A stretch of 61,044 bases of DNA from a virus: positions 1 through 61,044 of the IMG/VR virus record IMGVR_UViG_3300025133_000003; one strand, given 5' to 3'. Shown piece by piece: positions 1 through 61,044 of the stretch; positions within the stretch are counted from its first letter, which is position 1; every line of letters starts with the position of its first letter. The position numbers and the translations under genes were made by a program. The notes under the pieces were generated by a model. That model saw only the letters and a program-made list of their open reading frames with translations. It did not search any database and was not told the DNA's origin.

Positions 1-87
1 GTGGTGCCGATCCCCATCAGTGGGGATCAGGAAGCCGATCGGCTTCCGCCTGCCCCCGACGTGAGCCGGGAGCAGGGTGGAAGGTGA
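1..87 (-). repeat. Intergenic three-hairpin cassette (left contig end)
   Basis: On the minus strand this follows the stop codon at 88-90. It holds a GC-rich hairpin (positions 44-82, arms starting TTCC/GGAA and CTGC/GCAG), then the self-complementary GGAAGCCGATCGGCTTCC (30-47), then the palindrome GATCCCCATCAGTGGGGATC (9-28). The first 40 bases are identical to 61005-61044, so the cassette continues into the right end and feeds the gene that starts at 60990. There is no T-tract after the hairpin. Confidence 0.85.
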
Positions 88-222
88 TCAGCGGTCGATG
101 TGCCCCAGCTCGTGGTTGAGGAGGACCTCGCGGCACCGGTCCGCGAACTTGCCGGGGCCGGTGATGGGAGTCTTACGCTCGCTTGCCCGGTAGGGGCAGC
201 GGGACGCGAGGACGGTATCCAA
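88..222 (-). CDS. Possible small ORF with HELGH motif, or readthrough extension
   Basis: This short frame lies between the amber stop of the 253-696 gene and the cassette, and it is in the same frame as that gene. Its only plausible start is a TTG at 222, giving about 44 residues. The stop directly abuts the cassette, as real genes in this array do. Near the C-terminus it reads LLNHELGHIDR, which contains an HExxH metallopeptidase-like signature, but only three residues follow, so a working peptidase is doubtful. It could be a separate small gene, a 55-codon extension reached by TAG readthrough, or a decayed gene end. Confidence 0.3.
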   Translation of the reverse strand: MDTVLASRCPYRASERKTPITGPGKFADRCREVLLNHELGHIDR

Positions 223-252
223 GGCGCTGCACAGGGCGCGCGCCGTGGCTAC

Positions 253-696
253 CTAGGCGATGTTGAGGAGGGCGTAGGCGTCGGCAAGGGCGGACCGCGC
301 CTTGGCCAACAGTCCCTTGCGAGCCCGCTCGGTCCAATCCGGGTCGGCGGCTTCGAAGCCCAGTTCAAGGGCAAGTTCAAGCGCGTCGAGCGCGGCCGCC
401 AGCGCGTTGAGGTTGGTGGCGGCGGCGGTCAGGTCATCGTCTGCTCCTTCGTTCTCCAGTTCTCGCTGCTGCGCGCACCACTCGTGGTACCCGAGGCGGG
501 TGTCTTCGTTGGCGATTTCGTATCGCCAGTCCTCCGGCGGGAAGTCGGGGTCGTCATCCCAGGTGCCCCACACCGCCTTCTCGATCAGGAGTGCGATCTG
601 CCCCGCTACGGGGTCGATCAACTCCCCGATCAGGTCGAGGTGAGTCCGGAGCGCGTTCAGCGCCCCCTGGGGTGTGTTGGTGTTGCTCATGCTCAT
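253..696 (-). CDS. Hypothetical protein, accessory array
   Basis: Encodes 147 residues of no recognised family. The start is the ATG at 696, which sits at the end of the conserved leader GGAGAGACACCAC, rather than an upstream in-frame ATG that would cut through the cassette. The N-terminus MSMSNTNTP resembles two other array genes (7272 and 4239), showing that the start-associated sequence runs into coding DNA. The middle is acidic with several Trp residues, and the C-terminal half is an Ala/Leu-rich helical stretch (about residues 85-147). It ends in TAG with an open frame continuing after it. Confidence 0.75.
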   Translation of the reverse strand: MSMSNTNTPQGALNALRTHLDLIGELIDPVAGQIALLIEKAVWGTWDDDPDFPPEDWRYEIANEDTRLGYHEWCAQQRELENEGADDDLTAAATNLNALAAALDALELALELGFEAADPDWTERARKGLLAKARSALADAYALLNIA

Positions 697-803
697 GTGG
701 TGTCTCTCCAAATCCGATCCCATGGGTGGGGATCGTCAGTCGCGATGGACTGAATCCTGCTCATGAGCCGCGGCCCATGAGCAGGGGTTCAGGTCATCAC
801 TCG
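697..803 (-). repeat. Intergenic three-hairpin cassette
   Basis: On the minus strand, after the stop at 804: a hairpin with arms CCTGCTCATG/CATGAGCAGG, a second inverted repeat TCAGTCcatcGCGACTGA, then a one-base-short palindrome GATCCCATGGGTGGGGATC (716-734) and the leader GGAGAGACACCAC before the ATG at 696. The first hairpin has different arm sequences from neighbouring cassettes but stays paired. Confidence 0.8.
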
Positions 804-1229
804 TCAGGAGCTGACGTGTCCTTCGGGGGAGATCCCGCAGGTCAGCTTCCGGACGCCGTCCTTGATGACGACGACCGAGAGGTAGCCCTTGGGGAGATCC
901 CAGGGATCACGGAGGACCTGGCACTGGTCCTCCGTGGTTCCGTACCCCTCCAGCAGCTTGCGCAGGGCCTCGGCCTGGGGGTCCAGCGTCGAGGAAGCGA
1001 CGCGCAGATGCGCCGCCTCCTCGCAAGTGCCCTTGAGCTCGACGTCGATGGCGATCATGCGTTCGATGCCCGCGATGGCGAGATCGAACGTCTGGTACCG
1101 GTAGGCGAAGGCTCCCCCGTCGTCGGTCACGTCCCACGGCTCGTCGTCCCCATCACGGGGATCGAAGACCAGCAGGTAGATCCCGACGCGGAGGTAGGAC
1201 TGGTGCTCCTGCATCAGCTTGGCGAGCAT
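804..1229 (-). CDS. Hypothetical protein
   Basis: Encodes 141 residues, family not recognised. The ATG at 1229 overlaps the TGA of the upstream gene (TGATG) and has a strong Shine-Dalgarno sequence AAGGAGGT, which decides this start over longer versions. It is the last gene of a three-gene overlapping unit (1992 to 804). The sequence is mixed alpha/beta without membrane segments, and a central part (FDLAIAGIERMIAIDVELKG) looks like a strand-helix unit. Unlike cassette-led genes, genes inside the unit use ordinary ribosome binding sites. Confidence 0.75.
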   Translation of the reverse strand: MLAKLMQEHQSYLRVGIYLLVFDPRDGDDEPWDVTDDGGAFAYRYQTFDLAIAGIERMIAIDVELKGTCEEAAHLRVASSTLDPQAEALRKLLEGYGTTEDQCQVLRDPWDLPKGYLSVVVIKDGVRKLTCGISPEGHVSS

Positions 1230-1495
1230 CAGGTCACCTCCTTGACGTCGTAGTGGACTTCCAGCTGGAAGAGCTTGCCGTCCACCATGACGTGGTGGTC
1301 GCCCATGCAGTGCCACTCGATGGCGCAGTCGTTCTCAGCCTCGTCCAGCAGCTTCTGGAAGCAGTCCCGGGCGATGGCCTCGGACTTGCGTCGGTGTCCG
1401 CTTCCGAGGTCGACGTAGACCTCGACCTCGGTGGCGACGAAGTTGCACCCGCGGCCGTCGTAGATCTTGAAGATCTCCAATCGCTTGGCGGCCAT
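1229..1495 (-). CDS. Hypothetical protein, second gene of overlapping trio
   Basis: Encodes 88 residues beginning MAAKRLEIFKIYDG. The ATG at 1495 overlaps the TGA of the upstream gene, and its own stop overlaps the next start, so the three genes are translationally coupled. The pattern of a lysine-rich strand, an acidic helix and a His-rich C-terminal strand (HCMGDHHVMVDG) suggests a small alpha/beta fold. No known family was recognised. Confidence 0.75.
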   Translation of the reverse strand: MAAKRLEIFKIYDGRGCNFVATEVEVYVDLGSGHRRKSEAIARDCFQKLLDEAENDCAIEWHCMGDHHVMVDGKLFQLEVHYDVKEVT

Positions 1496-1992
1496 CAGAT
1501 CAGCCCTCGCAGGATGAGCGGCGAGGAGTACCCGTGGGGGCACGACCCGTCGGGCTCGACCCGGCAGCCATCGGCGGTGTCCACGACGCTGTCGTAGACG
1601 TACGCCTCCAACTCGTCGTCGCTGAGCCCATCGGCCCACGCCTGCTCGTCGATCCGGTCCGTGCCCTCGTCGCCGGGATCGGCAGCGGGGATCTCGTTGC
1701 GGACGATGACCGTGCCGGTGCGGGGGTATCCGGTCCGCGGGTCGCCCCAACGGATCTGGATCCGGCCCTCACCGTGCAGCCGCAGGAGGTCCTCGCGGTT
1801 GCAGTACGGCCCCGCCGCCGACCGGAAGTCCTCGTTGCTGTCCATGTCCTTCTGGATCTGGATCAGCGCAAGGGCATCAGCCTCCTCCGCGGCCTCGTAA
1901 CCGAGGTCCCCGGTGTACAGCTTGCTGTGGTCCCGCCCGTAGGCAGGCAGCAGCGGCGTGAGCCCAAAGGCTCCGATGGTTCGTTCATTCAT
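1495..1992 (-). CDS. Hypothetical phage protein with C-terminal VEPDGxCPHG motif
   Basis: Encodes 165 residues starting MNERTIGAFG, directly after the leader GTGAGACACACC. The C-terminus contains CRVEPDGSCPHGYSSPLIL, a motif I recall at the C-termini of many uncharacterised phage and plasmid proteins; its function is unknown. The two Cys and the His could bind a metal. It is the first gene of a coupled trio. A longer frame upstream would translate the cassette and is rejected. Confidence 0.75.
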   Translation of the reverse strand: MNERTIGAFGLTPLLPAYGRDHSKLYTGDLGYEAAEEADALALIQIQKDMDSNEDFRSAAGPYCNREDLLRLHGEGRIQIRWGDPRTGYPRTGTVIVRNEIPAADPGDEGTDRIDEQAWADGLSDDELEAYVYDSVVDTADGCRVEPDGSCPHGYSSPLILRGLI

Positions 1993-2094
1993 GGTGTGTC
2001 TCACTGTGGTGCCGATCCCCATCAGTGGGGATCGGGAAGCCGATCGGCTTCCGCCTGCCCCCGACCGCAAGGCCGGGAGCAGGGTGGAAGGTGA
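1993..2094 (-). repeat. Intergenic three-hairpin cassette
   Basis: On the minus strand: stop at 2095, hairpin with arms CTGCTCCCG/CGGGGGCAG, palindrome GGAAGCCGATCGGCTTCC, palindrome GATCCCCACTGATGGGGATC (2014-2033), leader GTGAGACACACC, ATG. It is nearly identical to the cassettes at 1-87 and 3754-3855. Confidence 0.85.
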
Positions 2095-2337
2095 TCAGCC
2101 CTTGTCGAGCTTGTCCGCAGCGTCGCGGACGGTCTTGACCTGCTGGTCGGCGCAGCCCGAGGACCCCATCCGATCGGCGTAGGCCCGAAGGTCGGCCGCC
2201 TCGGCCTGCTTGTAGTCAGAGCGCGTGCGCTCCTTCTCCTCGCAGTCCATGCAGATCAACGCCTCGCTGTACATCGACATGATGGACGAGAAGGACTTCT
2301 TGAAGCACCGCTGGCAGCGGCCGGTCCACGGGCGCAT
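2095..2337 (-). CDS. Small zinc-ribbon phage protein (CxxC...CxxC)
   Basis: Encodes 80 residues. The pattern is CQRC at residues 8-11, a hydrophobic Ser/Met stretch MSMYSEALICMDC, then charged EEKER...DYKQAEAADL. This matches a widespread small phage/plasmid zinc-ribbon family of unknown function that I know by its MSMFN...MICM-x-C core. The ATG at 2337 overlaps the TGA of the upstream gene (TGATG), making a coupled pair, and is preferred over an ATG five codons upstream. Confidence 0.8.
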   Translation of the reverse strand: MRPWTGRCQRCFKKSFSSIMSMYSEALICMDCEEKERTRSDYKQAEAADLRAYADRMGSSGCADQQVKTVRDAADKLDKG

Positions 2338-2567
2338 CACTCCCTCCAGCACGAGCTGGAGTGGATGAGGGCCTCGTCGTCCGGCGAGTAGTCCGCGTGG
2401 TAGCGGGACCCCTCGGCCTCGGAGATCGGCGGGTGGACCCGGCTGGGGTAGCTGAGGATCTCGGCCTCCTGCTCGATGTCGCTCTTGAAGCCGAGCGTTT
2501 CACCGAGCTGGACGCGCTTGCCCTCTACGAGGGGTGCGCGGCCGATGGTGCGTTTCCGTTTCGTCAT
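2337..2567 (-). CDS. Hypothetical protein
   Basis: Encodes 76 residues starting MTKRKRTIGRAP, with a basic N-terminus and an acidic C-terminal half (DYSPDDEALIHSS). It is led by the conserved leader TTGAGAAACACCC directly before the ATG. Its stop overlaps the zinc-ribbon gene downstream. No family recognised. Confidence 0.75.
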   Translation of the reverse strand: MTKRKRTIGRAPLVEGKRVQLGETLGFKSDIEQEAEILSYPSRVHPPISEAEGSRYHADYSPDDEALIHSSSCWRE

Positions 2568-2674
2568 GGGTGTTTCTCAATCGTGGTGCGATCCCCATCA
2601 GTGGGGATCGGAAGCCGGTCAGCTTCCGCCTGCCCCTGAGCGTGAGCCCAGGAGCAGGGTGGAAGGTGATCAGA
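2568..2674 (-). repeat. Intergenic three-hairpin cassette
   Basis: Contains the palindrome GATCCCCATCAGTGGGGATC at 2590-2609, a second inverted repeat GGAAGCCGGTCAGCTTCC (two non-pairing central positions) and a GC-rich hairpin whose loop differs from other copies. The leader TTGAGAAACACCC precedes the ATG at 2567. Confidence 0.85.
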
Positions 2675-3388
2675 TCAGGGCCGGTACCGGGGCAGGCTGC
2701 GGACGAAGCTCTCGTCCCGGGGGCTGTCCTCTTCATCGAAGAGCACCTCCGTGCCGGTGGCCTTGATGGCCCTGATCAGGGTCCCAGCGTCGAGGCCCTC
2801 CTCGAGGTAGCAGGTCTTGCCGTCGCTGCTCTGGTAGCTGCACGAGGTGATTTCACCCTCGATCCCCAGCTCCCGGAGCTTCTGACGGTCGACCTGCACC
2901 CAGCCATGGCCTGGATCGGTGTGGAAGATCAGGGTGACCGCGGCGGCCAGCGCCTCCTCGGCCATCACCCGCTTCACGTCCCAGTACGAGACGTAGCTGC
3001 CCTCCCCGGCGTCGTCACGCACCCAGCAGCTGGGCTGGGTGGAAGCGCAGTAGACCTTGAGGGGGGCGCCGCTGCCGTCGACCTCGACCTCACCCTCCAG
3101 GCTCGCGATGCGAACCCAGGAGGTGATCTCCTCGCTCTCGATGGCCGCGAGGATCGTCTTGAGGTCCTCGCTGCACGCATCGACCCGATGGACCCGACCC
3201 TCGAACTCCTCGACGGTCACCCGTCCGGAGCGGTTGAGTCCGACCGTGTGGCCGTTGACCGAGATCACAAAGTCACCGAAGCCCACATGGTCCCCACCGA
3301 AGTGGGTGACCGCAGCCTGGACGAACGGGGTGTCGACGTAGAGCTTGACGTTGATGCCCTCGCCCCGGATCTGGTGATGCGCGCTCAT
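2675..3388 (-). CDS. Hypothetical protein, 237 aa
   Basis: A soluble alpha/beta protein of unknown family. Residues about 14-75 are beta-rich with HVGFGDFVISVNGHTVGL. Three to four Cys in the middle and C-terminal third (VYCASTQPSCW, TSCSYQ, KTCY) could form disulfides or bind metal. The start ATG at 3388 overlaps the upstream stop by four bases (ATGA), so it is coupled to the DUF2958-like gene. It is among the larger products of the array, so it is a good candidate for an effector or anti-defence role, but nothing in the sequence shows this. Confidence 0.75.
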   Translation of the reverse strand: MSAHHQIRGEGINVKLYVDTPFVQAAVTHFGGDHVGFGDFVISVNGHTVGLNRSGRVTVEEFEGRVHRVDACSEDLKTILAAIESEEITSWVRIASLEGEVEVDGSGAPLKVYCASTQPSCWVRDDAGEGSYVSYWDVKRVMAEEALAAAVTLIFHTDPGHGWVQVDRQKLRELGIEGEITSCSYQSSDGKTCYLEEGLDAGTLIRAIKATGTEVLFDEEDSPRDESFVRSLPRYRP

Positions 3389-3753
3389 GCCGCACGCTCC
3401 TTCCGGAACTGGCCCAGGGTGCGGGTCAACGTGCCGACGTAGCAGTCGCGCTCGACCAGGGGCAGCATGCCGCCCATGCCCGAGGCTCCGGCCAGCTCGC
3501 TGAGCATGAAGTAGCCCAGCTCACCGCATCCGGGGAGCAGCTCAGCCCATCCGAAGAACTCGTAGTCGTCGCCGACCACCTGCCCTTCCAGCGCGTACCA
3601 GACGGCACCGCTGTAGGGGGAGAAGTACTTGACGCCTACAAGGCGGTCCTCGGTCGGTCCGGTCCCGTCGCCGCTGCCCATGGCGGGCATCGCAGCGATG
3701 AGATCGGCCGGGAGGAGCTTGTGCCCTCGCGTCCGTTCGTTGTGTTCATTCAT
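3385..3753 (-). CDS. DUF2958-like protein
   Basis: Encodes 122 residues after the leader GTGAGACACACC. The order KLLPADLIAAMP, VKYFSPYSGAVWYALEGQ, DYEFFGWAE, ELGYFMLSEL and a final PLVERDCYVGTLT fits the DUF2958 family, a single-domain protein common on plasmids and phages near mobilisation and accessory genes. Its biochemical role is unknown. The N-terminus MNEHNERTRG again shows the shared ATGAAT start-associated sequence. Confidence 0.85.
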   Translation of the reverse strand: MNEHNERTRGHKLLPADLIAAMPAMGSGDGTGPTEDRLVGVKYFSPYSGAVWYALEGQVVGDDYEFFGWAELLPGCGELGYFMLSELAGASGMGGMLPLVERDCYVGTLTRTLGQFRKERAA

Positions 3754-3855
3754 GGTGTGTCTCACTGTGGTGCCGATCCCCACCGATGGGGATCGGGAAG
3801 CCGATCGGCTTCCGCCTGCCCCCGACCGCAAGGCCGGGAGCAGGGTGGAAGGTGA
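3754..3855 (-). repeat. Intergenic three-hairpin cassette
   Basis: Same layout as 1993-2094. The palindrome here is GATCCCCACCGATGGGGATC on the plus strand (3775-3794), so only the central four bases differ from the commonest copy while both eight-base arms are intact. Confidence 0.85.
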
Positions 3856-4239
3856 TCAGATGCGATGGACCGCCGCGACGCCGCCGTTGACCGGCTCGAT
3901 GAACAGCGGCAGGGAGCCCAGGTTCACCTCGTGAACCGAGGGGGCCTCCCAACTCCCGTACATGGACAGCGTGATGCAGTCGTCGTCCCCGTGGGTCCGG
4001 GGCTCCATGAGGATCGTGAACAGGGCCCCTTCAGACCAGCCGTAGGGGTCGCCCTCGACGACGTAGCCGTGTTCGTAGTCCCCGAACATGCCGGAGCACC
4101 CGCGGGTCAGGTTCTCAGCACGCTCCTTCTCAGTCTCCGACGCGCCCGACCGCAAGGAGCCGTAGCTCCGTCCGACCAGGGAGTTGGAGCGGACGATCGC
4201 CAAGGCGACGTCCATCGCAGTGATAGTGGTGTTGCTCAA
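3856..4239 (-). CDS. Hypothetical protein with TTG start
   Basis: Encodes 127 residues beginning (M)SNTTITAMD. The leader GTGAGACACCACA is followed by TTG where other cassettes place ATG, and the next codons match the SNT start seen in two sister genes, so TTG at 4239 is the likely start. The C-terminal half is beta-rich (GALFTILMEPR...CITLSMYGSW). Family unknown. Confidence 0.75.
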   Translation of the reverse strand: MSNTTITAMDVALAIVRSNSLVGRSYGSLRSGASETEKERAENLTRGCSGMFGDYEHGYVVEGDPYGWSEGALFTILMEPRTHGDDDCITLSMYGSWEAPSVHEVNLGSLPLFIEPVNGGVAAVHRI

Positions 4240-4348
4240 TGTGGTGTCTCACGATTCCGATCCCCATCAGTGGGGATCAGGAGGCGCTGGCCTCAACACT
4301 GCCCCCGAGGGAAGCCCGGGGGCAGGGGTTGAACTCAGCGGTCGTTCA
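4240..4348 (-). repeat. Intergenic three-hairpin cassette
   Basis: Palindrome GATCCCCATCAGTGGGGATC at 4259-4278, second repeat GAGGcgctgGCCTC, and a long hairpin with arms TCAAC.CTGCCCCCG and CGGGGGCAG.GTTGA. Compared with 1-87, the outer arms changed from TTCC/GGAA to TCAA/TTGA on both sides. A five-codon ORF (MNDR, minus strand) overlaps the stop of the upstream gene. Confidence 0.85.
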
Positions 4349-4888
4349 TCACGCAGCCTCCGACCGGACGTCCAGCGGGTGGGCGTACGACCAGAGGGCC
4401 GGGTGGTCCTCGGGCCAGACGTCCCACGTCGAGCCGTCCTCGCAGACGATCTTGTCGCCTTCGCGGACGCCGATCAACGCACCCGCCTCACGCCAGTAGG
4501 ACGTGTAGGCCAGCAGGCTGACCATGCTCAAGCCGGTCCAGCTGGGGTTGGCCTGCTGGTACTTCGCCATCGTCTGGAAGACTCCCTGCGCGCCCTGGGC
4601 GAACATCGCGACCGAGTCGGCAGGCAGAGGCCCGACGACGTCGTCGCAACGGTCCGGGTTCAGGGACAGCAGCGGGGAGACCCAGGACAGCTGCACCATC
4701 ACGCGGAACGGGATCCCGACCTTGTCGATCAGGATCCCGCCCTCGGCAAGGCGGTGCAGGTACGGCCCAAGCCGCCGATCAGGGATGCTGACGCTGACCT
4801 CAGAGGACTCGTCGCGTCGGTACTTGGCCGACACGGAGCCCTGCGAGGAGCCACGCTCCAGCACGGGGTAAGGGATTTCGTCATTCAT
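4349..4888 (-). CDS. Hypothetical protein, 179 aa
   Basis: Starts MNDEIPYPVLERG after the leader GAAAGACACACC. It is a soluble mixed protein. The central part (GGILIDKVGIPFRVMVQLSWVSPLL) is hydrophobic and strand-like, and the C-terminal region (EGDKIVCEDGSTWDVWPED) resembles a small beta barrel such as those binding nucleic acids. No family recognised. Confidence 0.75.
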   Translation of the reverse strand: MNDEIPYPVLERGSSQGSVSAKYRRDESSEVSVSIPDRRLGPYLHRLAEGGILIDKVGIPFRVMVQLSWVSPLLSLNPDRCDDVVGPLPADSVAMFAQGAQGVFQTMAKYQQANPSWTGLSMVSLLAYTSYWREAGALIGVREGDKIVCEDGSTWDVWPEDHPALWSYAHPLDVRSEAA

Positions 4889-5030
4889 GGTGTGTCTTTC
4901 GTGGTGCTGATCCCCATCAGTGGGGATCAGGAGGCCGCTGGCCTCAATCCTGCCCCCGACGTGAGCCGGGAGCAGGGGTTGAACTCAGCGGTGCAGGACC
5001 CTGCAGTCGTCGTTCATCGCCGCGTGGATC
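4889..5030 (-). repeat. Intergenic three-hairpin cassette
   Basis: Palindrome at 4909-4928, second repeat GAGGCCGCTGGCCTC, hairpin with arms TCAAtCCTGC.CCCG and CGGGAGCAGGgGTTGA. An extra 40-50 bp between this hairpin and the stop at 5031 encode a possible 10-residue peptide (MNDDCRVLHR) and a small GCAGGACCCTGC hairpin. Confidence 0.8.
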
Positions 5031-5234
5031 TCACGACTGACCCTCGGGCACGTCACCGAACAACGGCAGCTGCACGGCGACACCACGGGGCATGAGGTCC
5101 AGGCAGGCCGTGGCCTGCTTGTACATCTCGGCGTCCACGTAGGAGGGATGCAGGGCATCTTCGATGATCTGCTCCTCCTGTTCGCGGCTGGCGTTCCGGG
5201 GGATCTCGATGGTTACTATTCGGTGTGCGGTCAT
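5031..5234 (-). CDS. Small hypothetical protein
   Basis: Encodes 67 residues beginning MTAHRIVTIEIPRNASREQEEQI. The ATG at 5234 follows GGAGAGACACACCAC. It looks like a beta strand followed by an acidic helix. The C-terminus QLPLFGDVPEG resembles a peptide motif that binds the beta sliding clamp (Q-L-x-L-F). That would fit a small protein docking on the host clamp, but it is inference from a short motif. Confidence 0.75.
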   Translation of the reverse strand: MTAHRIVTIEIPRNASREQEEQIIEDALHPSYVDAEMYKQATACLDLMPRGVAVQLPLFGDVPEGQS

Positions 5235-5336
5235 GTGGTGTGTCTCTCCAAATCCGATCCCCATGGGTGGGGATCGAGAGGCTGTGGCCTCACGCCTGGG
5301 CAGGAGGGATCACTCCCCCCTGCCCAGGGTGTCAGG
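5235..5336 (-). repeat. Intergenic three-hairpin cassette
   Basis: Palindrome GATCCCCATGGGTGGGGATC at 5256-5275, second repeat GAGGCTGTGGCCTC, and a hairpin with arms CCTGGGCAGG and CCTGCCCAGG around GAGGGATCACTCCCC. Confidence 0.85.
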
Positions 5337-5429
5337 TCACTGCTGCTGATCGTCCAGCTGGGGCCCGCGCCGCCGAATGAACGGCAGCCCGAGTCCGAGC
5401 ATGACGCAGGCCCAGGCGAACCAGGTCAC
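5337..5429 (-). CDS. 30-residue membrane peptide
   Basis: Begins with GTG at 5429 that overlaps the TGA of the upstream membrane gene (GTGA). The peptide has one hydrophobic segment (FAWACVMLGLGLPFI) followed by RRR and a polar tail ending QQQ, so it would insert with a positively charged cytoplasmic flank. Tight coupling and composition support translation, although it is very short. Confidence 0.55.
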   Translation of the reverse strand: MTWFAWACVMLGLGLPFIRRRGPQLDDQQQ

Positions 5430-5701
5430 GAGCGGCCCCCGGTGCGGATCCGGGTCATGCCCGGGTTGCGGCCGAGGCGCGGCCGGCGGGTGATCCGGGG
5501 ACGCTTCCGCGTCTGGATCACGCTGTACGCCACGTCGATCACGAGCCGATCCCCATCGGTGGGGATCAGCAGGGGCGCTTCGTTCGCCGCCGTGAGATCG
5601 GGCGCGGGGGATCGCGTCACGTAGCCGTGAACGATCGAGGCGAAGCCCGAGGCGAAAAACATGCAGATCAGGACGATCGGGAGGATGACGGTGTGTTCCA
5701 T
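5426..5701 (-). CDS. Small membrane protein interrupted in frame by the palindrome
   Basis: Encodes 91 residues after the leader GGAGACACACCAC. Residues 5-27 form a transmembrane helix (VILPIVLICMFFASGFASIV); the rest is soluble and ends in a basic Arg-rich tail (KRPRITRRPRLGRNPG). Bases 5548-5567 are a full copy of the intergenic palindrome, read as LIPTDGDR, without breaking the frame. It is followed by a coupled membrane peptide. Confidence 0.75.
   Translation of the reverse strand: MEHTVILPIVLICMFFASGFASIVHGYVTRSPAPDLTAANEAPLLIPTDGDRLVIDVAYSVIQTRKRPRITRRPRLGRNPGMTRIRTGGRS
5548..5567. repeat. In-gene copy of the GATCCCCA...TGGGGATC palindrome
   Basis: A perfect 20-base palindrome copy with central bases TCGG lies inside the 5426-5701 gene. 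It is translated as I-P-T-D-G-D-R with no frame disruption. Confidence 0.85.
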
Positions 5702-6031
5702 GTGGTGTGTCTCCGATCCCCATGGATGGGGATCCTGTTGGTGGTGCCAGCCGATCCCCATCCATGGGGATCCAACTGGCGGGAACCGATCCCCATCCAT
5801 GGGGATCGAGAGTCCGGGATGGACTCACCCCTGCGCTGGATCTGTGCCCACCCCACGCAGACTTTCATGCGCAGGCGGGTGCCCAGGGGCAGGGGTGAGC
5901 CAGGGGGACGGATCCCCCTGGACTCGGTGGTGACGTGTGTCTGTGGTGGTGAGACCGTGCTGGTTTGCATGGTCTGGAGCAGTCCGCTCCCTCCTGCCCC
6001 CGAGCGGACCCGTGGGCAGGGTGGCAGGTGA
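5702..6031 (-). repeat. 330 bp gene-free stretch of tandem cassettes with three palindromes
   Basis: No convincing gene. Three palindromes occur at 5715-5734, 5753-5772 and 5788-5807 with 18 and 15 bp between them. They are followed by GAGTCC...GGACTC, a long hairpin with arms CACCCCTGC/GCAGGGGTG, another hairpin (GGGGGATCCGTCCCCC region) and a second cassette-like hairpin pair next to the stop at 6032. It looks like two or three cassettes left side by side after the gene between them was lost. Confidence 0.75.
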
Positions 6032-6172
6032 CTACGCGATGGCGTGGAACTGGACGGCGAGGCCGGCATCCACGTGAACGTGGGGCACGACCAGAATGAA
6101 CGACGCACGGGCCGGGGGATCCGGGGTGAACGTCGCGGGGCCGAAAGACCAGGGGAACATGATGTCGGGCAT
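6032..6172 (-). CDS. 46-residue hypothetical protein
   Basis: A short frame beginning MPDIMFPWSFGPATF and ending HAIA, led by GAGGTACACCACATG, the array's leader motif. It is Pro/Phe-rich with hydrophobic strands (FILVVPHVHVDAGLAVQF). Its position exactly between a leader and a cassette hairpin supports it as a gene despite its size. Confidence 0.6.
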   Translation of the reverse strand: MPDIMFPWSFGPATFTPDPPARASFILVVPHVHVDAGLAVQFHAIA

Positions 6173-6318
6173 GTGGTGTACCTCGTGGTGTGATCCCCAT
6201 GGATGGGGATCGTGGTGTCAGTCTCCAGCGGACTCAGCAGCCATCCAGCGGACCGGATGACTCTTGGGTCCGGCCGAGGGACCGAAGTCCCCCGGCGCGG
6301 ATGGTTCCCCCTTTCCCC
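6173..6318 (-). repeat. Intergenic cassette with divergent hairpins
   Basis: Palindrome GATCCCCATGGATGGGGATC at 6192-6211, then CCAGCGGActcagcagccaTCCAGCGG-type repeats and a hairpin with arms GGTCCGGC/GCCGGACC near 6255-6290. It follows the stop at 6319. Confidence 0.7.
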
Positions 6319-7272
6319 CTAGGCAGCCGCTTCAACCGGCGGGAGGTTGGCGGCGGCCTCGTCCAGAGCGGACGAGTCGACGTCTTCGGAGACCTCGGGC
6401 ATGACGGACACGACAGTGAACGTCGCAGCCTCGCCCTTGGCACCCTTGACCAGGTTGCTCACGACCGCGATCCGGCCGCAGACGCACTCGATCGACAGCC
6501 GGCTCCAGAGGCTGTAGGGCAGCGACGGGAGCGTCGTCACCTTGCAGCCGCACTGGTAGGACACGGACGGGTCGGCCTTGCGAGTCGCCTCGTTCGTCGC
6601 GCGCTTCTCCGCGCGTTCCTTGCGAGCCTTCTTGACCGCAGCAGTCGCCTGCTTGACGGTCATTTCGACCTTGGCGCCGTCCTTGCCAGCCTTGACCGGG
6701 AAGCGGACGCGGCCGCCAGCCACGATCCCGTCGAGCTTCGCGCCGTGGGCGTCCAGCTTCAGGGTCTTGGCAAGCGCCGGAGTGATCCCGATCGGGCCGA
6801 AGCCACGAATCTGATCCTCGTCGTCCTTGGCGTAACGACCGATGATGAAACCGATCGTTTCCAGGGCGACGCACTCCTCCTGCGTCCAATCCCGGCCCCG
6901 CTTCCCACCGGTCGTCAGACCGAGGGACGTGCGGACACCGTGCAGAGCGATCATGGCGAGGCTCTGAACGATGTACGCGTGACCGCGATGCATCGGGTAG
7001 AGACCCAGGAAGTACCGCTCACGCGTCACGTCGCCATTCATCCAAGGATGATCGGCATCGTGGGTCATGCGCTGGACCGACAGGCTGTCGCCCGACTGTT
7101 CGTAGCCGGCCGACAGGCCGGTCAGGAACGCGGGGTTAGCCTTGGCCTTGGTGTACTCGGGCAGCTTCACGATCATGCCGTGGATCATGACGATCCAAGC
7201 CTGAAGCATGGAGAGCATCTTGCCCGGGTCCGTGACCTTGGCCTTGGGGGTGTTGGTGTTGGTGTTGGACAT
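6319..7272 (-). CDS. Hypothetical protein with C-terminal zinc ribbon, 317 aa
   Basis: The start ATG at 7272 has GGAGGA seven bases upstream, and the protein begins MSNTNTNTPKAKV, the shared array N-terminus. Residues 25-150 are helical and hydrophobic in places. Residues 200-245 are Lys/Ala/Arg-rich. The C-terminal part has YQCGCK ... IECVCG (CxC and CxCG about 17 residues apart), as in zinc ribbons that end SprT-like proteins. However, no HExxH site was found, so it should not be called a peptidase. It is the first gene downstream of the long noncoding RNA and may share its transcript. Confidence 0.8.
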   Translation of the reverse strand: MSNTNTNTPKAKVTDPGKMLSMLQAWIVMIHGMIVKLPEYTKAKANPAFLTGLSAGYEQSGDSLSVQRMTHDADHPWMNGDVTRERYFLGLYPMHRGHAYIVQSLAMIALHGVRTSLGLTTGGKRGRDWTQEECVALETIGFIIGRYAKDDEDQIRGFGPIGITPALAKTLKLDAHGAKLDGIVAGGRVRFPVKAGKDGAKVEMTVKQATAAVKKARKERAEKRATNEATRKADPSVSYQCGCKVTTLPSLPYSLWSRLSIECVCGRIAVVSNLVKGAKGEAATFTVVSVMPEVSEDVDSSALDEAAANLPPVEAAA

Positions 7273-7355
7273 AAGTCCTCCGTGGTGCGTCCCTGTTAGC
7301 TGCGGCAGCCCGGGACCGTGGCTGCCGCCCTGATCCCCATGGATGGGGATCGAAG
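7273..7355 (-). repeat. Cassette variant between noncoding RNA and first array gene
   Basis: Contains the palindrome GATCCCCATGGATGGGGATC (7332-7351) and a hairpin with arms GGCAGCC/GGCTGCC around a nine-base loop. Here the gene uses a real Shine-Dalgarno sequence instead of the usual leader, although GCACCAC remains. Confidence 0.75.
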
Positions 7356-7359
7356 TCTG

Positions 7360-8063
7360 AAGGGCTCCGCGCACCACACGCACAGCGCCGGCATGTATCA
7401 CCGACTGCCCTTCCGTCTGTCGTTGTCCACGGAACCAAAGCCCCGTGGTTTCACACTGCCGACCCAACGGGGCCGACACCGATTCATGACTTGCTTCGCT
7501 GTGCACGTGCTTTGACCGACGAACGTCGGCTGCCTTCGTGCGGACACTGCATCCCCGATCCGTTAGGAAACCGGGTCCGGTCGGCAGCCCTGAGGACTGC
7601 CAGTCACTGTCAGTGAACTACTGCGCGGCCCCGTGCGATTGGGGCGGCCTACAGCGGCGGATGTTTCAAACGCAACGGCCGAAGCCGTCATCCGCTTGCG
7701 CCCCCCGGATCGGCCGGAGGGTCGCGCGCTGAACAGGGGTCAACGGGACCGTCCATGGTCCCTGCCCTGCTCTCCTGTATCCACGATGACTCCCTCGGCA
7801 CTGTCTACCCCGTGTCACACCGTCGTGGCTCCGGCAGCCTCCGCTGCCCTTACTCATCGGCTAGCCGCTTGTGCGCGGTATGCCGGCCTTGTCGTGCTCT
7901 GCAAGGGGTCGGGGACTCGCTTGTCCCGTCCCCCGGTTCCGGTCTGCGTGCTGCTCTCCTCCGGGGCCGGTCCGCATCGCGGGGGCCGGCATCGCCCGGT
8001 AGGTCATGAGGGAACACGCGTCGCCGTAGCGTCGTGTGGGGTGCCCGTTGTCGGGGGGGTCAT
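7360..8063 (-). ncRNA. Candidate long structured noncoding RNA (~700 nt)
   Basis: No frame here looks coding, yet the minus strand is dense in short stable hairpins. These are GACGGC-UUCG-GCCGUU (a C(UUCG)G tetraloop, near 7671-7690), GGGACC...GGUCCC (7745-7762), GGCAGC-ggag-GCUGCC (7834-7849), GCCCC...GGGGC (about 7627-7646), CCACGG...CCGUGG (7430-7449) and CCGA...UCGG (about 7517-7530). A boxA-like sequence stands immediately upstream (8064-8083), as in rRNA operons and other long untranslated transcripts. Size and setting recall phage-borne large RNAs such as GOLLD and ROOL, but I cannot match it to either. The ends are approximate, and the 3' end may run on into the gene at 7272. Confidence 0.55.
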
Positions 8064-8083
8064 CATTCGGTTTTCAAGGAACG
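8064..8083 (-). promoter_or_regulatory. boxA-like antitermination sequence
   Basis: The minus strand reads CGTTCCTTGAAAACCGAATG, very close to the TTCCTTGAGAACT / TTCTTTGAAAACT boxA of rRNA leaders, the site bound by NusB-NusE during antitermination. A CCGGU...ACCGG hairpin lies directly upstream (about 8087-8104). Its placement before a long untranslated structured region is what boxA is used for. Confidence 0.6.
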
Positions 8084-8108
8084 CTGCCGGTTCGTTGCCA
8101 CCGGCCCA

Positions 8109-8236
8109 CTCAATCTAGTCCCTACTCGTGTGAGGGACTTAGACGGAGCACCTAAGTGCCTGGAATTGCGGGGGTTTTTCAGTTGTTGACAGGGGCTCGA
8201 TCCCCATCGGTGGGTATCCACCTAAGTACCTGAAAT
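8109..8236 (-). promoter_or_regulatory. Probable promoter/operator region of the noncoding RNA
   Basis: Two direct repeats CACCTAAGTxCCTGxAAT occur at 8149-8166 and 8219-8236, 70 bp apart. A degenerate palindrome GATCCCCATCGGTGGGTATC (8199-8218, one mismatch in the arms) lies between them, and an AGTCCCT...AGGGACT hairpin follows at about 8116-8140. No clear -35/-10 pair is visible, so the promoter itself is not located. Confidence 0.4.
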
Positions 8237-8524
8237 CATTGAGGAAATGCCAGGGGGGTACCTGGCGCTGTCCAGCCGGTTGCGCTGTCCGGCCTATCAA
8301 TGACAGGTCGCCGATAGACCGTGAACGCTGTACGTCGACCCGAATCTTTTTTGAGGAAGCCGCGTGTCAACCTCTCACCCACCCCCCCGGGGGGGTCCGA
8401 TGACCGGTCTTTTATATGGCCCTTCAGCCAGACGATCGGGACACACCCATCCCTTCGTCGCGCCCGTAGAGGTAGGGATCGACCCCAGGGGCTTGGCGCT
8501 CCCGTCAGGGCTCTGCTCTTCTAC

Positions 8525-8634
8525 GGACGCCTAAGAACAGAATTGAAAAGGTTCTTCAGCTCCACGTCCTCTCCCCACCGGTCCCACAGGCCTGTGGAGC
8601 TCCAAACCCCTGAAGATTCTGTTCTTAGGCGTCC
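8525..8634. repeat. 110 bp element with 19-base perfect terminal inverted repeats
   Basis: Left arm 8525-8543 (GGACGCCTAAGAACAGAAT) and right arm 8616-8634 are exact reverse complements. Inside, AGCTCCAC (8558-8565) pairs with GTGGAGCT (8594-8601), and CTTCAG pairs with CTGAAG. It could fold into one long cruciform or RNA hairpin. It may be a replication origin, a miniature mobile element or a regulatory RNA. No target-site duplication is evident. Confidence 0.75.
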
Positions 8635-8797
8635 GACGACGCAGGCACCCCTGCCGGGATCGGCAGCTCCAGCTGGGGGGATGCGCAAACGAATCAGCGC
8701 CCCCACCCTCATCCCGGCGAAGAACCTCGAGGCCTCGTTGACCGATCTGCAGATGGCCCTCACCCTAGGGGAGGCGGACGGGCGGTGGGTGGATCCA

Positions 8798-8835
8798 GAT
8801 CCCCACTACCGATCGGTGGGTACCAAGGGGATCTC
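8798..8835. repeat. Degenerate palindrome with extended loop
   Basis: AGATCCCC and GGGGATCT enclose an inner CCCAC...GTGGG pair around TACCGATCG. This is a relative of the cassette palindrome with an enlarged loop, in otherwise gene-free DNA. Confidence 0.5.
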
Positions 8836-8861
8836 CACTCTGTCCGGGGCTGCAGTGGGAG

Positions 8862-8898
8862 AAGGGGTTGCTAGGGACCTTGCCCTAGGCAACCCCTT
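8862..8898. terminator. Strong hairpin at the end of the gene-free region
   Basis: AAGGGGTTGCTAGGG (8862-8876) pairs with CCCTAGGCAACCCCTT (8883-8898) with one bulged base and a six-base loop, followed on the plus strand by TTTAAAT. It lies 146 bp beyond the stop of the minus-strand gene ending at 9044, so it could stop that transcript or one coming the other way. Confidence 0.5.
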
Positions 8899-9043
8899 TA
8901 AATAGTACGCGTTGATCCTCGCCGAGATTGCTCCAGTGGTACTTCCGCGCCAATGCTGGCGTCAGGGCTGCTGGGAGCTCCGAGCCTGGAGCTTGCGGAG
9001 CAGCTGGAGATCTGGGTCCAGGTACTCCGGATCCAGGGGGGAG

Positions 9044-9865
9044 TTACAGGGACTCGAGCCGCCACAACGCCAGCACCTCGGCCAGGTCCCAGCCCATCGA
9101 CGTGATCAGCTGCAAGACCGTGACGGGGCGCATCCTCCCCCGCTCCATCGAGGCGTACGAGTCCGGGGCGATCCGCAGGGCATCCGAGACCTCCCGGCCC
9201 CCGGCCCCCGACAGCTCCCGGACCCCGCGCAGCTGGGCCCCGAAGTACTCCCAGTGGGGCTTGTCCTCCTCGGTGCGCTGCAGATGCTTGATGGGGGCCC
9301 TGGACGACGGGAGCTTCAGCGCAGGGGGCGGTGGGGCCGGGACGCCCGCCAGCAGCTCCCCATCACCCTCGAGGGGGAAGACCGGCCCCAGACCTCCCCG
9401 GGGATCCATCCACAGCCCGCGCCACATCGCCTCGGGGCGAGCCGCCGGATCCAGACGGGGACGGTCCAGCGGCCAGGCCGTCAGATCCTCGGTGCGCCAG
9501 CTCGTGGCCTCGTACGGGAGGGAGCGATCCCCCAGCACGTCCGGCATGGGGCCCCCCGGCTCGTCGTGCTCAGCCCAGCGGATGAGCTCCGCGGTCTTGA
9601 TCATCTCCACCCACGCGCCCGACAGACGGACCTCCATCCGCTCGATGAGCTCCCGCAGGGGCAGCGCGGGCATCCGGGAACTGAGGGGCTCGGGGTAGCT
9701 CATGCGACGCAGGCAGTGCCGGCAGTACGACAGGTTCTGGGCCATCCCCGCCGGCGCCCAGAAGATCCGGCACCGGCCGCACCGGTACAGCTCCCCCAGC
9801 TCCGAGCCAAACCACACGCCGATCTTGCGGCCCGTGGTGGGGTCGTAGCCCCATCCGCGGCTCAC
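9044..9865 (-). CDS. Zinc-ribbon plus HTH (XRE-like) DNA-binding protein
   Basis: Encodes 273 residues. The N-terminal 60 contain CGRC ... CRHC, a probable zinc ribbon. The C-terminal ~65 residues (AQLRGVRELSGAGGREVSDAL...SYASMERGRMRPVTVLQLI) fit a Cro/CI-type helix-turn-helix with the typical Y-x-x-x-E-R-G turn. The middle is Trp/Pro-rich. GTG at 9865 overlaps the stop of the upstream winged-helix gene, so the two are coupled and probably form one regulatory operon. It is a likely transcription regulator of phage genes; the target is unknown. Confidence 0.75.
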   Translation of the reverse strand: MSRGWGYDPTTGRKIGVWFGSELGELYRCGRCRIFWAPAGMAQNLSYCRHCLRRMSYPEPLSSRMPALPLRELIERMEVRLSGAWVEMIKTAELIRWAEHDEPGGPMPDVLGDRSLPYEATSWRTEDLTAWPLDRPRLDPAARPEAMWRGLWMDPRGGLGPVFPLEGDGELLAGVPAPPPPALKLPSSRAPIKHLQRTEEDKPHWEYFGAQLRGVRELSGAGGREVSDALRIAPDSYASMERGRMRPVTVLQLITSMGWDLAEVLALWRLESL

Positions 9866-10170
9866 GCCAGCAGGGCCCGCAAGGCCTCCCGACCCTGGGC
9901 CGTGATCGCGTACTCCTTGATCGCGCGGCCCGCGCCGGACTTGCCCCGCTCCGCTAGCTCATCCGCCTCCGTGATGAGGCGATCGATCAGCCAGCCCTCC
10001 TTGGCCAGCTTGACCACGGTCACGCCCAGACGGTTGGCCCACGCGGCGCGGTCGTCCTGGGGAACCCCCTCCAGCAGCTCGTGCCGAGTCTGAGGACCGC
10101 CCAAGACCAGGCGGGCCAGCAGGCGGTGGGAGGTCGATCCGTACTTCAGGTTCTTCAAAGTGAGCTCCAC
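9862..10170 (-). CDS. Winged-helix DNA-binding protein
   Basis: Encodes up to 102 residues. The pattern RLLARLVLGGPQTRHELLEGV...RLGVTVVKLAKEGWLID and the C-terminal KEYAITAQGREALRALL fit a winged-helix (PadR/MarR-like) fold. The first possible start is GTG at 10170, but an in-frame TTG at 10158 has a better-spaced GGAG, so the protein may begin (M)KNLKYGS. It is divergent from the multi-winged-helix gene at 10333. Confidence 0.65.
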   Translation of the reverse strand: MELTLKNLKYGSTSHRLLARLVLGGPQTRHELLEGVPQDDRAAWANRLGVTVVKLAKEGWLIDRLITEADELAERGKSGAGRAIKEYAITAQGREALRALLA

Positions 10171-10332
10171 TCCGCGACTTGGTGATTCGCTGAGTGTATA
10201 CCAAGTCCTGATAGGGCATTGTTAGGGACCAGAACGCGGAACCCCCGGCCGACAATTAAGCCGACCGAGGGCCACCACGAGGGGACACACCACATGAACC
10301 CCTCGTCGGCAGAATAACGAATCGGAGTGGTT

Positions 10333-11817
10333 ATGTTCAGGATCGAGTTGGGGAATGACGACATTCGGGCTCTCAAGAAGCACGGATCCGTCAAAGGGAA
10401 GGCGCTCGCATCCATGGCCAAAGGCTTCGGGGGAACCCTCGAGCTGACCTGGAGTCCAGAGACTGCCGAGATCTACGGGGCCCCGGAGCTGCCCCCCGCC
10501 AAAGTCGAGGCCGAGGCCCGCGTCGCTCCTGAGCCGGAGCCGGTCGGCGCCGCCCCACTGCCCCCGGGAGCCAACACCGGACTCAAGGGGAGCGTGATGG
10601 ACTGGATCGCTCAGATGGAGCCGGGGACCCAGTTTGGTACCCCGGAGCTGCGCAAGCAGTTCGGGATCACCACCAAGGCCGCCAACAACGTCATGCGGAC
10701 CCTGGCCAAGGACGTGGTCAAGCGGATCGGCAAGTCCGGTCCCGGCCAGAGGGCGAAGTGGCTCAAGGAGGCTCCCGCCGCCGCCGCCGCAGCTCCGGCT
10801 CCCGCCGCGGTCCCCGCGCCTGCGCCGGAACCTGCAGCTCCTCCCAAGCCCAAGAAGCCGGCCCCCACGCGACTGGCGGTGCTGCGCGCCCTCAAGAAGC
10901 ACGAGCCGGCCACGCTCGCGGCCTTCCATGCGGAGATGGGCTGCACTGTCGGGGAGGCCCGGGGCTACGTCGCCAGCCTCTCCAAGGCGGGGCTCATCGC
11001 TCAGGGCAAGTCCGACCAGCTGTGGCGCATGACCAAGTGGGGGCGTCAGTACCTCAGGCAGCCCACCCTGGTGATCCCCGAGGGTGAGTTCGCCCGTCAC
11101 CAGGATCGGCTCGAAGCGACGGTGGAGGCCTACGGCCGATCGGTGTTCAAGAGCCAGTACACCGAGGCCACCAAGATCAGCGCCAAGCGGTTCTCCGACG
11201 TGGTCGATCTGAGCGACCGGCTCCGCTGGGTCAACCGCGAGGCGGGGCTCATCGAGCCTGTCGCCAAGGCTGAGACCGCGGCGATTCAGAAGCTGTCCCG
11301 GGAGCGCGTGATCCGACTGCTGCTCAAGGGACCCGTCTCGGCCGACCAGCTGGTGGCTCAGATCCCCGGCTCCACCCGCAAGCGCGTCCTGGCCACCCTG
11401 AACGCGGCCAAGACCGCGGAGCTGACCGAGGAGGCGGGAGCCGACAAGTGGAAGGTGACCAAGACCGGCGGGGTGTTGTACGCCCACGACCGCAGCGAAC
11501 TCAAGCTCGCCCCGGGAGCCAACGGGCGCAAGCGCCTGGAGGCCACCGCCGCCGGCATGGACCGCCCCATCAGCCGGGAGGAGTTCCTCAACGAATGCCA
11601 CGCGCGCGGCCTGAAGATGAGCCCCTCGCGGTTCAGCCGGATCGTCGGGGAGAGCCCCCAGCTGAAGTGGTTCCACCAGCCGTCGGGCCAGGTCGAGTCG
11701 GTCAAGAGCAACGGGAGCAGCCGAGCCCCCCGCTCCACCCCCACGCCCTCGCTGAACTCCATCGCCAGCAAGATCGGAGATGAGGCCCTGTCCAAGGTGC
11801 TGCAGGCCGGTGGCTGA
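10333..11817 (+). CDS. Multi-winged-helix protein (about five units), possible replication or packaging initiator
   Basis: Encodes 494 residues; ATG at 10333 has GGAG upstream. After an N-terminal ~70 residues, five helix-rich units follow, each with a helix-turn-helix-like core and a short wing. They lie at about 75-140, 175-245, 250-305, 310-375 and 385-445. The first two are joined by a long Ala/Pro linker (APAAAAAAPAPAA region, 145-172). Tandem winged helices occur in replication initiators that bind iterons, in plasmid partition proteins and in large repressors. No ATPase or catalytic motif is seen. It leads a plus-strand run of four overlapping genes. Confidence 0.7.
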   Translation: MFRIELGNDDIRALKKHGSVKGKALASMAKGFGGTLELTWSPETAEIYGAPELPPAKVEAEARVAPEPEPVGAAPLPPGANTGLKGSVMDWIAQMEPGTQFGTPELRKQFGITTKAANNVMRTLAKDVVKRIGKSGPGQRAKWLKEAPAAAAAAPAPAAVPAPAPEPAAPPKPKKPAPTRLAVLRALKKHEPATLAAFHAEMGCTVGEARGYVASLSKAGLIAQGKSDQLWRMTKWGRQYLRQPTLVIPEGEFARHQDRLEATVEAYGRSVFKSQYTEATKISAKRFSDVVDLSDRLRWVNREAGLIEPVAKAETAAIQKLSRERVIRLLLKGPVSADQLVAQIPGSTRKRVLATLNAAKTAELTEEAGADKWKVTKTGGVLYAHDRSELKLAPGANGRKRLEATAAGMDRPISREEFLNECHARGLKMSPSRFSRIVGESPQLKWFHQPSGQVESVKSNGSSRAPRSTPTPSLNSIASKIGDEALSKVLQAGG

Positions 11818-11905
11818 GTACGTTCTGACCGAGACCGACGAGGTACCCGAGGTGGTGCCGTTCATCCACTACGTGAACATGACCGCTGGAGCCCCTCCCC
11901 AATGA
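11810..11905 (+). CDS. 31-residue hypothetical peptide
   Basis: GTG at 11810 overlaps the end of the multi-winged-helix gene, and its TGA overlaps the next ATG (ATGA). The product is acidic (AEYVLTETDEVPEVV). The chain of overlaps on both sides is the main evidence that it is translated. Confidence 0.5.
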   Translation: MAEYVLTETDEVPEVVPFIHYVNMTAGAPPQ

Positions 11906-12360
11906 CTGACCTCTCTCTCCGCTGGTTCCGCGAAGGGCCCGCTTGGATTCTCCGGTGGGGCCCCGGGCGCGACTACATGGCGTACGCTGCCGACCCGGCC
12001 CTCATCACCTCGTACGGCGCATCGTTGCGGATCATCCCCGGGATCAGCGATGAGCACGATCCCCTCCTCGCACTTGCGATGGTGGTCGATCGCCCCACGG
12101 ATCCGACCCCTGACGACATAACGCCCGTTATCGGACCTCCCCGCACCATGGAACGCGCTGTGGTGTCGGGGGCCTTTGGGAAGCTGCTGGGCGTCCTCTT
12201 CGGGTACATGCGCGAGGGCGAGGGCTTCCCCGAAGCTGTCGCCCGCCTCCGCGCCGCCCTGGACGAGGCGCAGCATCCCGCCCTGAACGAGGAACAAGCC
12301 GACCGCCTCAGGGAGCAGCTCGCGACCCTTGGGTTTGAGTCGGCGGTGGAAGATGACTGA
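11902..12360 (+). CDS. Hypothetical protein, 152 aa
   Basis: ATG at 11902 overlaps the previous stop. The first half is Trp/Gly-rich and strand-like (WFREGPAWILRWGPGRDY). The second half is helical with acidic residues (PEAVARLRAALDEAQ...NEEQADRLREQL). No family recognised. The next gene starts inside its last codons. Confidence 0.75.
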   Translation: MTDLSLRWFREGPAWILRWGPGRDYMAYAADPALITSYGASLRIIPGISDEHDPLLALAMVVDRPTDPTPDDITPVIGPPRTMERAVVSGAFGKLLGVLFGYMREGEGFPEAVARLRAALDEAQHPALNEEQADRLREQLATLGFESAVEDD

Positions 12361-13048
12361 GATGGAACAGGACGAGCTGATCGAGTACCTGACGAAGCTG
12401 TGCAAGGACACGGGCGTGACGGTGATCACGGTCGAGCGCCTGAACGCGCTGTCCGCAGCCGTCAACGAGGGGGATCAGGAGGCGCTGGAGCTCCTCCTGG
12501 CGACGCGGGACGAGGACATCGACCTGTCCGACGCGCCCGACCGTGGGGCAGCGCTCCAGGCTGCGCGAGCCCTCCAGAGGTACAACGCCGCCCAGGTCGA
12601 GCAGATCAGCGCCCTGCTGGAGGGCTCGGGGGGATACGAGATCCCCGCCAAGGGCACCCTCGCCTACCTGCTGGACATGTCCTCGCAGTGCGCCCAGACC
12701 CTGGCCCGCGCTGAAGCCGATCAGGCCCAGGCCGACCTGCTGGACATGTCCTCGCAGTGCGCCCAGGCGCTGCTGAAGCTCGACACCGCGATCAGCTACC
12801 GCGAGGCCCTGGAGGTCAGCCACAACCTGATCCTCAAGGACCACGCCGCCCAGTGCCAGCAGCTGGAGGACCTGCGCGCCGATCTGGCCGCTGAGCGCGC
12901 CAACGTCGCCAACATCAACAAGGCGAATCAGGCGCTAGCTCAGCGGCTGTTGGACATGACCGGCCGAGCCACGAGCGCGGAGCAGGCTGTGCAGGATGCG
13001 GCCGAGGAGGTGCAGCGCACGGCTGCGATCAAGGGGCGGGAGTCCTAG
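12353..13048 (+). CDS. Coiled-coil protein with an in-frame internal duplication
   Basis: Encodes 231 residues, nearly all helical. Residues 165-230 form a probable coiled coil (QCQQLEDLRADLAAERANVANINKA). A 31-base stretch at 12667-12697 recurs exactly at 12736-12766, so LLDMSSQCAQ appears twice, 23 residues apart. ATG at 12353 overlaps the previous stop; ATG at 12362 is an alternative. The gene ends in a palindrome shared with the convergent terminase gene. The role is unknown; a scaffold, chaperone or packaging helper is possible. Confidence 0.7.
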   Translation: MTEMEQDELIEYLTKLCKDTGVTVITVERLNALSAAVNEGDQEALELLLATRDEDIDLSDAPDRGAALQAARALQRYNAAQVEQISALLEGSGGYEIPAKGTLAYLLDMSSQCAQTLARAEADQAQADLLDMSSQCAQALLKLDTAISYREALEVSHNLILKDHAAQCQQLEDLRADLAAERANVANINKANQALAQRLLDMTGRATSAEQAVQDAAEEVQRTAAIKGRES

Positions 13049-13081
13049 TCGTCCAGCTGGCGCGCGGCCCAGCGCGACTAG
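13045..13081. terminator. Bidirectional hairpin between convergent genes
   Basis: CTAGTCG (13045-13051) pairs with CGACTAG (13075-13081), and CAGCTGG pairs with CCCAGC inside. The arms contain the TAG stops of both convergent genes. There is no T-tract, so it may be a stop for both transcripts that does not follow the classical rule, or an RNA processing site. Confidence 0.5.
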
Positions 13082-15015
13082 AGCTTGCGCAGGGCCCGGT
13101 TCAGCATCCAGCCCGTCGACCCACGCCCCTGGTTCTGGTTCCGCGCCTCCATGCGCTCCCAGTCCTCCTCGGTGTACGTGCTGCTGTCGAACAGCTCCTT
13201 GATGTCCTTGCGGCGCTGCACAGCTGGACGGCCCCCGGGGGAGTAGTGGCTCACGGCCCCCGCGATCAACGCCGAGATCACCGCGTCGTCGTGCCGCCCC
13301 ACCGGGGCTGCCATCGCCGCGTCGTTGCTCTCGTGGCCGTCGGGGCTGAACAGCAGCTTCTTGCGGTAGATCCACATCTCCTCGAGCACGACCCGGGACC
13401 GGAGCACGACGAAGCGATCCGCTAGGGCCCGCTGCATCAGACCCACCATCGCGGGCTTGGTCTTCTTGGAGGTGTCCCAGCCGAGCATGACGGTGGGGCC
13501 CCCCACCGCGTCCATGACGGTGCGGCGGTACAGCATCGGGTACCGGGTCCGCTCCAGCATGGCGATCAGCCCCGCCCCGATCCCGGTGACCTCCGGGGCC
13601 AGCACGGCCTGGTTGTAGTAGATGGCCAGGAGCAGGCAGATGTCGCACAGCTCGTGGAGCTCGATCTTCCCCCGCCACTCCGCGACCTGGGTCCGGTCCC
13701 GGATCCGCATCACCGTCAGGTGGTCCCAGTCCCCGCCGATGGTGCCCTTGGATACGTCCGCAGCCACCACGTAACGCTCTCCGGGGACGGGGGCCTCCCA
13801 CTGACTCATGCGGCCGTGTCCGGCCGGCGCAGGGGCCAGCAGGGGCTTGTAGAAGTTCCACGTCCGCTCGCCCCTTACCGAGCCGGTCATGTCGCTGAGC
13901 TCGAACCACTGGTGGTCGGGGCAGTCGTTGGCCTCGTCGACCCGATCGGTGACCGTGCGGCACATGTCGCAGTGGCATCCGTGCAGCTTGATCTGGACCT
14001 CGAGATCCTCCCGGTCGAACACCGGGGACCCCGTGGCGGCGAAGGCCTCCTCGTCGGAGCTGGGGTACTCCTGGTGGAACTGGTCGACCGAGCCGCCGCA
14101 CTTGGTCGCGATGGTCTGCCGGCGCCACTGGAGATGCTCCAGGGTGATGTAGCCGTCGAACTCCCGGAGCAGCTCCTGCTCATCGACGTCCAGACTCTTG
14201 GTGAACTCCTCGCGTCCGGTCCGCAGGGCCGACCGGTACGAGTCCATCAGGAACCACGGCGAGAAGAACGCGATCCAGCCGCTGTCGGGGTTCCCGGGAT
14301 GGGTGCGCTTGAGCTTCTGCCACGGCGGCGGCTCGTCCCACCAGCAGCGCGCGGCCAGGTACATCTCGTGGTGGAAGTCGCCCGAGCCGTTGCACGTGCT
14401 CTCGACGTAGACCATGGTCCCGGGCTCGTCCGGCACCGTCTGCAGGGTGGCGAGGAAGTACTTCTCTGGGGCCTTGAAGAAGGCCACTTCGGAAACGTGC
14501 AGCTGGCGGGAGGTTCGCCCTCGAGCGTCCTCCACCGACCTGGCTGTCATGACCTCGAAGCTGGAGCGAAGGCCTCCGGGTCCACGTGGGGCTCGGAGGT
14601 CCAGCTCCGTCCGGTTGTTGTACTTCTGCTGGGGCCGGAGCTCCTCCGGCATGTAGTCGTAGAACGTCTTGCACTTGGTGAAGATCGCGCGGGAGGCCGC
14701 GTCCGCATGGGCCGCGACCAGGGCCGACTCGTCGTAGTTGGTGACGGTCTTCCAGAACTGCCGGCCCTGAATGTGGGTGGAGCAGCCCAGCTGGCGGGCC
14801 TTGGCCTCCCAGATTCGGATGGGCAGCCCCGCCGCCTCGATCTCGCAGAAGAGCTGCTCCCGGAGCTGCTGGCTCCGGTTCAGGACGAACGGCACCATCT
14901 CGCCGCTCTTGGTCTGGATCTTCAGGTGGTTCGCAGCGAAGTCGACGAAGTTGTCGTGTGCGCCGGAGGTCAGCTCCCCCTCGGCAAACCCAGGATCGGG
15001 AGCGTCAGAGCGCAC
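13078..15015 (-). CDS. terL: Terminase large subunit
   Basis: Encodes 645 residues, normal for a phage terminase/ATPase-nuclease. The ATPase domain shows a Walker A-like RQLGCST (74-80), SALVAAH, and a probable Walker B LHVSEVAFF (172-180). The nuclease domain has YVVAADVSKG (about 412-421) and the late RHDDAVISA acidic pair (about 574). Between them, around residues 342-360, is a CxCxxC plus C-x-D-H cluster that is not a usual terminase feature and may bind zinc. GTG at 15015 has GAGAGG upstream and overlaps the previous gene by 11 bases. It pumps DNA into the prohead through the portal encoded upstream. It lies on the strand opposite the capsid genes. Confidence 0.9.
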   Translation of the reverse strand: MRSDAPDPGFAEGELTSGAHDNFVDFAANHLKIQTKSGEMVPFVLNRSQQLREQLFCEIEAAGLPIRIWEAKARQLGCSTHIQGRQFWKTVTNYDESALVAAHADAASRAIFTKCKTFYDYMPEELRPQQKYNNRTELDLRAPRGPGGLRSSFEVMTARSVEDARGRTSRQLHVSEVAFFKAPEKYFLATLQTVPDEPGTMVYVESTCNGSGDFHHEMYLAARCWWDEPPPWQKLKRTHPGNPDSGWIAFFSPWFLMDSYRSALRTGREEFTKSLDVDEQELLREFDGYITLEHLQWRRQTIATKCGGSVDQFHQEYPSSDEEAFAATGSPVFDREDLEVQIKLHGCHCDMCRTVTDRVDEANDCPDHQWFELSDMTGSVRGERTWNFYKPLLAPAPAGHGRMSQWEAPVPGERYVVAADVSKGTIGGDWDHLTVMRIRDRTQVAEWRGKIELHELCDICLLLAIYYNQAVLAPEVTGIGAGLIAMLERTRYPMLYRRTVMDAVGGPTVMLGWDTSKKTKPAMVGLMQRALADRFVVLRSRVVLEEMWIYRKKLLFSPDGHESNDAAMAAPVGRHDDAVISALIAGAVSHYSPGGRPAVQRRKDIKELFDSSTYTEEDWERMEARNQNQGRGSTGWMLNRALRKL

Positions 15016-15673
15016 GAGCGGCCCTCTCGATCCTCTCGCAGGCCCGCTTCCAGACGCGGATCTGACCCGGCAGTGCGGGGAGCCGGCGGCGCTGCCACCG
15101 GTACCCGGGGCAGTCCAGGCTGATGGTGCCCTCCTCCCGGAGCACCAGCCTGAACAGGCCGGCGATCCGGTCGAGGTTGTAGAACCGGCTGTGCTTGACC
15201 CGCCCCGCGTAGACGAGGTTGGGCCAGATCACGATCGCGTCGATGAACTGGGGATGCCGGTCGGCCAGGGAGTTGACGATCCCCCGGGTCTCCTCCGTGG
15301 CCCGCAGGCCCAGCACCCGATCCAGGGCATGCCCCGCCGGCCAGTACCCGGCGGCGTTGGCCATCTTCATCGCCGGCACCGCCTCCTCGTGGCGGAAGAG
15401 CCGAGCCCACGGGGGCGCGGGAGGCCCCCAGGTCCAGACCTCATCGGCGTTGAGCCAGTTGTCGAGCTTGTCGCGGTACCAGCGGTACTGGTTGCGTTCC
15501 CAGTCGTAGCGCTCGCTCTCGGAGGCGAACGTGACCGGCTTGGGGTTGGTCCGCTTCTCGGAGGCCGACAGCTCCGACTTGTTGTAGGTCCCTCGAGCTC
15601 GGGGGGTGGTGACCGGCGGGAGGTCCGGCAGCTGGTCCGCGAAGGCCTCCCAGCTAGGACTGGGCGAAGGCAT
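15005..15673 (-). CDS. Hypothetical protein between portal and terminase
   Basis: Encodes 222 residues starting MPSPSPSWEAF. It is rich in Trp, Tyr and Arg, with a central HEEAVPAMKMANAAGYWPAGHALDRVLG and a basic C-terminus (RRRLPALPGQIRVWKRACERI). The position just before the large terminase and the basic tail would allow a packaging role, but no domain supports a small-terminase call. The start overlaps the upstream gene by 20 bases. Confidence 0.75.
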   Translation of the reverse strand: MPSPSPSWEAFADQLPDLPPVTTPRARGTYNKSELSASEKRTNPKPVTFASESERYDWERNQYRWYRDKLDNWLNADEVWTWGPPAPPWARLFRHEEAVPAMKMANAAGYWPAGHALDRVLGLRATEETRGIVNSLADRHPQFIDAIVIWPNLVYAGRVKHSRFYNLDRIAGLFRLVLREEGTISLDCPGYRWQRRRLPALPGQIRVWKRACERIERAARAL

Positions 15674-16235
15674 AGACCCCACGGCTGACGCGGGCGATGC
15701 GCTCGTCGACCTGCATCACCTTGCGGACGGAGTTGATCGGGATCTTGGTGCGCTCAGCCACCTGGCCCGCGCGCATGGCCCCGTTCGTTCTCAGCAGCGA
15801 GGCGATCTTGTCGGCGTTGGTCTTGGGCTTCCGATCCCCACTGGTGGGGATCTTCTGGGGATCCTTGGCCCGCTTCACCATGTCGGACTTCACCCCGGGC
15901 TTGAGCTGGGCGTCGCGGTCCGTGGGGATGATGGCGGTGCCCTCGCCCGCGTAGCGGTCCAGAGCCTTCTCCATCGACTTGCGCTCGTACTCGTCGGCGT
16001 AGTGCTTGCCGCGGAGCTCCGGCGGCGACTCCTTGGGCCAGGTGCCCCCGGTCCGCTTCATCACGGGCAGCTCGCCCTTGGGGAAGGCGCGCACGGCACC
16101 GTGACGGCCGCAGATGGAGCAGAGGATCGCGCGGAACCCCTCACCCTTGAGCAGGCCGTAGTGGTTGACGCGGAGGAAGAGGGAGAACTGCTCGCCGCAG
16201 AGTTCGCTGGCGCAGTTGAAGCTGTAGAAGGGCAT
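15654..16235 (-). CDS. Zinc-ribbon plus winged-helix protein
   Basis: Encodes 193 residues; ATG at 16235 has AGGA upstream. The N-terminus (MPFYSFNCASELCGEQF...ILCSICG) is a CxxxxC...CxxC zinc ribbon. The C-terminal 60 residues (NADKIASLLRTNGAMRAGQVAERTKIPINSVRKVMQ...RGVYAF) form a typical winged helix. In this position it could be the DNA-recognition (small) terminase subunit or a regulator. Codons for PQKIPTSGDRK include a full copy of the array palindrome (15833-15852). Confidence 0.75.
   Translation of the reverse strand: MPFYSFNCASELCGEQFSLFLRVNHYGLLKGEGFRAILCSICGRHGAVRAFPKGELPVMKRTGGTWPKESPPELRGKHYADEYERKSMEKALDRYAGEGTAIIPTDRDAQLKPGVKSDMVKRAKDPQKIPTSGDRKPKTNADKIASLLRTNGAMRAGQVAERTKIPINSVRKVMQVDERIARVSRGVYAFAQS
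15833..15852. repeat. In-gene copy of the GATCCCCA...TGGGGATC palindrome
   Basis: A perfect 20-base copy with centre CTGG lies inside the 15654-16235 gene. It is read as K-I-P-T-S-G-D-R, about 8 kb away from the accessory array where the repeat is common. Confidence 0.85.
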
Positions 16236-16242
16236 CGTGTTC

Positions 16243-18186
16243 CTAGCCCAGGCCGTAACGACCGAGCATGGACGCCGCCTGGGGGGTGAGGCCGGCAAGA
16301 GACTCGCCGGTTTCCGGGTTCATCCCGTTGCTTTCGACGGATTCGGGGCCGACAGGAGCGCCACCCCCGCCGCCACCGGGGCCCATGCCCATGGCCGCGC
16401 CCTGCATCTGCGAGAGCGGTCCGATGAGCGCGGTCTTGTCCTGCCGCCAGACCTCGAACGACTTCTCGATGAAGCCGCTCATGGTGTCCGGCGGCATGGC
16501 TCCGGCCTGGATGAGGGGGGCCAGGGTCTGGGCGACGGCCCCGATCGTCTGGAGCAGACCGATGAAGGCCTGCTGCTCCGCGGCGGGGTCCTGGGGCATC
16601 GAGGATCCCGCCTCGAGCTCCACGTCGTACATGCCCTGAATGTCGGCGGCGGTGAAGGAGACGAAGTCGTCCTCCCCGTCCTCGCCGATGATCCGGATGT
16701 ACCGGGTCTCATCCCAGTACTGGCGGATGATCGCCAGGATCATCTCGCAGATCCCCTCGATGAAGTTCTCCACCGCCTCGGTCCGCAGACCGCTCCGGCC
16801 CTGGAAGCCCTGCGAGGTGATCGCGGCCTCCGTGGCGGTCGTCCCCTTCCGGCCGACCCCGCCGCGCTGGTAGACGTCCACGCCGGAGATCTCGTACAGC
16901 AGCTTCTGCAGCCCCTGGATCACCATCGAGGTGTCCCCGGGGATGGGGGCCTGGGGCACCGGGACGATGGCGTCGCCCACCCGGCCGGTGCTGGCGTTGA
17001 CCTCCTGGCAGGCCCCCCGCAGCGGCGAGTTGAACAACGTCGAGAGCCGACCGTCCTCCAGGGCTCCCGGGGTCGCCAGGAACTTGCCGGCCAGCTGGGC
17101 GTTGATGTGGTGGATGGACAAGATGTCCTCCCACTCACGGTTGAGCTGGCGGGCGATCGGCTGGATCGAGGCCAGATCGGCGGTGTGGGTACACCAGAAG
17201 TCCTGCGGGTCGTCCACGAACCGCATCACCTTGTAGGGGTAGCCCCGCATCTCCAGGGGGTCGTCGACGTGGCGGATCACGCTGTCGCGCGCGTCCCCCG
17301 TGCCCGGGTCCGGGAGCAGCCAGAGGATCCGCCGGCGGGTGCCGCCCTTGACCTGGCCCCAGTAGCGGACTTCGTAGATCACGACGTACTCAGGCGCGAC
17401 CTCCGAGGGCATGTCCTCCTCGAGCTCCTCCCCCGTGAGCTTCGCGGGGATCTCCGACTGCAGGAAGCAGTTGGCCCGAGCCTCCTTGGGGATCCGGAAC
17501 CGCTTGTCCGTCCGCAGCTCGTCCAGACGGACCAGCAGCCGCTCGGCGACCCAGGGACAGTCCTCCATGTTCAAGTACCCGCTGGGCAGCAGCAGGGACC
17601 ACGGAGCCACCCGGGTCAGGGTCGGCTTGTCGGACGGCTCCTCCGAGCCGTACAGGCCGGCATCGGCCAGGGCCATGTCCAGAGCCATCCGCTCGTGGGA
17701 CTCCATCCCGTCGTCCTCGGGAGCGGCGTCCTCGGGGCCCTTGTTGAAGTCCTCCTCGGGGGTGAACGCGCCGGAGGGGTCGTAGCCGACCTTCCCGATC
17801 CCGACCCCAAACAGCAGGCAGTCCAGGGCCACCCGGCGGGTCGACGCGGTCGCACCGATGCACTGCCAGACGTAGTTGAGCGCGGACTCCGCGATCTTGG
17901 AGCTGCTCTTGTCCTGAGGCCGCTTCGGGCGAACGTGAACGTACGGATTGCCCGACAGCAGACTTGGGAGGATGGCGTTGCTCGTGGCCAGGAGGAAATT
18001 GAACGGCACAAACTCGTTCGATTCGACCCCCCAGAGGCCCTCGTCACCAGGCCCTGAGCCCCGGTAATCGGAGAGGACATCGCGCCACATTGGGAGGTGA
18101 TTCTTCTCGAGAATCTCCTCCGCGGCCTTCAGTCTCGCCAGCCAGTCGACGATTTGGTCTGTGGGGATTCGCTTGCGTCGCGTCAT
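16243..18186 (-). CDS. Portal protein
   Basis: Encodes 647 residues, the size range of podovirus (P22-like) portals. Features include an N-terminal MWRDVLSDYRG helix, FVPFNFLLATSNAILPSLL, ALDCLLFGVGIGKVGYD, a conserved ...VMRFVDDPQDFWC... region, RQLNREWEDILSIHH, a QGLQKLLYEISGVDVYQRG segment, and a helical C-terminus ending in Gly-rich GPGGGGGG and a polar tail. It forms the dodecameric channel at the capsid vertex. ATG at 18186 has GAGGAA upstream. It is the first gene of a minus-strand packaging operon and is divergent from scaffold and capsid. Confidence 0.88.
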   Translation of the reverse strand: MTRRKRIPTDQIVDWLARLKAAEEILEKNHLPMWRDVLSDYRGSGPGDEGLWGVESNEFVPFNFLLATSNAILPSLLSGNPYVHVRPKRPQDKSSSKIAESALNYVWQCIGATASTRRVALDCLLFGVGIGKVGYDPSGAFTPEEDFNKGPEDAAPEDDGMESHERMALDMALADAGLYGSEEPSDKPTLTRVAPWSLLLPSGYLNMEDCPWVAERLLVRLDELRTDKRFRIPKEARANCFLQSEIPAKLTGEELEEDMPSEVAPEYVVIYEVRYWGQVKGGTRRRILWLLPDPGTGDARDSVIRHVDDPLEMRGYPYKVMRFVDDPQDFWCTHTADLASIQPIARQLNREWEDILSIHHINAQLAGKFLATPGALEDGRLSTLFNSPLRGACQEVNASTGRVGDAIVPVPQAPIPGDTSMVIQGLQKLLYEISGVDVYQRGGVGRKGTTATEAAITSQGFQGRSGLRTEAVENFIEGICEMILAIIRQYWDETRYIRIIGEDGEDDFVSFTAADIQGMYDVELEAGSSMPQDPAAEQQAFIGLLQTIGAVAQTLAPLIQAGAMPPDTMSGFIEKSFEVWRQDKTALIGPLSQMQGAAMGMGPGGGGGGAPVGPESVESNGMNPETGESLAGLTPQAASMLGRYGLG

Positions 18187-18315
18187 TCGATCAGTTCCTC
18201 GGACTCGCGTATCAATTGAACGCAGCATGTATCAAAGCGCTTGATATCTCCAATACGCTGTGATCAGACTTCGATCCATCACGCGAGTGCAAAGCGTGAG
18301 GAGGGCAGCAAGTCC
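18187..18315. promoter_or_regulatory. Divergent late control region with TATCAA/TTGATA sites
   Basis: This is the intergenic region between portal (minus) and scaffold (plus). GTATCAA occurs at 18209-18215 and again at 18229-18235, exactly 20 bp apart, and TATCAA(AGCGC)TTGATA (18230-18246) is an inverted repeat. On the minus strand TTGATA and GATACG lie 16 bp apart, so the same sites may serve as promoter hexamers. It probably controls both morphogenesis operons. Confidence 0.5.
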
Positions 18316-19128
18316 ATGGCAGACAACGACGGCACCGCGTTCGATCCGTTCACGACTCTGGATGACCAGACCGTGAGTACCGGTGATGACGCGACCATCG
18401 ATACGTCGAGTGAGGACGTTCATACCCAGGCCGATCAGACAGATCAGTCCCAGACCACCGAAGACGACGGCATCCCCAGCGACCCTGACGAGCTCCGCAA
18501 GGGGTACCTCCGGCAGGCCGACTACACCCGCAAGACCCAGGACCTCGCGACGCAGCGCAAGGAGATCTCAGCCCTTCAGGCCGAGCTCCTCCAGCTGAAG
18601 ACCGCGACCCTGACCCAGCAGCAGGTGAAGCCGGCCGTCGAGGAGACCCCCCTGCCGGATCCCGAGAAGGACCCCCAGGGATACGTCGAGGCCTACGTTC
18701 AGCAGCAGGTGAAGCAGCGGCTTGACGCGCAGCTGGACCAGTTGGGCCTCCGTGATCTTCCTGACCGCCTCAAGCCGGTGCTGTCTCAGCAGTCGGTCGT
18801 GGCGGCGTATCAGGAGTTCATGGAGGCGAGCCCCGAGCTGGATCACAACCAGCTTGCCGGGGCCGTAGGGCAGGTGATCGACGGGGACCAGGAGCTGAGT
18901 CAGTTGAGCCAGGCGAACCCCCACCTCGCGGTTCGACTCGCGACTCGAGTCGCACAGGCCGATCTGGACGCCAAGCGTCAGGCGGCCTCCCACAAGAACC
19001 GCAGCCGGCAGCAAGCCGCACCTGTAGCCGCCCGAAACGGGACGGTTGTCGGATCCCAAGCTCCCGCGAGCTTGGAGGACGCCTTCCGACTCGCTCTGAA
19101 GCAGCAGGGCGCTACGCCGGACTTCTAG
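18316..19128 (+). CDS. Scaffolding protein
   Basis: Encodes 270 residues immediately before the major capsid gene. The N-terminal 75 residues are acidic and Asp/Thr-rich, followed by DYTRKTQDLATQRKEI and a long helical/coiled-coil middle rich in Gln. The basic C-terminal part (KRQAASHKNRSRQQA) and a short helix end it. Acidic, helical, unstructured-ended proteins in this position guide capsid assembly and then leave. AGGAGG lies upstream of the ATG at somewhat long spacing. Confidence 0.8.
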   Translation: MADNDGTAFDPFTTLDDQTVSTGDDATIDTSSEDVHTQADQTDQSQTTEDDGIPSDPDELRKGYLRQADYTRKTQDLATQRKEISALQAELLQLKTATLTQQQVKPAVEETPLPDPEKDPQGYVEAYVQQQVKQRLDAQLDQLGLRDLPDRLKPVLSQQSVVAAYQEFMEASPELDHNQLAGAVGQVIDGDQELSQLSQANPHLAVRLATRVAQADLDAKRQAASHKNRSRQQAAPVAARNGTVVGSQAPASLEDAFRLALKQQGATPDF

Positions 19129-19147
19129 ACTAGAGGACTAGGCCCCC

Positions 19148-20242
19148 ATGCCCGCCAACGCGCCGACAATTACCTTTGATCGGCTGTACAGCACTACCGC
19201 AGCGATCCACCGCCCCCAGCTGGCGATGGAAATCGTGCGGTCCAACGTCTTGCTCTGGCACATGTACCGCCAGGGCGCTGTGACCTACAGCGGCGGCACC
19301 GAAGTTCGGATGCCGGTCGTGCTTGAGGAATCGGCAAACGTCGGATCGATCGGTCTGTACAGCACCTTCTCCACGAGCCCCGAGGACGGACCGGACATCG
19401 CCCGGTACCCGACGTGGTTCAAGATCCGCAGCTCCACGGTCTTCGACGAGACCGAGCTGGGCCAGAACCAGGGCCAGCAGCAGATCCTCGATCTGCTCAA
19501 GACCAAGATGGCGATCTCCAAGATCTCGATGATCAACGAGATCGAGCGTCAGCTCTGGGCCTCGTCCAAGACCGCCCTCGAGCTCACGGGCCTGCAGTCC
19601 GCGGCCAGCGGCGACGCCGCCATGTTCCAGTTCAGCTCGACGTTCACCGCCGGTGACACCGTCGGCGGGATCGACAAGTCGGTCTACAGCAACTGGCAGG
19701 AGCAGTACCAGTCCATGACCGCGTTCGGGACCGACGGTCTCGATCAGTGGGAGCGGGTCTACATGGACTGCTCCAAGAAGGGCACCCACCCGGACATCAT
19801 GCTCTGCGACCCCGCCGTGTACCGCTTCTTCAAGCGGCTGGTGGCTCCCAACCAGGAGCGCAAGGACATCAAGCTCTGGGAGCAGGGCTTCGACAACCTC
19901 GTCTTCAACCACTGTGCCGTGGTTCCGGTCGATGAGCTCGAGTCCGCGGGCGCTGGCCAGACGTACTTCCTGACCACGACCGGCCGACGCCAGGTCAACG
20001 ACTTCAACCTGAAGGCCGAATACTTCAAGACCCCGGGCAAGAACCCGGCGGTCAAGGGTGCGGCCACGGGCATCGGGCTCCAGCTCGCTGTCCTCCGCAA
20101 GGACGACTTCCGCATGACGCCGTTCCGGTACCCGCCGGACAGCGACACGCTCCTCGCCCACTGCTTCTTCACCTCGATGCTCACGAACTCGTCGCAGGCC
20201 CGTCAGGGCTGCACCGACTTCAGCGGCACCGTCCAGTTCTAG
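19148..20242 (+). CDS. Major capsid protein (HK97-fold)
   Basis: Encodes 364 residues. Typical landmarks are an N-terminal arm, VLLWHMYRQGAVTYSGGTEVRMPVVLEES, a P-domain-like spine helix (GQQQILDLLKTKMAISKISMINEIERQLW), an A-domain region (PDIMLCDPAVYRFFKRLV) and a late DDFRMTPFRYPPDSDTL. It lies directly after the scaffold with GAGGA upstream. It is the structural shell protein that packs around scaffold and portal. Confidence 0.85.
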   Translation: MPANAPTITFDRLYSTTAAIHRPQLAMEIVRSNVLLWHMYRQGAVTYSGGTEVRMPVVLEESANVGSIGLYSTFSTSPEDGPDIARYPTWFKIRSSTVFDETELGQNQGQQQILDLLKTKMAISKISMINEIERQLWASSKTALELTGLQSAASGDAAMFQFSSTFTAGDTVGGIDKSVYSNWQEQYQSMTAFGTDGLDQWERVYMDCSKKGTHPDIMLCDPAVYRFFKRLVAPNQERKDIKLWEQGFDNLVFNHCAVVPVDELESAGAGQTYFLTTTGRRQVNDFNLKAEYFKTPGKNPAVKGAATGIGLQLAVLRKDDFRMTPFRYPPDSDTLLAHCFFTSMLTNSSQARQGCTDFSGTVQF

Positions 20243-20255
20243 AAGGGAGAACGAC

Positions 20256-21284
20256 ATGAGCTTCTACAACATTGGCTCCTCCCCGATGGAGCTCGACGCA
20301 ACGGTCAAGAACAACACCGGCGGGGTCCTGTACCGCGGCGACATCGTTCAGATCGAAGCCGAAACCATCGCCAACCTCGATGGGGCCAACGCGGTCATGC
20401 CGGTGCTCGACTCGAGCTCGCCCGAGACCCTGATGATGCCCTGCGGCGTCGTGCTGGGGACCGAGCGCAAGCTGAGCTTCGTCGACCAGGAGGAAGTCCG
20501 CGTGCGGCTCCTCGGTGTCGTCGACGCTCTGGTCGACGGTGGTACCGACGACGTCGTGATTCAGGACCACCTGTATCTGGTCGACGCCCAGTACTACCTG
20601 CAGGCCAAGGACGCTGAGCCGGATCTGGTCACCGCTCCGGTGCTTCAGGATCTGAACGTGACGGCGAGCGCGGAGGCTGGGAACACCAGCACCACGATCG
20701 ACTACCACGATCAGACCGTGAGCATCGACGCCAGCACCCTGGCGGCGGGGGACCTGATCGACGTGTGGGCCACCGGCTACATCGCCGACAGCAACTCCAC
20801 CGACACGGCGCTGATCACGGCCCAGTTCAACGACGTCTCCGTCGGGGTGTCGACCGCGATCGACGTGGCCGATGGTGACATGTGGTCGTACCGGTACACC
20901 GTCGCGGTCACCGCGATCGGCGCTTCCGGCGCAGTCGAGATCACGGGTGCCGGTCACGGCCCCGACGCGCTGGCCGCCGCGGTCACCCCCTGGGTGATTC
21001 AGGCGTCCAACGCGGCTGCGGCTGCGACCACCGACACCACCGGGGCCGTTCGGATCCGCACCGGCGTCACGTTCAGCGTCTCCCACGCGGACAACGGCTC
21101 GATCCAGACCTCCATCGGGTACCGGGTCATCCGCGGCGCGGCGGTCGTCGACCTCGTGGACATGAAGGCCTGCAAGGCCATCGCGATCGAGGCCAACACG
21201 GCTGCTGCTCCGGCGACGGCGTCGCGAACGGGTGCGTCCACGCAGCTGTTCAGCGTCTTCTTCAACGGTCTGCCGCAGATCTAG
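20256..21284 (+). CDS. Capsid-associated decoration or head fibre protein
   Basis: Encodes 342 residues following the capsid gene with a strong AGAAGGGAG site. The N-terminal ~120 residues (LDATVKNNTGGVLYRGDIVQI...PCGVVLGTE...VRVRLLGVVDALVD) resemble small capsid-stabilising proteins of the DUF2190 type. The rest is Thr/Ala/Asp-rich beta structure, including two similar strands-and-loops units (STDTALITAQFNDVSVGV; VTFSVSHADNGSIQ). It probably sits on the outer capsid surface. Confidence 0.65.
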   Translation: MSFYNIGSSPMELDATVKNNTGGVLYRGDIVQIEAETIANLDGANAVMPVLDSSSPETLMMPCGVVLGTERKLSFVDQEEVRVRLLGVVDALVDGGTDDVVIQDHLYLVDAQYYLQAKDAEPDLVTAPVLQDLNVTASAEAGNTSTTIDYHDQTVSIDASTLAAGDLIDVWATGYIADSNSTDTALITAQFNDVSVGVSTAIDVADGDMWSYRYTVAVTAIGASGAVEITGAGHGPDALAAAVTPWVIQASNAAAAATTDTTGAVRIRTGVTFSVSHADNGSIQTSIGYRVIRGAAVVDLVDMKACKAIAIEANTAAAPATASRTGASTQLFSVFFNGLPQI

Positions 21285-21293
21285 GAGTACTGA

Positions 21294-21740
21294 ATGGCTT
21301 CCCTCGCACCGCACGTCAGCCGTGTCTTGAAGGAGGCGAGCCCTCACGGGTTCTCCGTCTCGACAGATGCGGTCGTCTACGTCGGATCGATCTCCGCCAC
21401 GTCGTCGGACAACTTCCTGCTCGGAGCGGAAGACAGCGACATCTACATCGAGAGCATCACGGTGCTCTCGGAGTCGGATGCCGATGCTCACGCCACGAAC
21501 ATCTGGACGATCGACGTACAGGACAAGGGCGCGGATGGGACGGGGTCCACCTCGCTGTTCGCCACCCCGCCCAACACCGTGACCAACGGCATCAGCGCCC
21601 TGGTCCCCTACACCGTCTCGCCCGATCAGAATCAGCTGATCTCGGACGGCCAGGGGATTGCGATCACGTTCACCAAGGGGGCGTCCGCGTCGAACTTGGA
21701 TGAGCTCCGCGTCCAGGTCCGTTACCGCCGCAAGGCCTAG
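21294..21740 (+). CDS. Minor structural / decoration protein
   Basis: Encodes 148 residues, entirely beta-type and Ser/Thr/Asp-rich, with a C-terminal basic VRYRRKA. It lies between the capsid decoration and adaptor genes. A small jelly-roll or Ig-like surface protein is the likely class. No specific family recognised. Confidence 0.6.
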   Translation: MASLAPHVSRVLKEASPHGFSVSTDAVVYVGSISATSSDNFLLGAEDSDIYIESITVLSESDADAHATNIWTIDVQDKGADGTGSTSLFATPPNTVTNGISALVPYTVSPDQNQLISDGQGIAITFTKGASASNLDELRVQVRYRRKA

Positions 21741-21822
21741 ACCCCCACCCGGAGGTCCCTGGGGTGGCTCCTCCACTCTGCTCGCCCTAGGGGCCTTCCG
21801 CCTACAGCTGGAGGTGTGACCA
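21741..21822 (+). other. Short intergenic segment between head and adaptor genes
   Basis: Rich in CCC/GGG runs that can pair (CCCACCCGG with CCTGGGGTGG). It ends in GGAGGTG, a strong ribosome binding site for the adaptor. It may be an attenuator; no T-tract. Confidence 0.35.
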
Positions 21823-23043
21823 ATGAGACTCACGGATCTGCGGTCGCACCTTCAGCTGCGACGGAGCGACAGCTCCTACAGCACGGCGAACCTCAACCGG
21901 TTCATCAACCAGGCCTACCTCGACGTCTGCTCACGGCGGTCGTGGGGTTGGCTCCGGCGTGAGCATCGGTGGGGTACGACCGCGACCAACACAGCCGTCA
22001 CCCTGAGCGCCCCCACCGCGGGGGCCTACCAGCAGGTAATCGGCGGCACGGTCCCGGACGCCACCTTCGGCAAGCGCATCCTGATCGACGGCGAGCTCTA
22101 CCGAATCAAGAACGTGCTCACGGGTCCCCAGTGGATGCTCGACGCCCCGTACATCGGCACGACCACGGGCACCCCGGCCGTCTCCATCCTGTACGACGAG
22201 ATCGCGCTGCCCCGCAGCTGCGACACCGTGGTCGACGTCCGGCTGAACCAGGACGGCAACAGCCTCGAGCTCATGCCGACCGAGCCCGCGCTCATGCACC
22301 GTCGTACGCTCACGGCTGCGGGCCAGCCCACGCACTTCAGCACCATCTCGCGTGCGCCCCTGCCGGTGCCGGCCTACGCACCCCCGGTCCCGACGACCAG
22401 CGGCTCTGCCGGCCCCCTCACCGGCACCTACTTGTACTGGACCACCTTCTGGGATCCCTTCACCGGAGCCGAGTCGGCGCTGAGCCCCTCACGGTCCGTG
22501 AGCGTGGCCGGCTCCCTGGTCTACTCGTTCACGCCGACCACCGGGGAGGGCGGCACCGCCCGGTCCGACTTCTACTGGCGGCTGTACCGCAGCAAGGTCG
22601 GCGGCAGCGTCCCCTACCTGCTCGCCTCGAGCTCGTCGGAGACGGGCGTGCTGCAGGACTCGTTCGACGACCAGGAGCTGGGCCCCCGCGCCGTCGACAG
22701 CGCCAACACCCAGTACCTCCAGCTGTACCCCGCCCCCAGCGGGACGTACCAAGTCAGCGTCCTGTACCAGGCCCAGGCTTGGGAGATGGACGATGACGAG
22801 GACCGGCCGCTGTTCGACGAGGTCTTCCACACTGTGATTCTGGACGGGGCCGAGGCCCTGATGCTGGAAGCGCACGACGAGCAGGGTCGCGCCGGCTCTG
22901 CTCGTCAGCGCTTCGAGATGGGGATCAACAAGATGGTCGCCCGTGACCGCAGCTCACAGGCCACGCTCACGCCCATCGCCAGCTCGCCCCGGGCGCGGAT
23001 CTCCGCAGGCGTGAGTGCGAACCGCTGGGAGTTCACGGACTGA
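21823..23043 (+). CDS. Head-tail adaptor (P22 gp4-like) with inserted beta domain
   Basis: Encodes 406 residues. The N-terminus (MRLTDLRSHLQLRR...LNRFINQAYLDVCSRRSWGWLRR) and LPRSCDTVVDVRL match the adaptor family that docks under the portal. The C-terminal helix (VFHTVILDGAEALMLEAHDEQG) completes it. Between residues about 190 and 300 sits an extra Gly/Ser/Thr-rich domain (GPLTGTYLYWTTFWDPFTGAESALSPS), like a fibronectin-III/Ig insertion. That makes the protein about twice the usual length. Confidence 0.78.
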   Translation: MRLTDLRSHLQLRRSDSSYSTANLNRFINQAYLDVCSRRSWGWLRREHRWGTTATNTAVTLSAPTAGAYQQVIGGTVPDATFGKRILIDGELYRIKNVLTGPQWMLDAPYIGTTTGTPAVSILYDEIALPRSCDTVVDVRLNQDGNSLELMPTEPALMHRRTLTAAGQPTHFSTISRAPLPVPAYAPPVPTTSGSAGPLTGTYLYWTTFWDPFTGAESALSPSRSVSVAGSLVYSFTPTTGEGGTARSDFYWRLYRSKVGGSVPYLLASSSSETGVLQDSFDDQELGPRAVDSANTQYLQLYPAPSGTYQVSVLYQAQAWEMDDDEDRPLFDEVFHTVILDGAEALMLEAHDEQGRAGSARQRFEMGINKMVARDRSSQATLTPIASSPRARISAGVSANRWEFTD

Positions 23044-24956
23044 TGGCACGGGCTCAGGGCCGAAAGCTCGAGTTCCGCCCCATCAACCTTGCTGGGATCA
23101 ACAGCAAGGTTTGGCAGGCCGAGGGCTCCGCGACAGACATCAAGGGTGCGCTGTTCACGCTGCGTGGCGAGATCGCGAAGTCGTACGGGATCCACCGACT
23201 GCCGACTCCCAACTCCGGCGGCGACCCCCTGGTTGGCTTGGGGCAGTTCCACTGGAACGGCCGGACCGACATTCTCGTTGAGTACAACGGGGCCATCTAC
23301 ATCGTGGAGGGCAACTCCTACACCGCGCTGGTCTCCGACCGATACAACGCTCAAAGACCTCGCGACGCGACCCGATTCGTGCAGGTCAACGACGTCCTTC
23401 TCCTACTCAACGGCCGCGACGGAAACCTGAAGTGGGATGGACACAAGCTCACACCCTTGGGGATCGTCGCGCCGCCCGCCCCCCCGGGGGCCACGATCGT
23501 CGGCACCGGCGAGGGGGGCAGCAACAACTGGCGGTCCCTCGCGATCATCGAAGGCAGCGACTACTCGTTCAAGTACAAGCTCACCTGGCTCAACGACAAG
23601 GGCCAGGAGTCGGAGCCCTCATCCGCGTCCGACTCCGTGGACGACGACGACGTGACCTCGGGCGACGGCTACAACGTCTTCGTCTTCAGCCTGGCCCAGG
23701 TCCCCGGCCAGGACGATCTGATTTCGCGACTCCTGTACCGGTCCACCGACGGGGGGCAGACCTACAAGCTGATCACCGAGATCCCCGGCCTGCAGAGCGA
23801 CACCTTCCACGACTGGCACAAGCCAGGGGAGGAGTCGACCGATCTGCTCTCCGACGTTGGGACCAACACCCCCCCGCCGCTTTGCAAGTGGGCCTTCCCA
23901 TACCGGGGCCGGACCTACTACGGCGGATCACCCTCATCCCAGTCCACGCTGTTCTACAGCCGCGAGAACGGCGGCAAGGAGGCGGTGCCGCTGGTGAACC
24001 TGCTCGACGTGAGCAGCCACGACGGGGACATTCTCACGGGTGGTGTCGCCGCCGCTGACTACGCCCTGGTCTTCAAGCGGCGCTCCGTTTGGGAGCTCAC
24101 GCACGACAAGAACGACAACCCCGTCGGCCCGACCCTGATCAGCAACTCGATCGGATGCGTGAGTGATCGCGCCGTCGCGACCTTCGAGTCCCGGACCTAC
24201 TGGCTGGGAGAGAATGGCCTCTACGCGTACGACGGAAGCCACGTGCGCCCTATCTCGATTGAGCTGGACCGCTGGATCAAGCAACTGCCCCAGGCCTACC
24301 TCGAGGACGCCGTTGCCTGGGTCGATGCCGAGGAGCGCCGGGTCATGCTCTCGGTGGTCTCCGAGGGCAGCACCAACAACGAGGTTTGGGCCATCCACGT
24401 CGACACGGGCGCGTTCACCCGGCTGACCGACTTCAACGTCTACTCCGCGGTCTCATACAAGCACGAGACCATCGTGGGCTGCCGCCACACCCACAGCGGG
24501 TCGGCCCGCGATGTGCTGGGCCAGTGGGCCAGCAGCTACAAGCTCGTCGACGACGACTTCGACGGCCGGTTTGAGACCGAGTGGCTGGAGCTCGGGGACC
24601 CCAACAGCGACAAGACCTTCTATCGGCTCGACGTCTGGTACGTGCAGACGGGCGACATCACGATGACGGTCGACTGGGCCGCGGACTGGGATGACCGGAC
24701 CAACAGCAGCTCCACCACGTTCAACCTGGCCGACCCTGACGCCACCATCTGGGACGAGGGCAACTGGGACTCCAGCACCCGTGAGTGGGACGGCCCCCGG
24801 GTGCGCTCCAAGCGGCTGGATCTCAACGCCCTGAACGCCAAGAGCATCCGGTTCGGTTTCGAGACGGCCCGGGGGGACACCCCCTGGAAGCTCGTCGGGT
24901 TCCTGCTGCACTTCGCGGAGCACGGCGTCCGCAACGAGGGCCTGGATCTTGAGTAG
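23043..24956 (+). CDS. Beta-propeller tail hub / tail needle-seat protein (P22 gp10-like)
   Basis: Encodes 637 residues and starts inside the previous stop (TGATG). Repeated short strands with W-x-G/D motifs (GQFHWNGRTDILVEYNGAIYIVEG; FPYRGRTYYGG; ADYALVFKRRSVWELT; TYWLGENGLYAYDG) fit the six-bladed propeller of podovirus tail hub proteins that plug the portal-adaptor channel. Residues 190-290 contain an Ig-like KLTWLNDKGQESEPSSASD insertion, and the C-terminal 150 residues form an extra beta domain. Confidence 0.78.
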   Translation: MARAQGRKLEFRPINLAGINSKVWQAEGSATDIKGALFTLRGEIAKSYGIHRLPTPNSGGDPLVGLGQFHWNGRTDILVEYNGAIYIVEGNSYTALVSDRYNAQRPRDATRFVQVNDVLLLLNGRDGNLKWDGHKLTPLGIVAPPAPPGATIVGTGEGGSNNWRSLAIIEGSDYSFKYKLTWLNDKGQESEPSSASDSVDDDDVTSGDGYNVFVFSLAQVPGQDDLISRLLYRSTDGGQTYKLITEIPGLQSDTFHDWHKPGEESTDLLSDVGTNTPPPLCKWAFPYRGRTYYGGSPSSQSTLFYSRENGGKEAVPLVNLLDVSSHDGDILTGGVAAADYALVFKRRSVWELTHDKNDNPVGPTLISNSIGCVSDRAVATFESRTYWLGENGLYAYDGSHVRPISIELDRWIKQLPQAYLEDAVAWVDAEERRVMLSVVSEGSTNNEVWAIHVDTGAFTRLTDFNVYSAVSYKHETIVGCRHTHSGSARDVLGQWASSYKLVDDDFDGRFETEWLELGDPNSDKTFYRLDVWYVQTGDITMTVDWAADWDDRTNSSSTTFNLADPDATIWDEGNWDSSTREWDGPRVRSKRLDLNALNAKSIRFGFETARGDTPWKLVGFLLHFAEHGVRNEGLDLE

Positions 24957-25143
24957 CCGCCTCCTGAACCGGTTGGCCGACGCCATCCAGAGCGCGAACG
25001 TCTACCAGCCCTCGACGCGCTCGATTCGCGTGGATCCAGTCCGAGCCATCAACCGGGCCCTCCGTGAGGTCGGCGGCCGGAAGATCGCGTCTCTGGACGA
25101 GCCCGAGCTCCGACGGGCGCTCCGCACTTTCGAGGGGCAGTAA
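24949..25143 (+). CDS. Small helical protein in tail operon
   Basis: Encodes 64 residues with TTG at 24949 overlapping the previous TAG. It is basic and helical (LLNRLADAIQSANV...AINRALREVGGRKIASL). Its own stop overlaps the next ATG (TAATG). It may be a small tail linker or assembly factor. Confidence 0.6.
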   Translation: MSSRLLNRLADAIQSANVYQPSTRSIRVDPVRAINRALREVGGRKIASLDEPELRRALRTFEGQ

Positions 25144-25754
25144 TGCACTACGTCCCCCGCAACATCTTTATGGACGACCTGGTCGCTGACGCGGATCAGC
25201 TCATGCGTGAGTTCAACCGCGCCGAGCGGGCTCTCCATGAGTTGGACCAGAACAACATCAAGGACGCCGAGGTCCCGGCCGTGTCGGTCACCGATCCGGA
25301 GCTTGAGAACGACTCCACGCTGTTCACCCACGACAGCACCACCCTGCTCCAGGTGACCGGCTCGGTGAACACCACCGTGAGTACCACCAACCAGATCTGG
25401 ACCACCGTCGAGACGACTTCCGGGGTTCCTCTCGAACTCGCGTTCACCACCAGCTCCACGATGTGGCTGCGGATCTTCGGGGACTGCACCTACCAGGGCG
25501 CTACGGCGGTGACCTACAACCCGGCGATCCGGATGCTGGTCGACGGCGGAATGGTCGCGTGGTCGACCTCCCCCATGTCGACCGGGGTCGCCCCCAACAC
25601 CCACCTGCACGTGAGTACGGCGGTGAAGCTCGCCCCCGGTGACCACGCCGTACGCCTGCAGGTCCGTGAGTTTCTGGGCCGGGGCGGGACCATCCAGGGG
25701 GCGTCGCTGCCACTCTTGGCCCCGCAACTCATCGCCTTTGGGCTCCCCCGATGA
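25143..25754 (+). CDS. Tail appendage protein, N-terminal anchor plus beta domain
   Basis: Encodes 203 residues. The first 45 form a helix with acidic and basic residues (MDDLVADADQLMREFNRAERALHELDQNN). The rest is beta-rich (TLLQVTGSVNTTVSTTNQIWTTVE...LWLRIFGDC-type strands). It is the first of three consecutive genes with a short anchor followed by a jelly-roll-like domain, as expected of tail fibre or spike parts. It overlaps the next gene by four bases. Confidence 0.65.
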   Translation: MHYVPRNIFMDDLVADADQLMREFNRAERALHELDQNNIKDAEVPAVSVTDPELENDSTLFTHDSTTLLQVTGSVNTTVSTTNQIWTTVETTSGVPLELAFTTSSTMWLRIFGDCTYQGATAVTYNPAIRMLVDGGMVAWSTSPMSTGVAPNTHLHVSTAVKLAPGDHAVRLQVREFLGRGGTIQGASLPLLAPQLIAFGLPR

Positions 25755-26275
25755 GCCTCAACCGGATCATCCCCGGTGACGCCTTGGACGCCAGCGAGGT
25801 CACCGCGAACTTCGCGGATCTGGACACGCTCACGGTGGACGTGCTCGACGAACAGATCGTGACGAGCTCCGTGGACTACCGGCACCTGACCGGGGCCTAC
25901 AAGTACGTCGACTTCGAGCTCGACGACACCGACTACCCCGGCGTGATCCTGGGCCAGGTGATCGCAGGCCCCGCGACCATCACCTGCCACGCCAACGTCC
26001 CCCTGTTCGTCCTCGTGACCGTGGATCTCGACTTCACGGGGGCCGGGGCCGTTTGCGAGCTCCGGCTGCGCTCGGACCCGTCCGGCTCGCCCAACACTGA
26101 GCGACGGACCATCGTCTCGCAGCTGAACGCCACGGAACGTGTGCCCGTGCAGTTCGCTGCCACCATCACGCCCACCAGCTCGTCCATCGAGTTGGACGTC
26201 TTCGGCCTGGGCGCGCTCGCCACCAACTGGACGTCTCGAATGGCTCGATTCGACGTCTTCAGCCCCTTGAGGTGA
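25751..26275 (+). CDS. Tail appendage protein with beta domain
   Basis: Encodes 174 residues starting MSLNRIIPGDALDASEVTANFADLDTLT, a short helical anchor typical of phage tail fibre N-termini. About 120 residues of beta sandwich (ITCHANVPLFVLVTVDLDFTGAGAVCELRLRS) follow. ATG overlaps the previous TGA. No enzymatic motif. Confidence 0.65.
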   Translation: MSLNRIIPGDALDASEVTANFADLDTLTVDVLDEQIVTSSVDYRHLTGAYKYVDFELDDTDYPGVILGQVIAGPATITCHANVPLFVLVTVDLDFTGAGAVCELRLRSDPSGSPNTERRTIVSQLNATERVPVQFAATITPTSSSIELDVFGLGALATNWTSRMARFDVFSPLR

Positions 26276-26278
26276 CCG

Positions 26279-27007
26279 ATGGCCGCCTACTCCCCCCCCG
26301 CGCCCGTCGACACCGACCCGTTCGACCCTGAGGTTGTCGACGGCGGCTTTGTCGATCTGGCCACGGCGATCAACGACAACATCGACGACACCAACAACCT
26401 GTCGACCAAGTCGAAGCTGACGTACCGGGCGTTCACGCCCGAGGCGCTCACGACGACACGGGCCCAGGGGAGCACCGAGACGGGGACGCTATCGGTTTGG
26501 TTCCACGACAGTGGGGCCGGCTCTGCCGCTCTGAAGGATGCGGTCTACGGGGAGCGGACCAACATCTACACGCCGGCTCACGCCTCGGCCTCGGCCTACC
26601 TGCTCCACGGCACCCCCGACGTCCATGTCTCCGCGAACGTGACCTATCACCTCGCGATCGACAGCTGGATCGCGGACGAGACCGGCCTCACGATCTCCGA
26701 GATCAACTACGAGTGCGACGCCACGCTCTACGCGTTGGACTCGGCCGGCACTCAGACTACGGTGTGCCGCGTCAGCCGACATCATCGCGTCGCCTCCCCC
26801 GGCGGCAGCCCGCAGCGCCTGGGGATCGGGATCCCACTTCAGGGCACGATCTCCAACGTTCCAGCAGGTCTGTTCAGCGCGTGGGTGGAGCTCGACTTTT
26901 CGAGCAGTGATATCACTCACACCGGCTCAGCAGCGCTGACGTACCCGCAGTCGACTCAGTTTCGCTCGACCATTCGGCAGGTCGTCATCCTGGCGTCCTA
27001 TCAGTGA
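26279..27007 (+). CDS. Tail appendage protein with beta domain
   Basis: Encodes 242 residues, third of the set. The N-terminus PFDPEVVDGGFVDLATAINDNIDDTNNLSTKSKL is an anchor, followed by a beta-rich domain rich in Thr/Ser (VTYHLAIDSWIADETGLTISEINYECDATLYAL). It probably contributes to receptor binding. No catalytic residues are visible. Confidence 0.65.
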   Translation: MAAYSPPAPVDTDPFDPEVVDGGFVDLATAINDNIDDTNNLSTKSKLTYRAFTPEALTTTRAQGSTETGTLSVWFHDSGAGSAALKDAVYGERTNIYTPAHASASAYLLHGTPDVHVSANVTYHLAIDSWIADETGLTISEINYECDATLYALDSAGTQTTVCRVSRHHRVASPGGSPQRLGIGIPLQGTISNVPAGLFSAWVELDFSSSDITHTGSAALTYPQSTQFRSTIRQVVILASYQ

Positions 27008-27041
27008 ACCCAACACACACGATCATCAGTAGGATGGCCTC

Positions 27042-27539
27042 ATGCCGAATCTGATCCGAGATCGAGCCCAGAAGAAGCAGCCGGGTCTGTACGACTCGGA
27101 TTCGGAACGGTTCGACCGCTACGAACCGGAGTTCCGGCAGCGCCAGTCTGCGTTCCTCGACGCGGCCCGCCGTCCCCTGGAGCGCGCCGAGGGCGGTGCC
27201 CCGGCCATGGCCCAGGGCGGGCGGCTCCTCTCGGGAGCGGGGCTGCAGAACCGGACCCTTGGTCAGGCAGGTCTCGCGGGTCAGCTCTCATCCCTCGTGG
27301 GTCGGTTTGAGGGCCAGCGCATGACCGAAGAGGACCTGGCTCGGGCCAAGTTCATGCAGGAGCGGCAGGCTGCTCGGTTCGAGTACGAAAACGCGCTGCG
27401 CCAGAAGGACGCTGACGTTGCTCGCCTCCTAGGCATGGTGGGTTACAACCAGCTCAACATGGGTCTCGGCCTCGCTCGACAGACTCCCCCCTGGCGCAAG
27501 GGCGCGAACGTCGCCGCCGGCACTACGGAGGTCTTCTAG
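27042..27539 (+). CDS. Internal virion / ejection-type protein 1
   Basis: Encodes 165 residues, helical, Gln/Arg/Ala-rich (QRQSAFLDAARRPLERAEGG...EEDLARAKFMQERQAARFEYENALRQKDADVARLLGMVG). It is the first of three consecutive ejection-type genes before the polyvalent protein, as in podoviruses that carry E-proteins inside the capsid. No enzymatic motif. Confidence 0.6.
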   Translation: MPNLIRDRAQKKQPGLYDSDSERFDRYEPEFRQRQSAFLDAARRPLERAEGGAPAMAQGGRLLSGAGLQNRTLGQAGLAGQLSSLVGRFEGQRMTEEDLARAKFMQERQAARFEYENALRQKDADVARLLGMVGYNQLNMGLGLARQTPPWRKGANVAAGTTEVF

Positions 27540-28397
27540 ATGCCCGATTCTGTCGGTTACGACCCCAAGAGCTACGACGTGGGCTCCTCCATTGGAGCTC
27601 AGCAGTGGAACACCTGGCGTGATGAGGGACTCTCCGATGAGGAGATCGACGCCCGCATCAACCAGCTGGCCGGCGACCGCGGCGTCGTGGCCGACGCCCA
27701 GGACTACTACGACTGGTTCATCAAGCCCCGTGAGCAGGCCCAGTTCGGTGCCCAGCGGTCCGGGATCCAGAACACCTTCGCCTCGAGCCGCGCCGCCGCT
27801 GGGATCCGCAACCGCCAGCAGCTCGCCAAGCTGGGCCTCGGCGGGAGTCGGTACGAGAACGCTCTGGGTAACGCCCTCACGGGGAGCTCAGCCAAGGCTC
27901 TCAGCGACGCCATCGCCCAGCGCAAGGCGGGCTTCCAGCAGGAGATCCAGAACCCTGCCCGTCTCGCTGCCCTCGACCGGATCTACGACACGGCCGGGTT
28001 TGAGATCGGCCGCCGGGGAACGGTCAACGAAAACGTCGGAACCGGTGTTGGCGGCGGGCTCAGCACGGCGGGCGGGGTCCTCGCCGCAATTCCCAGCCCC
28101 TACGGGATCACGCAGGTGATCGGCGGGGCCCTCGCCGGGGCCGGCGCGCTGACGGGTGCCTTGGCCCCGGCCAAGTCCCGTGAACAGACGGCAGCTCGCC
28201 AGCGTCAGATCCAGACAGGACGCGCCAACGTCAAGACCGACAACCTGGAGCTCGGCGGCTACGAGGGTACGACCCAGCAGGCGCTGACCGGTCAGAGCGG
28301 CGGCCTGAACTCTCCGCTGGCCCGCCTGCTCCGTGAGCAGGCCGAGGGCCAGGACGCCTACGGCCGCAACCGCAACTCCTCCTTCTATTACGGCTAG
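27540..28397 (+). CDS. Internal virion / ejection-type protein 2
   Basis: Encodes 285 residues and starts immediately after the previous stop. It has a helical first half. Around residues 165-205 there is a Gly/Ala-rich hydrophobic stretch (GGLSTAGGVLAAIPSPYG, VIGGALAGAGALTGALAPA) that could enter a membrane during DNA ejection. The C-terminus is Gln/Arg/Gly-rich and probably unstructured. Confidence 0.62.
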   Translation: MPDSVGYDPKSYDVGSSIGAQQWNTWRDEGLSDEEIDARINQLAGDRGVVADAQDYYDWFIKPREQAQFGAQRSGIQNTFASSRAAAGIRNRQQLAKLGLGGSRYENALGNALTGSSAKALSDAIAQRKAGFQQEIQNPARLAALDRIYDTAGFEIGRRGTVNENVGTGVGGGLSTAGGVLAAIPSPYGITQVIGGALAGAGALTGALAPAKSREQTAARQRQIQTGRANVKTDNLELGGYEGTTQQALTGQSGGLNSPLARLLREQAEGQDAYGRNRNSSFYYG

Positions 28398-28401
28398 CCC
28401 A

Positions 28402-30840
28402 ATGCCCGTCTACCTCCCCAGCGGCGCCAACTACACCCCCGCTCTCCAGGCCCAGGCCGAGGGTGGTGGGTTCCGAGGCATGGTCGAAGGCGTCCAGCTG
28501 GGCGACCAGCTGGTCAACAGCGCCCTGCTCCGCGAGCAGCGCATCCGCATGATGGAGGCCCAGGCTCGGGAGGAGCAGCGGCTTCTGGACGACCGCTCCG
28601 TAGAGGAAATGGTCGGACTGGGCAGCCCCGCTCCTGCTGACGGTGGGGGCGGTGGGTCCGCAGCAACCCGCGCCGCTGGCGGCAGCGCTGTCGGGGGTCC
28701 GGGACTGGGGATGGACCCGCGCGCTGCCCACGAGACGTCTCTGGGCGGGATGATGGACACCTGGGACCAGAACCGGTCGGATCGGGAGCGCATCCTCGAC
28801 TACGCCGACCAGTTCGAGATGGACCCGACCGCGCCAGCACCGGCCGGCCTGCGGGTGAGCCCCGAGCAGCAGGCCGCGATTGCGGCGTGGATGAAGCAGG
28901 AAGAGGAGAAGGCGCTCGGGCTGCAGATGCAGAACGAGATCGTCCAGGGCGTGCTGCAGGACCAGTACGTCGACAATGCCGACCCGACGACCGTCATGTC
29001 CGACCAGGACGCGATCCGCCACCGCGAGCTGATCGACGCCAACGAGGCCGAGCTTGGTCAGCGCGGACTGCAGAAGTCCCGCGCTGCGATGGGCGGTTTC
29101 CTTCAGGGTCAGGCCGACAAGATCGATGCCGGCCCCGGCGAGGGTCCTGAGCCCGAGGCGCGGGGGGCGCTCCCCTCCCAGTTCGCGGTGTGGCTTCGGG
29201 GTCAGCCCGGAACCACCGAAGAGAAGCAGCAGCGCTTCCTCGACTACAAGTCGTGGTGGGACCGTGCCGCCGGCCTCCAGGCCGAGGCCCGAGCCGGTGC
29301 CCAGGCTGAGGAGCTCGACATTCAGATCGAGGAGGCCGGCGAGACCATCGCGCTCCAGGCCCCCCGCCAGGACGGCCAGGAGTGGTCCCCGGAGCACAAG
29401 CGCATCCTCGGCCGCGTCGCCCTCACGCACGGCATGGACAAGGCCCAGCGAGTGGCCGACAACCTCGGCCAGACCCAGCGGACCCGCATCACGGACAAGG
29501 GTGCGACCAAGCGCTCCTGGATGCCCCATGGCGAGCGGCGCCGTCGCGAGCAGCTGCGCGAGGATGCACTGGTGGCCGCGGAGCTCGAGGGCAACGCGGA
29601 CATCGTGCGCGAGCGGCTGGATGAGGTGGACCAGATCACCGAGGACCTTCAGGCCCGCCGCGACGCCTTCGAGAAGGCCGGGGTTCCGTGGACCATGGAG
29701 TACGAGCAGCCGTACCTCGATCGCCGCAAGCAGGCCGAGGACGACGTGTCTGAGCTCATCCGACGGTCCGCCCTTGCCGAGGCCGGCGGGGCCCGCACCC
29801 GTGCCGCTGGTGTTGCGACCGATGAGTCCTCGTTCCGCAAGGCGATCGAGCCCCCGAAGCCCCCGCCTCCGAGCCGAACTGGATCCTGGACGCCGGAGCG
29901 CCTCAAGCTGGAGTACGACAAGCTGCAGTTCCGACAGGACCAGCTGGACACCCAGGAGGAGGGCAAGGACCGCCGCCTCGGCGCCAAGGAGGGCGGCAAG
30001 GACCGCCGCCTCGGCGCCAAGGAGGGCGGCAAGGACCGCCGCCTTGGGGTGACTGAACAGGGCAAGGGGGATCGCCAGGTCACTGGGATCCTGGCCGATG
30101 AGGCTCAGCTGCAGTTCAAGGAGGACCGAAAGGACGCCCGCCTGGATACGACGGAGGCCGGCAAGGACCGTCGTCAGGGTAAGGACCTTGAGGCACGCGA
30201 CCGACGTCAGCAGCTGACCGAGGAGGGCAAGGACAGTCGTCAGACCGCGCAGATCCTCCATGTCGAGGAGGTGTTCAAGGCCACCGAGGAGGGGCGGAAC
30301 CGCCGCGCCGAGCTCCGGGAGAGAGGCCTCGACGAGCGCCAGACCGCGGACATTCTCTCCGACGAGGCCCAGCTCCGGTACCGCGAGGATCGCCGCGACG
30401 CCCGCGATCAAGCCGCTCGCGACTGGGAGGCCGGTCGCACCGCGGCTGCTGGCGAGGCCCTGCGTCCCGTCATCGAGGTCGCCGTCGCCCGGGCCGGCTT
30501 TGAGGGCCGGGGCGCAGAGGACATCACCACGGCCGTGACCGAGCACTACAAGATGGGCGGCCGCGACCCGTCGCGCATTGTGGAGCTCTTTGAGGCCCCT
30601 GAGGAGGACCTCGAGGACCTCATCATGGCCAAGTACATGGGGGTCGACGTCGCGGAGCTTCGCGGCCGGTCGCAGGGGTCCCGCCAGCCGACTGGCGGCG
30701 GTCGCGGGGGCCGGACCCTGATGCCTGCGACGCGGGGGGAACTCAAGGCCGATGGGTGGGTTGACCAGGGTGGCGGCGTCTGGAAGAAGGCCGGCAAGAC
30801 GCCCCTGATCGAGGGCCGTCACATCACCGTGAGCGACTAG
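28402..30840 (+). CDS. Internal virion protein with coiled-coil repeats
   Basis: Encodes 812 residues; ATG at 28402 follows the previous stop by four bases. It is almost all helical and highly charged. Residues 520-553 contain about three copies of an 11-residue unit, GKDRRLGAKEG (33-base repeats at 29962-30048). Related degenerate units continue (EAGKDRRQG, EEGKDSRQT, EEGRNRRAE, LDERQTADI) to about residue 680, forming an extended coiled coil. Its position next to the giant polyvalent gene suggests an ejected core protein. Confidence 0.65.
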   Translation: MPVYLPSGANYTPALQAQAEGGGFRGMVEGVQLGDQLVNSALLREQRIRMMEAQAREEQRLLDDRSVEEMVGLGSPAPADGGGGGSAATRAAGGSAVGGPGLGMDPRAAHETSLGGMMDTWDQNRSDRERILDYADQFEMDPTAPAPAGLRVSPEQQAAIAAWMKQEEEKALGLQMQNEIVQGVLQDQYVDNADPTTVMSDQDAIRHRELIDANEAELGQRGLQKSRAAMGGFLQGQADKIDAGPGEGPEPEARGALPSQFAVWLRGQPGTTEEKQQRFLDYKSWWDRAAGLQAEARAGAQAEELDIQIEEAGETIALQAPRQDGQEWSPEHKRILGRVALTHGMDKAQRVADNLGQTQRTRITDKGATKRSWMPHGERRRREQLREDALVAAELEGNADIVRERLDEVDQITEDLQARRDAFEKAGVPWTMEYEQPYLDRRKQAEDDVSELIRRSALAEAGGARTRAAGVATDESSFRKAIEPPKPPPPSRTGSWTPERLKLEYDKLQFRQDQLDTQEEGKDRRLGAKEGGKDRRLGAKEGGKDRRLGVTEQGKGDRQVTGILADEAQLQFKEDRKDARLDTTEAGKDRRQGKDLEARDRRQQLTEEGKDSRQTAQILHVEEVFKATEEGRNRRAELRERGLDERQTADILSDEAQLRYREDRRDARDQAARDWEAGRTAAAGEALRPVIEVAVARAGFEGRGAEDITTAVTEHYKMGGRDPSRIVELFEAPEEDLEDLIMAKYMGVDVAELRGRSQGSRQPTGGGRGGRTLMPATRGELKADGWVDQGGGVWKKAGKTPLIEGRHITVSD
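29962..30048 (+). repeat. Tandem 33-base in-frame repeat
   Basis: Two exact units and a partial third of GGCAAGGACCGCCGCCTCGG... encode GKDRRLGAKEG. The later, more diverged copies downstream show the coiled-coil region grew by tandem duplication. Confidence 0.85.
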
Positions 30841-30844
30841 ATCC

Positions 30845-33800
30845 ATGTCCCGGTTCGACGAACTGGCAGACGAGATCGAGGAGGTTCCTGAGCCCGCTCC
30901 CGAGCCGTCCCGCTTCGACCAGCTTGCTGACGACGACGACTCGTCCGCGGAGTCGTCTCGCTTCGATCAGTTGGTCGACGACGAGCCCAGCCGCTTCGAC
31001 ACCCTTGCCGGTGAGCCCGAGGTCACGCCGGTTGAGCTGACGCCCGAAGAGCCGGAGCCGGAGCCGGAGTGGGAGCATTTCAATCCGCTCATCGCCGCCC
31101 ACACCAGCCACTACCAGGCCCTGGAGCGGATGGAGGCCAAAGACAACCGCACCGACTACGCCAAGTGGAAGGATGCGGTAACCGACGACATGGAGGACGC
31201 CCAGGCCCGGGACTGGGTGCGGGTCCACACGCTGACTGAGGGCCCCGGAAAGGGGATGCTCCTGGTCCGTGATCGGATCGCGATCCGGGACGAGTACATC
31301 GACAAGTACGGCGAGCTGCCGCCGTCGATGCTGGCCCAGCGCCCCCTGCGCCCCGGGGAGCAGCTCCCCCTGGCCAAGACCTTCGACCGCATCGAATTCG
31401 GCGCCACGATGATCGGGTTCGTGAACAAGCGGATGGCGACGGTTGCCCGCCCCATCGCGGCCATCGCCCACGCAACTGCGGACATTCGCTCCCTTGCCGA
31501 GGCGACGCCTCAGGAGCGCTACGCGTTCCTCGACGAGTTCACCGACCAGGACCCCCTCAAGGAGGAGTATCGCTACATCATCGAGCAGCTGAACACCGGG
31601 GTGCCCCGAGAGGAGATCGAGGGCTTCCTCGCGGTCACAGCCAAGTACTTCCTGCCCAACGAGGCCGACCCCTGGGCCGGCACCGGCCGTCCCGACTTCT
31701 ACGGCGACGCCCCCGACGACATCGGCACCGTGTTCCGCCGCGGTGTGGTCGAGCCGCTCATGGAGAAGGAGGCCCAGCTCCACGTCGACAGCCACATCAA
31801 GGGGGCCAAGCTCCTGAAGTTCCTGGCCCCGGACGGGATGCTCCCACAGGGGGTCATCGACCTGGCTGAGATCAGCCCCTCGGACCGCCAGAAGAAGATT
31901 GATGAGACCTGGGGTGGTGGTGAGTACCTCGATGCCCAGCGCGCCGAGGCCCGCCTGCTGACTTCCCAGATTGGTGAGGAGACGTTCAACCCGGCGACGG
32001 CCGAGGCGGCGATGAAGACGCCCGGGGTCATGTTCCGTACGGCCTGGAACGTGGTGGTCGGCAAGGAGGATCAGGGCCTCATCAAGAACCCGATCCCGGC
32101 CCTCAAGGAGGGCGGGGCCGAGCTCCGCGACCTGTGGGAGGGGGCGGCGCGCGAGCGGACCATGCTGCGGCCCACTCGGGTCGAGCGGGTCATGGTGGAG
32201 GGCTCCACGTCGGGGCGGACGCCGACCAACATCGCCCTGTACGGAGCTGACTACTACGGCGGCGGCGGCGGGGCGACGGTCAAGACGGCAGCTGGGGTGA
32301 TGACCGAGGACGGAGCGCGACGCTATACGACCCACCGCGGCGGCACGGTCAGCGACGCGCTCGAAGCTGTCGGCCTGATCCGGACTGCTGAGAAGGGCGA
32401 GGAGGGGGCTCATTGGACTCTCCGCATGCCCGAGGCCCCCGAGGAGCGCACCCACGTGCTCGAGCTGGCCCGGGAGCTGGAGATCGCCTTGGACTCCGCG
32501 ACGGCACGGGCTGGCACCCTGGCCGAGGAGTCGGGCAAGCGCGTCCACGACATCAACCTCCGTCGCCTCGTCAAGATCGACGACGAGGGCGATCTTGTGA
32601 TCGACACGTCCGATCAGGCGATCCGGCTCGCCACCATCCAGGCCCCTGCCAAGAAGCCCTGGCTGAGCAAGGACACCTCGGTCCATGCACCTACCAGCAC
32701 GCTGGGCAAGGCGGTGGAGTCGGCGGTCATGGCCGAGCTCCCCGGGGGAGGCCGGCTGCTCCCCAACTGGGCCATCGGACGCGTCGAGCGTCTGCGTCGA
32801 ACGGTCGGCAAGGGGCGTCCGTACGCGGTTTGGCACAAGAACGAGAAGGGCAAGGATGTCCTCAAGCCGCTGGATGCCGTCGACCTGATCGGCCGGCACG
32901 AGTGGGAGCACATGAAGTCGCTGCGGGACCGCTCCCGCTTCAGCGAGGAGGCGCTGCGAAGCCGCGTCTCGGCTGCGGTGAGCAACCTGATCCAGGGCAC
33001 CGACAGCAAGGCCCAGCGCGAGCTCGTGGCCGACCTTCTGGAGTCCATGGGGCGCAAGCGGCTGCCCAAGTCCGATCTGGCCATGGAGCTTCTCGACGAG
33101 CTGTCCAAGCGCATGGACAAGGCCGTCGAGTGGAAGCCGACCAAGACCAGGGTTGGCGCACGGGGCACCCTGCACGTGGCCCTCGCAGACTTCGACCAAC
33201 TGGTGGCCAAGGGAGCGTCCGAGGCCGATTTGATGGAGCAGCGCCGCAAGATCGCTGACGCTGCCGCCGAGCTCGGAGAGGCAGAAGGTGACCCCGCCCT
33301 GGCCCGGTTCTTCGACCGGGCCGACGACGTGTCCGACGCGGACTTGACTCACCATCGCGACTCGATCGAGGGCGGGGTCCGTCAGCTGTACGGCGAAGGC
33401 GTTGGTGATCTTGGTCGGGTTCCCACGGCCGATGATGCCGTTGCGCGACTTCGCGGCAACTTCGACGGTGACGACGCCCGCTTCGCGGCCAATCTTGAGC
33501 GGTCCCCTCGCAAGATGGAGCGGGAGGGGTTCAAGGCTGTCGAGGGGGGATACGCGCCCATCGACGACGCCTACGTCAAGAAGCTGCGCCGCGAACTGAA
33601 GGACCGCACCAAGCGTCTGAAGAAGTGGGAGCAGCAGGTCGCCAGTACCGGCCGGATCGAGGGCATCGACATCGGGCTCGCCGGCAGCCACAAGACCGTC
33701 CTCAAGGAGGAGCGGCGCACCGTTCAGTTGCGCCTCCCCAACCGGATCGAGGAGGCCAAGAAGTGGGCGCGCGACCACAAGCGCCTTCCGCCTGGGACTC

Positions 33801-36800
33801 CGAAGAAGTCCACCGCCCAGGCGTACATCGAGCTGTTGGACGCCCGCGCCCGCACCTGGGCTGCGGTGACCGGCGGCCGGGTCGATGAGTACTTCTGGAC
33901 GCGGTTCAGCAAGATCGCGGAGTTCGAGGCCTACGACCAGTTCGCGGACGAGGTGGGCCGCGAGACGATGGTCCTGTTCCACGAGGACCAGGTGGGACCG
34001 TGGCTCTACGGGAAGATGGCCGACATGGTTCGTGCCGAGTTCACGGGTGAGGGTCGACGGATGACCCTCACGGCCTGGCGGAACTGGCTGAGCCGCCGCG
34101 GGCTCCAGGTCGAAGGCACCCAGGTCGAAGACCTCCTGAATGCGTGGAGGCGCTCCGGCGTCCATCTTCGCCACAGCCTCGACGTTCTGCGCCGGAACGA
34201 GTCGGCCTTTCGTGCGGGAGACGAGGTTCTTCTCGAGGCCGACGACGAGTGGCTCCGCGAGAACGTCACGCGCCTGGGTTTCGCCGAGCAGGTCAGGTAC
34301 TTGGAGGAGTCCCTGGCTGCTCATAGACGCCCCAGCGATGTGATGCTCCTCGCTCATTTGGACGGGTTCGCCCGTCAGTTGGTGGAGGTCCCGCTCACCG
34401 GCTTTCGTCGCGTCCTTCCCGAAGCGATCCAGAACGCGCCGTTTGAATCGGGATCGCCGGCCCAGTGGCGGCAGTACCTCAAGAAGCAGCGTGGCGCCGG
34501 CCTCAAGCAGGAGGAGCTCGACACCTCGCTGATCGACAGCTACATCGGGAAGCTCTCGCCCGAGGACGCGGCGATGATGGGTCCCGTCAAGTGGACCAAG
34601 GACGATCTGCTGGAGCTGATCGAGCCGCCCGACACGGGCGAGATGATGCGTCGGTCGGACATGGCCCAGACGAATTGGGGCCGGGAGGACTACTTCGACG
34701 AGGTTCTCGAGCTCCCCGGCGGGACCAACTACCGAGAGCTGACCCTGTCCTACAAGGACAACTGGGGACAGCGCTTCGACGCGACGCACTACTGGCCGAA
34801 CCACCCCAACGTCGTGGTCAACATGCGCTTCAACGACCGCGTGATCGACGGCAAGCGGACCCTGTTCATCGAGGAGCTGCAGAGCGACTGGCACCAGGCT
34901 GGTCAGCGGCAGGGGTACCTCAAGCCTGGGGAGACCCAGGAGGGGCTGGAGGAGTGGCTGGCTGGACTGAAGGCCGGGAAGGCCGGGAAGGCCCCTTCTG
35001 ACCTGGCGCTCATGGAGCAGATCGCGGAGCAGGCGCTGGACGGCACCCCGCTGGCTGGCCGACCCGTGCCCGATGCGCCGTGGAAGGGGACGTGGCACCA
35101 GCTCGCGCTGAAGCGGATGGTTCGGCTCGCTGCGGAGGAGGGGTACGACCAGATCGCCTGGACCACGGGGAAGCAGCAGATCGATCGCTACCCCTGGGTG
35201 CAAGAAGGCGCGGGAGCTGCGGGCCTGCGTCAGCACTACGACAAGGTCCTGCCCGGTGCCGCCAAGAAGCTCTACAAGAAGTACGGGGCGACCCCGGCCC
35301 GAATCCAGGCGACAGCAGTTGAGGCGGCGACGGAGGTGCCCCAGCAGCTCCGGGCCCTGAAGCAGACCCTCTCGGCGCAGCCGGTCTGGAGCCAGGGCCA
35401 GCGATCTGATCTCCATCAGGTACTGCAGCTCATGGGGGACGAATATCGCCTCGCGAAAATGGCCCAAGAGACGGGGCTCGAGGGCGAGATCACCCTTGCC
35501 CTCCTCCTTGACGCCGCCCGACGGCGAGCCCCACGCGCCAGCGAAATGGTGATTGGCGAGATTCGGTCACGGGTCACCCGCCCCGACCGGCTCGCGGAGC
35601 TTGGCATCGAGGTGCCGATTGATGGGCATGCCATGCCCATCACGCCGGAGCTCCGCGCCGCCGTCATGGAGGGGCAGGCGCTGTTCCAGAAGGGTCCCAA
35701 GGGCGAGGCCCGTGGCGCTGTGGCCTTCGTGGCCGACCAGGACGGCAAGGCGGTCATCGCGGCGTTCAAGGGCTCCAAGGACGTCTCCACCCTGGCCCAC
35801 GAGCTGGGCCACGTCTTCCGCCGCGATCTCGGCGTCGGGGATCAGCGCCTTGCGGACAAGTGGGTCACGGACAAACTGGGCAAGAAGGCGATCGAGGACG
35901 GCAAGTGGAGCCGCGAGGCCGAGGAGATGTTTGCCGATGGCTTCGTGCGCTGGCTCCGCGAGGGCAAGGTCCCCATCGAGGGGTTGAAGGATCTGTTCAT
36001 CAACTTCGGGCACTGGCTCAAGAGCTTGTACTCAGCGGCCATGGTCCGCGGCCTCGCCGAGCCCAACAAGGACCTCGAGGAGGTCTTTGGCCGACTCTTC
36101 GACCCCGACCAGGCGTACGACCAGCTGCGGCCTCTGGCCGAGGGTGGGGCCCCTTTGAGCAAGGCGCAGGGCACCCGTGGGCTGCACCGGATGCAGCGCG
36201 CCAGCGGCGGCGGCATCAAGATGGAGAAGGTCCCGGGCAAGGCCGCCCCCAAGGGGGTTCCGCGCTTTCCCAACGGTGAGATCCCCGCTGCTGCCGCTGG
36301 ACGACCTCTTGACGCTTGGGCCAGCGATATCGCTGCCAAGGGGGTCCAGGGGAAGACCAACGCCGAGCTTCTCAAGTCCGACACCTACAACCCGCAGGCC
36401 GTGGGCGAGGCGCTGCAGGAGAGCTACCTCGAGCTGCTCGATCGTCAGGCCAGCAAGGCCCAGGAGGTCCGCAACGTCATCCGCGAGCTGACCTCCGACA
36501 TGGACGCCAACTTCCCTGGCGTTGGAGACCGCTACGAACTGGAGGCGCTGCGGAAGGTCGGCCAGGAGATCGACGACGTGCTGGCGCGGGTGGATGCGTT
36601 CAAGGCCGAGGACGAGCTTCTGGACGCCTACGCCGCCGCCTCGGTGTCCGACGTCCGTACGGCTGCGCGCGCTGTCGGCACGGACGCCAAGGTGCCCGAC
36701 GAGCTGCGCCCCATCGTGGACCAGGCCCGCCAGTTCTTTGACGGCATGTACGACGAGCTCAAGAAGTCCGGGGCCTTGCCCGACTGGTGGACCAAGGAGG

Positions 36801-39592
36801 TCTTCTTCGAGCGGATGCGGGTCGGCGGGTACGTCCACCACATGCTCTCGGAGCAGGCGCAGCTCAAGATGGGGCAGCTGAAGACGAAGTACCGGGGGGC
36901 CGAGCTCGACACGCGGATCCGGGCCACGATGCACCGCGGCCACACGGGAACCCTGGCCGAGAACAACGAGCGGGTTCGGCGCGAGATCGGCGCGATGATC
37001 CTTGAGTCGGCCCAGGGCATCAGCAAGCCCACCGACGCCCAGCTGGCCGATGTCATCAAGGCCAACGGCCTCGATCAGATCCAGTGGTTTGAGCGGGACC
37101 TCGCGACGATCATGCTGGAGTACGGCAACCAGGTGGCCGGCACGGTCACCAACCGCGCGTTCCTCAAGCGGATGGAGGCCGCGTTCCCCCAGGGCGACTA
37201 CTTCAGTCGGCTGGCGGGCGACTCCATCCGGGATCCGGCCAAGCTGAAGCCGGGGGAGCGGATGGTTCCCCGGGACCACCGCAAGTACACCCTGGTGGAT
37301 GTGGACACGATGGCCGCGGAGCAGGGCTTCCGACGCCTGAGCGGGGTGGAGCGCCTCAAGAGCGTCATGGGTCACGAGCGGGTGTGGGACGGCTGGAACA
37401 AGTACCGCGACGAGATCCAGAAGCTCCTCGTCGGGATGCCCCCGGGCCCTGGTCGCAAGTCGGCGCTGATGGACTTCCTGCGGCGCAATGGAGTCCCGAT
37501 CGACAACCGCATCGCGGACGAGGCTGAGCTCATCGTCCAACGGGACGTCTATCTGCCGACCGCCATCGTTTCGCTGTTGGAGGAGGAGGGGAAGGGCTAC
37601 TTCCGCGGCCTCCACGGGCAGATCGACGGCTTCGACGATATGACCACCTTCTTCAAGACGATGGTCACCGTGCTCCACTGGGCCTTTGTGGGGCGCAACG
37701 CCTCGTCGAATGTGCTGCAGAGCCTGCTCGTGGGCGGTCGCGAGAGCATCAACAGCATTCCCAAGGCGATGGGTCTGATGATGGCCCCGGACCATCAGGT
37801 GATCCGCTTCGGCCGGCAGGAGCTGACCGCCAAGGAGTGGCGCCAGCTGATGCGTGATCGGGGAGTTCTCACCGACAACATCGTGATGGCTGACATCGAC
37901 ACGCTGGACACGGCCTCGCGGGTGAACGTCCCGCGCGCGGCGAAGGCCGCTGCGCTTGGGGCGGGAGCCGGAACGATCCTCGGCCAGAAGTCGGGAGACG
38001 AGGACGATCCGCTGTCCGGCAGCCGCAACGCCTTGGTTGGGTTCCTGATGGGCTCGCTCGGCGGAACGGCGCTGTCGGCGGGATTCGACGTGTACTCGCG
38101 GTCGGCTACGAAGGTTCTCGCCAAGGAGGCGGGGATCACCGAGGCCATGGCGGCGCTCAAGGCGGGCGACCGCCGCGCCGCTGGCGAATACCTCCGGGGC
38201 AACATCGGCAAGCTCAAGGACAAGAAGACCTGGGGAGCCGCGTTCGACCAGTGGCTGGACGACGTTGGACTGGACAAGCCGGGGGGCATGTCCGTCCGGC
38301 AGGCTCGCAAGGAGGGGCTCCTCACCTTGAAGGGTCCCGCCAAGCGGGCCAGTCGGCTCGGAGCTGCGTCGGGCTCTACGGTGGGGACCGCCGTCGCCGT
38401 CAAGACGTTCAGCCCGGTGTCGGGCGCTGCTGCGGGAGCAGTGGCCGCGGGCGCGACGGGTGGGACGCAGATGATGCTCGAGGGCGCCGTCATCGCCGCC
38501 GGCCACCTCAACCGCCAGGTCGAGAACCAAGCCCGCATCGCCAACTTCATCACCGGGATGGAGTCTGGGATCGGGGTCGACGCCTCAGTGGCTCAGGTCA
38601 ACCGCGCCCTCTTCGATTACGGCGACCTCACGCCCTTCGAGCGCTACGTCGCAAAACGCGTATTTCCGTTTTGGGTTTGGAGCTCCCGCAACGTCCAGCT
38701 GCAGGCCTATCTGCTCAAGAACAAGCCGGGTCGATACGCCCTGATGAGCCGGATGCTCAACGCCTCGATGAAGGACGCCTTGGAGCCTGAGGACATCGCG
38801 CTGGTGCCCCACCATCTGCGGTGGCGGTTCGTCATGTCCGTGGGGCCCGCGAAGCTGGCTGCGGGCCTGGGCCTTCCGATCGAAGACTTCGTCGATCTCT
38901 TCCGCACGACCGGAATGGACACCGGCAACGTGCTCACGCGCCACCCCGGCCTGGCCAGCCGCCTCAGTCCCTCCGTCATGGTGGCTCTGCAGTACCTCTC
39001 GGAGCACCACCTGTACTACGACAAGGAGATCGGGGAGATCCGCAACGCCCGGGATCTGAAGCACCTGCCCGACCTGTTCAAGGAGTACGTGGGCTACTAC
39101 GAGTTCACCGACCAGTTCGGAAACAAGCGGGTCGAAGTGGGCGACTTCAACGGCGACGGCGAGAAGGACAGCGAGGACGCGGCGAAGCTCGGGGCGCACC
39201 GCATGTTCCTGCTCAAGAGCTTCCCGGGCTGGCGGCTCGTTTCAGAGCTGAACAAGGCGCTTCTGACCGAGGCCCGGTCCGGTGTTCAGTCGGCCAGTTC
39301 GGATGTGGACGTTCAGACCCCCACGCAGCGGCGGCTGGGAGTGTCCTCTGGAATCAAGGTCTACGACCTCGAGACAGCCGTGGACCCGGACACGGGGGAG
39401 CCTGATCTGGCGCTCGCCAAGGCCCGGGTCTTCCTGCGGTGGGAGCAGGAGCAGCGCAAGTGGTTGAGCAAGGAGGTGGACGGGTTTGAGATCACGGTGC
39501 TGCCCAAGGAGCTGCAGGACCCCACCCAGCCGCCCCGCCCCAATCCCCGCCGCCGGATGCGGGACGCCCGCGAGGCGGAAGGTTTCCGCTAG
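30845..39592 (+). CDS. Giant polyvalent virion protein (2,915 aa) with zincin motif
   Basis: A single frame of 8.75 kb. It opens with four SRFDxLA(D/G/V) repeats at about residues 2, 22, 38 and 49. Around 1295-1430 it has YRELTLSYKDNW, LFIEELQSDWHQ and TWHQLALKRMVRLAAEEGYD. These, with ITPELRAAVMEGQALFQ (about 1600), are hallmarks of large polyvalent phage proteins thought to be packaged and injected. HELGH (about 1651-1655) followed by EEMFADGF (about 1692) is a metallopeptidase signature. Hydrophobic Gly/Ala segments lie near 2367, 2395-2420 and 2515-2540, PFWVWSSRN near 2607, and a calcium-binding-type DFNGDGEKDSED near 2766. It probably enters the host with the DNA, with several activities on one chain; only the protease-like site is explicit. 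Confidence 0.85.
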   Translation: MSRFDELADEIEEVPEPAPEPSRFDQLADDDDSSAESSRFDQLVDDEPSRFDTLAGEPEVTPVELTPEEPEPEPEWEHFNPLIAAHTSHYQALERMEAKDNRTDYAKWKDAVTDDMEDAQARDWVRVHTLTEGPGKGMLLVRDRIAIRDEYIDKYGELPPSMLAQRPLRPGEQLPLAKTFDRIEFGATMIGFVNKRMATVARPIAAIAHATADIRSLAEATPQERYAFLDEFTDQDPLKEEYRYIIEQLNTGVPREEIEGFLAVTAKYFLPNEADPWAGTGRPDFYGDAPDDIGTVFRRGVVEPLMEKEAQLHVDSHIKGAKLLKFLAPDGMLPQGVIDLAEISPSDRQKKIDETWGGGEYLDAQRAEARLLTSQIGEETFNPATAEAAMKTPGVMFRTAWNVVVGKEDQGLIKNPIPALKEGGAELRDLWEGAARERTMLRPTRVERVMVEGSTSGRTPTNIALYGADYYGGGGGATVKTAAGVMTEDGARRYTTHRGGTVSDALEAVGLIRTAEKGEEGAHWTLRMPEAPEERTHVLELARELEIALDSATARAGTLAEESGKRVHDINLRRLVKIDDEGDLVIDTSDQAIRLATIQAPAKKPWLSKDTSVHAPTSTLGKAVESAVMAELPGGGRLLPNWAIGRVERLRRTVGKGRPYAVWHKNEKGKDVLKPLDAVDLIGRHEWEHMKSLRDRSRFSEEALRSRVSAAVSNLIQGTDSKAQRELVADLLESMGRKRLPKSDLAMELLDELSKRMDKAVEWKPTKTRVGARGTLHVALADFDQLVAKGASEADLMEQRRKIADAAAELGEAEGDPALARFFDRADDVSDADLTHHRDSIEGGVRQLYGEGVGDLGRVPTADDAVARLRGNFDGDDARFAANLERSPRKMEREGFKAVEGGYAPIDDAYVKKLRRELKDRTKRLKKWEQQVASTGRIEGIDIGLAGSHKTVLKEERRTVQLRLPNRIEEAKKWARDHKRLPPGTPKKSTAQAYIELLDARARTWAAVTGGRVDEYFWTRFSKIAEFEAYDQFADEVGRETMVLFHEDQVGPWLYGKMADMVRAEFTGEGRRMTLTAWRNWLSRRGLQVEGTQVEDLLNAWRRSGVHLRHSLDVLRRNESAFRAGDEVLLEADDEWLRENVTRLGFAEQVRYLEESLAAHRRPSDVMLLAHLDGFARQLVEVPLTGFRRVLPEAIQNAPFESGSPAQWRQYLKKQRGAGLKQEELDTSLIDSYIGKLSPEDAAMMGPVKWTKDDLLELIEPPDTGEMMRRSDMAQTNWGREDYFDEVLELPGGTNYRELTLSYKDNWGQRFDATHYWPNHPNVVVNMRFNDRVIDGKRTLFIEELQSDWHQAGQRQGYLKPGETQEGLEEWLAGLKAGKAGKAPSDLALMEQIAEQALDGTPLAGRPVPDAPWKGTWHQLALKRMVRLAAEEGYDQIAWTTGKQQIDRYPWVQEGAGAAGLRQHYDKVLPGAAKKLYKKYGATPARIQATAVEAATEVPQQLRALKQTLSAQPVWSQGQRSDLHQVLQLMGDEYRLAKMAQETGLEGEITLALLLDAARRRAPRASEMVIGEIRSRVTRPDRLAELGIEVPIDGHAMPITPELRAAVMEGQALFQKGPKGEARGAVAFVADQDGKAVIAAFKGSKDVSTLAHELGHVFRRDLGVGDQRLADKWVTDKLGKKAIEDGKWSREAEEMFADGFVRWLREGKVPIEGLKDLFINFGHWLKSLYSAAMVRGLAEPNKDLEEVFGRLFDPDQAYDQLRPLAEGGAPLSKAQGTRGLHRMQRASGGGIKMEKVPGKAAPKGVPRFPNGEIPAAAAGRPLDAWASDIAAKGVQGKTNAELLKSDTYNPQAVGEALQESYLELLDRQASKAQEVRNVIRELTSDMDANFPGVGDRYELEALRKVGQEIDDVLARVDAFKAEDELLDAYAAASVSDVRTAARAVGTDAKVPDELRPIVDQARQFFDGMYDELKKSGALPDWWTKEVFFERMRVGGYVHHMLSEQAQLKMGQLKTKYRGAELDTRIRATMHRGHTGTLAENNERVRREIGAMILESAQGISKPTDAQLADVIKANGLDQIQWFERDLATIMLEYGNQVAGTVTNRAFLKRMEAAFPQGDYFSRLAGDSIRDPAKLKPGERMVPRDHRKYTLVDVDTMAAEQGFRRLSGVERLKSVMGHERVWDGWNKYRDEIQKLLVGMPPGPGRKSALMDFLRRNGVPIDNRIADEAELIVQRDVYLPTAIVSLLEEEGKGYFRGLHGQIDGFDDMTTFFKTMVTVLHWAFVGRNASSNVLQSLLVGGRESINSIPKAMGLMMAPDHQVIRFGRQELTAKEWRQLMRDRGVLTDNIVMADIDTLDTASRVNVPRAAKAAALGAGAGTILGQKSGDEDDPLSGSRNALVGFLMGSLGGTALSAGFDVYSRSATKVLAKEAGITEAMAALKAGDRRAAGEYLRGNIGKLKDKKTWGAAFDQWLDDVGLDKPGGMSVRQARKEGLLTLKGPAKRASRLGAASGSTVGTAVAVKTFSPVSGAAAGAVAAGATGGTQMMLEGAVIAAGHLNRQVENQARIANFITGMESGIGVDASVAQVNRALFDYGDLTPFERYVAKRVFPFWVWSSRNVQLQAYLLKNKPGRYALMSRMLNASMKDALEPEDIALVPHHLRWRFVMSVGPAKLAAGLGLPIEDFVDLFRTTGMDTGNVLTRHPGLASRLSPSVMVALQYLSEHHLYYDKEIGEIRNARDLKHLPDLFKEYVGYYEFTDQFGNKRVEVGDFNGDGEKDSEDAAKLGAHRMFLLKSFPGWRLVSELNKALLTEARSGVQSASSDVDVQTPTQRRLGVSSGIKVYDLETAVDPDTGEPDLALAKARVFLRWEQEQRKWLSKEVDGFEITVLPKELQDPTQPPRPNPRRRMRDAREAEGFR

Positions 39593-39721
39593 CTGATTCG
39601 CATAGGCGTCGCAGTACCCTTTTTCGCGGCGTCTTTCTATTGCTGGAGCACCCCCGTAGACCCACCGACCGCCCGTAATCCGCTGGGCGCAAGGACAAGG
39701 GGCTGGGGAGCGGAGGCCCCC
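39593..39721 (+). other. Intergenic segment
   Basis: 129 bp between the giant gene and the distal tail genes. It contains a CCCTTTTTC run and ends in GGAGCGGAGG, a ribosome binding region. There is no clear hairpin terminator; a promoter is possible but not identifiable. Confidence 0.3.
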
Positions 39722-40123
39722 ATGGCCTACACCAGCAAGCCCGTTTATCGCAGCTCGGACGATCTGAGCCTCACCGGCTCCTTCACCGCTGCGACCGAGC
39801 TCCTCCCAGCGCAGCCCCTGCTCCTGGGAACCGACGCGATCACCAACAACAAGATGGCGTACTACGGGCTCCGGGTCCGCAAGACGGCGGGTGGCGCCAG
39901 CACCGACACGTTCCGGGTGTACCGGGGCGGCACGGCGGCAGCCCCGACGAACCTCTGCCACGAGTTCGACGTCACGTGGACGGGCAACGACGAGGAGGCG
40001 TACGACCAGATCGGGATCCCTGCGCCGCTGGACGGGGCCCTGCTCGTCACGGGCGAATCCACCGTCGGGGCCCCGACGACCCACACCTTCACCGTCAACG
40101 CCGACCTTCAGGGCATTGCCTGA
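39722..40123 (+). CDS. Structural beta protein
   Basis: Encodes 133 residues with only strand-forming sequence (LSLTGSFTAATELLPAQPLLLG; YYGLRVRKTAGGASTDTFRVYRGG; TTHTFTVNADLQG). It is similar in style to capsid decoration or fibre proteins. Its stop overlaps the next ATG (TGATG). Confidence 0.6.
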   Translation: MAYTSKPVYRSSDDLSLTGSFTAATELLPAQPLLLGTDAITNNKMAYYGLRVRKTAGGASTDTFRVYRGGTAAAPTNLCHEFDVTWTGNDEEAYDQIGIPAPLDGALLVTGESTVGAPTTHTFTVNADLQGIA

Positions 40124-40872
40124 TGGCGACGGCCACTCGGCAGTTTCCACTCCCCGCTGGCGGGGCCGGCGGCGCCTCCGGCACGTCCCAGACGTCCCTG
40201 GACCTCACGCCGTCGGTGAACGTCACCTACACCGAGTCCGGCGGGGTGCTCTCGGGAACGGGCGGGATCTTCGACGGCTGGTCGGTGGCCGGCTGGAGCG
40301 ACTTCACCTCGCTCATCGAATACGACACGGGCCACGTCGAATGGATCATCTCCCTGGCTGGGGATCAGCGGGTGGGCGTGGCTCATGCGACGCTGAACAC
40401 GTGCCCGCAGATCTACCTCCCGGACCTCGCCGTGGGCGACCTCACCTTGGACGTCAAGTTCTCAGCCACCGCCGTCGGTGCGAATGACGTGAACTTCAAT
40501 GTTGGCGCATGGAGTCCCGCGACGACGGGAACGCAGACCCACGGGATCCTCAACAACTTCCAGTGGAGCACCACGAACGGTCGGTGGAACGCCTACGCGA
40601 CCGCGCGCAACGGGCGGCTCACGACACAGCAGGGCAGCGACAAGGCGTGGGCGACGCAGCGGTGGGGGCGCATTTCCCGCACCGACCACGACGTCACGTT
40701 TGCGGAGAAGCTCGACGACGGCGACGCCTGGACGGAGATCGAGGAGAACGAGTGGGACCATGCCGGGGGCTCTGTTCGGCTCGGCTTCCTGTTCGGTGGA
40801 AACGGCACCACGGGAACGCTCCGCATCTACAAGGTCGCGGGCGCTTACTACTCCTCGGACGACCTCGCATGA
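40123..40872 (+). CDS. Probable receptor-interaction beta-sandwich protein
   Basis: Encodes 249 residues, Gly/Thr/Trp-rich beta structure resembling a concanavalin/LamG-type sandwich (GIFDGWSVAGWSDFTSLIEYDTGHVEWIISLAGD; NVNFNVGAWSP-like strands; WGRISRTDHDVTFAEKLDDGDAWTEIEEN). Such domains are common at fibre tips and bind glycans. No catalytic site was seen. Overlapping stops and starts tie it to both neighbours. Confidence 0.6.
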   Translation: MATATRQFPLPAGGAGGASGTSQTSLDLTPSVNVTYTESGGVLSGTGGIFDGWSVAGWSDFTSLIEYDTGHVEWIISLAGDQRVGVAHATLNTCPQIYLPDLAVGDLTLDVKFSATAVGANDVNFNVGAWSPATTGTQTHGILNNFQWSTTNGRWNAYATARNGRLTTQQGSDKAWATQRWGRISRTDHDVTFAEKLDDGDAWTEIEENEWDHAGGSVRLGFLFGGNGTTGTLRIYKVAGAYYSSDDLA

Positions 40873-41048
40873 CGCCCGAAGACCTCGACGCCATGCTCGC
40901 GGTGCTCTCCCTGACGGCCGAGGAGGTTCTCAAGATCTCGGGCTTGGAGGAGCAGGGCGGGGCCTACCGCAAGTACACGCTCTACAGCCCCGAGGGCGAG
41001 CCCCTGGGCACCTGTGAGTACCGTAACGGTGAGTGGGCCGCGCTCTGA
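40869..41048 (+). CDS. Small acidic protein, 59 aa
   Basis: ATG overlaps the previous TGA (ATGA), and its stop overlaps the next ATG. A helical N-terminal half (PEDLDAMLAVLSLTAEEVLKIS) is followed by a beta hairpin (AYRKYTLYSPEGEPLGTCEYRNGEW). It may be a chaperone or tip protein of the preceding tail gene. Confidence 0.55.
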   Translation: MTPEDLDAMLAVLSLTAEEVLKISGLEEQGGAYRKYTLYSPEGEPLGTCEYRNGEWAAL

Positions 41049-41299
41049 TGGACGCCACCCCCTCGCTCAGCCAGCCCATGCAGGCCCCGCAGCCCGACGT
41101 CGCCGTCGCGGTGCTGGAGACCCGCGTCTCCACCATGGAGATCGGCGTCAAGGAGCTGCGCGAGGAGCTGCGGACCGACTTCAAGGAGCTGAGCAAGGAG
41201 GTCAAGCACCTGGGGGCCCGCATGGCCCGCGCCGCCGGCGTCGGCCTGGTCGTCGCCGTGTTCATCATCCCGGTGCTGCAGAAGGCGGGGATCCTCTGA
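41048..41299 (+). CDS. Coiled-coil plus C-terminal membrane anchor (XhlA/holin-accessory-like)
   Basis: Encodes 83 residues: a disordered Pro-rich start, an amphipathic helix (VAVLETRVSTMEIGVKELREELRTDFKELSKEVKHL), then one transmembrane helix (AGVGLVVAVFIIPVLQKAG) at the very C-terminus. This is the layout of haemolysin XhlA-like phage lysis proteins. It directly precedes the endolysin with a TGATG overlap. Confidence 0.65.
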   Translation: MDATPSLSQPMQAPQPDVAVAVLETRVSTMEIGVKELREELRTDFKELSKEVKHLGARMARAAGVGLVVAVFIIPVLQKAGIL

Positions 41300-41919
41300 T
41301 GCCGTTCGAGCAGCTGGACTACCTCGAGCTCGTCCGCGAGGCCAACGAGCACCGGGAGAACCCGGACTGGCCCTCGGCCGACTACGACGGCGACGGTGAG
41401 AAGGACCTCGCCTACTTGGGAGCCGTCCAGCGGGAGGCTCAGTTCGGTCCGCTGGAGTGGATCCCGGTGGCGGGGTCCGACTCGGCCATCGAGATCACCA
41501 ACAACTTCCGCGCCGCCCAGCTCGTCCGCGTCCAGGTCCCCCAGCTGGAGGGCCTGGACACCTACGGCAGCGAGTTCGGCGGCAAGGTCACCATCCATCG
41601 GCTCGTGGCCGACCAGCTCCTCGGCTTCTTCCAGGCCGTCGAGGACGCGGGGCTCAAGGGGCTGCTCAAGAGCTGGGGCGGGAGCTTCGTCCCCCGCCGC
41701 ATCCGCGGCCGTGACTCTCTGAGCAATCACGCTTACGGCGTCGCGTTCGATCTCAACATGCAGTGGAACGGGCTGGGTCGCACCCCGGCCCTGGCCAAGG
41801 ACCCCGGAACGGTTCGGCCCCTGGTGCCCATCGCCTCGCGGTTCGGCCTGTACTGGGGCGGCCACTACAACAGCCGCCGCGATGGCATGCATTTTGAGTT
41901 TGTTGAGGTAATCCAATGA
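41299..41919 (+). CDS. Endolysin, M15-type peptidase (D-Ala-D-Ala / L-Ala-D-Glu peptidase family)
   Basis: Encodes 206 residues. The zinc-site motif S-x-H-x-x-G-x-A-x-D is present as SLSNHAYGVAFDL (about residue 140), and the second site is YWGGHYNSRRDGMHFEF (about 185-199), where H-F-E completes the M15 pattern. The N-terminus has a DYDGDGEKD calcium-type loop. It has no signal peptide, so it needs a holin. It cleaves peptidoglycan cross-bridges or stem peptides at lysis. Confidence 0.82.
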   Translation: MPFEQLDYLELVREANEHRENPDWPSADYDGDGEKDLAYLGAVQREAQFGPLEWIPVAGSDSAIEITNNFRAAQLVRVQVPQLEGLDTYGSEFGGKVTIHRLVADQLLGFFQAVEDAGLKGLLKSWGGSFVPRRIRGRDSLSNHAYGVAFDLNMQWNGLGRTPALAKDPGTVRPLVPIASRFGLYWGGHYNSRRDGMHFEFVEVIQ

Positions 41920-42038
41920 CTTACGGTGCAATCGTACACGAGCGTTTTGCTGAGCGGATCGACCATGCCGACGGGTGCTGGCTCTCGAGAGCGACGACGA
42001 CAGCGCCATCGCCGGCCCGGGGGCGGGAGCCCCGCTGA
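41916..42038 (+). pseudogene. Truncated HNH-endonuclease N-terminus remnant
   Basis: A 40-residue frame overlapping the endolysin stop reads MTYGAIVHERFAERIDHADGCWL, the usual beginning of phage HNH nucleases (ERxDxxxGCWLW). It then runs into an unrelated Arg/Pro-rich sequence (SRATTTAPSPARG), with no HNH core. The junction falls in a GACGACGACAGCGCCA stretch that occurs again at about 42282-42297, so a deletion between short repeats probably removed the nuclease. Confidence 0.45.
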
Positions 42039-42373
42039 TGTACCCCGCCCCCTGGACCCCCTGCCCCTGCTGCGAGAACTACCTCTGCACCCTGCACGGC
42101 GACGGCACCCTGCACGCCCACGACTGCCGAGAGTGCCCCTCGATCGAGTGGTGGGGGCAGCTGGACCCCTACTCGCCAATGACCGCAGCAGAGCGCGCCG
42201 AGGCGCTGCTGCTGCGCCCCGACGACGACGACGACGACAGCGGCGATGACGACGACAGCGGCGATGACGATGACTCGGGGATGACGACGACAGCGCCAAG
42301 CAGAAACGGCCAGGACCGGCGCGGCCCTGACCGTTTCGTGGGTCGAAAGCGCGATGGGTGGGGCGCCTCCTGA
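42038..42373 (+). CDS. Cys-rich small protein with Asp/Ser/Gly tail
   Basis: Encodes 111 residues. The first half has CPCCENYLCTLHGDGTLHAHDCRECPSIEWWGQLDPYS, a compact zinc-binding protein type seen in many phages. Residues 62-81 are D6SG-D4SG-D4SG, and the C-terminus is basic (RNGQDRRGPDRFVGRKRDGW). The tail is encoded by a GAC/GAT microsatellite. A 13-base-pair hairpin (GAAACGGCCAGG/CCCTGACCGTTTC, about 42303-42340) lies within the 3' coding part. ATG overlaps the previous stop. Confidence 0.65.
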   Translation: MYPAPWTPCPCCENYLCTLHGDGTLHAHDCRECPSIEWWGQLDPYSPMTAAERAEALLLRPDDDDDDSGDDDDSGDDDDSGMTTTAPSRNGQDRRGPDRFVGRKRDGWGAS

Positions 42374-42386
42374 TAGGAGGCTAGCA

Positions 42387-42758
42387 ATGAACGACTACTA
42401 CGTCACCGCCGCCGTGGGCTGCGTCATCGCGATGGCCAGCTACGGGCTGGTGGGCCAGGTGCTCAAGCCGGTGCTCCGGCTCTGGGCTCGGATGAAGGCC
42501 CGCAAGGCCGGCCGAAAGCTGTACCCCGAGGAAGTCGAGCTCTTCAAGATCATGACCCAGAGCGGCGCCGTCGTGAGCGGGGGGCTCATGGGCGTGGGCC
42601 CTATCTGGCCGGAGCTGGTGCCCTGGGCGATGGGCCCCCTGCTGGGGCTCGCCTTTGGTTCCCTCGCCATCCCCCTCCATTCGGCCATCAAGAAGGCCCT
42701 GCCGGAGCGGGTGGCCCAGATCATCAGCGGCAAGAGCCCCAGGAAGTTGGACCCATGA
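42387..42758 (+). CDS. Multi-pass membrane protein, holin candidate
   Basis: Encodes 123 residues with a textbook ribosome binding site AGGAGG. Hydrophobic segments are near residues 5-28 (VTAAVGCVIAMASYGLVGQVL), 60-85 (SGAVVSGGLMGVGPIWPELV) and 85-105 (PWAMGPLLGLAFGSLAIPLH), with a basic loop KARKAGRKL between. The size, the membrane count and the position between endolysin and spanin genes fit a holin. Confidence 0.6.
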   Translation: MNDYYVTAAVGCVIAMASYGLVGQVLKPVLRLWARMKARKAGRKLYPEEVELFKIMTQSGAVVSGGLMGVGPIWPELVPWAMGPLLGLAFGSLAIPLHSAIKKALPERVAQIISGKSPRKLDP

Positions 42759-43084
42759 GCAAGGACCCCATCAGCTCAGCTACGCCCTGGATGCTCGCCC
42801 TGCTGCTTGGATGCGTCGGGGTGGGTATCGCCGTGACCTTGTTCATCCTGGGCCGCCAGGCCGAGGCCGCCGCAGCTGGAGCCGGGGCGGTCTACGCCGC
42901 GTCGCGCACCGTCAGCAAGAGCAAGCGGTCCGCGAAGAAGCGGGACAAGGAGGAGAAGGCCGAGGTTGTGGTGCTGCAGGAGCGCATCGACAAGACGGTC
43001 TCGACCGACACCGACCCGGACCTTGAGGCGCTGCAGGAGCGGCTGGCCTCCAGGCGCGGCGACGATGGGGACGGTGCCGCATGA
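42755..43084 (+). CDS. Membrane-anchored coiled-coil protein (i-spanin-like)
   Basis: Encodes 109 residues. One N-terminal transmembrane helix (WMLALLLGCVGVGIAVTLFILG) is followed by Ala-rich and Lys/Glu-rich helix (SKRSAKKRDKEEKAEVVVLQERIDKTV). This layout (inner-membrane anchor plus helix) matches i-spanins, but the basic flank after the helix could also make the helical part cytoplasmic. ATG overlaps the previous stop by four bases. Confidence 0.5.
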   Translation: MSKDPISSATPWMLALLLGCVGVGIAVTLFILGRQAEAAAAGAGAVYAASRTVSKSKRSAKKRDKEEKAEVVVLQERIDKTVSTDTDPDLEALQERLASRRGDDGDGAA

Positions 43085-43524
43085 GTGTTCAGAAACTGTA
43101 CGTTCTCCTTCTCGTCTTGTTCCTCGGCACGGGCTGCGGTCACGTCGCCCACAAGGGGCCCATCTGGTCCACGGACTTCGCCCGGGTCCAGGTGCCCGAG
43201 GCCCCGGAGATTCCCGACGATGCGCCGGAGCCCGAGATCCTTGTCGAGGGCCGGGAGGCCCCGTTCACCGGCATGCTCCTCGCCCCTGAGGAGCTGGATG
43301 CCCTGGTCACCTCCGCGGAGCAGCGTGACGTTGTCATCGAAGCGCTGGACCTGGCGTATCGCGGTCGTGCGCTCGACCGGGAAGAGGCCGAGGCGATCGT
43401 CGCCGCCCGGGAGCTGCAGCTAGCGGAGGCGCGCAAGGCGCAGGGCCGCTGGTTCGCGGTGGGGATGGGGGCTGGGATCGGGGCCACCATGGCGGCGGTG
43501 TTGGCGATCGTCCTGGCGAAGTGA
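43081..43524 (+). CDS. Unimolecular spanin candidate (lipoprotein with C-terminal TM)
   Basis: Encodes 147 residues. A signal peptide with lipobox (LLLVLFLGTGC, Cys about residue 19) is followed by an acidic/Pro-rich region and a helical segment (EELDALVTSAEQRDVVIEAL...EAEAIVAARELQLAEARKAQG). It ends in a C-terminal transmembrane helix (FAVGMGAGIGATMAAVLAIVLA). A lipid anchor at one end and an inner-membrane helix at the other is the definition of a u-spanin, which joins outer and inner membranes in Gram-negative lysis. Confidence 0.7.
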   Translation: MSVQKLYVLLLVLFLGTGCGHVAHKGPIWSTDFARVQVPEAPEIPDDAPEPEILVEGREAPFTGMLLAPEELDALVTSAEQRDVVIEALDLAYRGRALDREEAEAIVAARELQLAEARKAQGRWFAVGMGAGIGATMAAVLAIVLAK

Positions 43525-43712
43525 CCGACAAGGACCTGCGCTGCTGGGCCGGCTCAGGCCTGTACCTGCTGCTCATGGTCTCGGTCGTGGTGTTCTTGAC
43601 CCAGGTGAAGATCCCCCAGGAGAACCGCGACATCATCGTGACGGTGATCGGCGTGATGGCTGGCGGGGTGGGGGCTGCGGTCAGCCGGTTCGTTGGCCGG
43701 CGTCAGGAGTAG
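43521..43712 (+). CDS. Two-helix membrane protein (holin/antiholin-like)
   Basis: Encodes 63 residues with GTG at 43521 overlapping the spanin stop. Two hydrophobic helices (GLYLLLMVSVVVFLTQV and DIIVTVIGVMAGGVGAAVS) and a basic C-terminus (RFVGRRQE) fit a small class II holin or antiholin. It is the last gene of the lysis run; its stop is in a palindrome shared with the convergent gene. Confidence 0.6.
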   Translation: MTDKDLRCWAGSGLYLLLMVSVVVFLTQVKIPQENRDIIVTVIGVMAGGVGAAVSRFVGRRQE

Positions 43713-43732
43713 CTCAACCCTCGAGGGTTGAG
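43713..43732. terminator. Perfect 20-base palindrome at a convergent gene junction
   Basis: CTCAACCCTCGAGGGTTGAG follows the TAG of the plus-strand lysis operon and contains the stop of the minus-strand gene. It can form the same hairpin in both transcripts, like the hairpins at 13045-13081 and 51098-51128. No T-tract. Confidence 0.55.
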
Positions 43733-44028
43733 ACCATCTCCTTGGCGTACCCGCCCAAGCGCGACTGCTCAGCCGCGATTCCGAGGGCCTTGTCGATCCG
43801 CTTCTCCAGGTCGGCCACCTGGCCGCGGAGGGTCAGCTCCATCAGCGACGGCCCATCCGGCTCGACGGCGACCAGCTTGGCGTGGGCCTGCACAGCCAGG
43901 AGGGCAACGTCACGCCGCGGCACCGAGGCCCGACTCAGGATCGTGATGACCCGGCGCTCCTCGTCGGTCAAGGCCGGGGGGGCGGTGCGGTTGGCGTGCA
44001 GCTGATTCTGAAGGGTATGACGGCTCAT
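43714..44028 (-). CDS. Hypothetical helical protein downstream of repressor
   Basis: Encodes 104 residues; AGGAGA before the ATG. The sequence LTDEERRVITILSRASVPRRDVALLAVQAHAKL is helical and might form a small DNA-binding or antitoxin-like unit. The C-terminal part is amphipathic helix (LRGQVADLEKRIDKALGIAAEQ). A TATCAT -10-like sequence lies 15-20 bases upstream. It may be transcribed with the repressor gene. Confidence 0.65.
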   Translation of the reverse strand: MSRHTLQNQLHANRTAPPALTDEERRVITILSRASVPRRDVALLAVQAHAKLVAVEPDGPSLMELTLRGQVADLEKRIDKALGIAAEQSRLGGYAKEMVSTLEG

Positions 44029-44061
44029 ATCGGTGTCTCCTGGGGCAATGATACAGCTGGG

Positions 44062-44703
44062 CTAGAGGCCCAGGCGGCTGAGTGCAGCCTTGATGCTCGA
44101 GGTGCCGTAGCCGCCGGGGACCACGGTGTGGGGCAGGCCGATCTCCCGGGCCACGCGGGGGACCTGATGGACCGAGCCGCCACCGAACCGCGCCAGGGTC
44201 AGCAGCGCGTCGGCCTTGGTGCCGGCGACCTTCTTGAGGAAGCCGGACGAGTTGCTCTTGGTGCCCCGTCCGCGGGTGCTGGGGATCCAGGTGAACCGGT
44301 AGTCCGGCAGATCCCGGGCGAGGCGGGCCAGGGCCTCGTTGTTCTCTGCGCCCCCGACCAGGGCGACATGCAGGCGGTCGTCGAGCGCCGGTTCCGGCAC
44401 CGGCTCCGGCTCGACCACCCGGCGGCGCGGCACCGGCACCGGCTCCGGCTCGGGCTCCGGCTCGGGCTCCGGCTGGGCCGCGGCGAGCTCGTCCCGGTTC
44501 TGCCCCAGCCAGACCAGCTCCCACGCATCCAGGCCGACAGTCTCGGCCAGCTGGAGGACCTGCTCGACCGAGATCGAGGTCTGACCCTGCGCCACGCGGC
44601 TCGCGGCACCGGACGACATGCCCAGCAGTCGGGCAAGTTCGTTCTGGCTGCATCCGAGCATCGCCTTCGAGATGGCCCAGAGCGTGGTGGAAAGCTCCAT
44701 CAT
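44062..44703 (-). CDS. Putative repressor: N-terminal HTH fused to a DUF2325-like domain
   Basis: Encodes 213 residues. Residues 1-65 (LWAISKAMLGCSQNELARLLGMSSGAASRVAQGQTSISVEQVLQLAETVGL) are an XRE/CI helix-turn-helix. A (PE)n/PV linker follows (about 80-107). The C-terminal ~100 residues (LHVALVGGAENNEALARLARDLPDYRFTWIPS...ADALLTLARFGGGSVHQVPRVAREIGLPHTVV) resemble DUF2325, a Rossmann-like domain, instead of the peptidase or oligomerisation domain usual in phage repressors. TTGATA sites upstream (44731-44769) suggest autoregulation. It is the best candidate for the lysogeny regulator. Confidence 0.72.
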   Translation of the reverse strand: MMELSTTLWAISKAMLGCSQNELARLLGMSSGAASRVAQGQTSISVEQVLQLAETVGLDAWELVWLGQNRDELAAAQPEPEPEPEPEPVPVPRRRVVEPEPVPEPALDDRLHVALVGGAENNEALARLARDLPDYRFTWIPSTRGRGTKSNSSGFLKKVAGTKADALLTLARFGGGSVHQVPRVAREIGLPHTVVPGGYGTSSIKAALSRLGL

Positions 44704-44970
44704 GGTTCCCCCGTGGTGTGATTCACGTGATTGATAGGGGCAACGATAATGGACTGAGTCAATTGATACAAGCGACACACATAGGACACAGGGGGGGTCT
44801 AGCAGGGCACAACCAGACACAACCAGACACGCCAAGATGGCCCAAGGGGTGCAGGCCTAAGTATGCGTAAGAACGACGAAAACGCCCGACCCGGCGGATG
44901 CCAGGACGGGCGAGATCTGCATCCACTGCCACATGGATCGAACGGGGAAAACCCCTTTGCTTACGGTGTG
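44704..44970. promoter_or_regulatory. Repressor promoter/operator region and integrase 3' side (attP candidate)
   Basis: 267 bp without a gene. TTGATA occurs at 44731-44736 and 44763-44768, 32 bp (about three helical turns) apart, the second within the palindrome TCAATTGA. Near 44881-44937 there are two inverted repeats (CGCCCG...CGGGCG; GGATGC...GCATCC), and a small GGGG-AAAA-CCCC hairpin (about 44944-44955) lies just beyond the integrase stop. The attachment site would be expected here, next to the integrase, but no core can be named. Confidence 0.45.
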
Positions 44971-46317
44971 TTAGCTCGACTTGCGAAGGAGCATGGACAC
45001 AACCTGGACACCGCTATTCGGTACAACAGCCTCTGGATCGATACGGGGAACGGTCCGGATGATGTTGGCGATGGCCTCGGGGGAGGCCACCCAGGGGTTC
45101 CAGTAGCAGAGCTCAGCCTCCGAGAAGAGCCGGCTCTGCCGCCTGCCTTCGCACCACTCCAGGGCCCGCGGGTCGCACCCCAGCTCCTCCATCCGCGACC
45201 GCCAAGCACGGCGGATGCAGTGGAAGATCCGATTCTCCGTGAAGACCGGCTCGACCCCGGCCCGAATCCAGGCCTGCCGCATGGCCTTGTTGACCGGGGT
45301 TCGCTGGTTCTCGGTGAGCTTGTGACCCTCTCTGCTCGCGGTCTTCTTGGTACGGCAGCCGCCGGGGGTGTGCCGCCCCTTGGTGGGTGCGGCGACGAGG
45401 AACATCGACCCATGCTTCTTCCAGGTCTTGAGCTCCTCCTCCAAGTGGGGGCTGAGCGGGATGAACCTGGGGTTTTCCTTCTCCAGCTGGCTCTTCCCGT
45501 AGACGGGGCCAATCTGGTACTCGCCCCACCGCACGTCGCCCCACCGGATGGCCACGCAGTGCTCCCACCGGAGTCCGGTGTAGCGCATCAGCAGGGCGAC
45601 CCTGTAGGCGATGGTATGGGTGATGTAGCGGTCTGGCTGGAGCTCGGGGAACAGCTTGTCGATCTGCTCGAAGGTCAAGATCGGAGCCTCGACCCTCCCC
45701 TCCCCGTGCCGGACCTTCATCTTGGGCGTGGAGGGCACAGGGGGCGCATCCAGGTGGGGGTACTTGTCGATGACCCACTGGTGGAACGACCGCACCGCGC
45801 CGGTCTTGTTTCGGGTGCTGTTCTTGGTGATGCCCCGGCCCCTCGACCAGTTGACCAGGAGCTTGAGGTTGGCCCAGGTCAAGTCCTCGACTTGGGCGGC
45901 ACGTCCCAGCGCACCCTCGACTACATCGAGGTACTGGCGCAGGTAGATCTTGTACTGGCTTGGGGTGCGGGCGTCGGTGCCCTGGACGAGGTCCTCGTGC
46001 CACTCCGCTGCGAGGTGTCGTAGCTGTCGGTCCAGGCCGACGCCGTCAAACCAGTGCCCGCCGTCTCGTATGGAGCCGATGATCTCGGAGCCCTTGCGCC
46101 GCGCCTCCGTGAAGGAGTCACAGGTTGTGGACTGCTGGCTGCGCTTCTTGCCCTCGACCTTCGGTCGGGTCCAGGTCAGCTTGAAGGGGGCGCCGGTTTC
46201 CTTCTTGTACAGCGTGATGCGACCGAAGCCTTCAGCACGCCAGATCGCCCGAAGTTCGTCCTGCCCGAGGGCAAGGTACGGATCAGGCGCTACGGCTCTT
46301 CCTTTCTGTTTCGCCAT
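44971..46317 (-). CDS. int: Tyrosine integrase
   Basis: Encodes 448 residues. The catalytic domain shows Arg I in YTGLRWEHCVAIRW (about residue 248), HxxR as FHCIRRAW (about 364-367) and a candidate Tyr in ELCYWNPW (about 405). A core-binding SAM-like domain precedes it (QYKIYLRQYLDVVEGALGR...GITKNSTRNKTGAVRSFHQWV). The start ATG at 46317 follows GGACACACCA, the same leader motif as the accessory array. It should integrate the phage at an attB site. It is downstream of and overlapped by the excisionase gene. Confidence 0.87.
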   Translation of the reverse strand: MAKQKGRAVAPDPYLALGQDELRAIWRAEGFGRITLYKKETGAPFKLTWTRPKVEGKKRSQQSTTCDSFTEARRKGSEIIGSIRDGGHWFDGVGLDRQLRHLAAEWHEDLVQGTDARTPSQYKIYLRQYLDVVEGALGRAAQVEDLTWANLKLLVNWSRGRGITKNSTRNKTGAVRSFHQWVIDKYPHLDAPPVPSTPKMKVRHGEGRVEAPILTFEQIDKLFPELQPDRYITHTIAYRVALLMRYTGLRWEHCVAIRWGDVRWGEYQIGPVYGKSQLEKENPRFIPLSPHLEEELKTWKKHGSMFLVAAPTKGRHTPGGCRTKKTASREGHKLTENQRTPVNKAMRQAWIRAGVEPVFTENRIFHCIRRAWRSRMEELGCDPRALEWCEGRRQSRLFSEAELCYWNPWVASPEAIANIIRTVPRIDPEAVVPNSGVQVVSMLLRKSS

Positions 46318-46523
46318 TGGTGTGTCCTTTCGGCCCACTCGTAGAGGCGGTCGATCCGCCACTTGTAGTTGGGCCCGTTCGTGGTTCCGAGGTTCATCCA
46401 CGGCTTATCCGTGTAGTCCTCGGGGGTCGCCAACCGCATCTGCCTGATCGTCTCCCGGCTCACGCCGAGGCACGTGCAGACGTCGTCGGTTGACATCAGT
46501 GGGGTAATAGTATCACTGGTCAT
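46290..46523 (-). CDS. xis: Excisionase-like HTH protein
   Basis: Encodes 77 residues. MSTDDVCTCLGVSRETIRQMRLATPEDYTDKPW followed by YKWRIDRLYEWAERTHQ fits the MerR-like HTH of phage excisionases and AlpA-type regulators (helix, Arg-containing turn, then W-x-I-D-x-L-x-x-W). GGAG precedes the ATG at 46523. It overlaps the integrase start by 28 bases, the usual int/xis pairing, and should direct excision. Confidence 0.78.
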   Translation of the reverse strand: MTSDTITPLMSTDDVCTCLGVSRETIRQMRLATPEDYTDKPWMNLGTTNGPNYKWRIDRLYEWAERTHQWRNRKEEP

Positions 46524-46806
46524 TGTTACTCTCCTCCGGTCCATCCAGCCGGTGCATCAGCGCGATGATTTGCGCAGCGACCTCCTCGCCCCAGGCCTTC
46601 TTGCTGGGGGCGACGACGTCGGCGTTCTCGGCGCTGTCGATGACCCGGACCTCGTTGCGGTTGAAGACGCGCAGTCGGGGCGTCCAGCTGGGGTCCAAGA
46701 CCGTGAGGTACTTGTCGTGGTCGATGACGTTCCAGCCCGGGGGCCGGATGACCTCATCGGAGGTCAGGTTGCGCCAGATGACGGTGAGGTCCTTGTTTCG
46801 GCCCAT
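46513..46806 (-). CDS. Hypothetical protein, 97 aa
   Basis: ATG overlaps the TGA upstream (TGATG) and its end overlaps the excisionase. It starts with strands and basic residues (MGRNKDLTVIWRNLTSDEVIRPPGWNVIDHDKYLTVLD), then a helix (AWGEEVAAQIIALMHRLDG). No family recognised. Confidence 0.7.
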   Translation of the reverse strand: MGRNKDLTVIWRNLTSDEVIRPPGWNVIDHDKYLTVLDPSWTPRLRVFNRNEVRVIDSAENADVVAPSKKAWGEEVAAQIIALMHRLDGPEESNNDQ

Positions 46807-47003
46807 CAGCCCAGCATCCCGCGCTCGGCCTGGCCCTGGAGCCAGATGGTGCGCTCGAGGACCATCTGGGCGTACTCCAGCAGCTGGTCGTGGTTGATGA
46901 GGTCTTCATCCACCGCGTACCAAGCCATCGAGACGGCCTCCTTGACCTCGGCCTGGGCCCAAATCATCAGGTCCTGGGACAGTTGTCGGGCTTCAGCACT
47001 CAC
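46806..47003 (-). CDS. Small helical protein, 65 aa
   Basis: GTG at 47003 has GGAGG seven bases upstream, which decides the start. The whole protein is helical and acidic (SAEARQLSQDLMIWAQAEVKEAVSMAWYAVDEDLINHDQLLEYAQMVLERTI-type pattern). It overlaps the zinc protein upstream by 11 bases. Confidence 0.65.
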   Translation of the reverse strand: MSAEARQLSQDLMIWAQAEVKEAVSMAWYAVDEDLINHDQLLEYAQMVLERTIWLQGQAERGMLG

Positions 47004-47193
47004 CTTGAATCCTCCATCTCGGGGGGTCGCTCGCGCAGACCCAGCACAGGTTGTTGTCGTCCAGCTCGTCGGGAAGCTTCGGTCTGAGGCATGCGGCGCA
47101 GAGCCGGCACAGACAGACGTCCCCCTCGGCGGCATCAAGCCGCTGTCCACAGCGGGGGCATCCCCTTTGATGGGGACCAGCTGTGAGGTTCAC
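46993..47193 (-). CDS. Cys-rich zinc protein, 66 aa
   Basis: GTG at 47193 overlaps the upstream TGA (GTGA). Ten Cys occur in CPRCG, CLCRLCAACL and CWVCA, enough for two zinc sites. The codons for AGPHQRG include a degenerate copy of the array palindrome (47159-47178). Function unknown; probably a nucleic-acid or protein-binding treble-clef type. Confidence 0.65.
   Translation of the reverse strand: MNLTAGPHQRGCPRCGQRLDAAEGDVCLCRLCAACLRPKLPDELDDNNLCWVCASDPPRWRIQGEC
47159..47178. repeat. Degenerate in-gene copy of the array palindrome
   Basis: CATCCCCTTTGATGGGGACC retains TCCCC/GGGGA pairing and most of the consensus but in a different reading frame from the other in-gene copies. Confidence 0.45.
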
Positions 47194-47411
47194 GGGTCGT
47201 CCTCGCGCAGCCAGGCCTCGATGGGCACGGCGTTGTCGGTGTAGGTGGCGATCAGGACGGCGGTCCGCAGCTTCGGACCCTCCGGGTTCGCGGAGATCGG
47301 CCGCAGGAGCTGGTTGACCGCGCTGGGGGTCACGCCGATGGCCTCGGCCAGGGTCTTCTGGTCGACGTCGTGGTCGCAGAGCCAGCGCCGGAGCTTGTCT
47401 CGCGCCCTCAT
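47190..47411 (-). CDS. HTH (XRE-like) protein, 73 aa
   Basis: KLRRWLCDHDVDQKTLAEAIGVTPSAVNQLLRP is a clean Cro-type helix-turn-helix, followed by a strand (RTAVLIATYTDNAVPIEAWL). ATG overlaps the upstream stop (ATGA). In an early operon it may be a small regulator of lysogeny or of later genes. Confidence 0.75.
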   Translation of the reverse strand: MRARDKLRRWLCDHDVDQKTLAEAIGVTPSAVNQLLRPISANPEGPKLRTAVLIATYTDNAVPIEAWLREDDP

Positions 47412-47677
47412 GCCGACCCCGCGAGCTCGAGCCGGCGCAGCAGCTCGTTGTAGCTAGCGAGGATGGCGAGCCTGGTGTGGCCCTCGTCCAGGCGGCAGAA
47501 GGTGCGGGTGATCCCGAACCGGGTCGGGGTTCCGTCCGTGGTGACGATGGAGGCCAGATCCATGGCGACGCCCAGAGGCAGCCGCCGCACGCTGATCTCG
47601 TCCAGAAGGTCGGCATCCAGCGTGCCCTCCTCGATGAGCTCGGCCACGACGAACGCAATGTCAGCGACGCGGATCAC
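47408..47677 (-). CDS. Hypothetical protein, 89 aa
   Basis: GTG at 47677 overlaps the RusA stop (GTGA). The product is helix, strand, helix with acidic patches (VADIAFVVAELIEEGTLDADLLDEISVRRLPLGVAMDLASIVTTDG-type). No family recognised. Confidence 0.65.
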   Translation of the reverse strand: MIRVADIAFVVAELIEEGTLDADLLDEISVRRLPLGVAMDLASIVTTDGTPTRFGITRTFCRLDEGHTRLAILASYNELLRRLELAGSA

Positions 47678-48114
47678 AGCTCCCACTCCAGGTGGACGTA
47701 GACCCCGGGGCCCTCGCCGCCAGCGGCGTACTGCTTGGTGACGCGGGCGTCCCAAATCAGCTTGTCGTCGCTGATCACGCCGGACTTCTCCAGCGCGTCG
47801 CACGCGGCTTTCAATAGATTGTCGGCGTCCGGCCGCCCGCGGTGAGGCAGGCGCACCATCTCCCGCCGCTTCCAGATGAGCCGACCCGGACGGCTGAACA
47901 GCACGTCGACCCGCACCGCCAGCTGCTGATGCGGCATGGGGGGAGCCTCCGGCGGGGCGGCGGCCCAGCTGGAGCGGATGGTCCAGGCGGCATCGGCCTC
48001 CCAGGTCGCCGTCTTCTTGGGCGTGTACGCCCGCACGGCACCGTTACGAGCGGTGACGCGAGGTCGGCCCTTGCCCACGGGGGCGCCAGGAATGAAGCAG
48101 CTCCAGGTCGGCAT
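47674..48114 (-). CDS. rusA: RusA-type Holliday junction resolvase
   Basis: Encodes 146 residues. The RusA pattern is present: an N-terminal FIPGAPVGKGRPRVTARNG, and the acidic active-site region RGRPDADNLLKAACDALEKSGVISDDKLI, with the Asp residues that bind magnesium. It cuts four-way junctions made during recombination-dependent replication and packaging. ATG overlaps the upstream TGA (TGATG). It sits with ERF, SSB and Gp157-like proteins. Confidence 0.85.
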   Translation of the reverse strand: MPTWSCFIPGAPVGKGRPRVTARNGAVRAYTPKKTATWEADAAWTIRSSWAAAPPEAPPMPHQQLAVRVDVLFSRPGRLIWKRREMVRLPHRGRPDADNLLKAACDALEKSGVISDDKLIWDARVTKQYAAGGEGPGVYVHLEWEL

Positions 48115-48347
48115 CAGTCTCTCGGGTTCTCGTAGGCCCACGTCTCGTGGTCGGATTCCCAGTCAGGGACGGGCGGCTTGGGCCGCATGGCTCTGGCGAC
48201 GTCGGGGTTGTGGCGTTGGATGAGCCGGCACCCCTTGCAGTAGCCGGTCTCAGTCAGCCGACCGTGCGTCCAGCAGGCTTTGCACTCGCAGTTGCACAGG
48301 TCGGTGCGGACTCCGCAGAGCCCACAGGTGGTGTCGCTCAGCGCCAT
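48114..48347 (-). CDS. Zinc-ribbon protein, 77 aa
   Basis: CGLCGVRTDLCNCECKACW and GYCKGCRLIQ give at least seven Cys. The C-terminal third is Pro/Trp-rich and polar. It starts inside the end of the Gp157-like gene (10-base overlap). Probable small nucleic-acid-binding helper. Confidence 0.65.
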   Translation of the reverse strand: MALSDTTCGLCGVRTDLCNCECKACWTHGRLTETGYCKGCRLIQRHNPDVARAMRPKPPVPDWESDHETWAYENPRD

Positions 48348-48886
48348 CGGATGGAGTTCTTCTGGACGAGGCGGAAGCCCAGGGGCCAGTCCTCCTGGGG
48401 GACGCTCTTGAGTACGGCCTTGGCCGCGGCCTTGTCCTTGCGGGGAACCGTCTCCAGCCAGCCCTGATCCCGCCACGCGTTCAGGTCGTCTTCGGGTCCC
48501 TGGATCGAGGAGCTGGTCCCGATCCAGTAGGTGTGTCGTGGCGTGCGGATCCGCTCGTCTCCGCTGATCGCGGACAGCCCCTTGTAGATCCCGAACATGA
48601 AGTCCCGGACCCGGGTCTGGCCCTTGGAGGCGGCGCGGATCTTGTTGTTCAGCAGGTCCCGCTCATCCTTGAGCAAGGCCTCCTCGTACTTGAGGCGCTG
48701 GGCGACGGCCCGCAGAGCGTCCAACCGATCGGGGCCCTCGCCCTCGATCAGGTCCATCAGCTCGTGGATCTGCTCCTCGATCCCAGGACGCTCCTCCTCG
48801 AGGGAGGCCTCCCAGAGCTCGCCCAGGTACAGCAGCTTGTGCGTGGCCTCGACGAGGTCCCAGCTCGTGGTGTGGGTCTCCTTCAT
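48338..48886 (-). CDS. Gp157-like recombination accessory protein
   Basis: Encodes 182 residues. The acidic helical half (YLGELWEASLEEERPGIEEQIHELMDLIEGEGPDRLDALRAVAQRLKYEEALLKDERDLLNNKI) and the later RTPRHTYWIGTSSSIQ plus C-terminal RLVQKNSIRW fit the Siphovirus Gp157 family, which is found beside ssDNA-annealing proteins and SSB. Its role in phage recombination is not well defined. Confidence 0.72.
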   Translation of the reverse strand: MKETHTTSWDLVEATHKLLYLGELWEASLEEERPGIEEQIHELMDLIEGEGPDRLDALRAVAQRLKYEEALLKDERDLLNNKIRAASKGQTRVRDFMFGIYKGLSAISGDERIRTPRHTYWIGTSSSIQGPEDDLNAWRDQGWLETVPRKDKAAAKAVLKSVPQEDWPLGFRLVQKNSIRWR

Positions 48887-48888
48887 GG

Positions 48889-49308
48889 CTAGAAGGGGAT
48901 CGTTTCGTTCTTGTCGAACTTGGGCTCGGGGCTGTTGTTGGGCTCGCCCCACCCCCCGTCATCGGACGGGCGCTGCTGCTGGCCGACCTTCCCCTTGGGG
49001 AGGAACACGGCCTCGCGGGCGTGGATCTCGGCGTCGGTGCGCTTGCCGCCGTCCCGGGTCTCCCAGGTGCGGTAGCGGAGCTGGCCCTCGATGTAGACCT
49101 GATCGCCGCGGTTGACGATCCGACCGGTGATCTCGGCCAACTTGTCCCACAGGACGATGGAGTGCCAGTCGGTCTCCTTGTTGTCGCCCCACCCGGAGTC
49201 GGTCGCGACGCGCAGCTTGCACACCGCCTTGCCGCTCTTGGTGGCTCGCATCTCAGGGTCCTGGCCGACTCGGCCGAGGATGACGATCTTGTTCGCGCTG
49301 TACGCCAC
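48889..49308 (-). CDS. ssb: Single-stranded DNA-binding protein
   Basis: Encodes 139 residues. An OB fold is seen in NKIVILGRVGQDPEMRATKSGKAVCKLRVAT, TDWHSIVLWDKLAEITGRIVNRGDQVYIEGQLRYRTWE, with the acidic disordered tail ending DKNETIPF, the usual SSB tip that recruits partners. It protects ssDNA during replication and annealing. Its stop is two bases from the Gp157-like start. Confidence 0.92.
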   Translation of the reverse strand: MAYSANKIVILGRVGQDPEMRATKSGKAVCKLRVATDSGWGDNKETDWHSIVLWDKLAEITGRIVNRGDQVYIEGQLRYRTWETRDGGKRTDAEIHAREAVFLPKGKVGQQQRPSDDGGWGEPNNSPEPKFDKNETIPF

Positions 49309-50030
49309 TAGCTCTGCTCCATTGCGGCGGCCCTCGCCGCCTCGAGAACGGCGTCGGAATCCACGGCCGCGTCCAATCGCGTCCGCAGCTCTTCAGCCAG
49401 AAGTTGGCAGTCGGCCTCGTTGCCGCTGACGGAGGTCCAGCCCCCGTAGACGGGGGTCCCATCGGGCTTCCGCATCAGGTCCGCGATGACGGCGTCGCCA
49501 TCGGCCTGGTCGGCGCAGCCCGTCTCCTTGAGGAGGCCGCGGAGCTTCGCGGTCCAGGGGTAGGGATGATCCGGCTTCGCCTGGGAAACCTCCCGGGCGG
49601 GGCTCGCGGTGGTGACCGGCCGGCCCTGGGCGGCGTTGCCGTCATCGTCATCGTCACCGACGATCCCGACCATGGCGCACAGGGCATAACGGCGAAGGTA
49701 AGAAATTCCGGATCCCACCTCCTGGGGCCGGCTCCCGGCCTTGCAGCTCAACGAGCTGCTGATCTGCTCGTTGCCGTAGGCCAGGACGGTCTCAACCGTT
49801 ACCAGCCCGTCAGCAAAGGACGGCTTCTGGATGATGGCCACGCCATGCTTGCCCAGCACCGGCCGCACGGCCCGGAGGCAGGCTCCGAGCGTGGCGAACT
49901 TGCTCCTGAAGTGAGGGTTCTGGCCGTCCAGGTCGGGGTTGACCAGCTCGGCCTGGGCCTTGGCCAGCGCCCCCGCGAGGCCCCCACTGATGGGGATCGG
50001 GAGGGGGCTATCGGTCATCGGATCCATCAT
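49308..50030 (-). CDS. erf: ERF-family ssDNA annealing protein
   Basis: Encodes 240 residues. LAKAQAELVNPDLDGQNPHFRSKFATLGACLRAVRPVLGKHGVAIIQKP and GSGISYLRRYALCAMVGIVGDDDDDGN are the ERF/Sak-type signatures. Such proteins anneal complementary single strands. ATG at 50030 has AGGAG seven bases upstream. Its first codons (PLPIPISGGLAGA) contain an 18/20 copy of the array palindrome. The C-terminal third is linker plus helical tail. Confidence 0.88.
   Translation of the reverse strand: MMDPMTDSPLPIPISGGLAGALAKAQAELVNPDLDGQNPHFRSKFATLGACLRAVRPVLGKHGVAIIQKPSFADGLVTVETVLAYGNEQISSSLSCKAGSRPQEVGSGISYLRRYALCAMVGIVGDDDDDGNAAQGRPVTTASPAREVSQAKPDHPYPWTAKLRGLLKETGCADQADGDAVIADLMRKPDGTPVYGGWTSVSGNEADCQLLAEELRTRLDAAVDSDAVLEAARAAAMEQS
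49979..49998. repeat. In-gene copy of the array palindrome (18/20)
   Basis: Lies near the start of the erf gene and is read as I-P-I-S-G-G. It differs from GATCCCCATCAGTGGGGATC by two bases in one arm. Confidence 0.7.
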
Positions 50031-50205
50031 CAAGAAACTCCTCGACCGTCTTCTGCAGACGGATCAGGTTCAGCAGCAGCTCTCGCCTGGCTTCGGTCAG
50101 GTTGGTGCGTCCGGTCTCGCCCTCGCAGAAGGCGACGGCGCACTCGCGGTACTGGTCGATCGCGGCACGGCCGCACCAGGCCGCGTCCCGAAGGGCTTCA
50201 GTCAT
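50008..50205 (-). CDS. Small helical protein, 65 aa
   Basis: Starts MTEALRDAAWCGRAAIDQYREC and is helical throughout, with an acidic end (VEEFLDDGSDDR). It overlaps the upstream gene by eight bases and the erf start by 23. No family recognised. Confidence 0.65.
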   Translation of the reverse strand: MTEALRDAAWCGRAAIDQYRECAVAFCEGETGRTNLTEARRELLLNLIRLQKTVEEFLDDGSDDR

Positions 50206-50509
50206 TGGAGACGTCACCGAACAGCTCGATGCGCAGCGCGCCCTCGGACTCGGCCACGACGTATCCGCTGTGGCCGGCGCCACCGACGGCGACCCCGTCG
50301 GGCCGCAGGTAGGCGTCCGTCTTCAGGAGCAGGCGCACCGGCTCCTCGCAGGAGTCGATGCGGGCCATCGTGAACCCCTCCTTGAGGAGGAGCTCGCGGG
50401 CCTTCAGCAGCAGGTCGCAAAGGCGGACCGACGGGGCCGATCCCTTGATGGGCTCAGCGAGGATCCAGTTGTGCAGATGGAGATCCATCAGCGCATCGCG
50501 CGGTGTCAT
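50198..50509 (-). CDS. Hypothetical protein, first gene of early operon
   Basis: Encodes 103 residues; GGGAGG just upstream of ATG at 50509. N-terminal helix (SVRLCDLLLKARELLLKEGFTMARIDSCEEPVRLLL) then strands (DGVAVGGAGHSGYVVAESEGALRIELFGDV). It leads the overlapping early operon behind the TTGATA-containing control region. Confidence 0.65.
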   Translation of the reverse strand: MTPRDALMDLHLHNWILAEPIKGSAPSVRLCDLLLKARELLLKEGFTMARIDSCEEPVRLLLKTDAYLRPDGVAVGGAGHSGYVVAESEGALRIELFGDVSND

Positions 50510-50684
50510 TCAGCCTCCCCAGGCCTCGCTCTCCAGCGGCGAGGTGATGAGGTACTATCTGGTCGCTGATAACCGCCACAAGCATTTGATAAGGAAAAGA
50601 TACTGCCAAGACACAAACGACCCCGGCAGGACTTACGAAAACACCCCCGATTCTCACCAAGAATCACTGGAGTATGCGCATCCC
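50510..50684. promoter_or_regulatory. Divergent early control region with TGATAA/TTGATA sites
   Basis: Separates the early operon (minus) from the Cro-like gene (plus). TGATAA at 50567-50572 and TTGATA at 50586-50591 repeat the motif with about 20 bp spacing, as at 18.2 kb. A possible minus promoter is TTGTGG-16-GATAGT across 50555-50583. Confidence 0.5.
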
Positions 50685-51134
50685 ATGATCGACATGACGT
50701 CGTCATCCCGAGGCTCCCGACAGCTGCGAGAGTGGCTGGCCCTCACCGATACCCCCACCCAGCGCGAGCTAGCGCGGCTGGTCCCGGGGCTGTCGCAGCC
50801 GATGATCAGCCGCCATGCCACGGTGGGCCGTCCGACCCTTCGTGCGGCGGTGGTCTATCGGGAGCTGGTGGGGGTCGACCCCCTGGACTGGTTGACCGCG
50901 GAGGACCGTGCTCGCTGTCAGGAGCTGCGGTCCCGCTTCGCGGCTGAGAGTGCTGGTGCTTTGGAGCAGGCCGTGGCGCATCTGGCCGATGCGCTGGCGC
51001 TGGTTCGTGGTGTGCGTCGCGCTGGCGGCGAACACGAGGGTCTGCTCCGCTCTGCGGAGAACACCCTCCTGGCCGCCACTACCGATCTGAAGTGGGTGGT
51101 GGTGGAGGAGCGGAACTCCCCCACCACCGGTTGA
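50685..51134 (+). CDS. Cro/antirepressor-like HTH protein
   Basis: Encodes 149 residues. SRQLREWLALTDTPTQRELARLVPGLSQPMISRHATVGRPTLRAAVVY is an HTH of the Cro/CI class, followed by a helical segment (ARCQELRSRFAAESAGALEQAVAHLADALALV). The gene is divergent from the early operon, the usual place for a Cro-type switch partner. The start is uncertain: ATG at 50685 is preferred, with ATG at 50694 possible. Confidence 0.65.
   Translation: MIDMTSSSRGSRQLREWLALTDTPTQRELARLVPGLSQPMISRHATVGRPTLRAAVVYRELVGVDPLDWLTAEDRARCQELRSRFAAESAGALEQAVAHLADALALVRGVRRAGGEHEGLLRSAENTLLAATTDLKWVVVEERNSPTTG
51098..51128. terminator. Strong hairpin at convergent junction
   Basis: GGTGGTGGAGGAG (51098-51110) pairs with CTCCCCCACCACC (51116-51128) around CGGAA, inside the last codons of the Cro-like gene and just before the serine recombinase stop on the other strand. 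No T-tract. Confidence 0.55.
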
Positions 51135-51135
51135 C

Positions 51136-51942
51136 CTACTCGTCTTCCTCTTCGCCTTCCATTAGGTCGTGCTCGTCGGGGTCGACCTCCGCGAAGCGCC
51201 CGACTGTCGTCGGGTACCAGGCCTTGGCCTCCCCGAGCGGAGCGATCCCTTCCTTGTTGAGGATCTCGATGATCCTCTCCAGGCCGATCGCGCCTTGCTG
51301 CCCCTTCTCGGTCTTGCGCCCCCCCCAGAGCTCCTGAATCCGTCGGGCTGCGAACAGTCCCTCGTGGGTCCAGACGACCTTGCCGCCTTGGACTGTCTTG
51401 CCGGCCGGCTTCTTGCCCCCGGTGTACAGCTTCTGACGTCTCATCCTGGCCTTCGTAGCCTTCGCGCGGGTCTTGGCCACTGTCCTGAAGTAGGCGGCGA
51501 AGCCGACCTGCATCCAGCGGATCAGCTCGCCCTCCGGGGACCCGTCGTTGCCTCCGGGTTCAGTGGCTGAGATCAGCCGACACTCATTCGTCGTGACGAT
51601 CAGCTGCTCCAGGCCCACGAAGATTGCCGGGGACCTGGCCAGCCGAGAGAAGTCGTAGACGATGAGGACGTCCCCCGGTGTCAGCCGGGAGAGCGCATCG
51701 ATGAGTCCTGGCCGCTCTGCTGGTTCGAGCCCGCCTGACTTCCCCCGATCCTCGAAGGTGAGGATCTCCGTCAGGCCTAGCTCTCTTGCAGCACGGCTGC
51801 ACTCATCTCGTTGATGGTCGATCGAGACGCCACCCCCCCTTTTGTGACGTGACTCTCGCAGGTAGGCGATAGCTTTGGGCTTCATTTGGCCCATCCCATC
51901 GTCATTTGCCGCGTCTTGCTGCGACTTGCTTGAGACAGCCAT
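51136..51942 (-). CDS. Serine recombinase (resolvase/invertase family)
   Basis: Encodes 268 residues. The catalytic N-terminal domain shows AIAYLRES (Ser about 31), VSIDHQRDECSRAARELG, FEDRGKSGG and VLIVYDFSRLARS (Arg 100/103). The C-terminal part (RQKLYTGGKKPAGKTVQGG...TKKARM and ERIIEILNKEGIAPLGEAKAWYPTTVGRF) is a recombinase-type DNA-binding half ending in an acidic tail. It is shorter than large serine integrases. It coexists with a tyrosine integrase, so it may work as an invertase or dimer resolvase. ATG overlaps the upstream TGA. Confidence 0.82.
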   Translation of the reverse strand: MAVSSKSQQDAANDDGMGQMKPKAIAYLRESRHKRGGGVSIDHQRDECSRAARELGLTEILTFEDRGKSGGLEPAERPGLIDALSRLTPGDVLIVYDFSRLARSPAIFVGLEQLIVTTNECRLISATEPGGNDGSPEGELIRWMQVGFAAYFRTVAKTRAKATKARMRRQKLYTGGKKPAGKTVQGGKVVWTHEGLFAARRIQELWGGRKTEKGQQGAIGLERIIEILNKEGIAPLGEAKAWYPTTVGRFAEVDPDEHDLMEGEEEDE

Positions 51943-52688
51943 CAGGAAGCCCTCCTGGCGGCGGCCGCCCGCCGCCGGAAAGCCTCCACCCGATCCATGT
52001 CGAGCTTCATCTTGGTGCCCTTGCAGTCCGGACACACCGCCTTGTCGAAACAAGACTGGTGGTGTCGCGAGCCGTTGGGTCCCAGGACGAACTTGACCAG
52101 GGCTGAGCGCGCGGAAGAAGGGGAGTGGATGCGGTCGTAACCGCCCCACTTCCCGCCGCACTCCCCACCCATGGGGATCCCGTCGCAACGGCCATAGGAG
52201 ACCCCACTGCCCCAGCACGTAGTGCAGCGGATCTCTCCGCGGCCATCGCACCGGCAACACTGGAACCACCCGCCCGCGCCGCACGACGGACAGCAAGCGG
52301 CCTCGGCCAGCTCCAGCTGGTGGAGCAGAGCACTGCCTTCCCGGCCGTCCAGGTGCCGAACCCGCACGAAGGACTCGAGGTCCTCGTTGAGCTCGGCATC
52401 CTCCAGCAGGACCACCGGCTCCCGCACCTCGATGGTGCAGCAGCCGGTGGGATCGGCGTAGGCAATCACCTCAGTCCCGGCTTCCACCAGGACTCGGGCG
52501 GTGCCTTTGCAGACCCGGCAGTCGGTCTTGCCCGTCGCCTTGCAGTTGGGGCAGTCGGCCGCGCCCTCGTTGCAGGACTTGTTCTCGCAGGGAAGCTCCA
52601 CCTCTGCCCTCTCGAGCAGGGTGACGGCGTCGATCTGCTTGAACCCACCCAGCTTGGGGCACTCGCACGGAACCGTGAGGCCGCTCAT
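51942..52688 (-). CDS. DnaJ-type zinc-finger protein
   Basis: Encodes 248 residues with many CxxC pairs: CECPKLGG, CPNCKATGKTDCRVCKGTA, CCPSCGAGGWFQCCRCDGRGEIRCTTCWGSG and CPDCKGTKM. The CxxCxGxG pattern is that of the DnaJ central zinc domain, without a J domain. It may be a chaperone-like or RNA/protein-binding factor. The codons for RCDGIPMGGEC hold an in-frame copy of the array palindrome (52160-52179). It is coupled to both neighbours by overlapping start/stop codons. Confidence 0.72.
   Translation of the reverse strand: MSGLTVPCECPKLGGFKQIDAVTLLERAEVELPCENKSCNEGAADCPNCKATGKTDCRVCKGTARVLVEAGTEVIAYADPTGCCTIEVREPVVLLEDAELNEDLESFVRVRHLDGREGSALLHQLELAEAACCPSCGAGGWFQCCRCDGRGEIRCTTCWGSGVSYGRCDGIPMGGECGGKWGGYDRIHSPSSARSALVKFVLGPNGSRHHQSCFDKAVCPDCKGTKMKLDMDRVEAFRRRAAAARRAS
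52160..52179. repeat. In-gene copy of the array palindrome (18/20)
   Basis: ACTCCCCACCCATGGGGATC on the plus strand; read on the minus strand as G-I-P-M-G-G. It lies between CxxC pairs of the zinc-finger protein and leaves the frame intact. Confidence 0.65.
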
Positions 52689-53545
52689 CGGATCGCCGCC
52701 GCGGCCCGAGCTCGGCTCTGGCCATGGGTCGGGAAGATCACGACCAGGGGCTTGGCCCGAGGCGCAACGACCTTGCGTTTCCCAGTCCGGCCGAAACAGA
52801 GCGCGCAGTCGGCACAGCCGACCCGAGGCTCTTCACGCAGCCGCTCAGCAATCGTGGCAGGGCACGGAGCCGCATCGGCGTCGATGCCCTGGCGAGCCAG
52901 GTTGGCCTCGACGCCCTGCTTGACGACCGCGGCCTGCCGGGGGGTGAAGAACCCCTCATCAACCGCCACGCTGTACGCCACGTAGGACCAGTCCTCGCGG
53001 ACGGCCCGAAGAACGTCCGAGAGCTTGGTCACCGAGGCGAGCAGCGTGAAGTTGTCAGGCGCGCAGTCCCGAGCCGATCGGGCCAGCGTCGTGAACGGGA
53101 GGTGGGTGTACTTCCACCCCCGCAGGTCGGGCCGCTTGATGGCACCGGCTACGAGGGAGGCGAGGTACAGCGCCCCCTGCTCATCCGCCGCGTCTCCCGC
53201 GATGTCAGCGCGGAAGCGCGTCGGGCGCCGTCGCGTCGAGAAAGGGAGCCCGAGGATCCACTCGAACGGATCGAAGGTCATGCCTCCGGCCCGCTCGCTG
53301 TGGATCCTGTCGTTCCCCTCTTCGCCGTAGCAACCGTTACCCAGGAACGCGCAGTCCCCAGGACATGTGTCACCCACCTTGCGATAGGTGGTGAACAGGC
53401 GCGTCCCGAAGGCCCGCAGCTTGGCAGTCAGCTTCTTGTTCGCAGTCGGTCCCTGCGACCCGAAGCCGGACACCTCGGGGACGATCGCCCCAGCGAGGAT
53501 CAGGCTGACGAGGAACAGGAACCGAATTCGTGTGGTGTGGTTCAT
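52685..53545 (-). CDS. Cys-rich phage protein (CPxDCxxxGNGCY type), partner of the modification island
   Basis: Encodes 286 residues. The N-terminus (TRIRFLFLVSLILAGAIVPEVSG) is hydrophobic like a signal peptide, which is unexpected. GDTCPGDCAFLGNGCYGEEGNDRIHSERAG matches a family I recall from phages and plasmids, whose function is not established. Conserved Cys/His at its N-terminus and CPATIAERLREEPRVGCADCALC at its C-terminus suggest metal or iron-sulfur binding. It is next to a DNA methyltransferase and near the DpdA-like gene. Leader GGAGAAAGACC. Confidence 0.65.
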   Translation of the reverse strand: MNHTTRIRFLFLVSLILAGAIVPEVSGFGSQGPTANKKLTAKLRAFGTRLFTTYRKVGDTCPGDCAFLGNGCYGEEGNDRIHSERAGGMTFDPFEWILGLPFSTRRRPTRFRADIAGDAADEQGALYLASLVAGAIKRPDLRGWKYTHLPFTTLARSARDCAPDNFTLLASVTKLSDVLRAVREDWSYVAYSVAVDEGFFTPRQAAVVKQGVEANLARQGIDADAAPCPATIAERLREEPRVGCADCALCFGRTGKRKVVAPRAKPLVVIFPTHGQSRARAAAAIR

Positions 53546-53682
53546 GGTCTTTCTCCATGTTTGTGGTGGTGGAGCTCGAGGTGCAGAACGCACCCCGACG
53601 AACTCCTGAAAGCAGGCGAACGCACGGGTGCATCCGCCTGCTTGTCAGCAGACCGTCAGGTCGTTGGGTTGTTGGGGGTGGG
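53546..53682 (-). repeat. Cassette-like intergenic hairpins lacking the GATCCCC palindrome
   Basis: 137 bp between genes. It has an AGCAGGCG...CGCCTGCT hairpin, a GGTGC...GCACC repeat and a stretch of TTGTTGGGG. The position and hairpin order match array cassettes, but the sequence is unrelated. Confidence 0.5.
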
Positions 53683-53961
53683 CTAGATGGTGACGGTGAT
53701 CGCGGCGATCACGTTCTCCACCTTCAGGCCCATGCGGAGGGACGAGTCGGCTTGTTCAGCCCACTTGACCCAGTCACGAAGGCGGGGGCTCAGCTCCCAC
53801 GAGGCGGCACGAGCCAGCACCCGGACGAACTTGTCGAACTTCTCGACGTCGTCCTGGGCGCCGCGCAGCGTGCCGTACTTTGTGCGCGCCTCGTCGGTCT
53901 CCCGCTTGGTGTTGGAGTGGATGGCCCGAGCTCCATCGAAGCGGTCGTATGACGTGGTCAT
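53683..53961 (-). CDS. Hypothetical protein next to methyltransferase, 92 aa
   Basis: Starts MTTSYDRFDGARAIHSNTKRET and is helical and basic/acidic (DDVEKFDKFVRVLARAASWELSPRLRDWVKWAEQADSS). Its ATG overlaps the methyltransferase stop by four bases. No family recognised; it may be a partner of the methyltransferase. Confidence 0.65.
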   Translation of the reverse strand: MTTSYDRFDGARAIHSNTKRETDEARTKYGTLRGAQDDVEKFDKFVRVLARAASWELSPRLRDWVKWAEQADSSLRMGLKVENVIAAITVTI

Positions 53962-54875
53962 GCCACCAGCTCCAACTCCTCGAGGAACCACTTGCCCACA
54001 GCGGGGGTGATGGCCTCGCCCAGGAACCCCAGAGCTTCTCGCTTCGTGCTGGGGAGCATGTGCGAGTCCGGGGCACCCATGCCCTTGCGGTACTCACCGA
54101 TGTTGAGCATGCGGCTGCGGTTCCCGTCGACGACACGCCAACCGTCCACCGGGGTGATGGTCCCGATGGGCCGGTCGATGTCCCGAGCGATGAGGCCGCT
54201 TCCGCTGCTGTAGTACGGGGCCAGGAACTGATCCCAACCCTTCACCCGGCCGTCGACGATCTGGCCCATGACCCGCTTGCTGTAGACCTTGCTGCCCAGG
54301 TCGAACCACCCGTCCGAATCCCAGTCGACGACCGACCGGAACGGCACGTGATCCATCTTGGGCGTCTCCAACCACAGCGGAGCCTTGCTCCGGGTCAGGA
54401 CGATGAAGGTCCGGACCCGGTTCTGAGGCACCCCGAAGTCAGCGGAGTCCACGACGTGCGGGGCCACGGCGTAACCCAGGGCGTTGCAGCCGTGGACCCA
54501 CGTGTCCCAGAGGATCCAGTTGCGAACCTCCGGCACGTTCTCCAGCAGGGCGAACTGAGGCTGCACCACCTCCAGCGCTTCGATGACGTTCATCATCGTG
54601 AAGCGCAGCTTGTCGTGCAGCTTGCTCCCCTTGCCACGGGCCCTCGTGTACCCCTTGCACGACGGACTCGCGATGAGGCCGTCGACCTTCGGGATCTGGC
54701 TCATGTCCAGCAGCCGAATGTCCATGCACTCGGACACAGCGTTGGGGAAGTTCATCGCCCAAATCGCACAGGCCAGGGGCCAGTGGTTCACGCCGTACTT
54801 GACCTCCATGCCCGCCTGCCGTGCCGCAGCGGAGAAGAACCCCGCGCAGCAGAACAGGTCAGCGATGGTGGTCAC
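53958..54875 (-). CDS. Cytosine-C5 DNA methyltransferase
   Basis: Encodes 305 residues. Motif I is ADLFCCAGFFSAAA (residues 5-18), the catalytic loop is SPSCKG (Cys 73; usually PPCQ), motif VI is ENVPEV (112-117), motif VIII is DFGVPQNRVRTF (146-157), and the C-terminal motif X region is EAITPAVGKWFLEEL. It transfers a methyl group to C5 of cytosine in a specific sequence, probably to evade host restriction. The SPSC loop, in place of PPCQ, is unusual. GTG at 54875 overlaps the upstream stop. Confidence 0.85.
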   Translation of the reverse strand: MTTIADLFCCAGFFSAAARQAGMEVKYGVNHWPLACAIWAMNFPNAVSECMDIRLLDMSQIPKVDGLIASPSCKGYTRARGKGSKLHDKLRFTMMNVIEALEVVQPQFALLENVPEVRNWILWDTWVHGCNALGYAVAPHVVDSADFGVPQNRVRTFIVLTRSKAPLWLETPKMDHVPFRSVVDWDSDGWFDLGSKVYSKRVMGQIVDGRVKGWDQFLAPYYSSGSGLIARDIDRPIGTITPVDGWRVVDGNRSRMLNIGEYRKGMGAPDSHMLPSTKREALGFLGEAITPAVGKWFLEELELVA

Positions 54876-55105
54876 TCCCGCTCCAGCTGCTGGCGCAGCC
54901 AGACCAACTCGCCGCAGGCGTCGATGATCAGGTGGCCGCGCTGGCAGATCCGGTCCGCGGTGTCCCGCTCAGTCAGTGCCTCGGCCAGGGTGGGGACGGT
55001 GGCCCAGGCGGTCTGACCAAGGCGGCGGATGGTGTAGGGGGCGGTGGGGTGTTCGACGTCGGCATCGGCTCCCGCCCTCGTGGTTTTCAGTGTGTGTTTT
55101 TCCAT
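54872..55105 (-). CDS. Hypothetical protein, 77 aa
   Basis: Starts MEKHTLKTTRAG after the leader GTGAGACACCAC. The second half is helical (TLAEALTERDTADRICQRGHLIIDACGELVWLRQQLERE). It is the first gene of the methyltransferase unit and is cassette-led. Confidence 0.7.
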   Translation of the reverse strand: MEKHTLKTTRAGADADVEHPTAPYTIRRLGQTAWATVPTLAEALTERDTADRICQRGHLIIDACGELVWLRQQLERE

Positions 55106-55299
55106 GTGGTGTCTCACTTCTCCGATCCCCATCAGTGGGGACCGGGAAGCTGATCGTTGAGCGATCAACTCCAGCCTGCCCAGGAACGTGAGCCCCTGGG
55201 CAGGGTTGCAGGTGATCGAACAGTTCCAGCTGGCCGATGGGCGGAAGGATCTCCACCCTGACCAACCGGCCGTCCGGCAGCGCGCCGTAGCTACCTAGG
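55106..55299 (-). repeat. Cassette plus remnant of a truncated gene
   Basis: Palindrome copy GATCCCCATCAGTGGGGACC (55124-55143), then a hairpin with perfect arms CCTGCCCAGG/CCTGGGCAGG. Next to it, an open frame overlapping the upstream stop (GTG at 55316) reads SYGALPDGRLVRVEILPPIGQLELF and then runs into the cassette without its own stop, so it looks like a decayed gene. Bases 55280-55299 share 19/20 with 238-257. Confidence 0.65.
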
Positions 55300-55497
55300 T
55301 CATCGCGGGTCCTCACACTCGGGGCAAACCCAGCAGCCCTTGACCATCCTCCACCCAAGGATCCGAGCCTCCTTGAGTCCCTCCTTCTTTGTGAGCCCGA
55401 TCTGCATGTCGATCATCTCGGTCTCACCGCAGGCGTCGCAGGTCGAGAGAACCTCAACCGTCGCCACCGTCCAGACCTTCGGCTTTCCGTCTTCCAT
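55300..55497 (-). CDS. Zinc-ribbon protein, 65 aa
   Basis: Starts MEDGKPKVWTVATVEVLSTCDACGETEM with AGGAGA upstream. CDAC and CWVCPEC make a two-CxxC zinc ribbon around a helical/strand core. Probably nucleic-acid binding. It lies between the DpdA-like gene and the cassette. Confidence 0.7.
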   Translation of the reverse strand: MEDGKPKVWTVATVEVLSTCDACGETEMIDMQIGLTKKEGLKEARILGWRMVKGCWVCPECEDPR

Positions 55498-55511
55498 CTT
55501 ACTTCTCCTCG

Positions 55512-56357
55512 CTATCGGGCACGGTTTCGCTCATACCAACGCTCCAGGTGAGCGGCCCGGTGCTGCCAGGGGTTGTGCCCGCTCTCGGGCCGGCACTCCC
55601 CCCAGTTGGTGCAATACCGAGCGTCCAGGTCCCAGGCCTGGGAGTCCATCGAGGCGACCCGGTCGTGCTGCTTGAGCGCGTCCAAGGCCTCCCCCTTGAC
55701 TCCGAACAGATGCACCGAGACGTGGTCCGGCAGGTACCCCATCAGCGCGGTCACGATGTGAACGATCTCGCGGGTCCGGTGCCGCCGGCAGACCGAGCCA
55801 ATGCCGATCAGCCGCGGCCACTCGCCCTCGAGCTCCTTGGTCATCATGTCCATACACGTCAGGTACTGGCTCATGCTCCAGCCCTGGATCACCGGCATCG
55901 GATCAGCGATGTGCCAACCCTCGTACCGGTAGTCCGCGGCCACTGCACGGCACTCGCCCAACAGCTGCACGGTCCGCTCGATGTTGGGCCACGGCGGCGA
56001 GGACTGCTCCGGTTCGCAGGGCACGTCCATCTGCGCCCACCAGGCCCAAGGGACCTGGCCAGCCAGCCAGACGTAGTCCTCCACGGTCCAGGGGAACTTC
56101 CCCCCGAGCGTGAAGCCCCCGCAGTCCAGAGCAACGTCGCCCCCGTAGGTCGCCGCAAGGACCCGGTCGTGGGAAACCCACCCCGGCTCTTTGCGGGTCT
56201 TGACCCACAAGCGGTTCGCACTGACCAGCCCCGGGTACCCCATGGTGCGGGCCCACAGGCTGAACTTCCCAGTCGGATCAGGAACCCCCGCCCGAATCAA
56301 CGGGCGGGGGTAGTCGGCAACGGTCGGAACGTACGGGCTGTGCCCGTAGCTCCTCAT
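55512..56357 (-). CDS. DpdA-like DNA 7-deazaguanine transglycosylase (TGT superfamily)
   Basis: Encodes 281 residues. The barrel motifs of phage DpdA proteins are visible in order: ALDCGGFT (about 77-83), WWAQMDVPCEP (about 106-116, likely catalytic Asp 111), PVIQGWSMSQYL, RLIGIGSVCRRHRTREIVHIV, VHLFGVKG and ASMDSQAWDLDARY. Related enzymes exchange guanine in DNA for preQ0-type bases, which blocks many restriction enzymes. No queuosine-precursor synthesis genes are seen in the window, so substrate would come from the host. ATG at 56357 has only a weak ribosome site. Confidence 0.75.
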   Translation of the reverse strand: MRSYGHSPYVPTVADYPRPLIRAGVPDPTGKFSLWARTMGYPGLVSANRLWVKTRKEPGWVSHDRVLAATYGGDVALDCGGFTLGGKFPWTVEDYVWLAGQVPWAWWAQMDVPCEPEQSSPPWPNIERTVQLLGECRAVAADYRYEGWHIADPMPVIQGWSMSQYLTCMDMMTKELEGEWPRLIGIGSVCRRHRTREIVHIVTALMGYLPDHVSVHLFGVKGEALDALKQHDRVASMDSQAWDLDARYCTNWGECRPESGHNPWQHRAAHLERWYERNRAR

Positions 56358-56389
56358 GTGCCCTGACTCGAGAGGAAGGCGCGGCTGCG

Positions 56390-56605
56390 TCACTCCTTGT
56401 CGAACGCGCCGAGCAGGATGACCCCGACCGGGACGGCTCCGTCGCCGGAGATCTTCGAGTCGACCCACTCCAGGCAGTCGTCATCCTCAGCCTCTTCATG
56501 GACCTTGGTGGCGAGCTTGACGGCCGCCACGGGGTCAGCCGCATCGACCTCCATCTCCCCGACCTCGACGCGCAAGCGCTTGAACGTGACGATCCACTTG
56601 GGCAT
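56390..56605 (-). CDS. Small hypothetical protein, 71 aa
   Basis: ATG at 56605 overlaps the upstream TGA and has GGAGG six bases before it. WIVTFKRLRVEVGEMEVDAADPVAAVKLATKVHEEAEDDDCLEWVDSKIS shows strand-helix-strand. Similar small phage proteins are of unknown function. Confidence 0.7.
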   Translation of the reverse strand: MPKWIVTFKRLRVEVGEMEVDAADPVAAVKLATKVHEEAEDDDCLEWVDSKISGDGAVPVGVILLGAFDKE

Positions 56606-57378
56606 CACTCACCTCCCTTGCGTTCGATGAGCTCCAGCACCTCGACGCCGTCGATCAGCTCAAGCGGATCGGTGTCGCCGTGCGCCCCCTGCCAGAGCCC
56701 CCACAGGATCTGCGGGAGGCGCCGCCAACCCATCACCCGAGCCATCTCGTCAACGTCGATGGTGACGACAGCGGACGCCTCGATCCGAACCACGATGGCG
56801 TCGGCCTCGGGGTTGCTCCACCCCTGCGACCAGAGCCGGTAGTCCATCTCGGCCACGTTGGCCTCAGCGCCGCACAGGGCGCACTCGGGACCGACGTTCT
56901 CGATGAAGTCGGACTCGCACGTGCAGCGCCAGACGCGCGGCGGAAGCCGCACCTGTCCGACCTGCTTGTCGCTGGGACCAGGACCGACCCCGCCGTCAAC
57001 GGGGCAGCCCCCGTTGCAGTACAGGACGTCCTGTCCCCCACTCTCGCGGGACGAGTCCAGGGCGATCCACCCGTCTCCACCCTCGTCGACGTGCGTCAGC
57101 TGCGTTCCGCAGAAGTAGCAGGGCATCTCAAGGCCGTAGGGGGCGTCGTCGTACTCGATCGTGATCGGGCCGTCGATGTCGCTGGGCTCCATGCCCAGGC
57201 CGTTCTCCGCAATGGAGTCGGCGAAGGCCGACAGCAGGGCGTGCTTCAGCTGCTCCTCGGTCGGGTTCTCACCCGCCCCGAGGTAGACGTTGGCGTTGCC
57301 CCTGCCCAGGTCGAACACCACCTCGACCGTTCGCGGTCGGGTGACGTCGCCCGTCAGGGACTTGTTCTTGTTCTTCAT
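56605..57378 (-). CDS. Hypothetical protein with two zinc-ribbon-like regions, 257 aa
   Basis: Led by GAGACACACC. The N-terminal 80 residues are alpha/beta (RTVEVVFDLGRGNANVYLGAGENPTEEQLKHALLSAFADSI). Then come PCYFCGTQLTH...LYCNGGCP and WRCTCESDFIENVGPECALCG, four Cys pairs that probably bind two zincs. The C-terminal part is a helical VTIDVDEMARVMGWRRLPQILWGLW. No known family; possibly a multi-domain regulator. Confidence 0.7.
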   Translation of the reverse strand: MKNKNKSLTGDVTRPRTVEVVFDLGRGNANVYLGAGENPTEEQLKHALLSAFADSIAENGLGMEPSDIDGPITIEYDDAPYGLEMPCYFCGTQLTHVDEGGDGWIALDSSRESGGQDVLYCNGGCPVDGGVGPGPSDKQVGQVRLPPRVWRCTCESDFIENVGPECALCGAEANVAEMDYRLWSQGWSNPEADAIVVRIEASAVVTIDVDEMARVMGWRRLPQILWGLWQGAHGDTDPLELIDGVEVLELIERKGGE

Positions 57379-57511
57379 GGTGTGTCTCTCATGTGGTGCT
57401 GATCCCCATTGGTGGGGACCAGGGAGCCAGCAAGCTCCAGCCTGCCCACGAGGAGTCCCCGTGAGCAGGGTTGCAGGTTGCTAGCGGGTCAGAGCGCGGC
57501 GATGAGCTGGG
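57379..57511 (-). repeat. Intergenic three-hairpin cassette
   Basis: Palindrome GATCCCCATTGGTGGGGACC (57401-57420), second repeat GGAGCCAGCAAGCTCC, and a hairpin with CCTGCCCACG/CGTGAGCAGG-type arms. A nine-codon frame (MTQLIAAL) overlaps the stop at 57512 by four bases. Leader GAGAGACACACC for the gene at 57378. Confidence 0.8.
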
Positions 57512-58420
57512 TCATGACGGCTCCTTCGCGTTGAGCAGCGGCTCGAGGAAGCCGATCAGGGTCCAGCCCTCGGGCGCCCCGTACTCATCGGGGAAGTCGC
57601 AGCTGGACGAGCACAGGAAGTTCCCGTCCCAGCCCTGATCGATGGCGGCCTTGTGCCACTGGCGGTACGCCTCGGCGTCCTCCAGCCCGGGCGCGGTCGC
57701 ATCCAGGGAGAGGAAGGTCTGCCCGATCATGCCGGTGTCCGCGATCAGCAGCCGCCCGTCCACCAGGGTGGCGAACGTCTGGAGCAGCAGCCGCCCGTCC
57801 ACCAGGGTGGCGAACGGCCAGATGCAGACCTTCTCCTGCCACAGCTCGCGCTTCGCAGACGTCGGCCACGACGGCTCCTCCGGGAAGTAGTGGATCACGA
57901 TGGGCTGGTCGACGTTCTCGTCCCAGTTGGATTCCAGCGCCCGCTTCAGATCGATGCGGTGCGTGTAGTCCTCCTGGTTGATGTCGGCCCAGACCTGGAC
58001 CGTGAGGCCGTCGAACAGATCGACCACCAGGACCGGCGGGCCGTTGGTCATCCCAGCGGCGCCGTAGCCGTCGAGCGACAGGAACAGCTGACCGCCGATC
58101 ATCTCGACCTTCCCGGTGACTTGCATGTCGGTCGCCGAGTCCTCAAGGCCGAACTCCAGCCCCGCCCGCTCAAGGTGCTGCTCCAGCTCATCGACCCGGA
58201 CCTTGGCCTCCCAGCTGGAGGTCCCAACGCGGCCCAGGTAGACGAACGTGTCGTCAGCGTCCATCACGGTCAGCTCGTTGGCGGCGAGCGCCTCCGAGGC
58301 GACGTCAGCGGCCCAGTCGTCGAAGGCCTGGTCGGGACCGAAGGGGGCGTCACCGCCCTCTGCGATCTCGTCCCGGGCCGTGATGATCCGAGCCAACGCT
58401 TCGGTGAGGTGGCAGGTCAT
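57512..58420 (-). CDS. Hypothetical protein with internal 13-residue tandem repeat, 302 aa
   Basis: ATG at 58420 overlaps the upstream stop (ATGA) with GGAGGT seven bases before. The N-terminal helical region (LTEALARIITARDEIAEGG) is followed by alternating strands. FATLVDGRLLLQT is directly repeated as FATLVDGRLLIAD by a 39-base duplication (32 identical bases at 57746-57777 and 57785-57816). No family recognised. Confidence 0.7.
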   Translation of the reverse strand: MTCHLTEALARIITARDEIAEGGDAPFGPDQAFDDWAADVASEALAANELTVMDADDTFVYLGRVGTSSWEAKVRVDELEQHLERAGLEFGLEDSATDMQVTGKVEMIGGQLFLSLDGYGAAGMTNGPPVLVVDLFDGLTVQVWADINQEDYTHRIDLKRALESNWDENVDQPIVIHYFPEEPSWPTSAKRELWQEKVCIWPFATLVDGRLLLQTFATLVDGRLLIADTGMIGQTFLSLDATAPGLEDAEAYRQWHKAAIDQGWDGNFLCSSSCDFPDEYGAPEGWTLIGFLEPLLNAKEPS

Positions 58421-58836
58421 CCCAACACCTCCCGGACCTTGCTCTCCAGCGCGGAGGGCAGCTCGAACCCCTCGGGGATCCGCTGCTCCAACATCTCCCA
58501 CACCTCCACGAAGAGGGGCATGGCGACATGGTGAGGCACGTAGTGCTTGCCGCGGATGGAGACGGACTCGGGGAACTTGCTGAAGTCCACGTCGAGATCG
58601 CCCTTGACGATGGCCAGGAGGTGGCCCGCCGGCAGCGTCGGCAGCATTTCCGCCAACGCGTACAGCTTGGAGGCCATCTCCGTGGTCTCGGGGTTGAACG
58701 GGATCCCGCCCCGATGGAGCAGGTTCCGCAGCATCCCCGGGCCGTGGCAGAGGATGAGCTTGATGCGGCCATCCTCCCGCGTCTCCTTCGGGGCATCGAC
58801 CCGATAGGTGACCGTGTAGGTCTTTTCATTGTTCAT
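58417..58836 (-). CDS. Hypothetical protein, 139 aa
   Basis: Starts MNNEKTYTVTYRVDAPKE after the leader TTGAGAAACACACC. RIKLILCHGPGMLRNLLHRGGIPFNPETTEMASKLYALAEML suggests an alpha/beta unit. A C-terminal helix (PLFVEVWEMLEQRIPEGFELPSALESKVREVL) follows. Coupled to the gene after it. Confidence 0.72.
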   Translation of the reverse strand: MNNEKTYTVTYRVDAPKETREDGRIKLILCHGPGMLRNLLHRGGIPFNPETTEMASKLYALAEMLPTLPAGHLLAIVKGDLDVDFSKFPESVSIRGKHYVPHHVAMPLFVEVWEMLEQRIPEGFELPSALESKVREVLG

Positions 58837-58946
58837 GGTGTGTTTCTCAATCGGTGGTGTGTACGGCTAGCCCCGCCGTGGGGTTGGAGCACACGCTCCC
58901 GGGTGCCCAGGACCCGGAGGCCCTGAGCACGACGGCAATGTGCGCC
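58837..58946 (-). repeat. Divergent intergenic cassette
   Basis: The palindrome is degraded to TAGCCCCGCCGTGGGGTTGG-like pairing, followed by GGAGC...GCTCC and CCCGGGTGCCCAGGACCCGG repeats. Layout is kept but sequences differ from the consensus. Confidence 0.55.
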
Positions 58947-59315
58947 TCACTCGTAGTGGATCGTCCCGGTGTCCTCGCGCAACTGCCCGAGGTGGAAGCG
59001 CCATCGCCAATGCGTGCCGTCCTCGCCGGTCATGCAGAGGTAACTGCCCTCCTCGACGAACGGCGCAAGCGCATTGAACAGACGGTCCTCGTCCCCCAGC
59101 TTCTCCCCCTCGAAGCGGAGGCCGATGAGGTCGCCGTTGTCGGAGTGAACCTCCGCCGACCAGCGCCAAGCCTCCAGAGCGCTCACGAGGTCGTGCGGGT
59201 GGCCCTCGGGGACCCAGGAGCCCCCGTTGAGGGCGGCGATGGCAGCGCCGGCCTCGTTGAACCGCTCTTTGCGGATCTTGAAGACGGTATCGCCTTGGCT
59301 CATGTAGTAACCCAT
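58947..59315 (-). CDS. Hypothetical protein, 122 aa
   Basis: Led by ATTGAGACACACC. Starts MGYYMSQGDTVFKIRKERFNEAGAAIAALNGG. The rest is strands and Trp-rich loops (EAWRWSAEVHSDNGDLIGLRFEGEKLGDEDRLFNALAPFVEEGSYLCMTG-type), similar in look to uncharacterised proteins seen in many phages. Confidence 0.72.
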   Translation of the reverse strand: MGYYMSQGDTVFKIRKERFNEAGAAIAALNGGSWVPEGHPHDLVSALEAWRWSAEVHSDNGDLIGLRFEGEKLGDEDRLFNALAPFVEEGSYLCMTGEDGTHWRWRFHLGQLREDTGTIHYE

Positions 59316-59403
59316 GGTGTGTCTCAATCGTGGTGCTGATCCCCATCAGTGGGGATCAGGGAGCGGACTGCTCCTCGGATCCCGGGACCGAAGCCCCGGG
59401 ATC
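59316..59403 (-). repeat. Intergenic three-hairpin cassette
   Basis: Palindrome GATCCCCATCAGTGGGGATC (59338-59357), second repeat GGAGCGGACTGCTCC, and a shorter hairpin with arms GATCCCGGG and CCCGGGATC around ACCGAAG. Confidence 0.85.
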
Positions 59404-59604
59404 TCAGCAGTGGTCCGTTCGTCCAGGCCGCACGGAGCGGACGATGTACTCCCCCAGGTTGGGGAAGTGCCATCGACCCTCGTACGACAAGCACGCCACG
59501 GCCGTACGGACGTAGACGTGCTGGTGGCCGTCGCGGGCGGTGGTCGCCTCGATGACGACCGGCACGCGATCAGGGGGGCGGGGTGGTGGAGTCCGTCGCT
59601 GCAT
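59404..59604 (-). CDS. Small hypothetical protein, 66 aa
   Basis: Starts MQRRTPPPRPPDRVPVVIEATTARDG and overlaps the end of the upstream gene by 35 bases. Strand-rich (HQHVYVRTAVACLSYEGRWHFPNLGEYIVRSV). No family recognised. Confidence 0.6.
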   Translation of the reverse strand: MQRRTPPPRPPDRVPVVIEATTARDGHQHVYVRTAVACLSYEGRWHFPNLGEYIVRSVRPGRTDHC

Positions 59605-59953
59605 GGCTGTTGTCCTTGAACTTCCGCTTGCCGGGACGCGCTTCGGCGTAGGCGTTGAGGAACTCCCGCAGGGGGAGCTCCAGCCACTCCTCCAGCCCCT
59701 GTCCGATGGCGCTGATCTCCCAATGGAGACCCTCGGCCATGTCGGGCAGGCGCTCGAAGCACTTCCCGTCGTAGTCCCGCACGAAGAGGCCGCGTGCCTT
59801 GAGGGCGGCGAAGAACGAACGGCGCCAGGCGTTGTACGGGTTGAGCCCGCAGCCTGGACAGGTCGTGTCGTCACCCTCGTGCATCGCGCCCTTCTCAATG
59901 CAGGCGGTATTGCAGTACACCCCCTTGGGGGGTGTGCTTGTCTTGGTGTCCAT
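59570..59953 (-). CDS. Zinc-ribbon-containing protein, 127 aa
   Basis: AAGGAG precedes the ATG. CNTACIEKGAMHEGDDTTCPGCGLNPYNAWRRSFFAALKARGLF has four Cys and a His for one zinc site. Helices with acidic patches follow. This gene lacks the usual leader. Confidence 0.7.
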   Translation of the reverse strand: MDTKTSTPPKGVYCNTACIEKGAMHEGDDTTCPGCGLNPYNAWRRSFFAALKARGLFVRDYDGKCFERLPDMAEGLHWEISAIGQGLEEWLELPLREFLNAYAEARPGKRKFKDNSHAATDSTTPPP

Positions 59954-60060
59954 GGTGCTCCTTGGTCGTGGTGTATTCAAGCGCCGTATACGCTTGAGGC
60001 AGAGCCGATCGGCTCATGTGTACCGGCGAGGAGGAGCCCCGCCGGTACAACATCAATCGA
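59954..60060 (-). repeat. Three-hairpin cassette with unrelated sequence
   Basis: Contains CAAGCG...CGCTTG, GAGCCGATCGGCTC and GTACCGGCG...CGCCGGTAC. The same number and order of inverted repeats as other cassettes are kept, without the GATCCCC arms. Confidence 0.6.
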
Positions 60061-60288
60061 TCAGCGTTCGCTGACGGTGACGTCGAAGGACGTCACCTCG
60101 CCGTCCTCGTTCCGCAAGTGAACGGTGAAGACGTGGCACGGCTTGGATGGCCCGTCGTCGGTGTGGGTGTAGCCGCCCTGGGACGTCCACAGCTCCAGAT
60201 CGACGCTCTGAGCCAGCGTGGCCGCGTCGTCGCCGTCCATGTAGTCGCGCAACTGGTCGGACAGTTCACGGAGGGTCAGATCAGCCAT
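60061..60288 (-). CDS. Small hypothetical protein, 75 aa
   Basis: ATG at 60288 has GGAGG seven bases upstream. An N-terminal helix (TLRELSDQLRDYMDGDDAATLAQSV) precedes three or four strands (KPCHVFTVHLRNEDGEVTSFDVTVS). It overlaps the upstream gene by eight bases. Confidence 0.7.
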   Translation of the reverse strand: MADLTLRELSDQLRDYMDGDDAATLAQSVDLELWTSQGGYTHTDDGPSKPCHVFTVHLRNEDGEVTSFDVTVSER

Positions 60289-60793
60289 TGCCGTCCTCCC
60301 GCAGCAGGTAGAGGCGAGACCGCTTTGCCAGATTGGCCCGCAGATCCTCGTCCTGAACCACGTCCCGGACCAGCTGGTCGGTGACCTCCCACCGGAAGGC
60401 GGGATTGTCCTGGGCCTTGTACTCCTTGGCCTGGTGGACCAAGCGGTTCAACCGCAGCGCGGCCACGGACGCCGATGCGTATCGGAACCTGTACGAGATC
60501 CCGGTCTCGGTGTCCTTGAGCCGGTCGCGCTCGAGGATGAACCGGGGCCCATCCTCGGTCAGCTGATCCCAGTGCCATTCGCAGCCGTCCTCGTCCAGCC
60601 ACTTGTCCTTGCCGTCCGGAAACCTCTCGGTCATCTGATCGTCCCAGAACATCTTGGTCTCCCCCGCATACTCCCAGAGCAGCTCTCCTTCAGAGGTGCG
60701 GGAGAAGTTGGTAGGGGAGCACCCGCGGGTACTTTCAAGGGTCCCGAGGATCTCGGATCCGGTGGGGCTGTACAGGGTGACGTCGTTGCTCAT
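60281..60793 (-). CDS. Hypothetical protein, 170 aa
   Basis: AAGGAGG upstream of ATG. First half Trp/acidic-rich (LLWEYAGETKMFWDDQMTERF...CEWHWDQL). Second half is a helical basic region (VAALRLNRLVHQAKEYKAQDNP...QLVRDVVQDEDLRANLAKRSRLYLL). Family unknown. Confidence 0.7.
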   Translation of the reverse strand: MSNDVTLYSPTGSEILGTLESTRGCSPTNFSRTSEGELLWEYAGETKMFWDDQMTERFPDGKDKWLDEDGCEWHWDQLTEDGPRFILERDRLKDTETGISYRFRYASASVAALRLNRLVHQAKEYKAQDNPAFRWEVTDQLVRDVVQDEDLRANLAKRSRLYLLREDGNG

Positions 60794-60990
60794 GCTGCCT
60801 CCTTCTCGCTCATGTGGCGGGGAGGGTACAGCTGAGCCAGCAGCGCAACCCAGTGCTGGGGGTCTTCACCCTCGCGCCACGAGCTCCGCATCAGCCGGCC
60901 GATGGCCAGGGAGATGCGGAACCGGTCGTCGAGGCCGTGGGTGGCGACGGCCGCCCACTGACCCCAGGTCAGTTTCCGTACTCGTTTCAT
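60790..60990 (-). CDS. Small basic protein, 66 aa
   Basis: Leader GAAAGACACACCAC before ATG at 60990; stop overlaps the next start (ATGA). RVRKLTWGQWAAVATHGLDDRFRISLAIGRLMRSSWREGEDPQHWVALL is helical with repeated Trp and Arg. Its cassette lies across the contig junction (60991-61044 plus 1-87). Confidence 0.7.
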   Translation of the reverse strand: MKRVRKLTWGQWAAVATHGLDDRFRISLAIGRLMRSSWREGEDPQHWVALLAQLYPPRHMSEKEAA

Positions 60991-61044
60991 GTGGTGTGTC
61001 TTTCGTGGTGCCGATCCCCATCAGTGGGGATCAGGAAGCCGATC
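60991..61044 (-). repeat. Right contig end inside a cassette; 40 bases identical to 1-40
   Basis: Bases 61005-61044 equal bases 1-40 exactly, including the palindrome at 61013-61032. Joining them rebuilds one intact cassette between the genes at 88-222/253-696 and 60790-60990, supporting a circular or circularly permuted molecule. Confidence 0.85.

Follow-up and report, generated by a model that had tools for sequence, protein, structure and literature searches.

Repeated intergenic cassettes in the leftward genes of a phage, with evidence for selection on RNA structure

Results

Analysis of a 61,044-bp virus record (referred to as the window, the whole stretch of DNA analysed) revealed that one element fills at least 14 gaps between leftward (minus-strand) genes, and the variation among its copies supports selection on the structure of the corresponding RNA. 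This support comes mainly from strand-specific G.U pairs and from an extended stop-codon helix that recurs in copies held out of the alignment. The paired changes between cassettes, which the original prediction had presented as compensatory, are overstated as independent compensatory mutations because the copies exchange blocks. We propose, with a probability of about 0.5, that the cassettes fold within the leftward early mRNA, at most of the points where two translation units meet, and would act there as an intercistronic mRNA boundary.

Architecture of the cassettes

In the mRNA sense (minus strand), the order of a cassette is stop codon, long hairpin (H1, with arms A and B and a core), alternative hairpin H2, palindrome H3, and start codon (Table 1). 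The 5' side of the long hairpin consists of arm A (~7 nt, often with the stop codon), 2 nt, arm B (5 nt), and 2 nt, followed by the core stem of 11–15 bp, 1 nt, B', 2 nt, A', the 3' arm of H2, H3, the leader, and the start codon. A pairs with A' and B with B', so that A, B, and the core form an extended hairpin of ~24 bp with internal loops of 2x2 and 2x1, in which the helix of arm A spans the stop codon. The extended hairpin begins at the upstream stop in about half of the copies, with the stop codon ending 4 nt before B in c00, c20, c37, and c57, and 1 nt before B in c52. The link to the stop codon is not universal, since the called upstream stop lies 9–88 nt before B in six copies (c07, c26, c42, c49, c551, and c574). 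H2 is formed by B' (with part of A') paired with a downstream arm, and the long hairpin and H2 are mutually exclusive because B' is common to both helices. By computed energy the long hairpin was the more stable fold in 10 copies, by ~3–8 kcal/mol, whereas H2 was in one (c551). H3 has the form GATCCCCA-YNNR-TGGGGATC, with arms of 8–10 bp and a 4-nt loop, and lies 18–22 nt from the start codon in 12 of 14 cases. The gene after c42 probably starts with TTG at 4239, 19 nt past H3, while the gene downstream of c49 starts with ATG at 4888.

The GATCCCC palindrome has 16 exact occurrences versus 0.01 expected. A covariance model built from 11 copies and searched against the window also recovered 59336–59418 (E = 2.5e-8) and 5786–5904 (E = 1e-4), neither of which was in the training set. 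An alignment that included c593 was discarded, as the c593 row was misaligned.

Table 1. Positions of the cassettes and of the genes assigned by domain search
Feature	Positions	Strand	Details
Cassette c00	1–92	(-)	Leader and start codon 60988–61004 if the record is circular
Cassette c07	697–801	(-)	H3 one G shorter
Cassette c20	1993–2099	(-)	
Cassette c26	2568–2674	(-)	
Cassette c37	3754–3860	(-)	Copy of c20, near-identical over the entire cassette
Cassette c42	4240–4342	(-)	A 4336–4342; B 4329–4333; core 4315–4325/4299–4309; B' 4292–4296; A' inside 4285–4291; H2 arms 4290–4294/4281–4285; H3 4259–4278
Cassette c49	4889–4992	(-)	A 4986–4992; B 4979–4983; core 4965–4976/4949–4960; B' 4943–4947; A' 4934–4940; H2 arms 4940–4945/4931–4936; H3 4909–4928
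Cassette c52	5235–5344	(-)	Same architecture; 15-bp core of unrelated sequence
Cassette c57b	5702–5940	(-)	Second, rearranged; three tandem H3 (5715–5734, 5753–5772, 5788–5807)
Cassette c57	5976–6036	(-)	TAG stop within arm A; H1 and H2, no adjacent H3
Divergent gap c62	6173–6318	(-)	H3 6192–6211; A/A' pairing not found
Divergent cassette c535	53546–53682	(-)	Long extended hairpin, without H3
Cassette c551	55106–55220	(-)	Core CCTGCCCAGG/CCTGGGCAGG; H2 stabler than the long hairpin
Cassette c574	57379–57485	(-)	
Divergent cassette c588	58837–58955	(-)	Without H3
Cassette c593	59316–59412	(-)	A overlaps TGA stop; separate B helix absent
Divergent cassette c599	59954–60068	(-)	GCTGATCG/CGATCGGC arm spanning the stop codon
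HTH protein	9044–9865		Domain search
HTH protein	10333–11817		Domain search
Terminase-like protein	13078–15015		Domain search
P22-type portal	16243–18186		Domain search
HTH protein	44062–44703		Domain search
Integrase	44971–46317		Domain search

Pairing and covariation among the copies

Comparison of the stems confirmed the string changes that had first drawn attention to them. The outer arms are TTCC/GGAA in 1–87 and TCAA/TTGA in 4240–4348 and 4889–5030, the main stem changes from CTGCCCCCG/CGGGGGCAG to CCTGCCCAGG/CCTGGGCAGG (55106–55250), and the second repeat changes from GGAAGCCGATCGGCTTCC to GAGGCCGCTGGCCTC at 4931–4945. The CTGCCCCCG/CGGGGGCAG stem is perfect only in 4240–4348; in 1–87 and 4889–5030 the 3' arm is CGGGAGCAG, a difference read as C.A in the plus strand but as G.U in the minus strand.

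The further claim that both sides of the stems vary while pairing is kept held over the alignment of 11 cassette copies (A2). The named structure contains 14 pairs with changes on both sides, versus 9.3 in shuffled alignments and 7 in the best slid register, and 43 both-sided cells versus 15.1 ± 2.7 (best slid register, 13). Paired cells amounted to 93.5% across the 11 copies versus 80.9 ± 1.3% in shuffles, and the covariation score was 0.363 versus 0.141 ± 0.017, with slid registers at ≤0.096; the pairing beat 500 of 500 shuffles and each slid register. Run unaided on A2, RNAalifold returned the A-B-core helix and H3, with 33 pairs, 14 of them changed on both sides. H2 in one common register was weaker, yet above the shuffles. 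The arms of a copy paired better with each other than with swapped arms, with p = 1e-5 for A (10 distinct arms), 0.003 for B, and 0.008 for H2. In a held-out test, the duplex energies of the flanks around the core were compared between own and swapped flanks in six copies outside the alignment; the duplexes of own flanks were the stronger (permutation p = 0.0015), except in c62 and c57b, which have no A:A' pairing.

Covariation was significant in part when the relatedness of the copies was modelled. In an R-scape-like test, which combined a G-test with average-product correction and re-placed the substitutions along a neighbour-joining tree, 2 of 35 pairs (14–52 and 25–42) reached E < 0.05 and 28–39 had E = 0.065, from 11 related rows of low power. 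The other pairs fell short of E < 0.05, and no column pair outside the structure reached it. The most sequence-constant hairpin, GATCCCC...GGGGATC, provides little covariation evidence, and independent events are few because the copies are related and recombining.

Strand-specific wobbles and block exchange

Using a strand-neutral stem definition that penalised G.U and A.C equally, we counted 28 GU wobbles on the mRNA strand versus 5 AC (wobbles of the other strand), a ratio that does not represent 33 independent events because the copies are related; the controls, 772 stems elsewhere, gave 182 versus 175. The G.U pair at columns 27–40 is present in 11 of 11 cores, including that of c52, which is otherwise unrelated. 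Neither a DNA palindrome nor a homogenising mutation has a reason to retain this invariant core G.U. Bases are also conserved beside the asymmetric internal loop (A8, C16–C18, and T19–G20 of A2), and the conservation of unpaired bases and of the internal loops (2x1 and 2x2) likewise speaks against mutation alone as the source of H1.

Comparison of c49 with other copies revealed a mosaic. Its core is identical to that of c00 (similarity 1.00), and its outer arms are 0.96 identical to those of c42 and 0.46 to those of c00, so the outer-arm contrast between c00 and c49 could be one block exchange. Gene conversion, which had been raised as another source of the paired changes, can account for this contrast between 1–87 and 4889–5030. 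Taken alone, the paired changes could arise by template switching or exchange without selection on RNA. Paired changes between paralogous hairpins can thus be block exchanges, and the wobble asymmetry is a better indicator of RNA selection.

Proposed role at mRNA boundaries

As an mRNA boundary, the long hairpin would serve either as a substrate for RNase III-type processing or as the stabilised or terminated 3' end of the upstream message. H3, which borders the next initiation region on its upstream side, would cap the 5' end of the downstream message, adjoining its ribosome-binding site. RNase III processing sites are cut in a duplex of about two helical turns, and that of the long hairpin (7+5+13 bp, two internal loops) has a length compatible with such predicted cleavage. 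The RNase III processing hairpins of T7 are long and irregular, contain internal loops, and occur at successive early-gene junctions; the long hairpin of the cassettes resembles them, and H2 and H3 are not known to have a T7 counterpart.

If a ribosome terminated at the stop codon, A and B would lie beneath it and B' would be free to form H2 alongside the core, and the boundary would thereby be linked to upstream translation. A stronger proposal, that each early-operon junction is a bistable RNA switch that senses ribosome termination upstream and governs processing, termination, or translation at the following gene, appears unlikely; if true, an entire phage operon would be punctuated by relays coupled to translation. 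Because the copies vary, the fold, the strand, and the pair of exclusive conformations can be read from them, which yields a specific, probeable RNA hypothesis.

A scan for sigma-70-like promoters, blind to phage-specific ones, found none in 1–10400 and one in 43700–61044, outside the cassettes, and no cassette hairpin of the H1, H2, or H3 type is followed by the T-run of an intrinsic terminator. Readthrough transcription across the cassettes is the simplest picture because both a sigma-70-like promoter and a T-run terminator are lacking there. H3 also occurs inside late-region coding sequence (15833–15852, perfect) and in non-coding 8199–8218, copies that a DNA site fits better than an mRNA element.

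Alternative explanations

Template switching and gene conversion could homogenise both arms, in which case the cassettes would be neutral or selfish DNA palindromes. Template switching is documented as creating and maintaining RNA hairpins (PMC8794818), and the mosaic c49, the near-identical c20 and c37, and the H3 loops found in both inversions (TCCA/TGGA; TCGG/CCGA), as expected from spacer inversion, all agree with it. However, template switching erases wobbles and mismatches, yet the cores retain their G.U in every copy and the mRNA-strand bias is strong, and the position, orientation, and start-codon spacing of the cassettes are constrained. We therefore regard a purely mutational account as quite improbable; template switching may have supplied the changes on which selection then acted.

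Two other roles are tentative alternatives of similar standing. H3 alone could be functional, as a 20-bp DNA operator (GATCCCCAYNNRTGGGGATC) to which a phage repressor or activator binds, comparable to stoperators but dyad-symmetric; H1 and H2 would then be accessory. Its near-invariant sequence, dyad-symmetric down to YNNR, its tandem copies at 5715–5807 and extra-gap copies at 8199 and 15833, the HTH proteins encoded by the phage, and the similar palindromes of Cluster O and Microbacterium Cluster EG phages are consistent with an operator. The fixed spacing of 18–22 nt to start codons and the variation on the mRNA strand (flanking pair C-G/U-A/U.G, one inner pair A-U/G.U) argue against it, and it leaves H1 and H2 unexplained. 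The other possibility is that H1 is a terminator or attenuator without a U-tract, and that H3 with a phage-specific promoter restarts transcription for each unit. Termination followed by restart has been proposed for the gaps of Cluster K mycobacteriophages that combine a hairpin with an ESAS promoter, and the ESAS of Adephagia hold putative promoters with an adjoining hairpin at which transcripts may be terminated or processed (PMC11373665). The TM4 gaps also have the same order (stop, hairpin, inverted repeat, ribosome-binding site, start); the cassettes, however, contain neither a -35/-10-like sequence nor a T-run, whereas some TM4 hairpins have T-runs, e.g., GGGGGCGTTTTCGT. Finally, HK022 put and lambda nut/boxB are cis-acting antitermination RNAs, usually present once or twice per operon. 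A cassette of this mode would re-modify RNA polymerase at each early-operon junction, in line with the repeated two-hairpin RNA, the conserved bases beside the asymmetric loop, and the long unidirectional gene array, but the copy number differs from put and nut, Rfam gave no match, and no terminators to overcome were found, making this role highly improbable.

Comparison with known intergenic repeats

Actinophages and other high-G+C phages contain many repeated intergenic motifs (ESAS, EG, and O repeats) of unknown role, and repeated start-linked or intergenic motifs are described for actinophages in Pope et al. 2011 (PMC3203893), PMC7302621, PMC4351075, and PMC11373665. The SAS/ESAS of Cluster K mycobacteriophages and Cluster EF Microbacterium phages resemble the cassettes in occupying many non-structural intergenic gaps in one orientation, with an inverted repeat directly upstream of a conserved ribosome-binding leader; unlike the cassettes, the ESAS repeat is conserved in sequence and contains a putative sigma-70 promoter. 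The 13-bp SAS GGGATAGGAGCCC (≤2 mismatches) is absent at the cassettes, its one match (33547) being in a coding region and below chance, and H3, with its 8–10-bp arms and 4-nt loop, differs from the imperfect 17-bp inverted repeats with spacer upstream of SAS. In the TM4 genome, which we compared directly, the gaps consist of stop, hairpin, inverted repeat, SAS, and start, with the hairpin after the stop as in the cassettes; unlike in the cassettes, some hairpins have T-runs and the inverted repeat carries TTGACA. The leader GAGACACACC-ATG was rejected as a diagnostic, being common in unrelated phages and Nocardia.

A very close parallel of H3 is the 18-bp inverted repeat GATCAACCNNGGTTGATC of Cluster EG Microbacterium phages, located 14–22 bp upstream of start codons (PMC7302621). 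Both are GATC-ended palindromes at the same distance from leftward gene starts, and H3 shares the character of a short perfect palindrome 14–22 bp before non-structural starts. The half-sites differ (GATCAACC in Cluster EG versus GATCCCCA in H3), and stop-side hairpins, present in the cassettes, are not reported for Cluster EG in the literature covered. The Cluster O 17-bp dyad repeats and Cluster A 13-bp stoperators have dozens of dispersed, often intergenic copies. H3 resembles the Cluster O repeats in dyad symmetry (PMC4351075), whereas the Cluster A stoperators are asymmetric 13-bp DNA sites in one orientation, bound by the immunity repressor; the Cluster O repeats are not start-linked, and covarying H1/H2 are described in neither cluster. 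REP/REPIN-type palindromes share with the cassettes many palindromic copies at gene ends and exchange between copies, but the cassettes are found in one phage only, with fixed start spacing, no associated transposase seen, and an mRNA-strand wobble bias. The portions of the actinophage-motif literature covered describe no stop-codon hairpin that both covaries and excludes the folding of a second hairpin.

Search for relatives

Searches of phage DNA, IMG/VR patterns, capsid relatives, and RNA models identified no cassette relative outside the virus. Rfam gave no match at the gathering threshold in the window (best weak match in 1–6400, E = 0.57), DNA similarity among phage records gave no cassette-bearing relative, and the exact H3-plus-leader and H3 patterns gave single-copy matches only in IMG/VR. 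With the RNA model, 18 records gave no match and 396 genomes of one phylum gave a single one, at chance level, and early proteins used as bait led to no relative with cassettes. No repeated palindromes were found in five phages with a ~60%-identical capsid protein (G012–G016, whole or near-whole) or in shorter fragments. The capsid protein is distantly like those of Myxococcus phages Mx8/Mx9, and prophage searches for the host gave only matches of ~25% identity. Among metagenomic phages with capsids ~60–70% identical (L020–L051; ~53–64% G+C), those examined all lack cassettes, which may mean that this lineage acquired the system recently or that it was lost in surrounding lineages. Two further fragments of this virus (L015 and L016) share the palindrome at 15833–15852.

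Genome context

The record has 66.7% G+C, and its ends share an exact 40-bp overlap (1–40 = 61005–61044) that falls within c00. Joining the ends restores a cassette gap of normal length (101 nt, with several other gaps of 102–107 nt), and the genome is therefore probably circular or terminally redundant and the record complete. Genes were assigned by codon-usage gene finding and domain searches, which also indicated scaffold-like and capsid-like proteins, HTH regulators, an ERF recombinase, a C5 methylase, and a DpdA-like protein; judged by this gene content, the virus is a temperate phage. All cassette genes are on the minus strand, from 7272 down to 1 and from 60990 down to ~53545. Genes within a unit mostly overlap by 1–8 nt, and units are usually separated by a gap of ~90–140 nt with a cassette.

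Upstream of the leftward array, 7273–9043 comprises 1.8 kb without a confident gene, with H3-like palindromes at 7332 and 8199, the latter having the direct repeat CACCTAAGTRCCTG on both sides; this region is a candidate early control region. Very short ORFs between the called stop and the cassette stop (MNDR* in 4316–4378 and MNDDCRVLHR* in 4985–5030) may be remnants of deleted genes. The 20-bp GCGCGCCGTRGCTACCTAGG is present twice (238–257 and 55280–55299; one mismatch), each copy with a minus-strand TAG near a gene end. After the TAG at 253–255, ~55 in-frame codons ending in ...NHELGHIDR (HExxH motif) precede the next stop, suggesting possible readthrough or a broken gene. The gene at 57512–58420 contains a 35-bp tandem duplication (57743–57816, 97% identical), and 30845–39592 encodes a 2,915-aa protein with short family matches only, one of them to an endolysin family.
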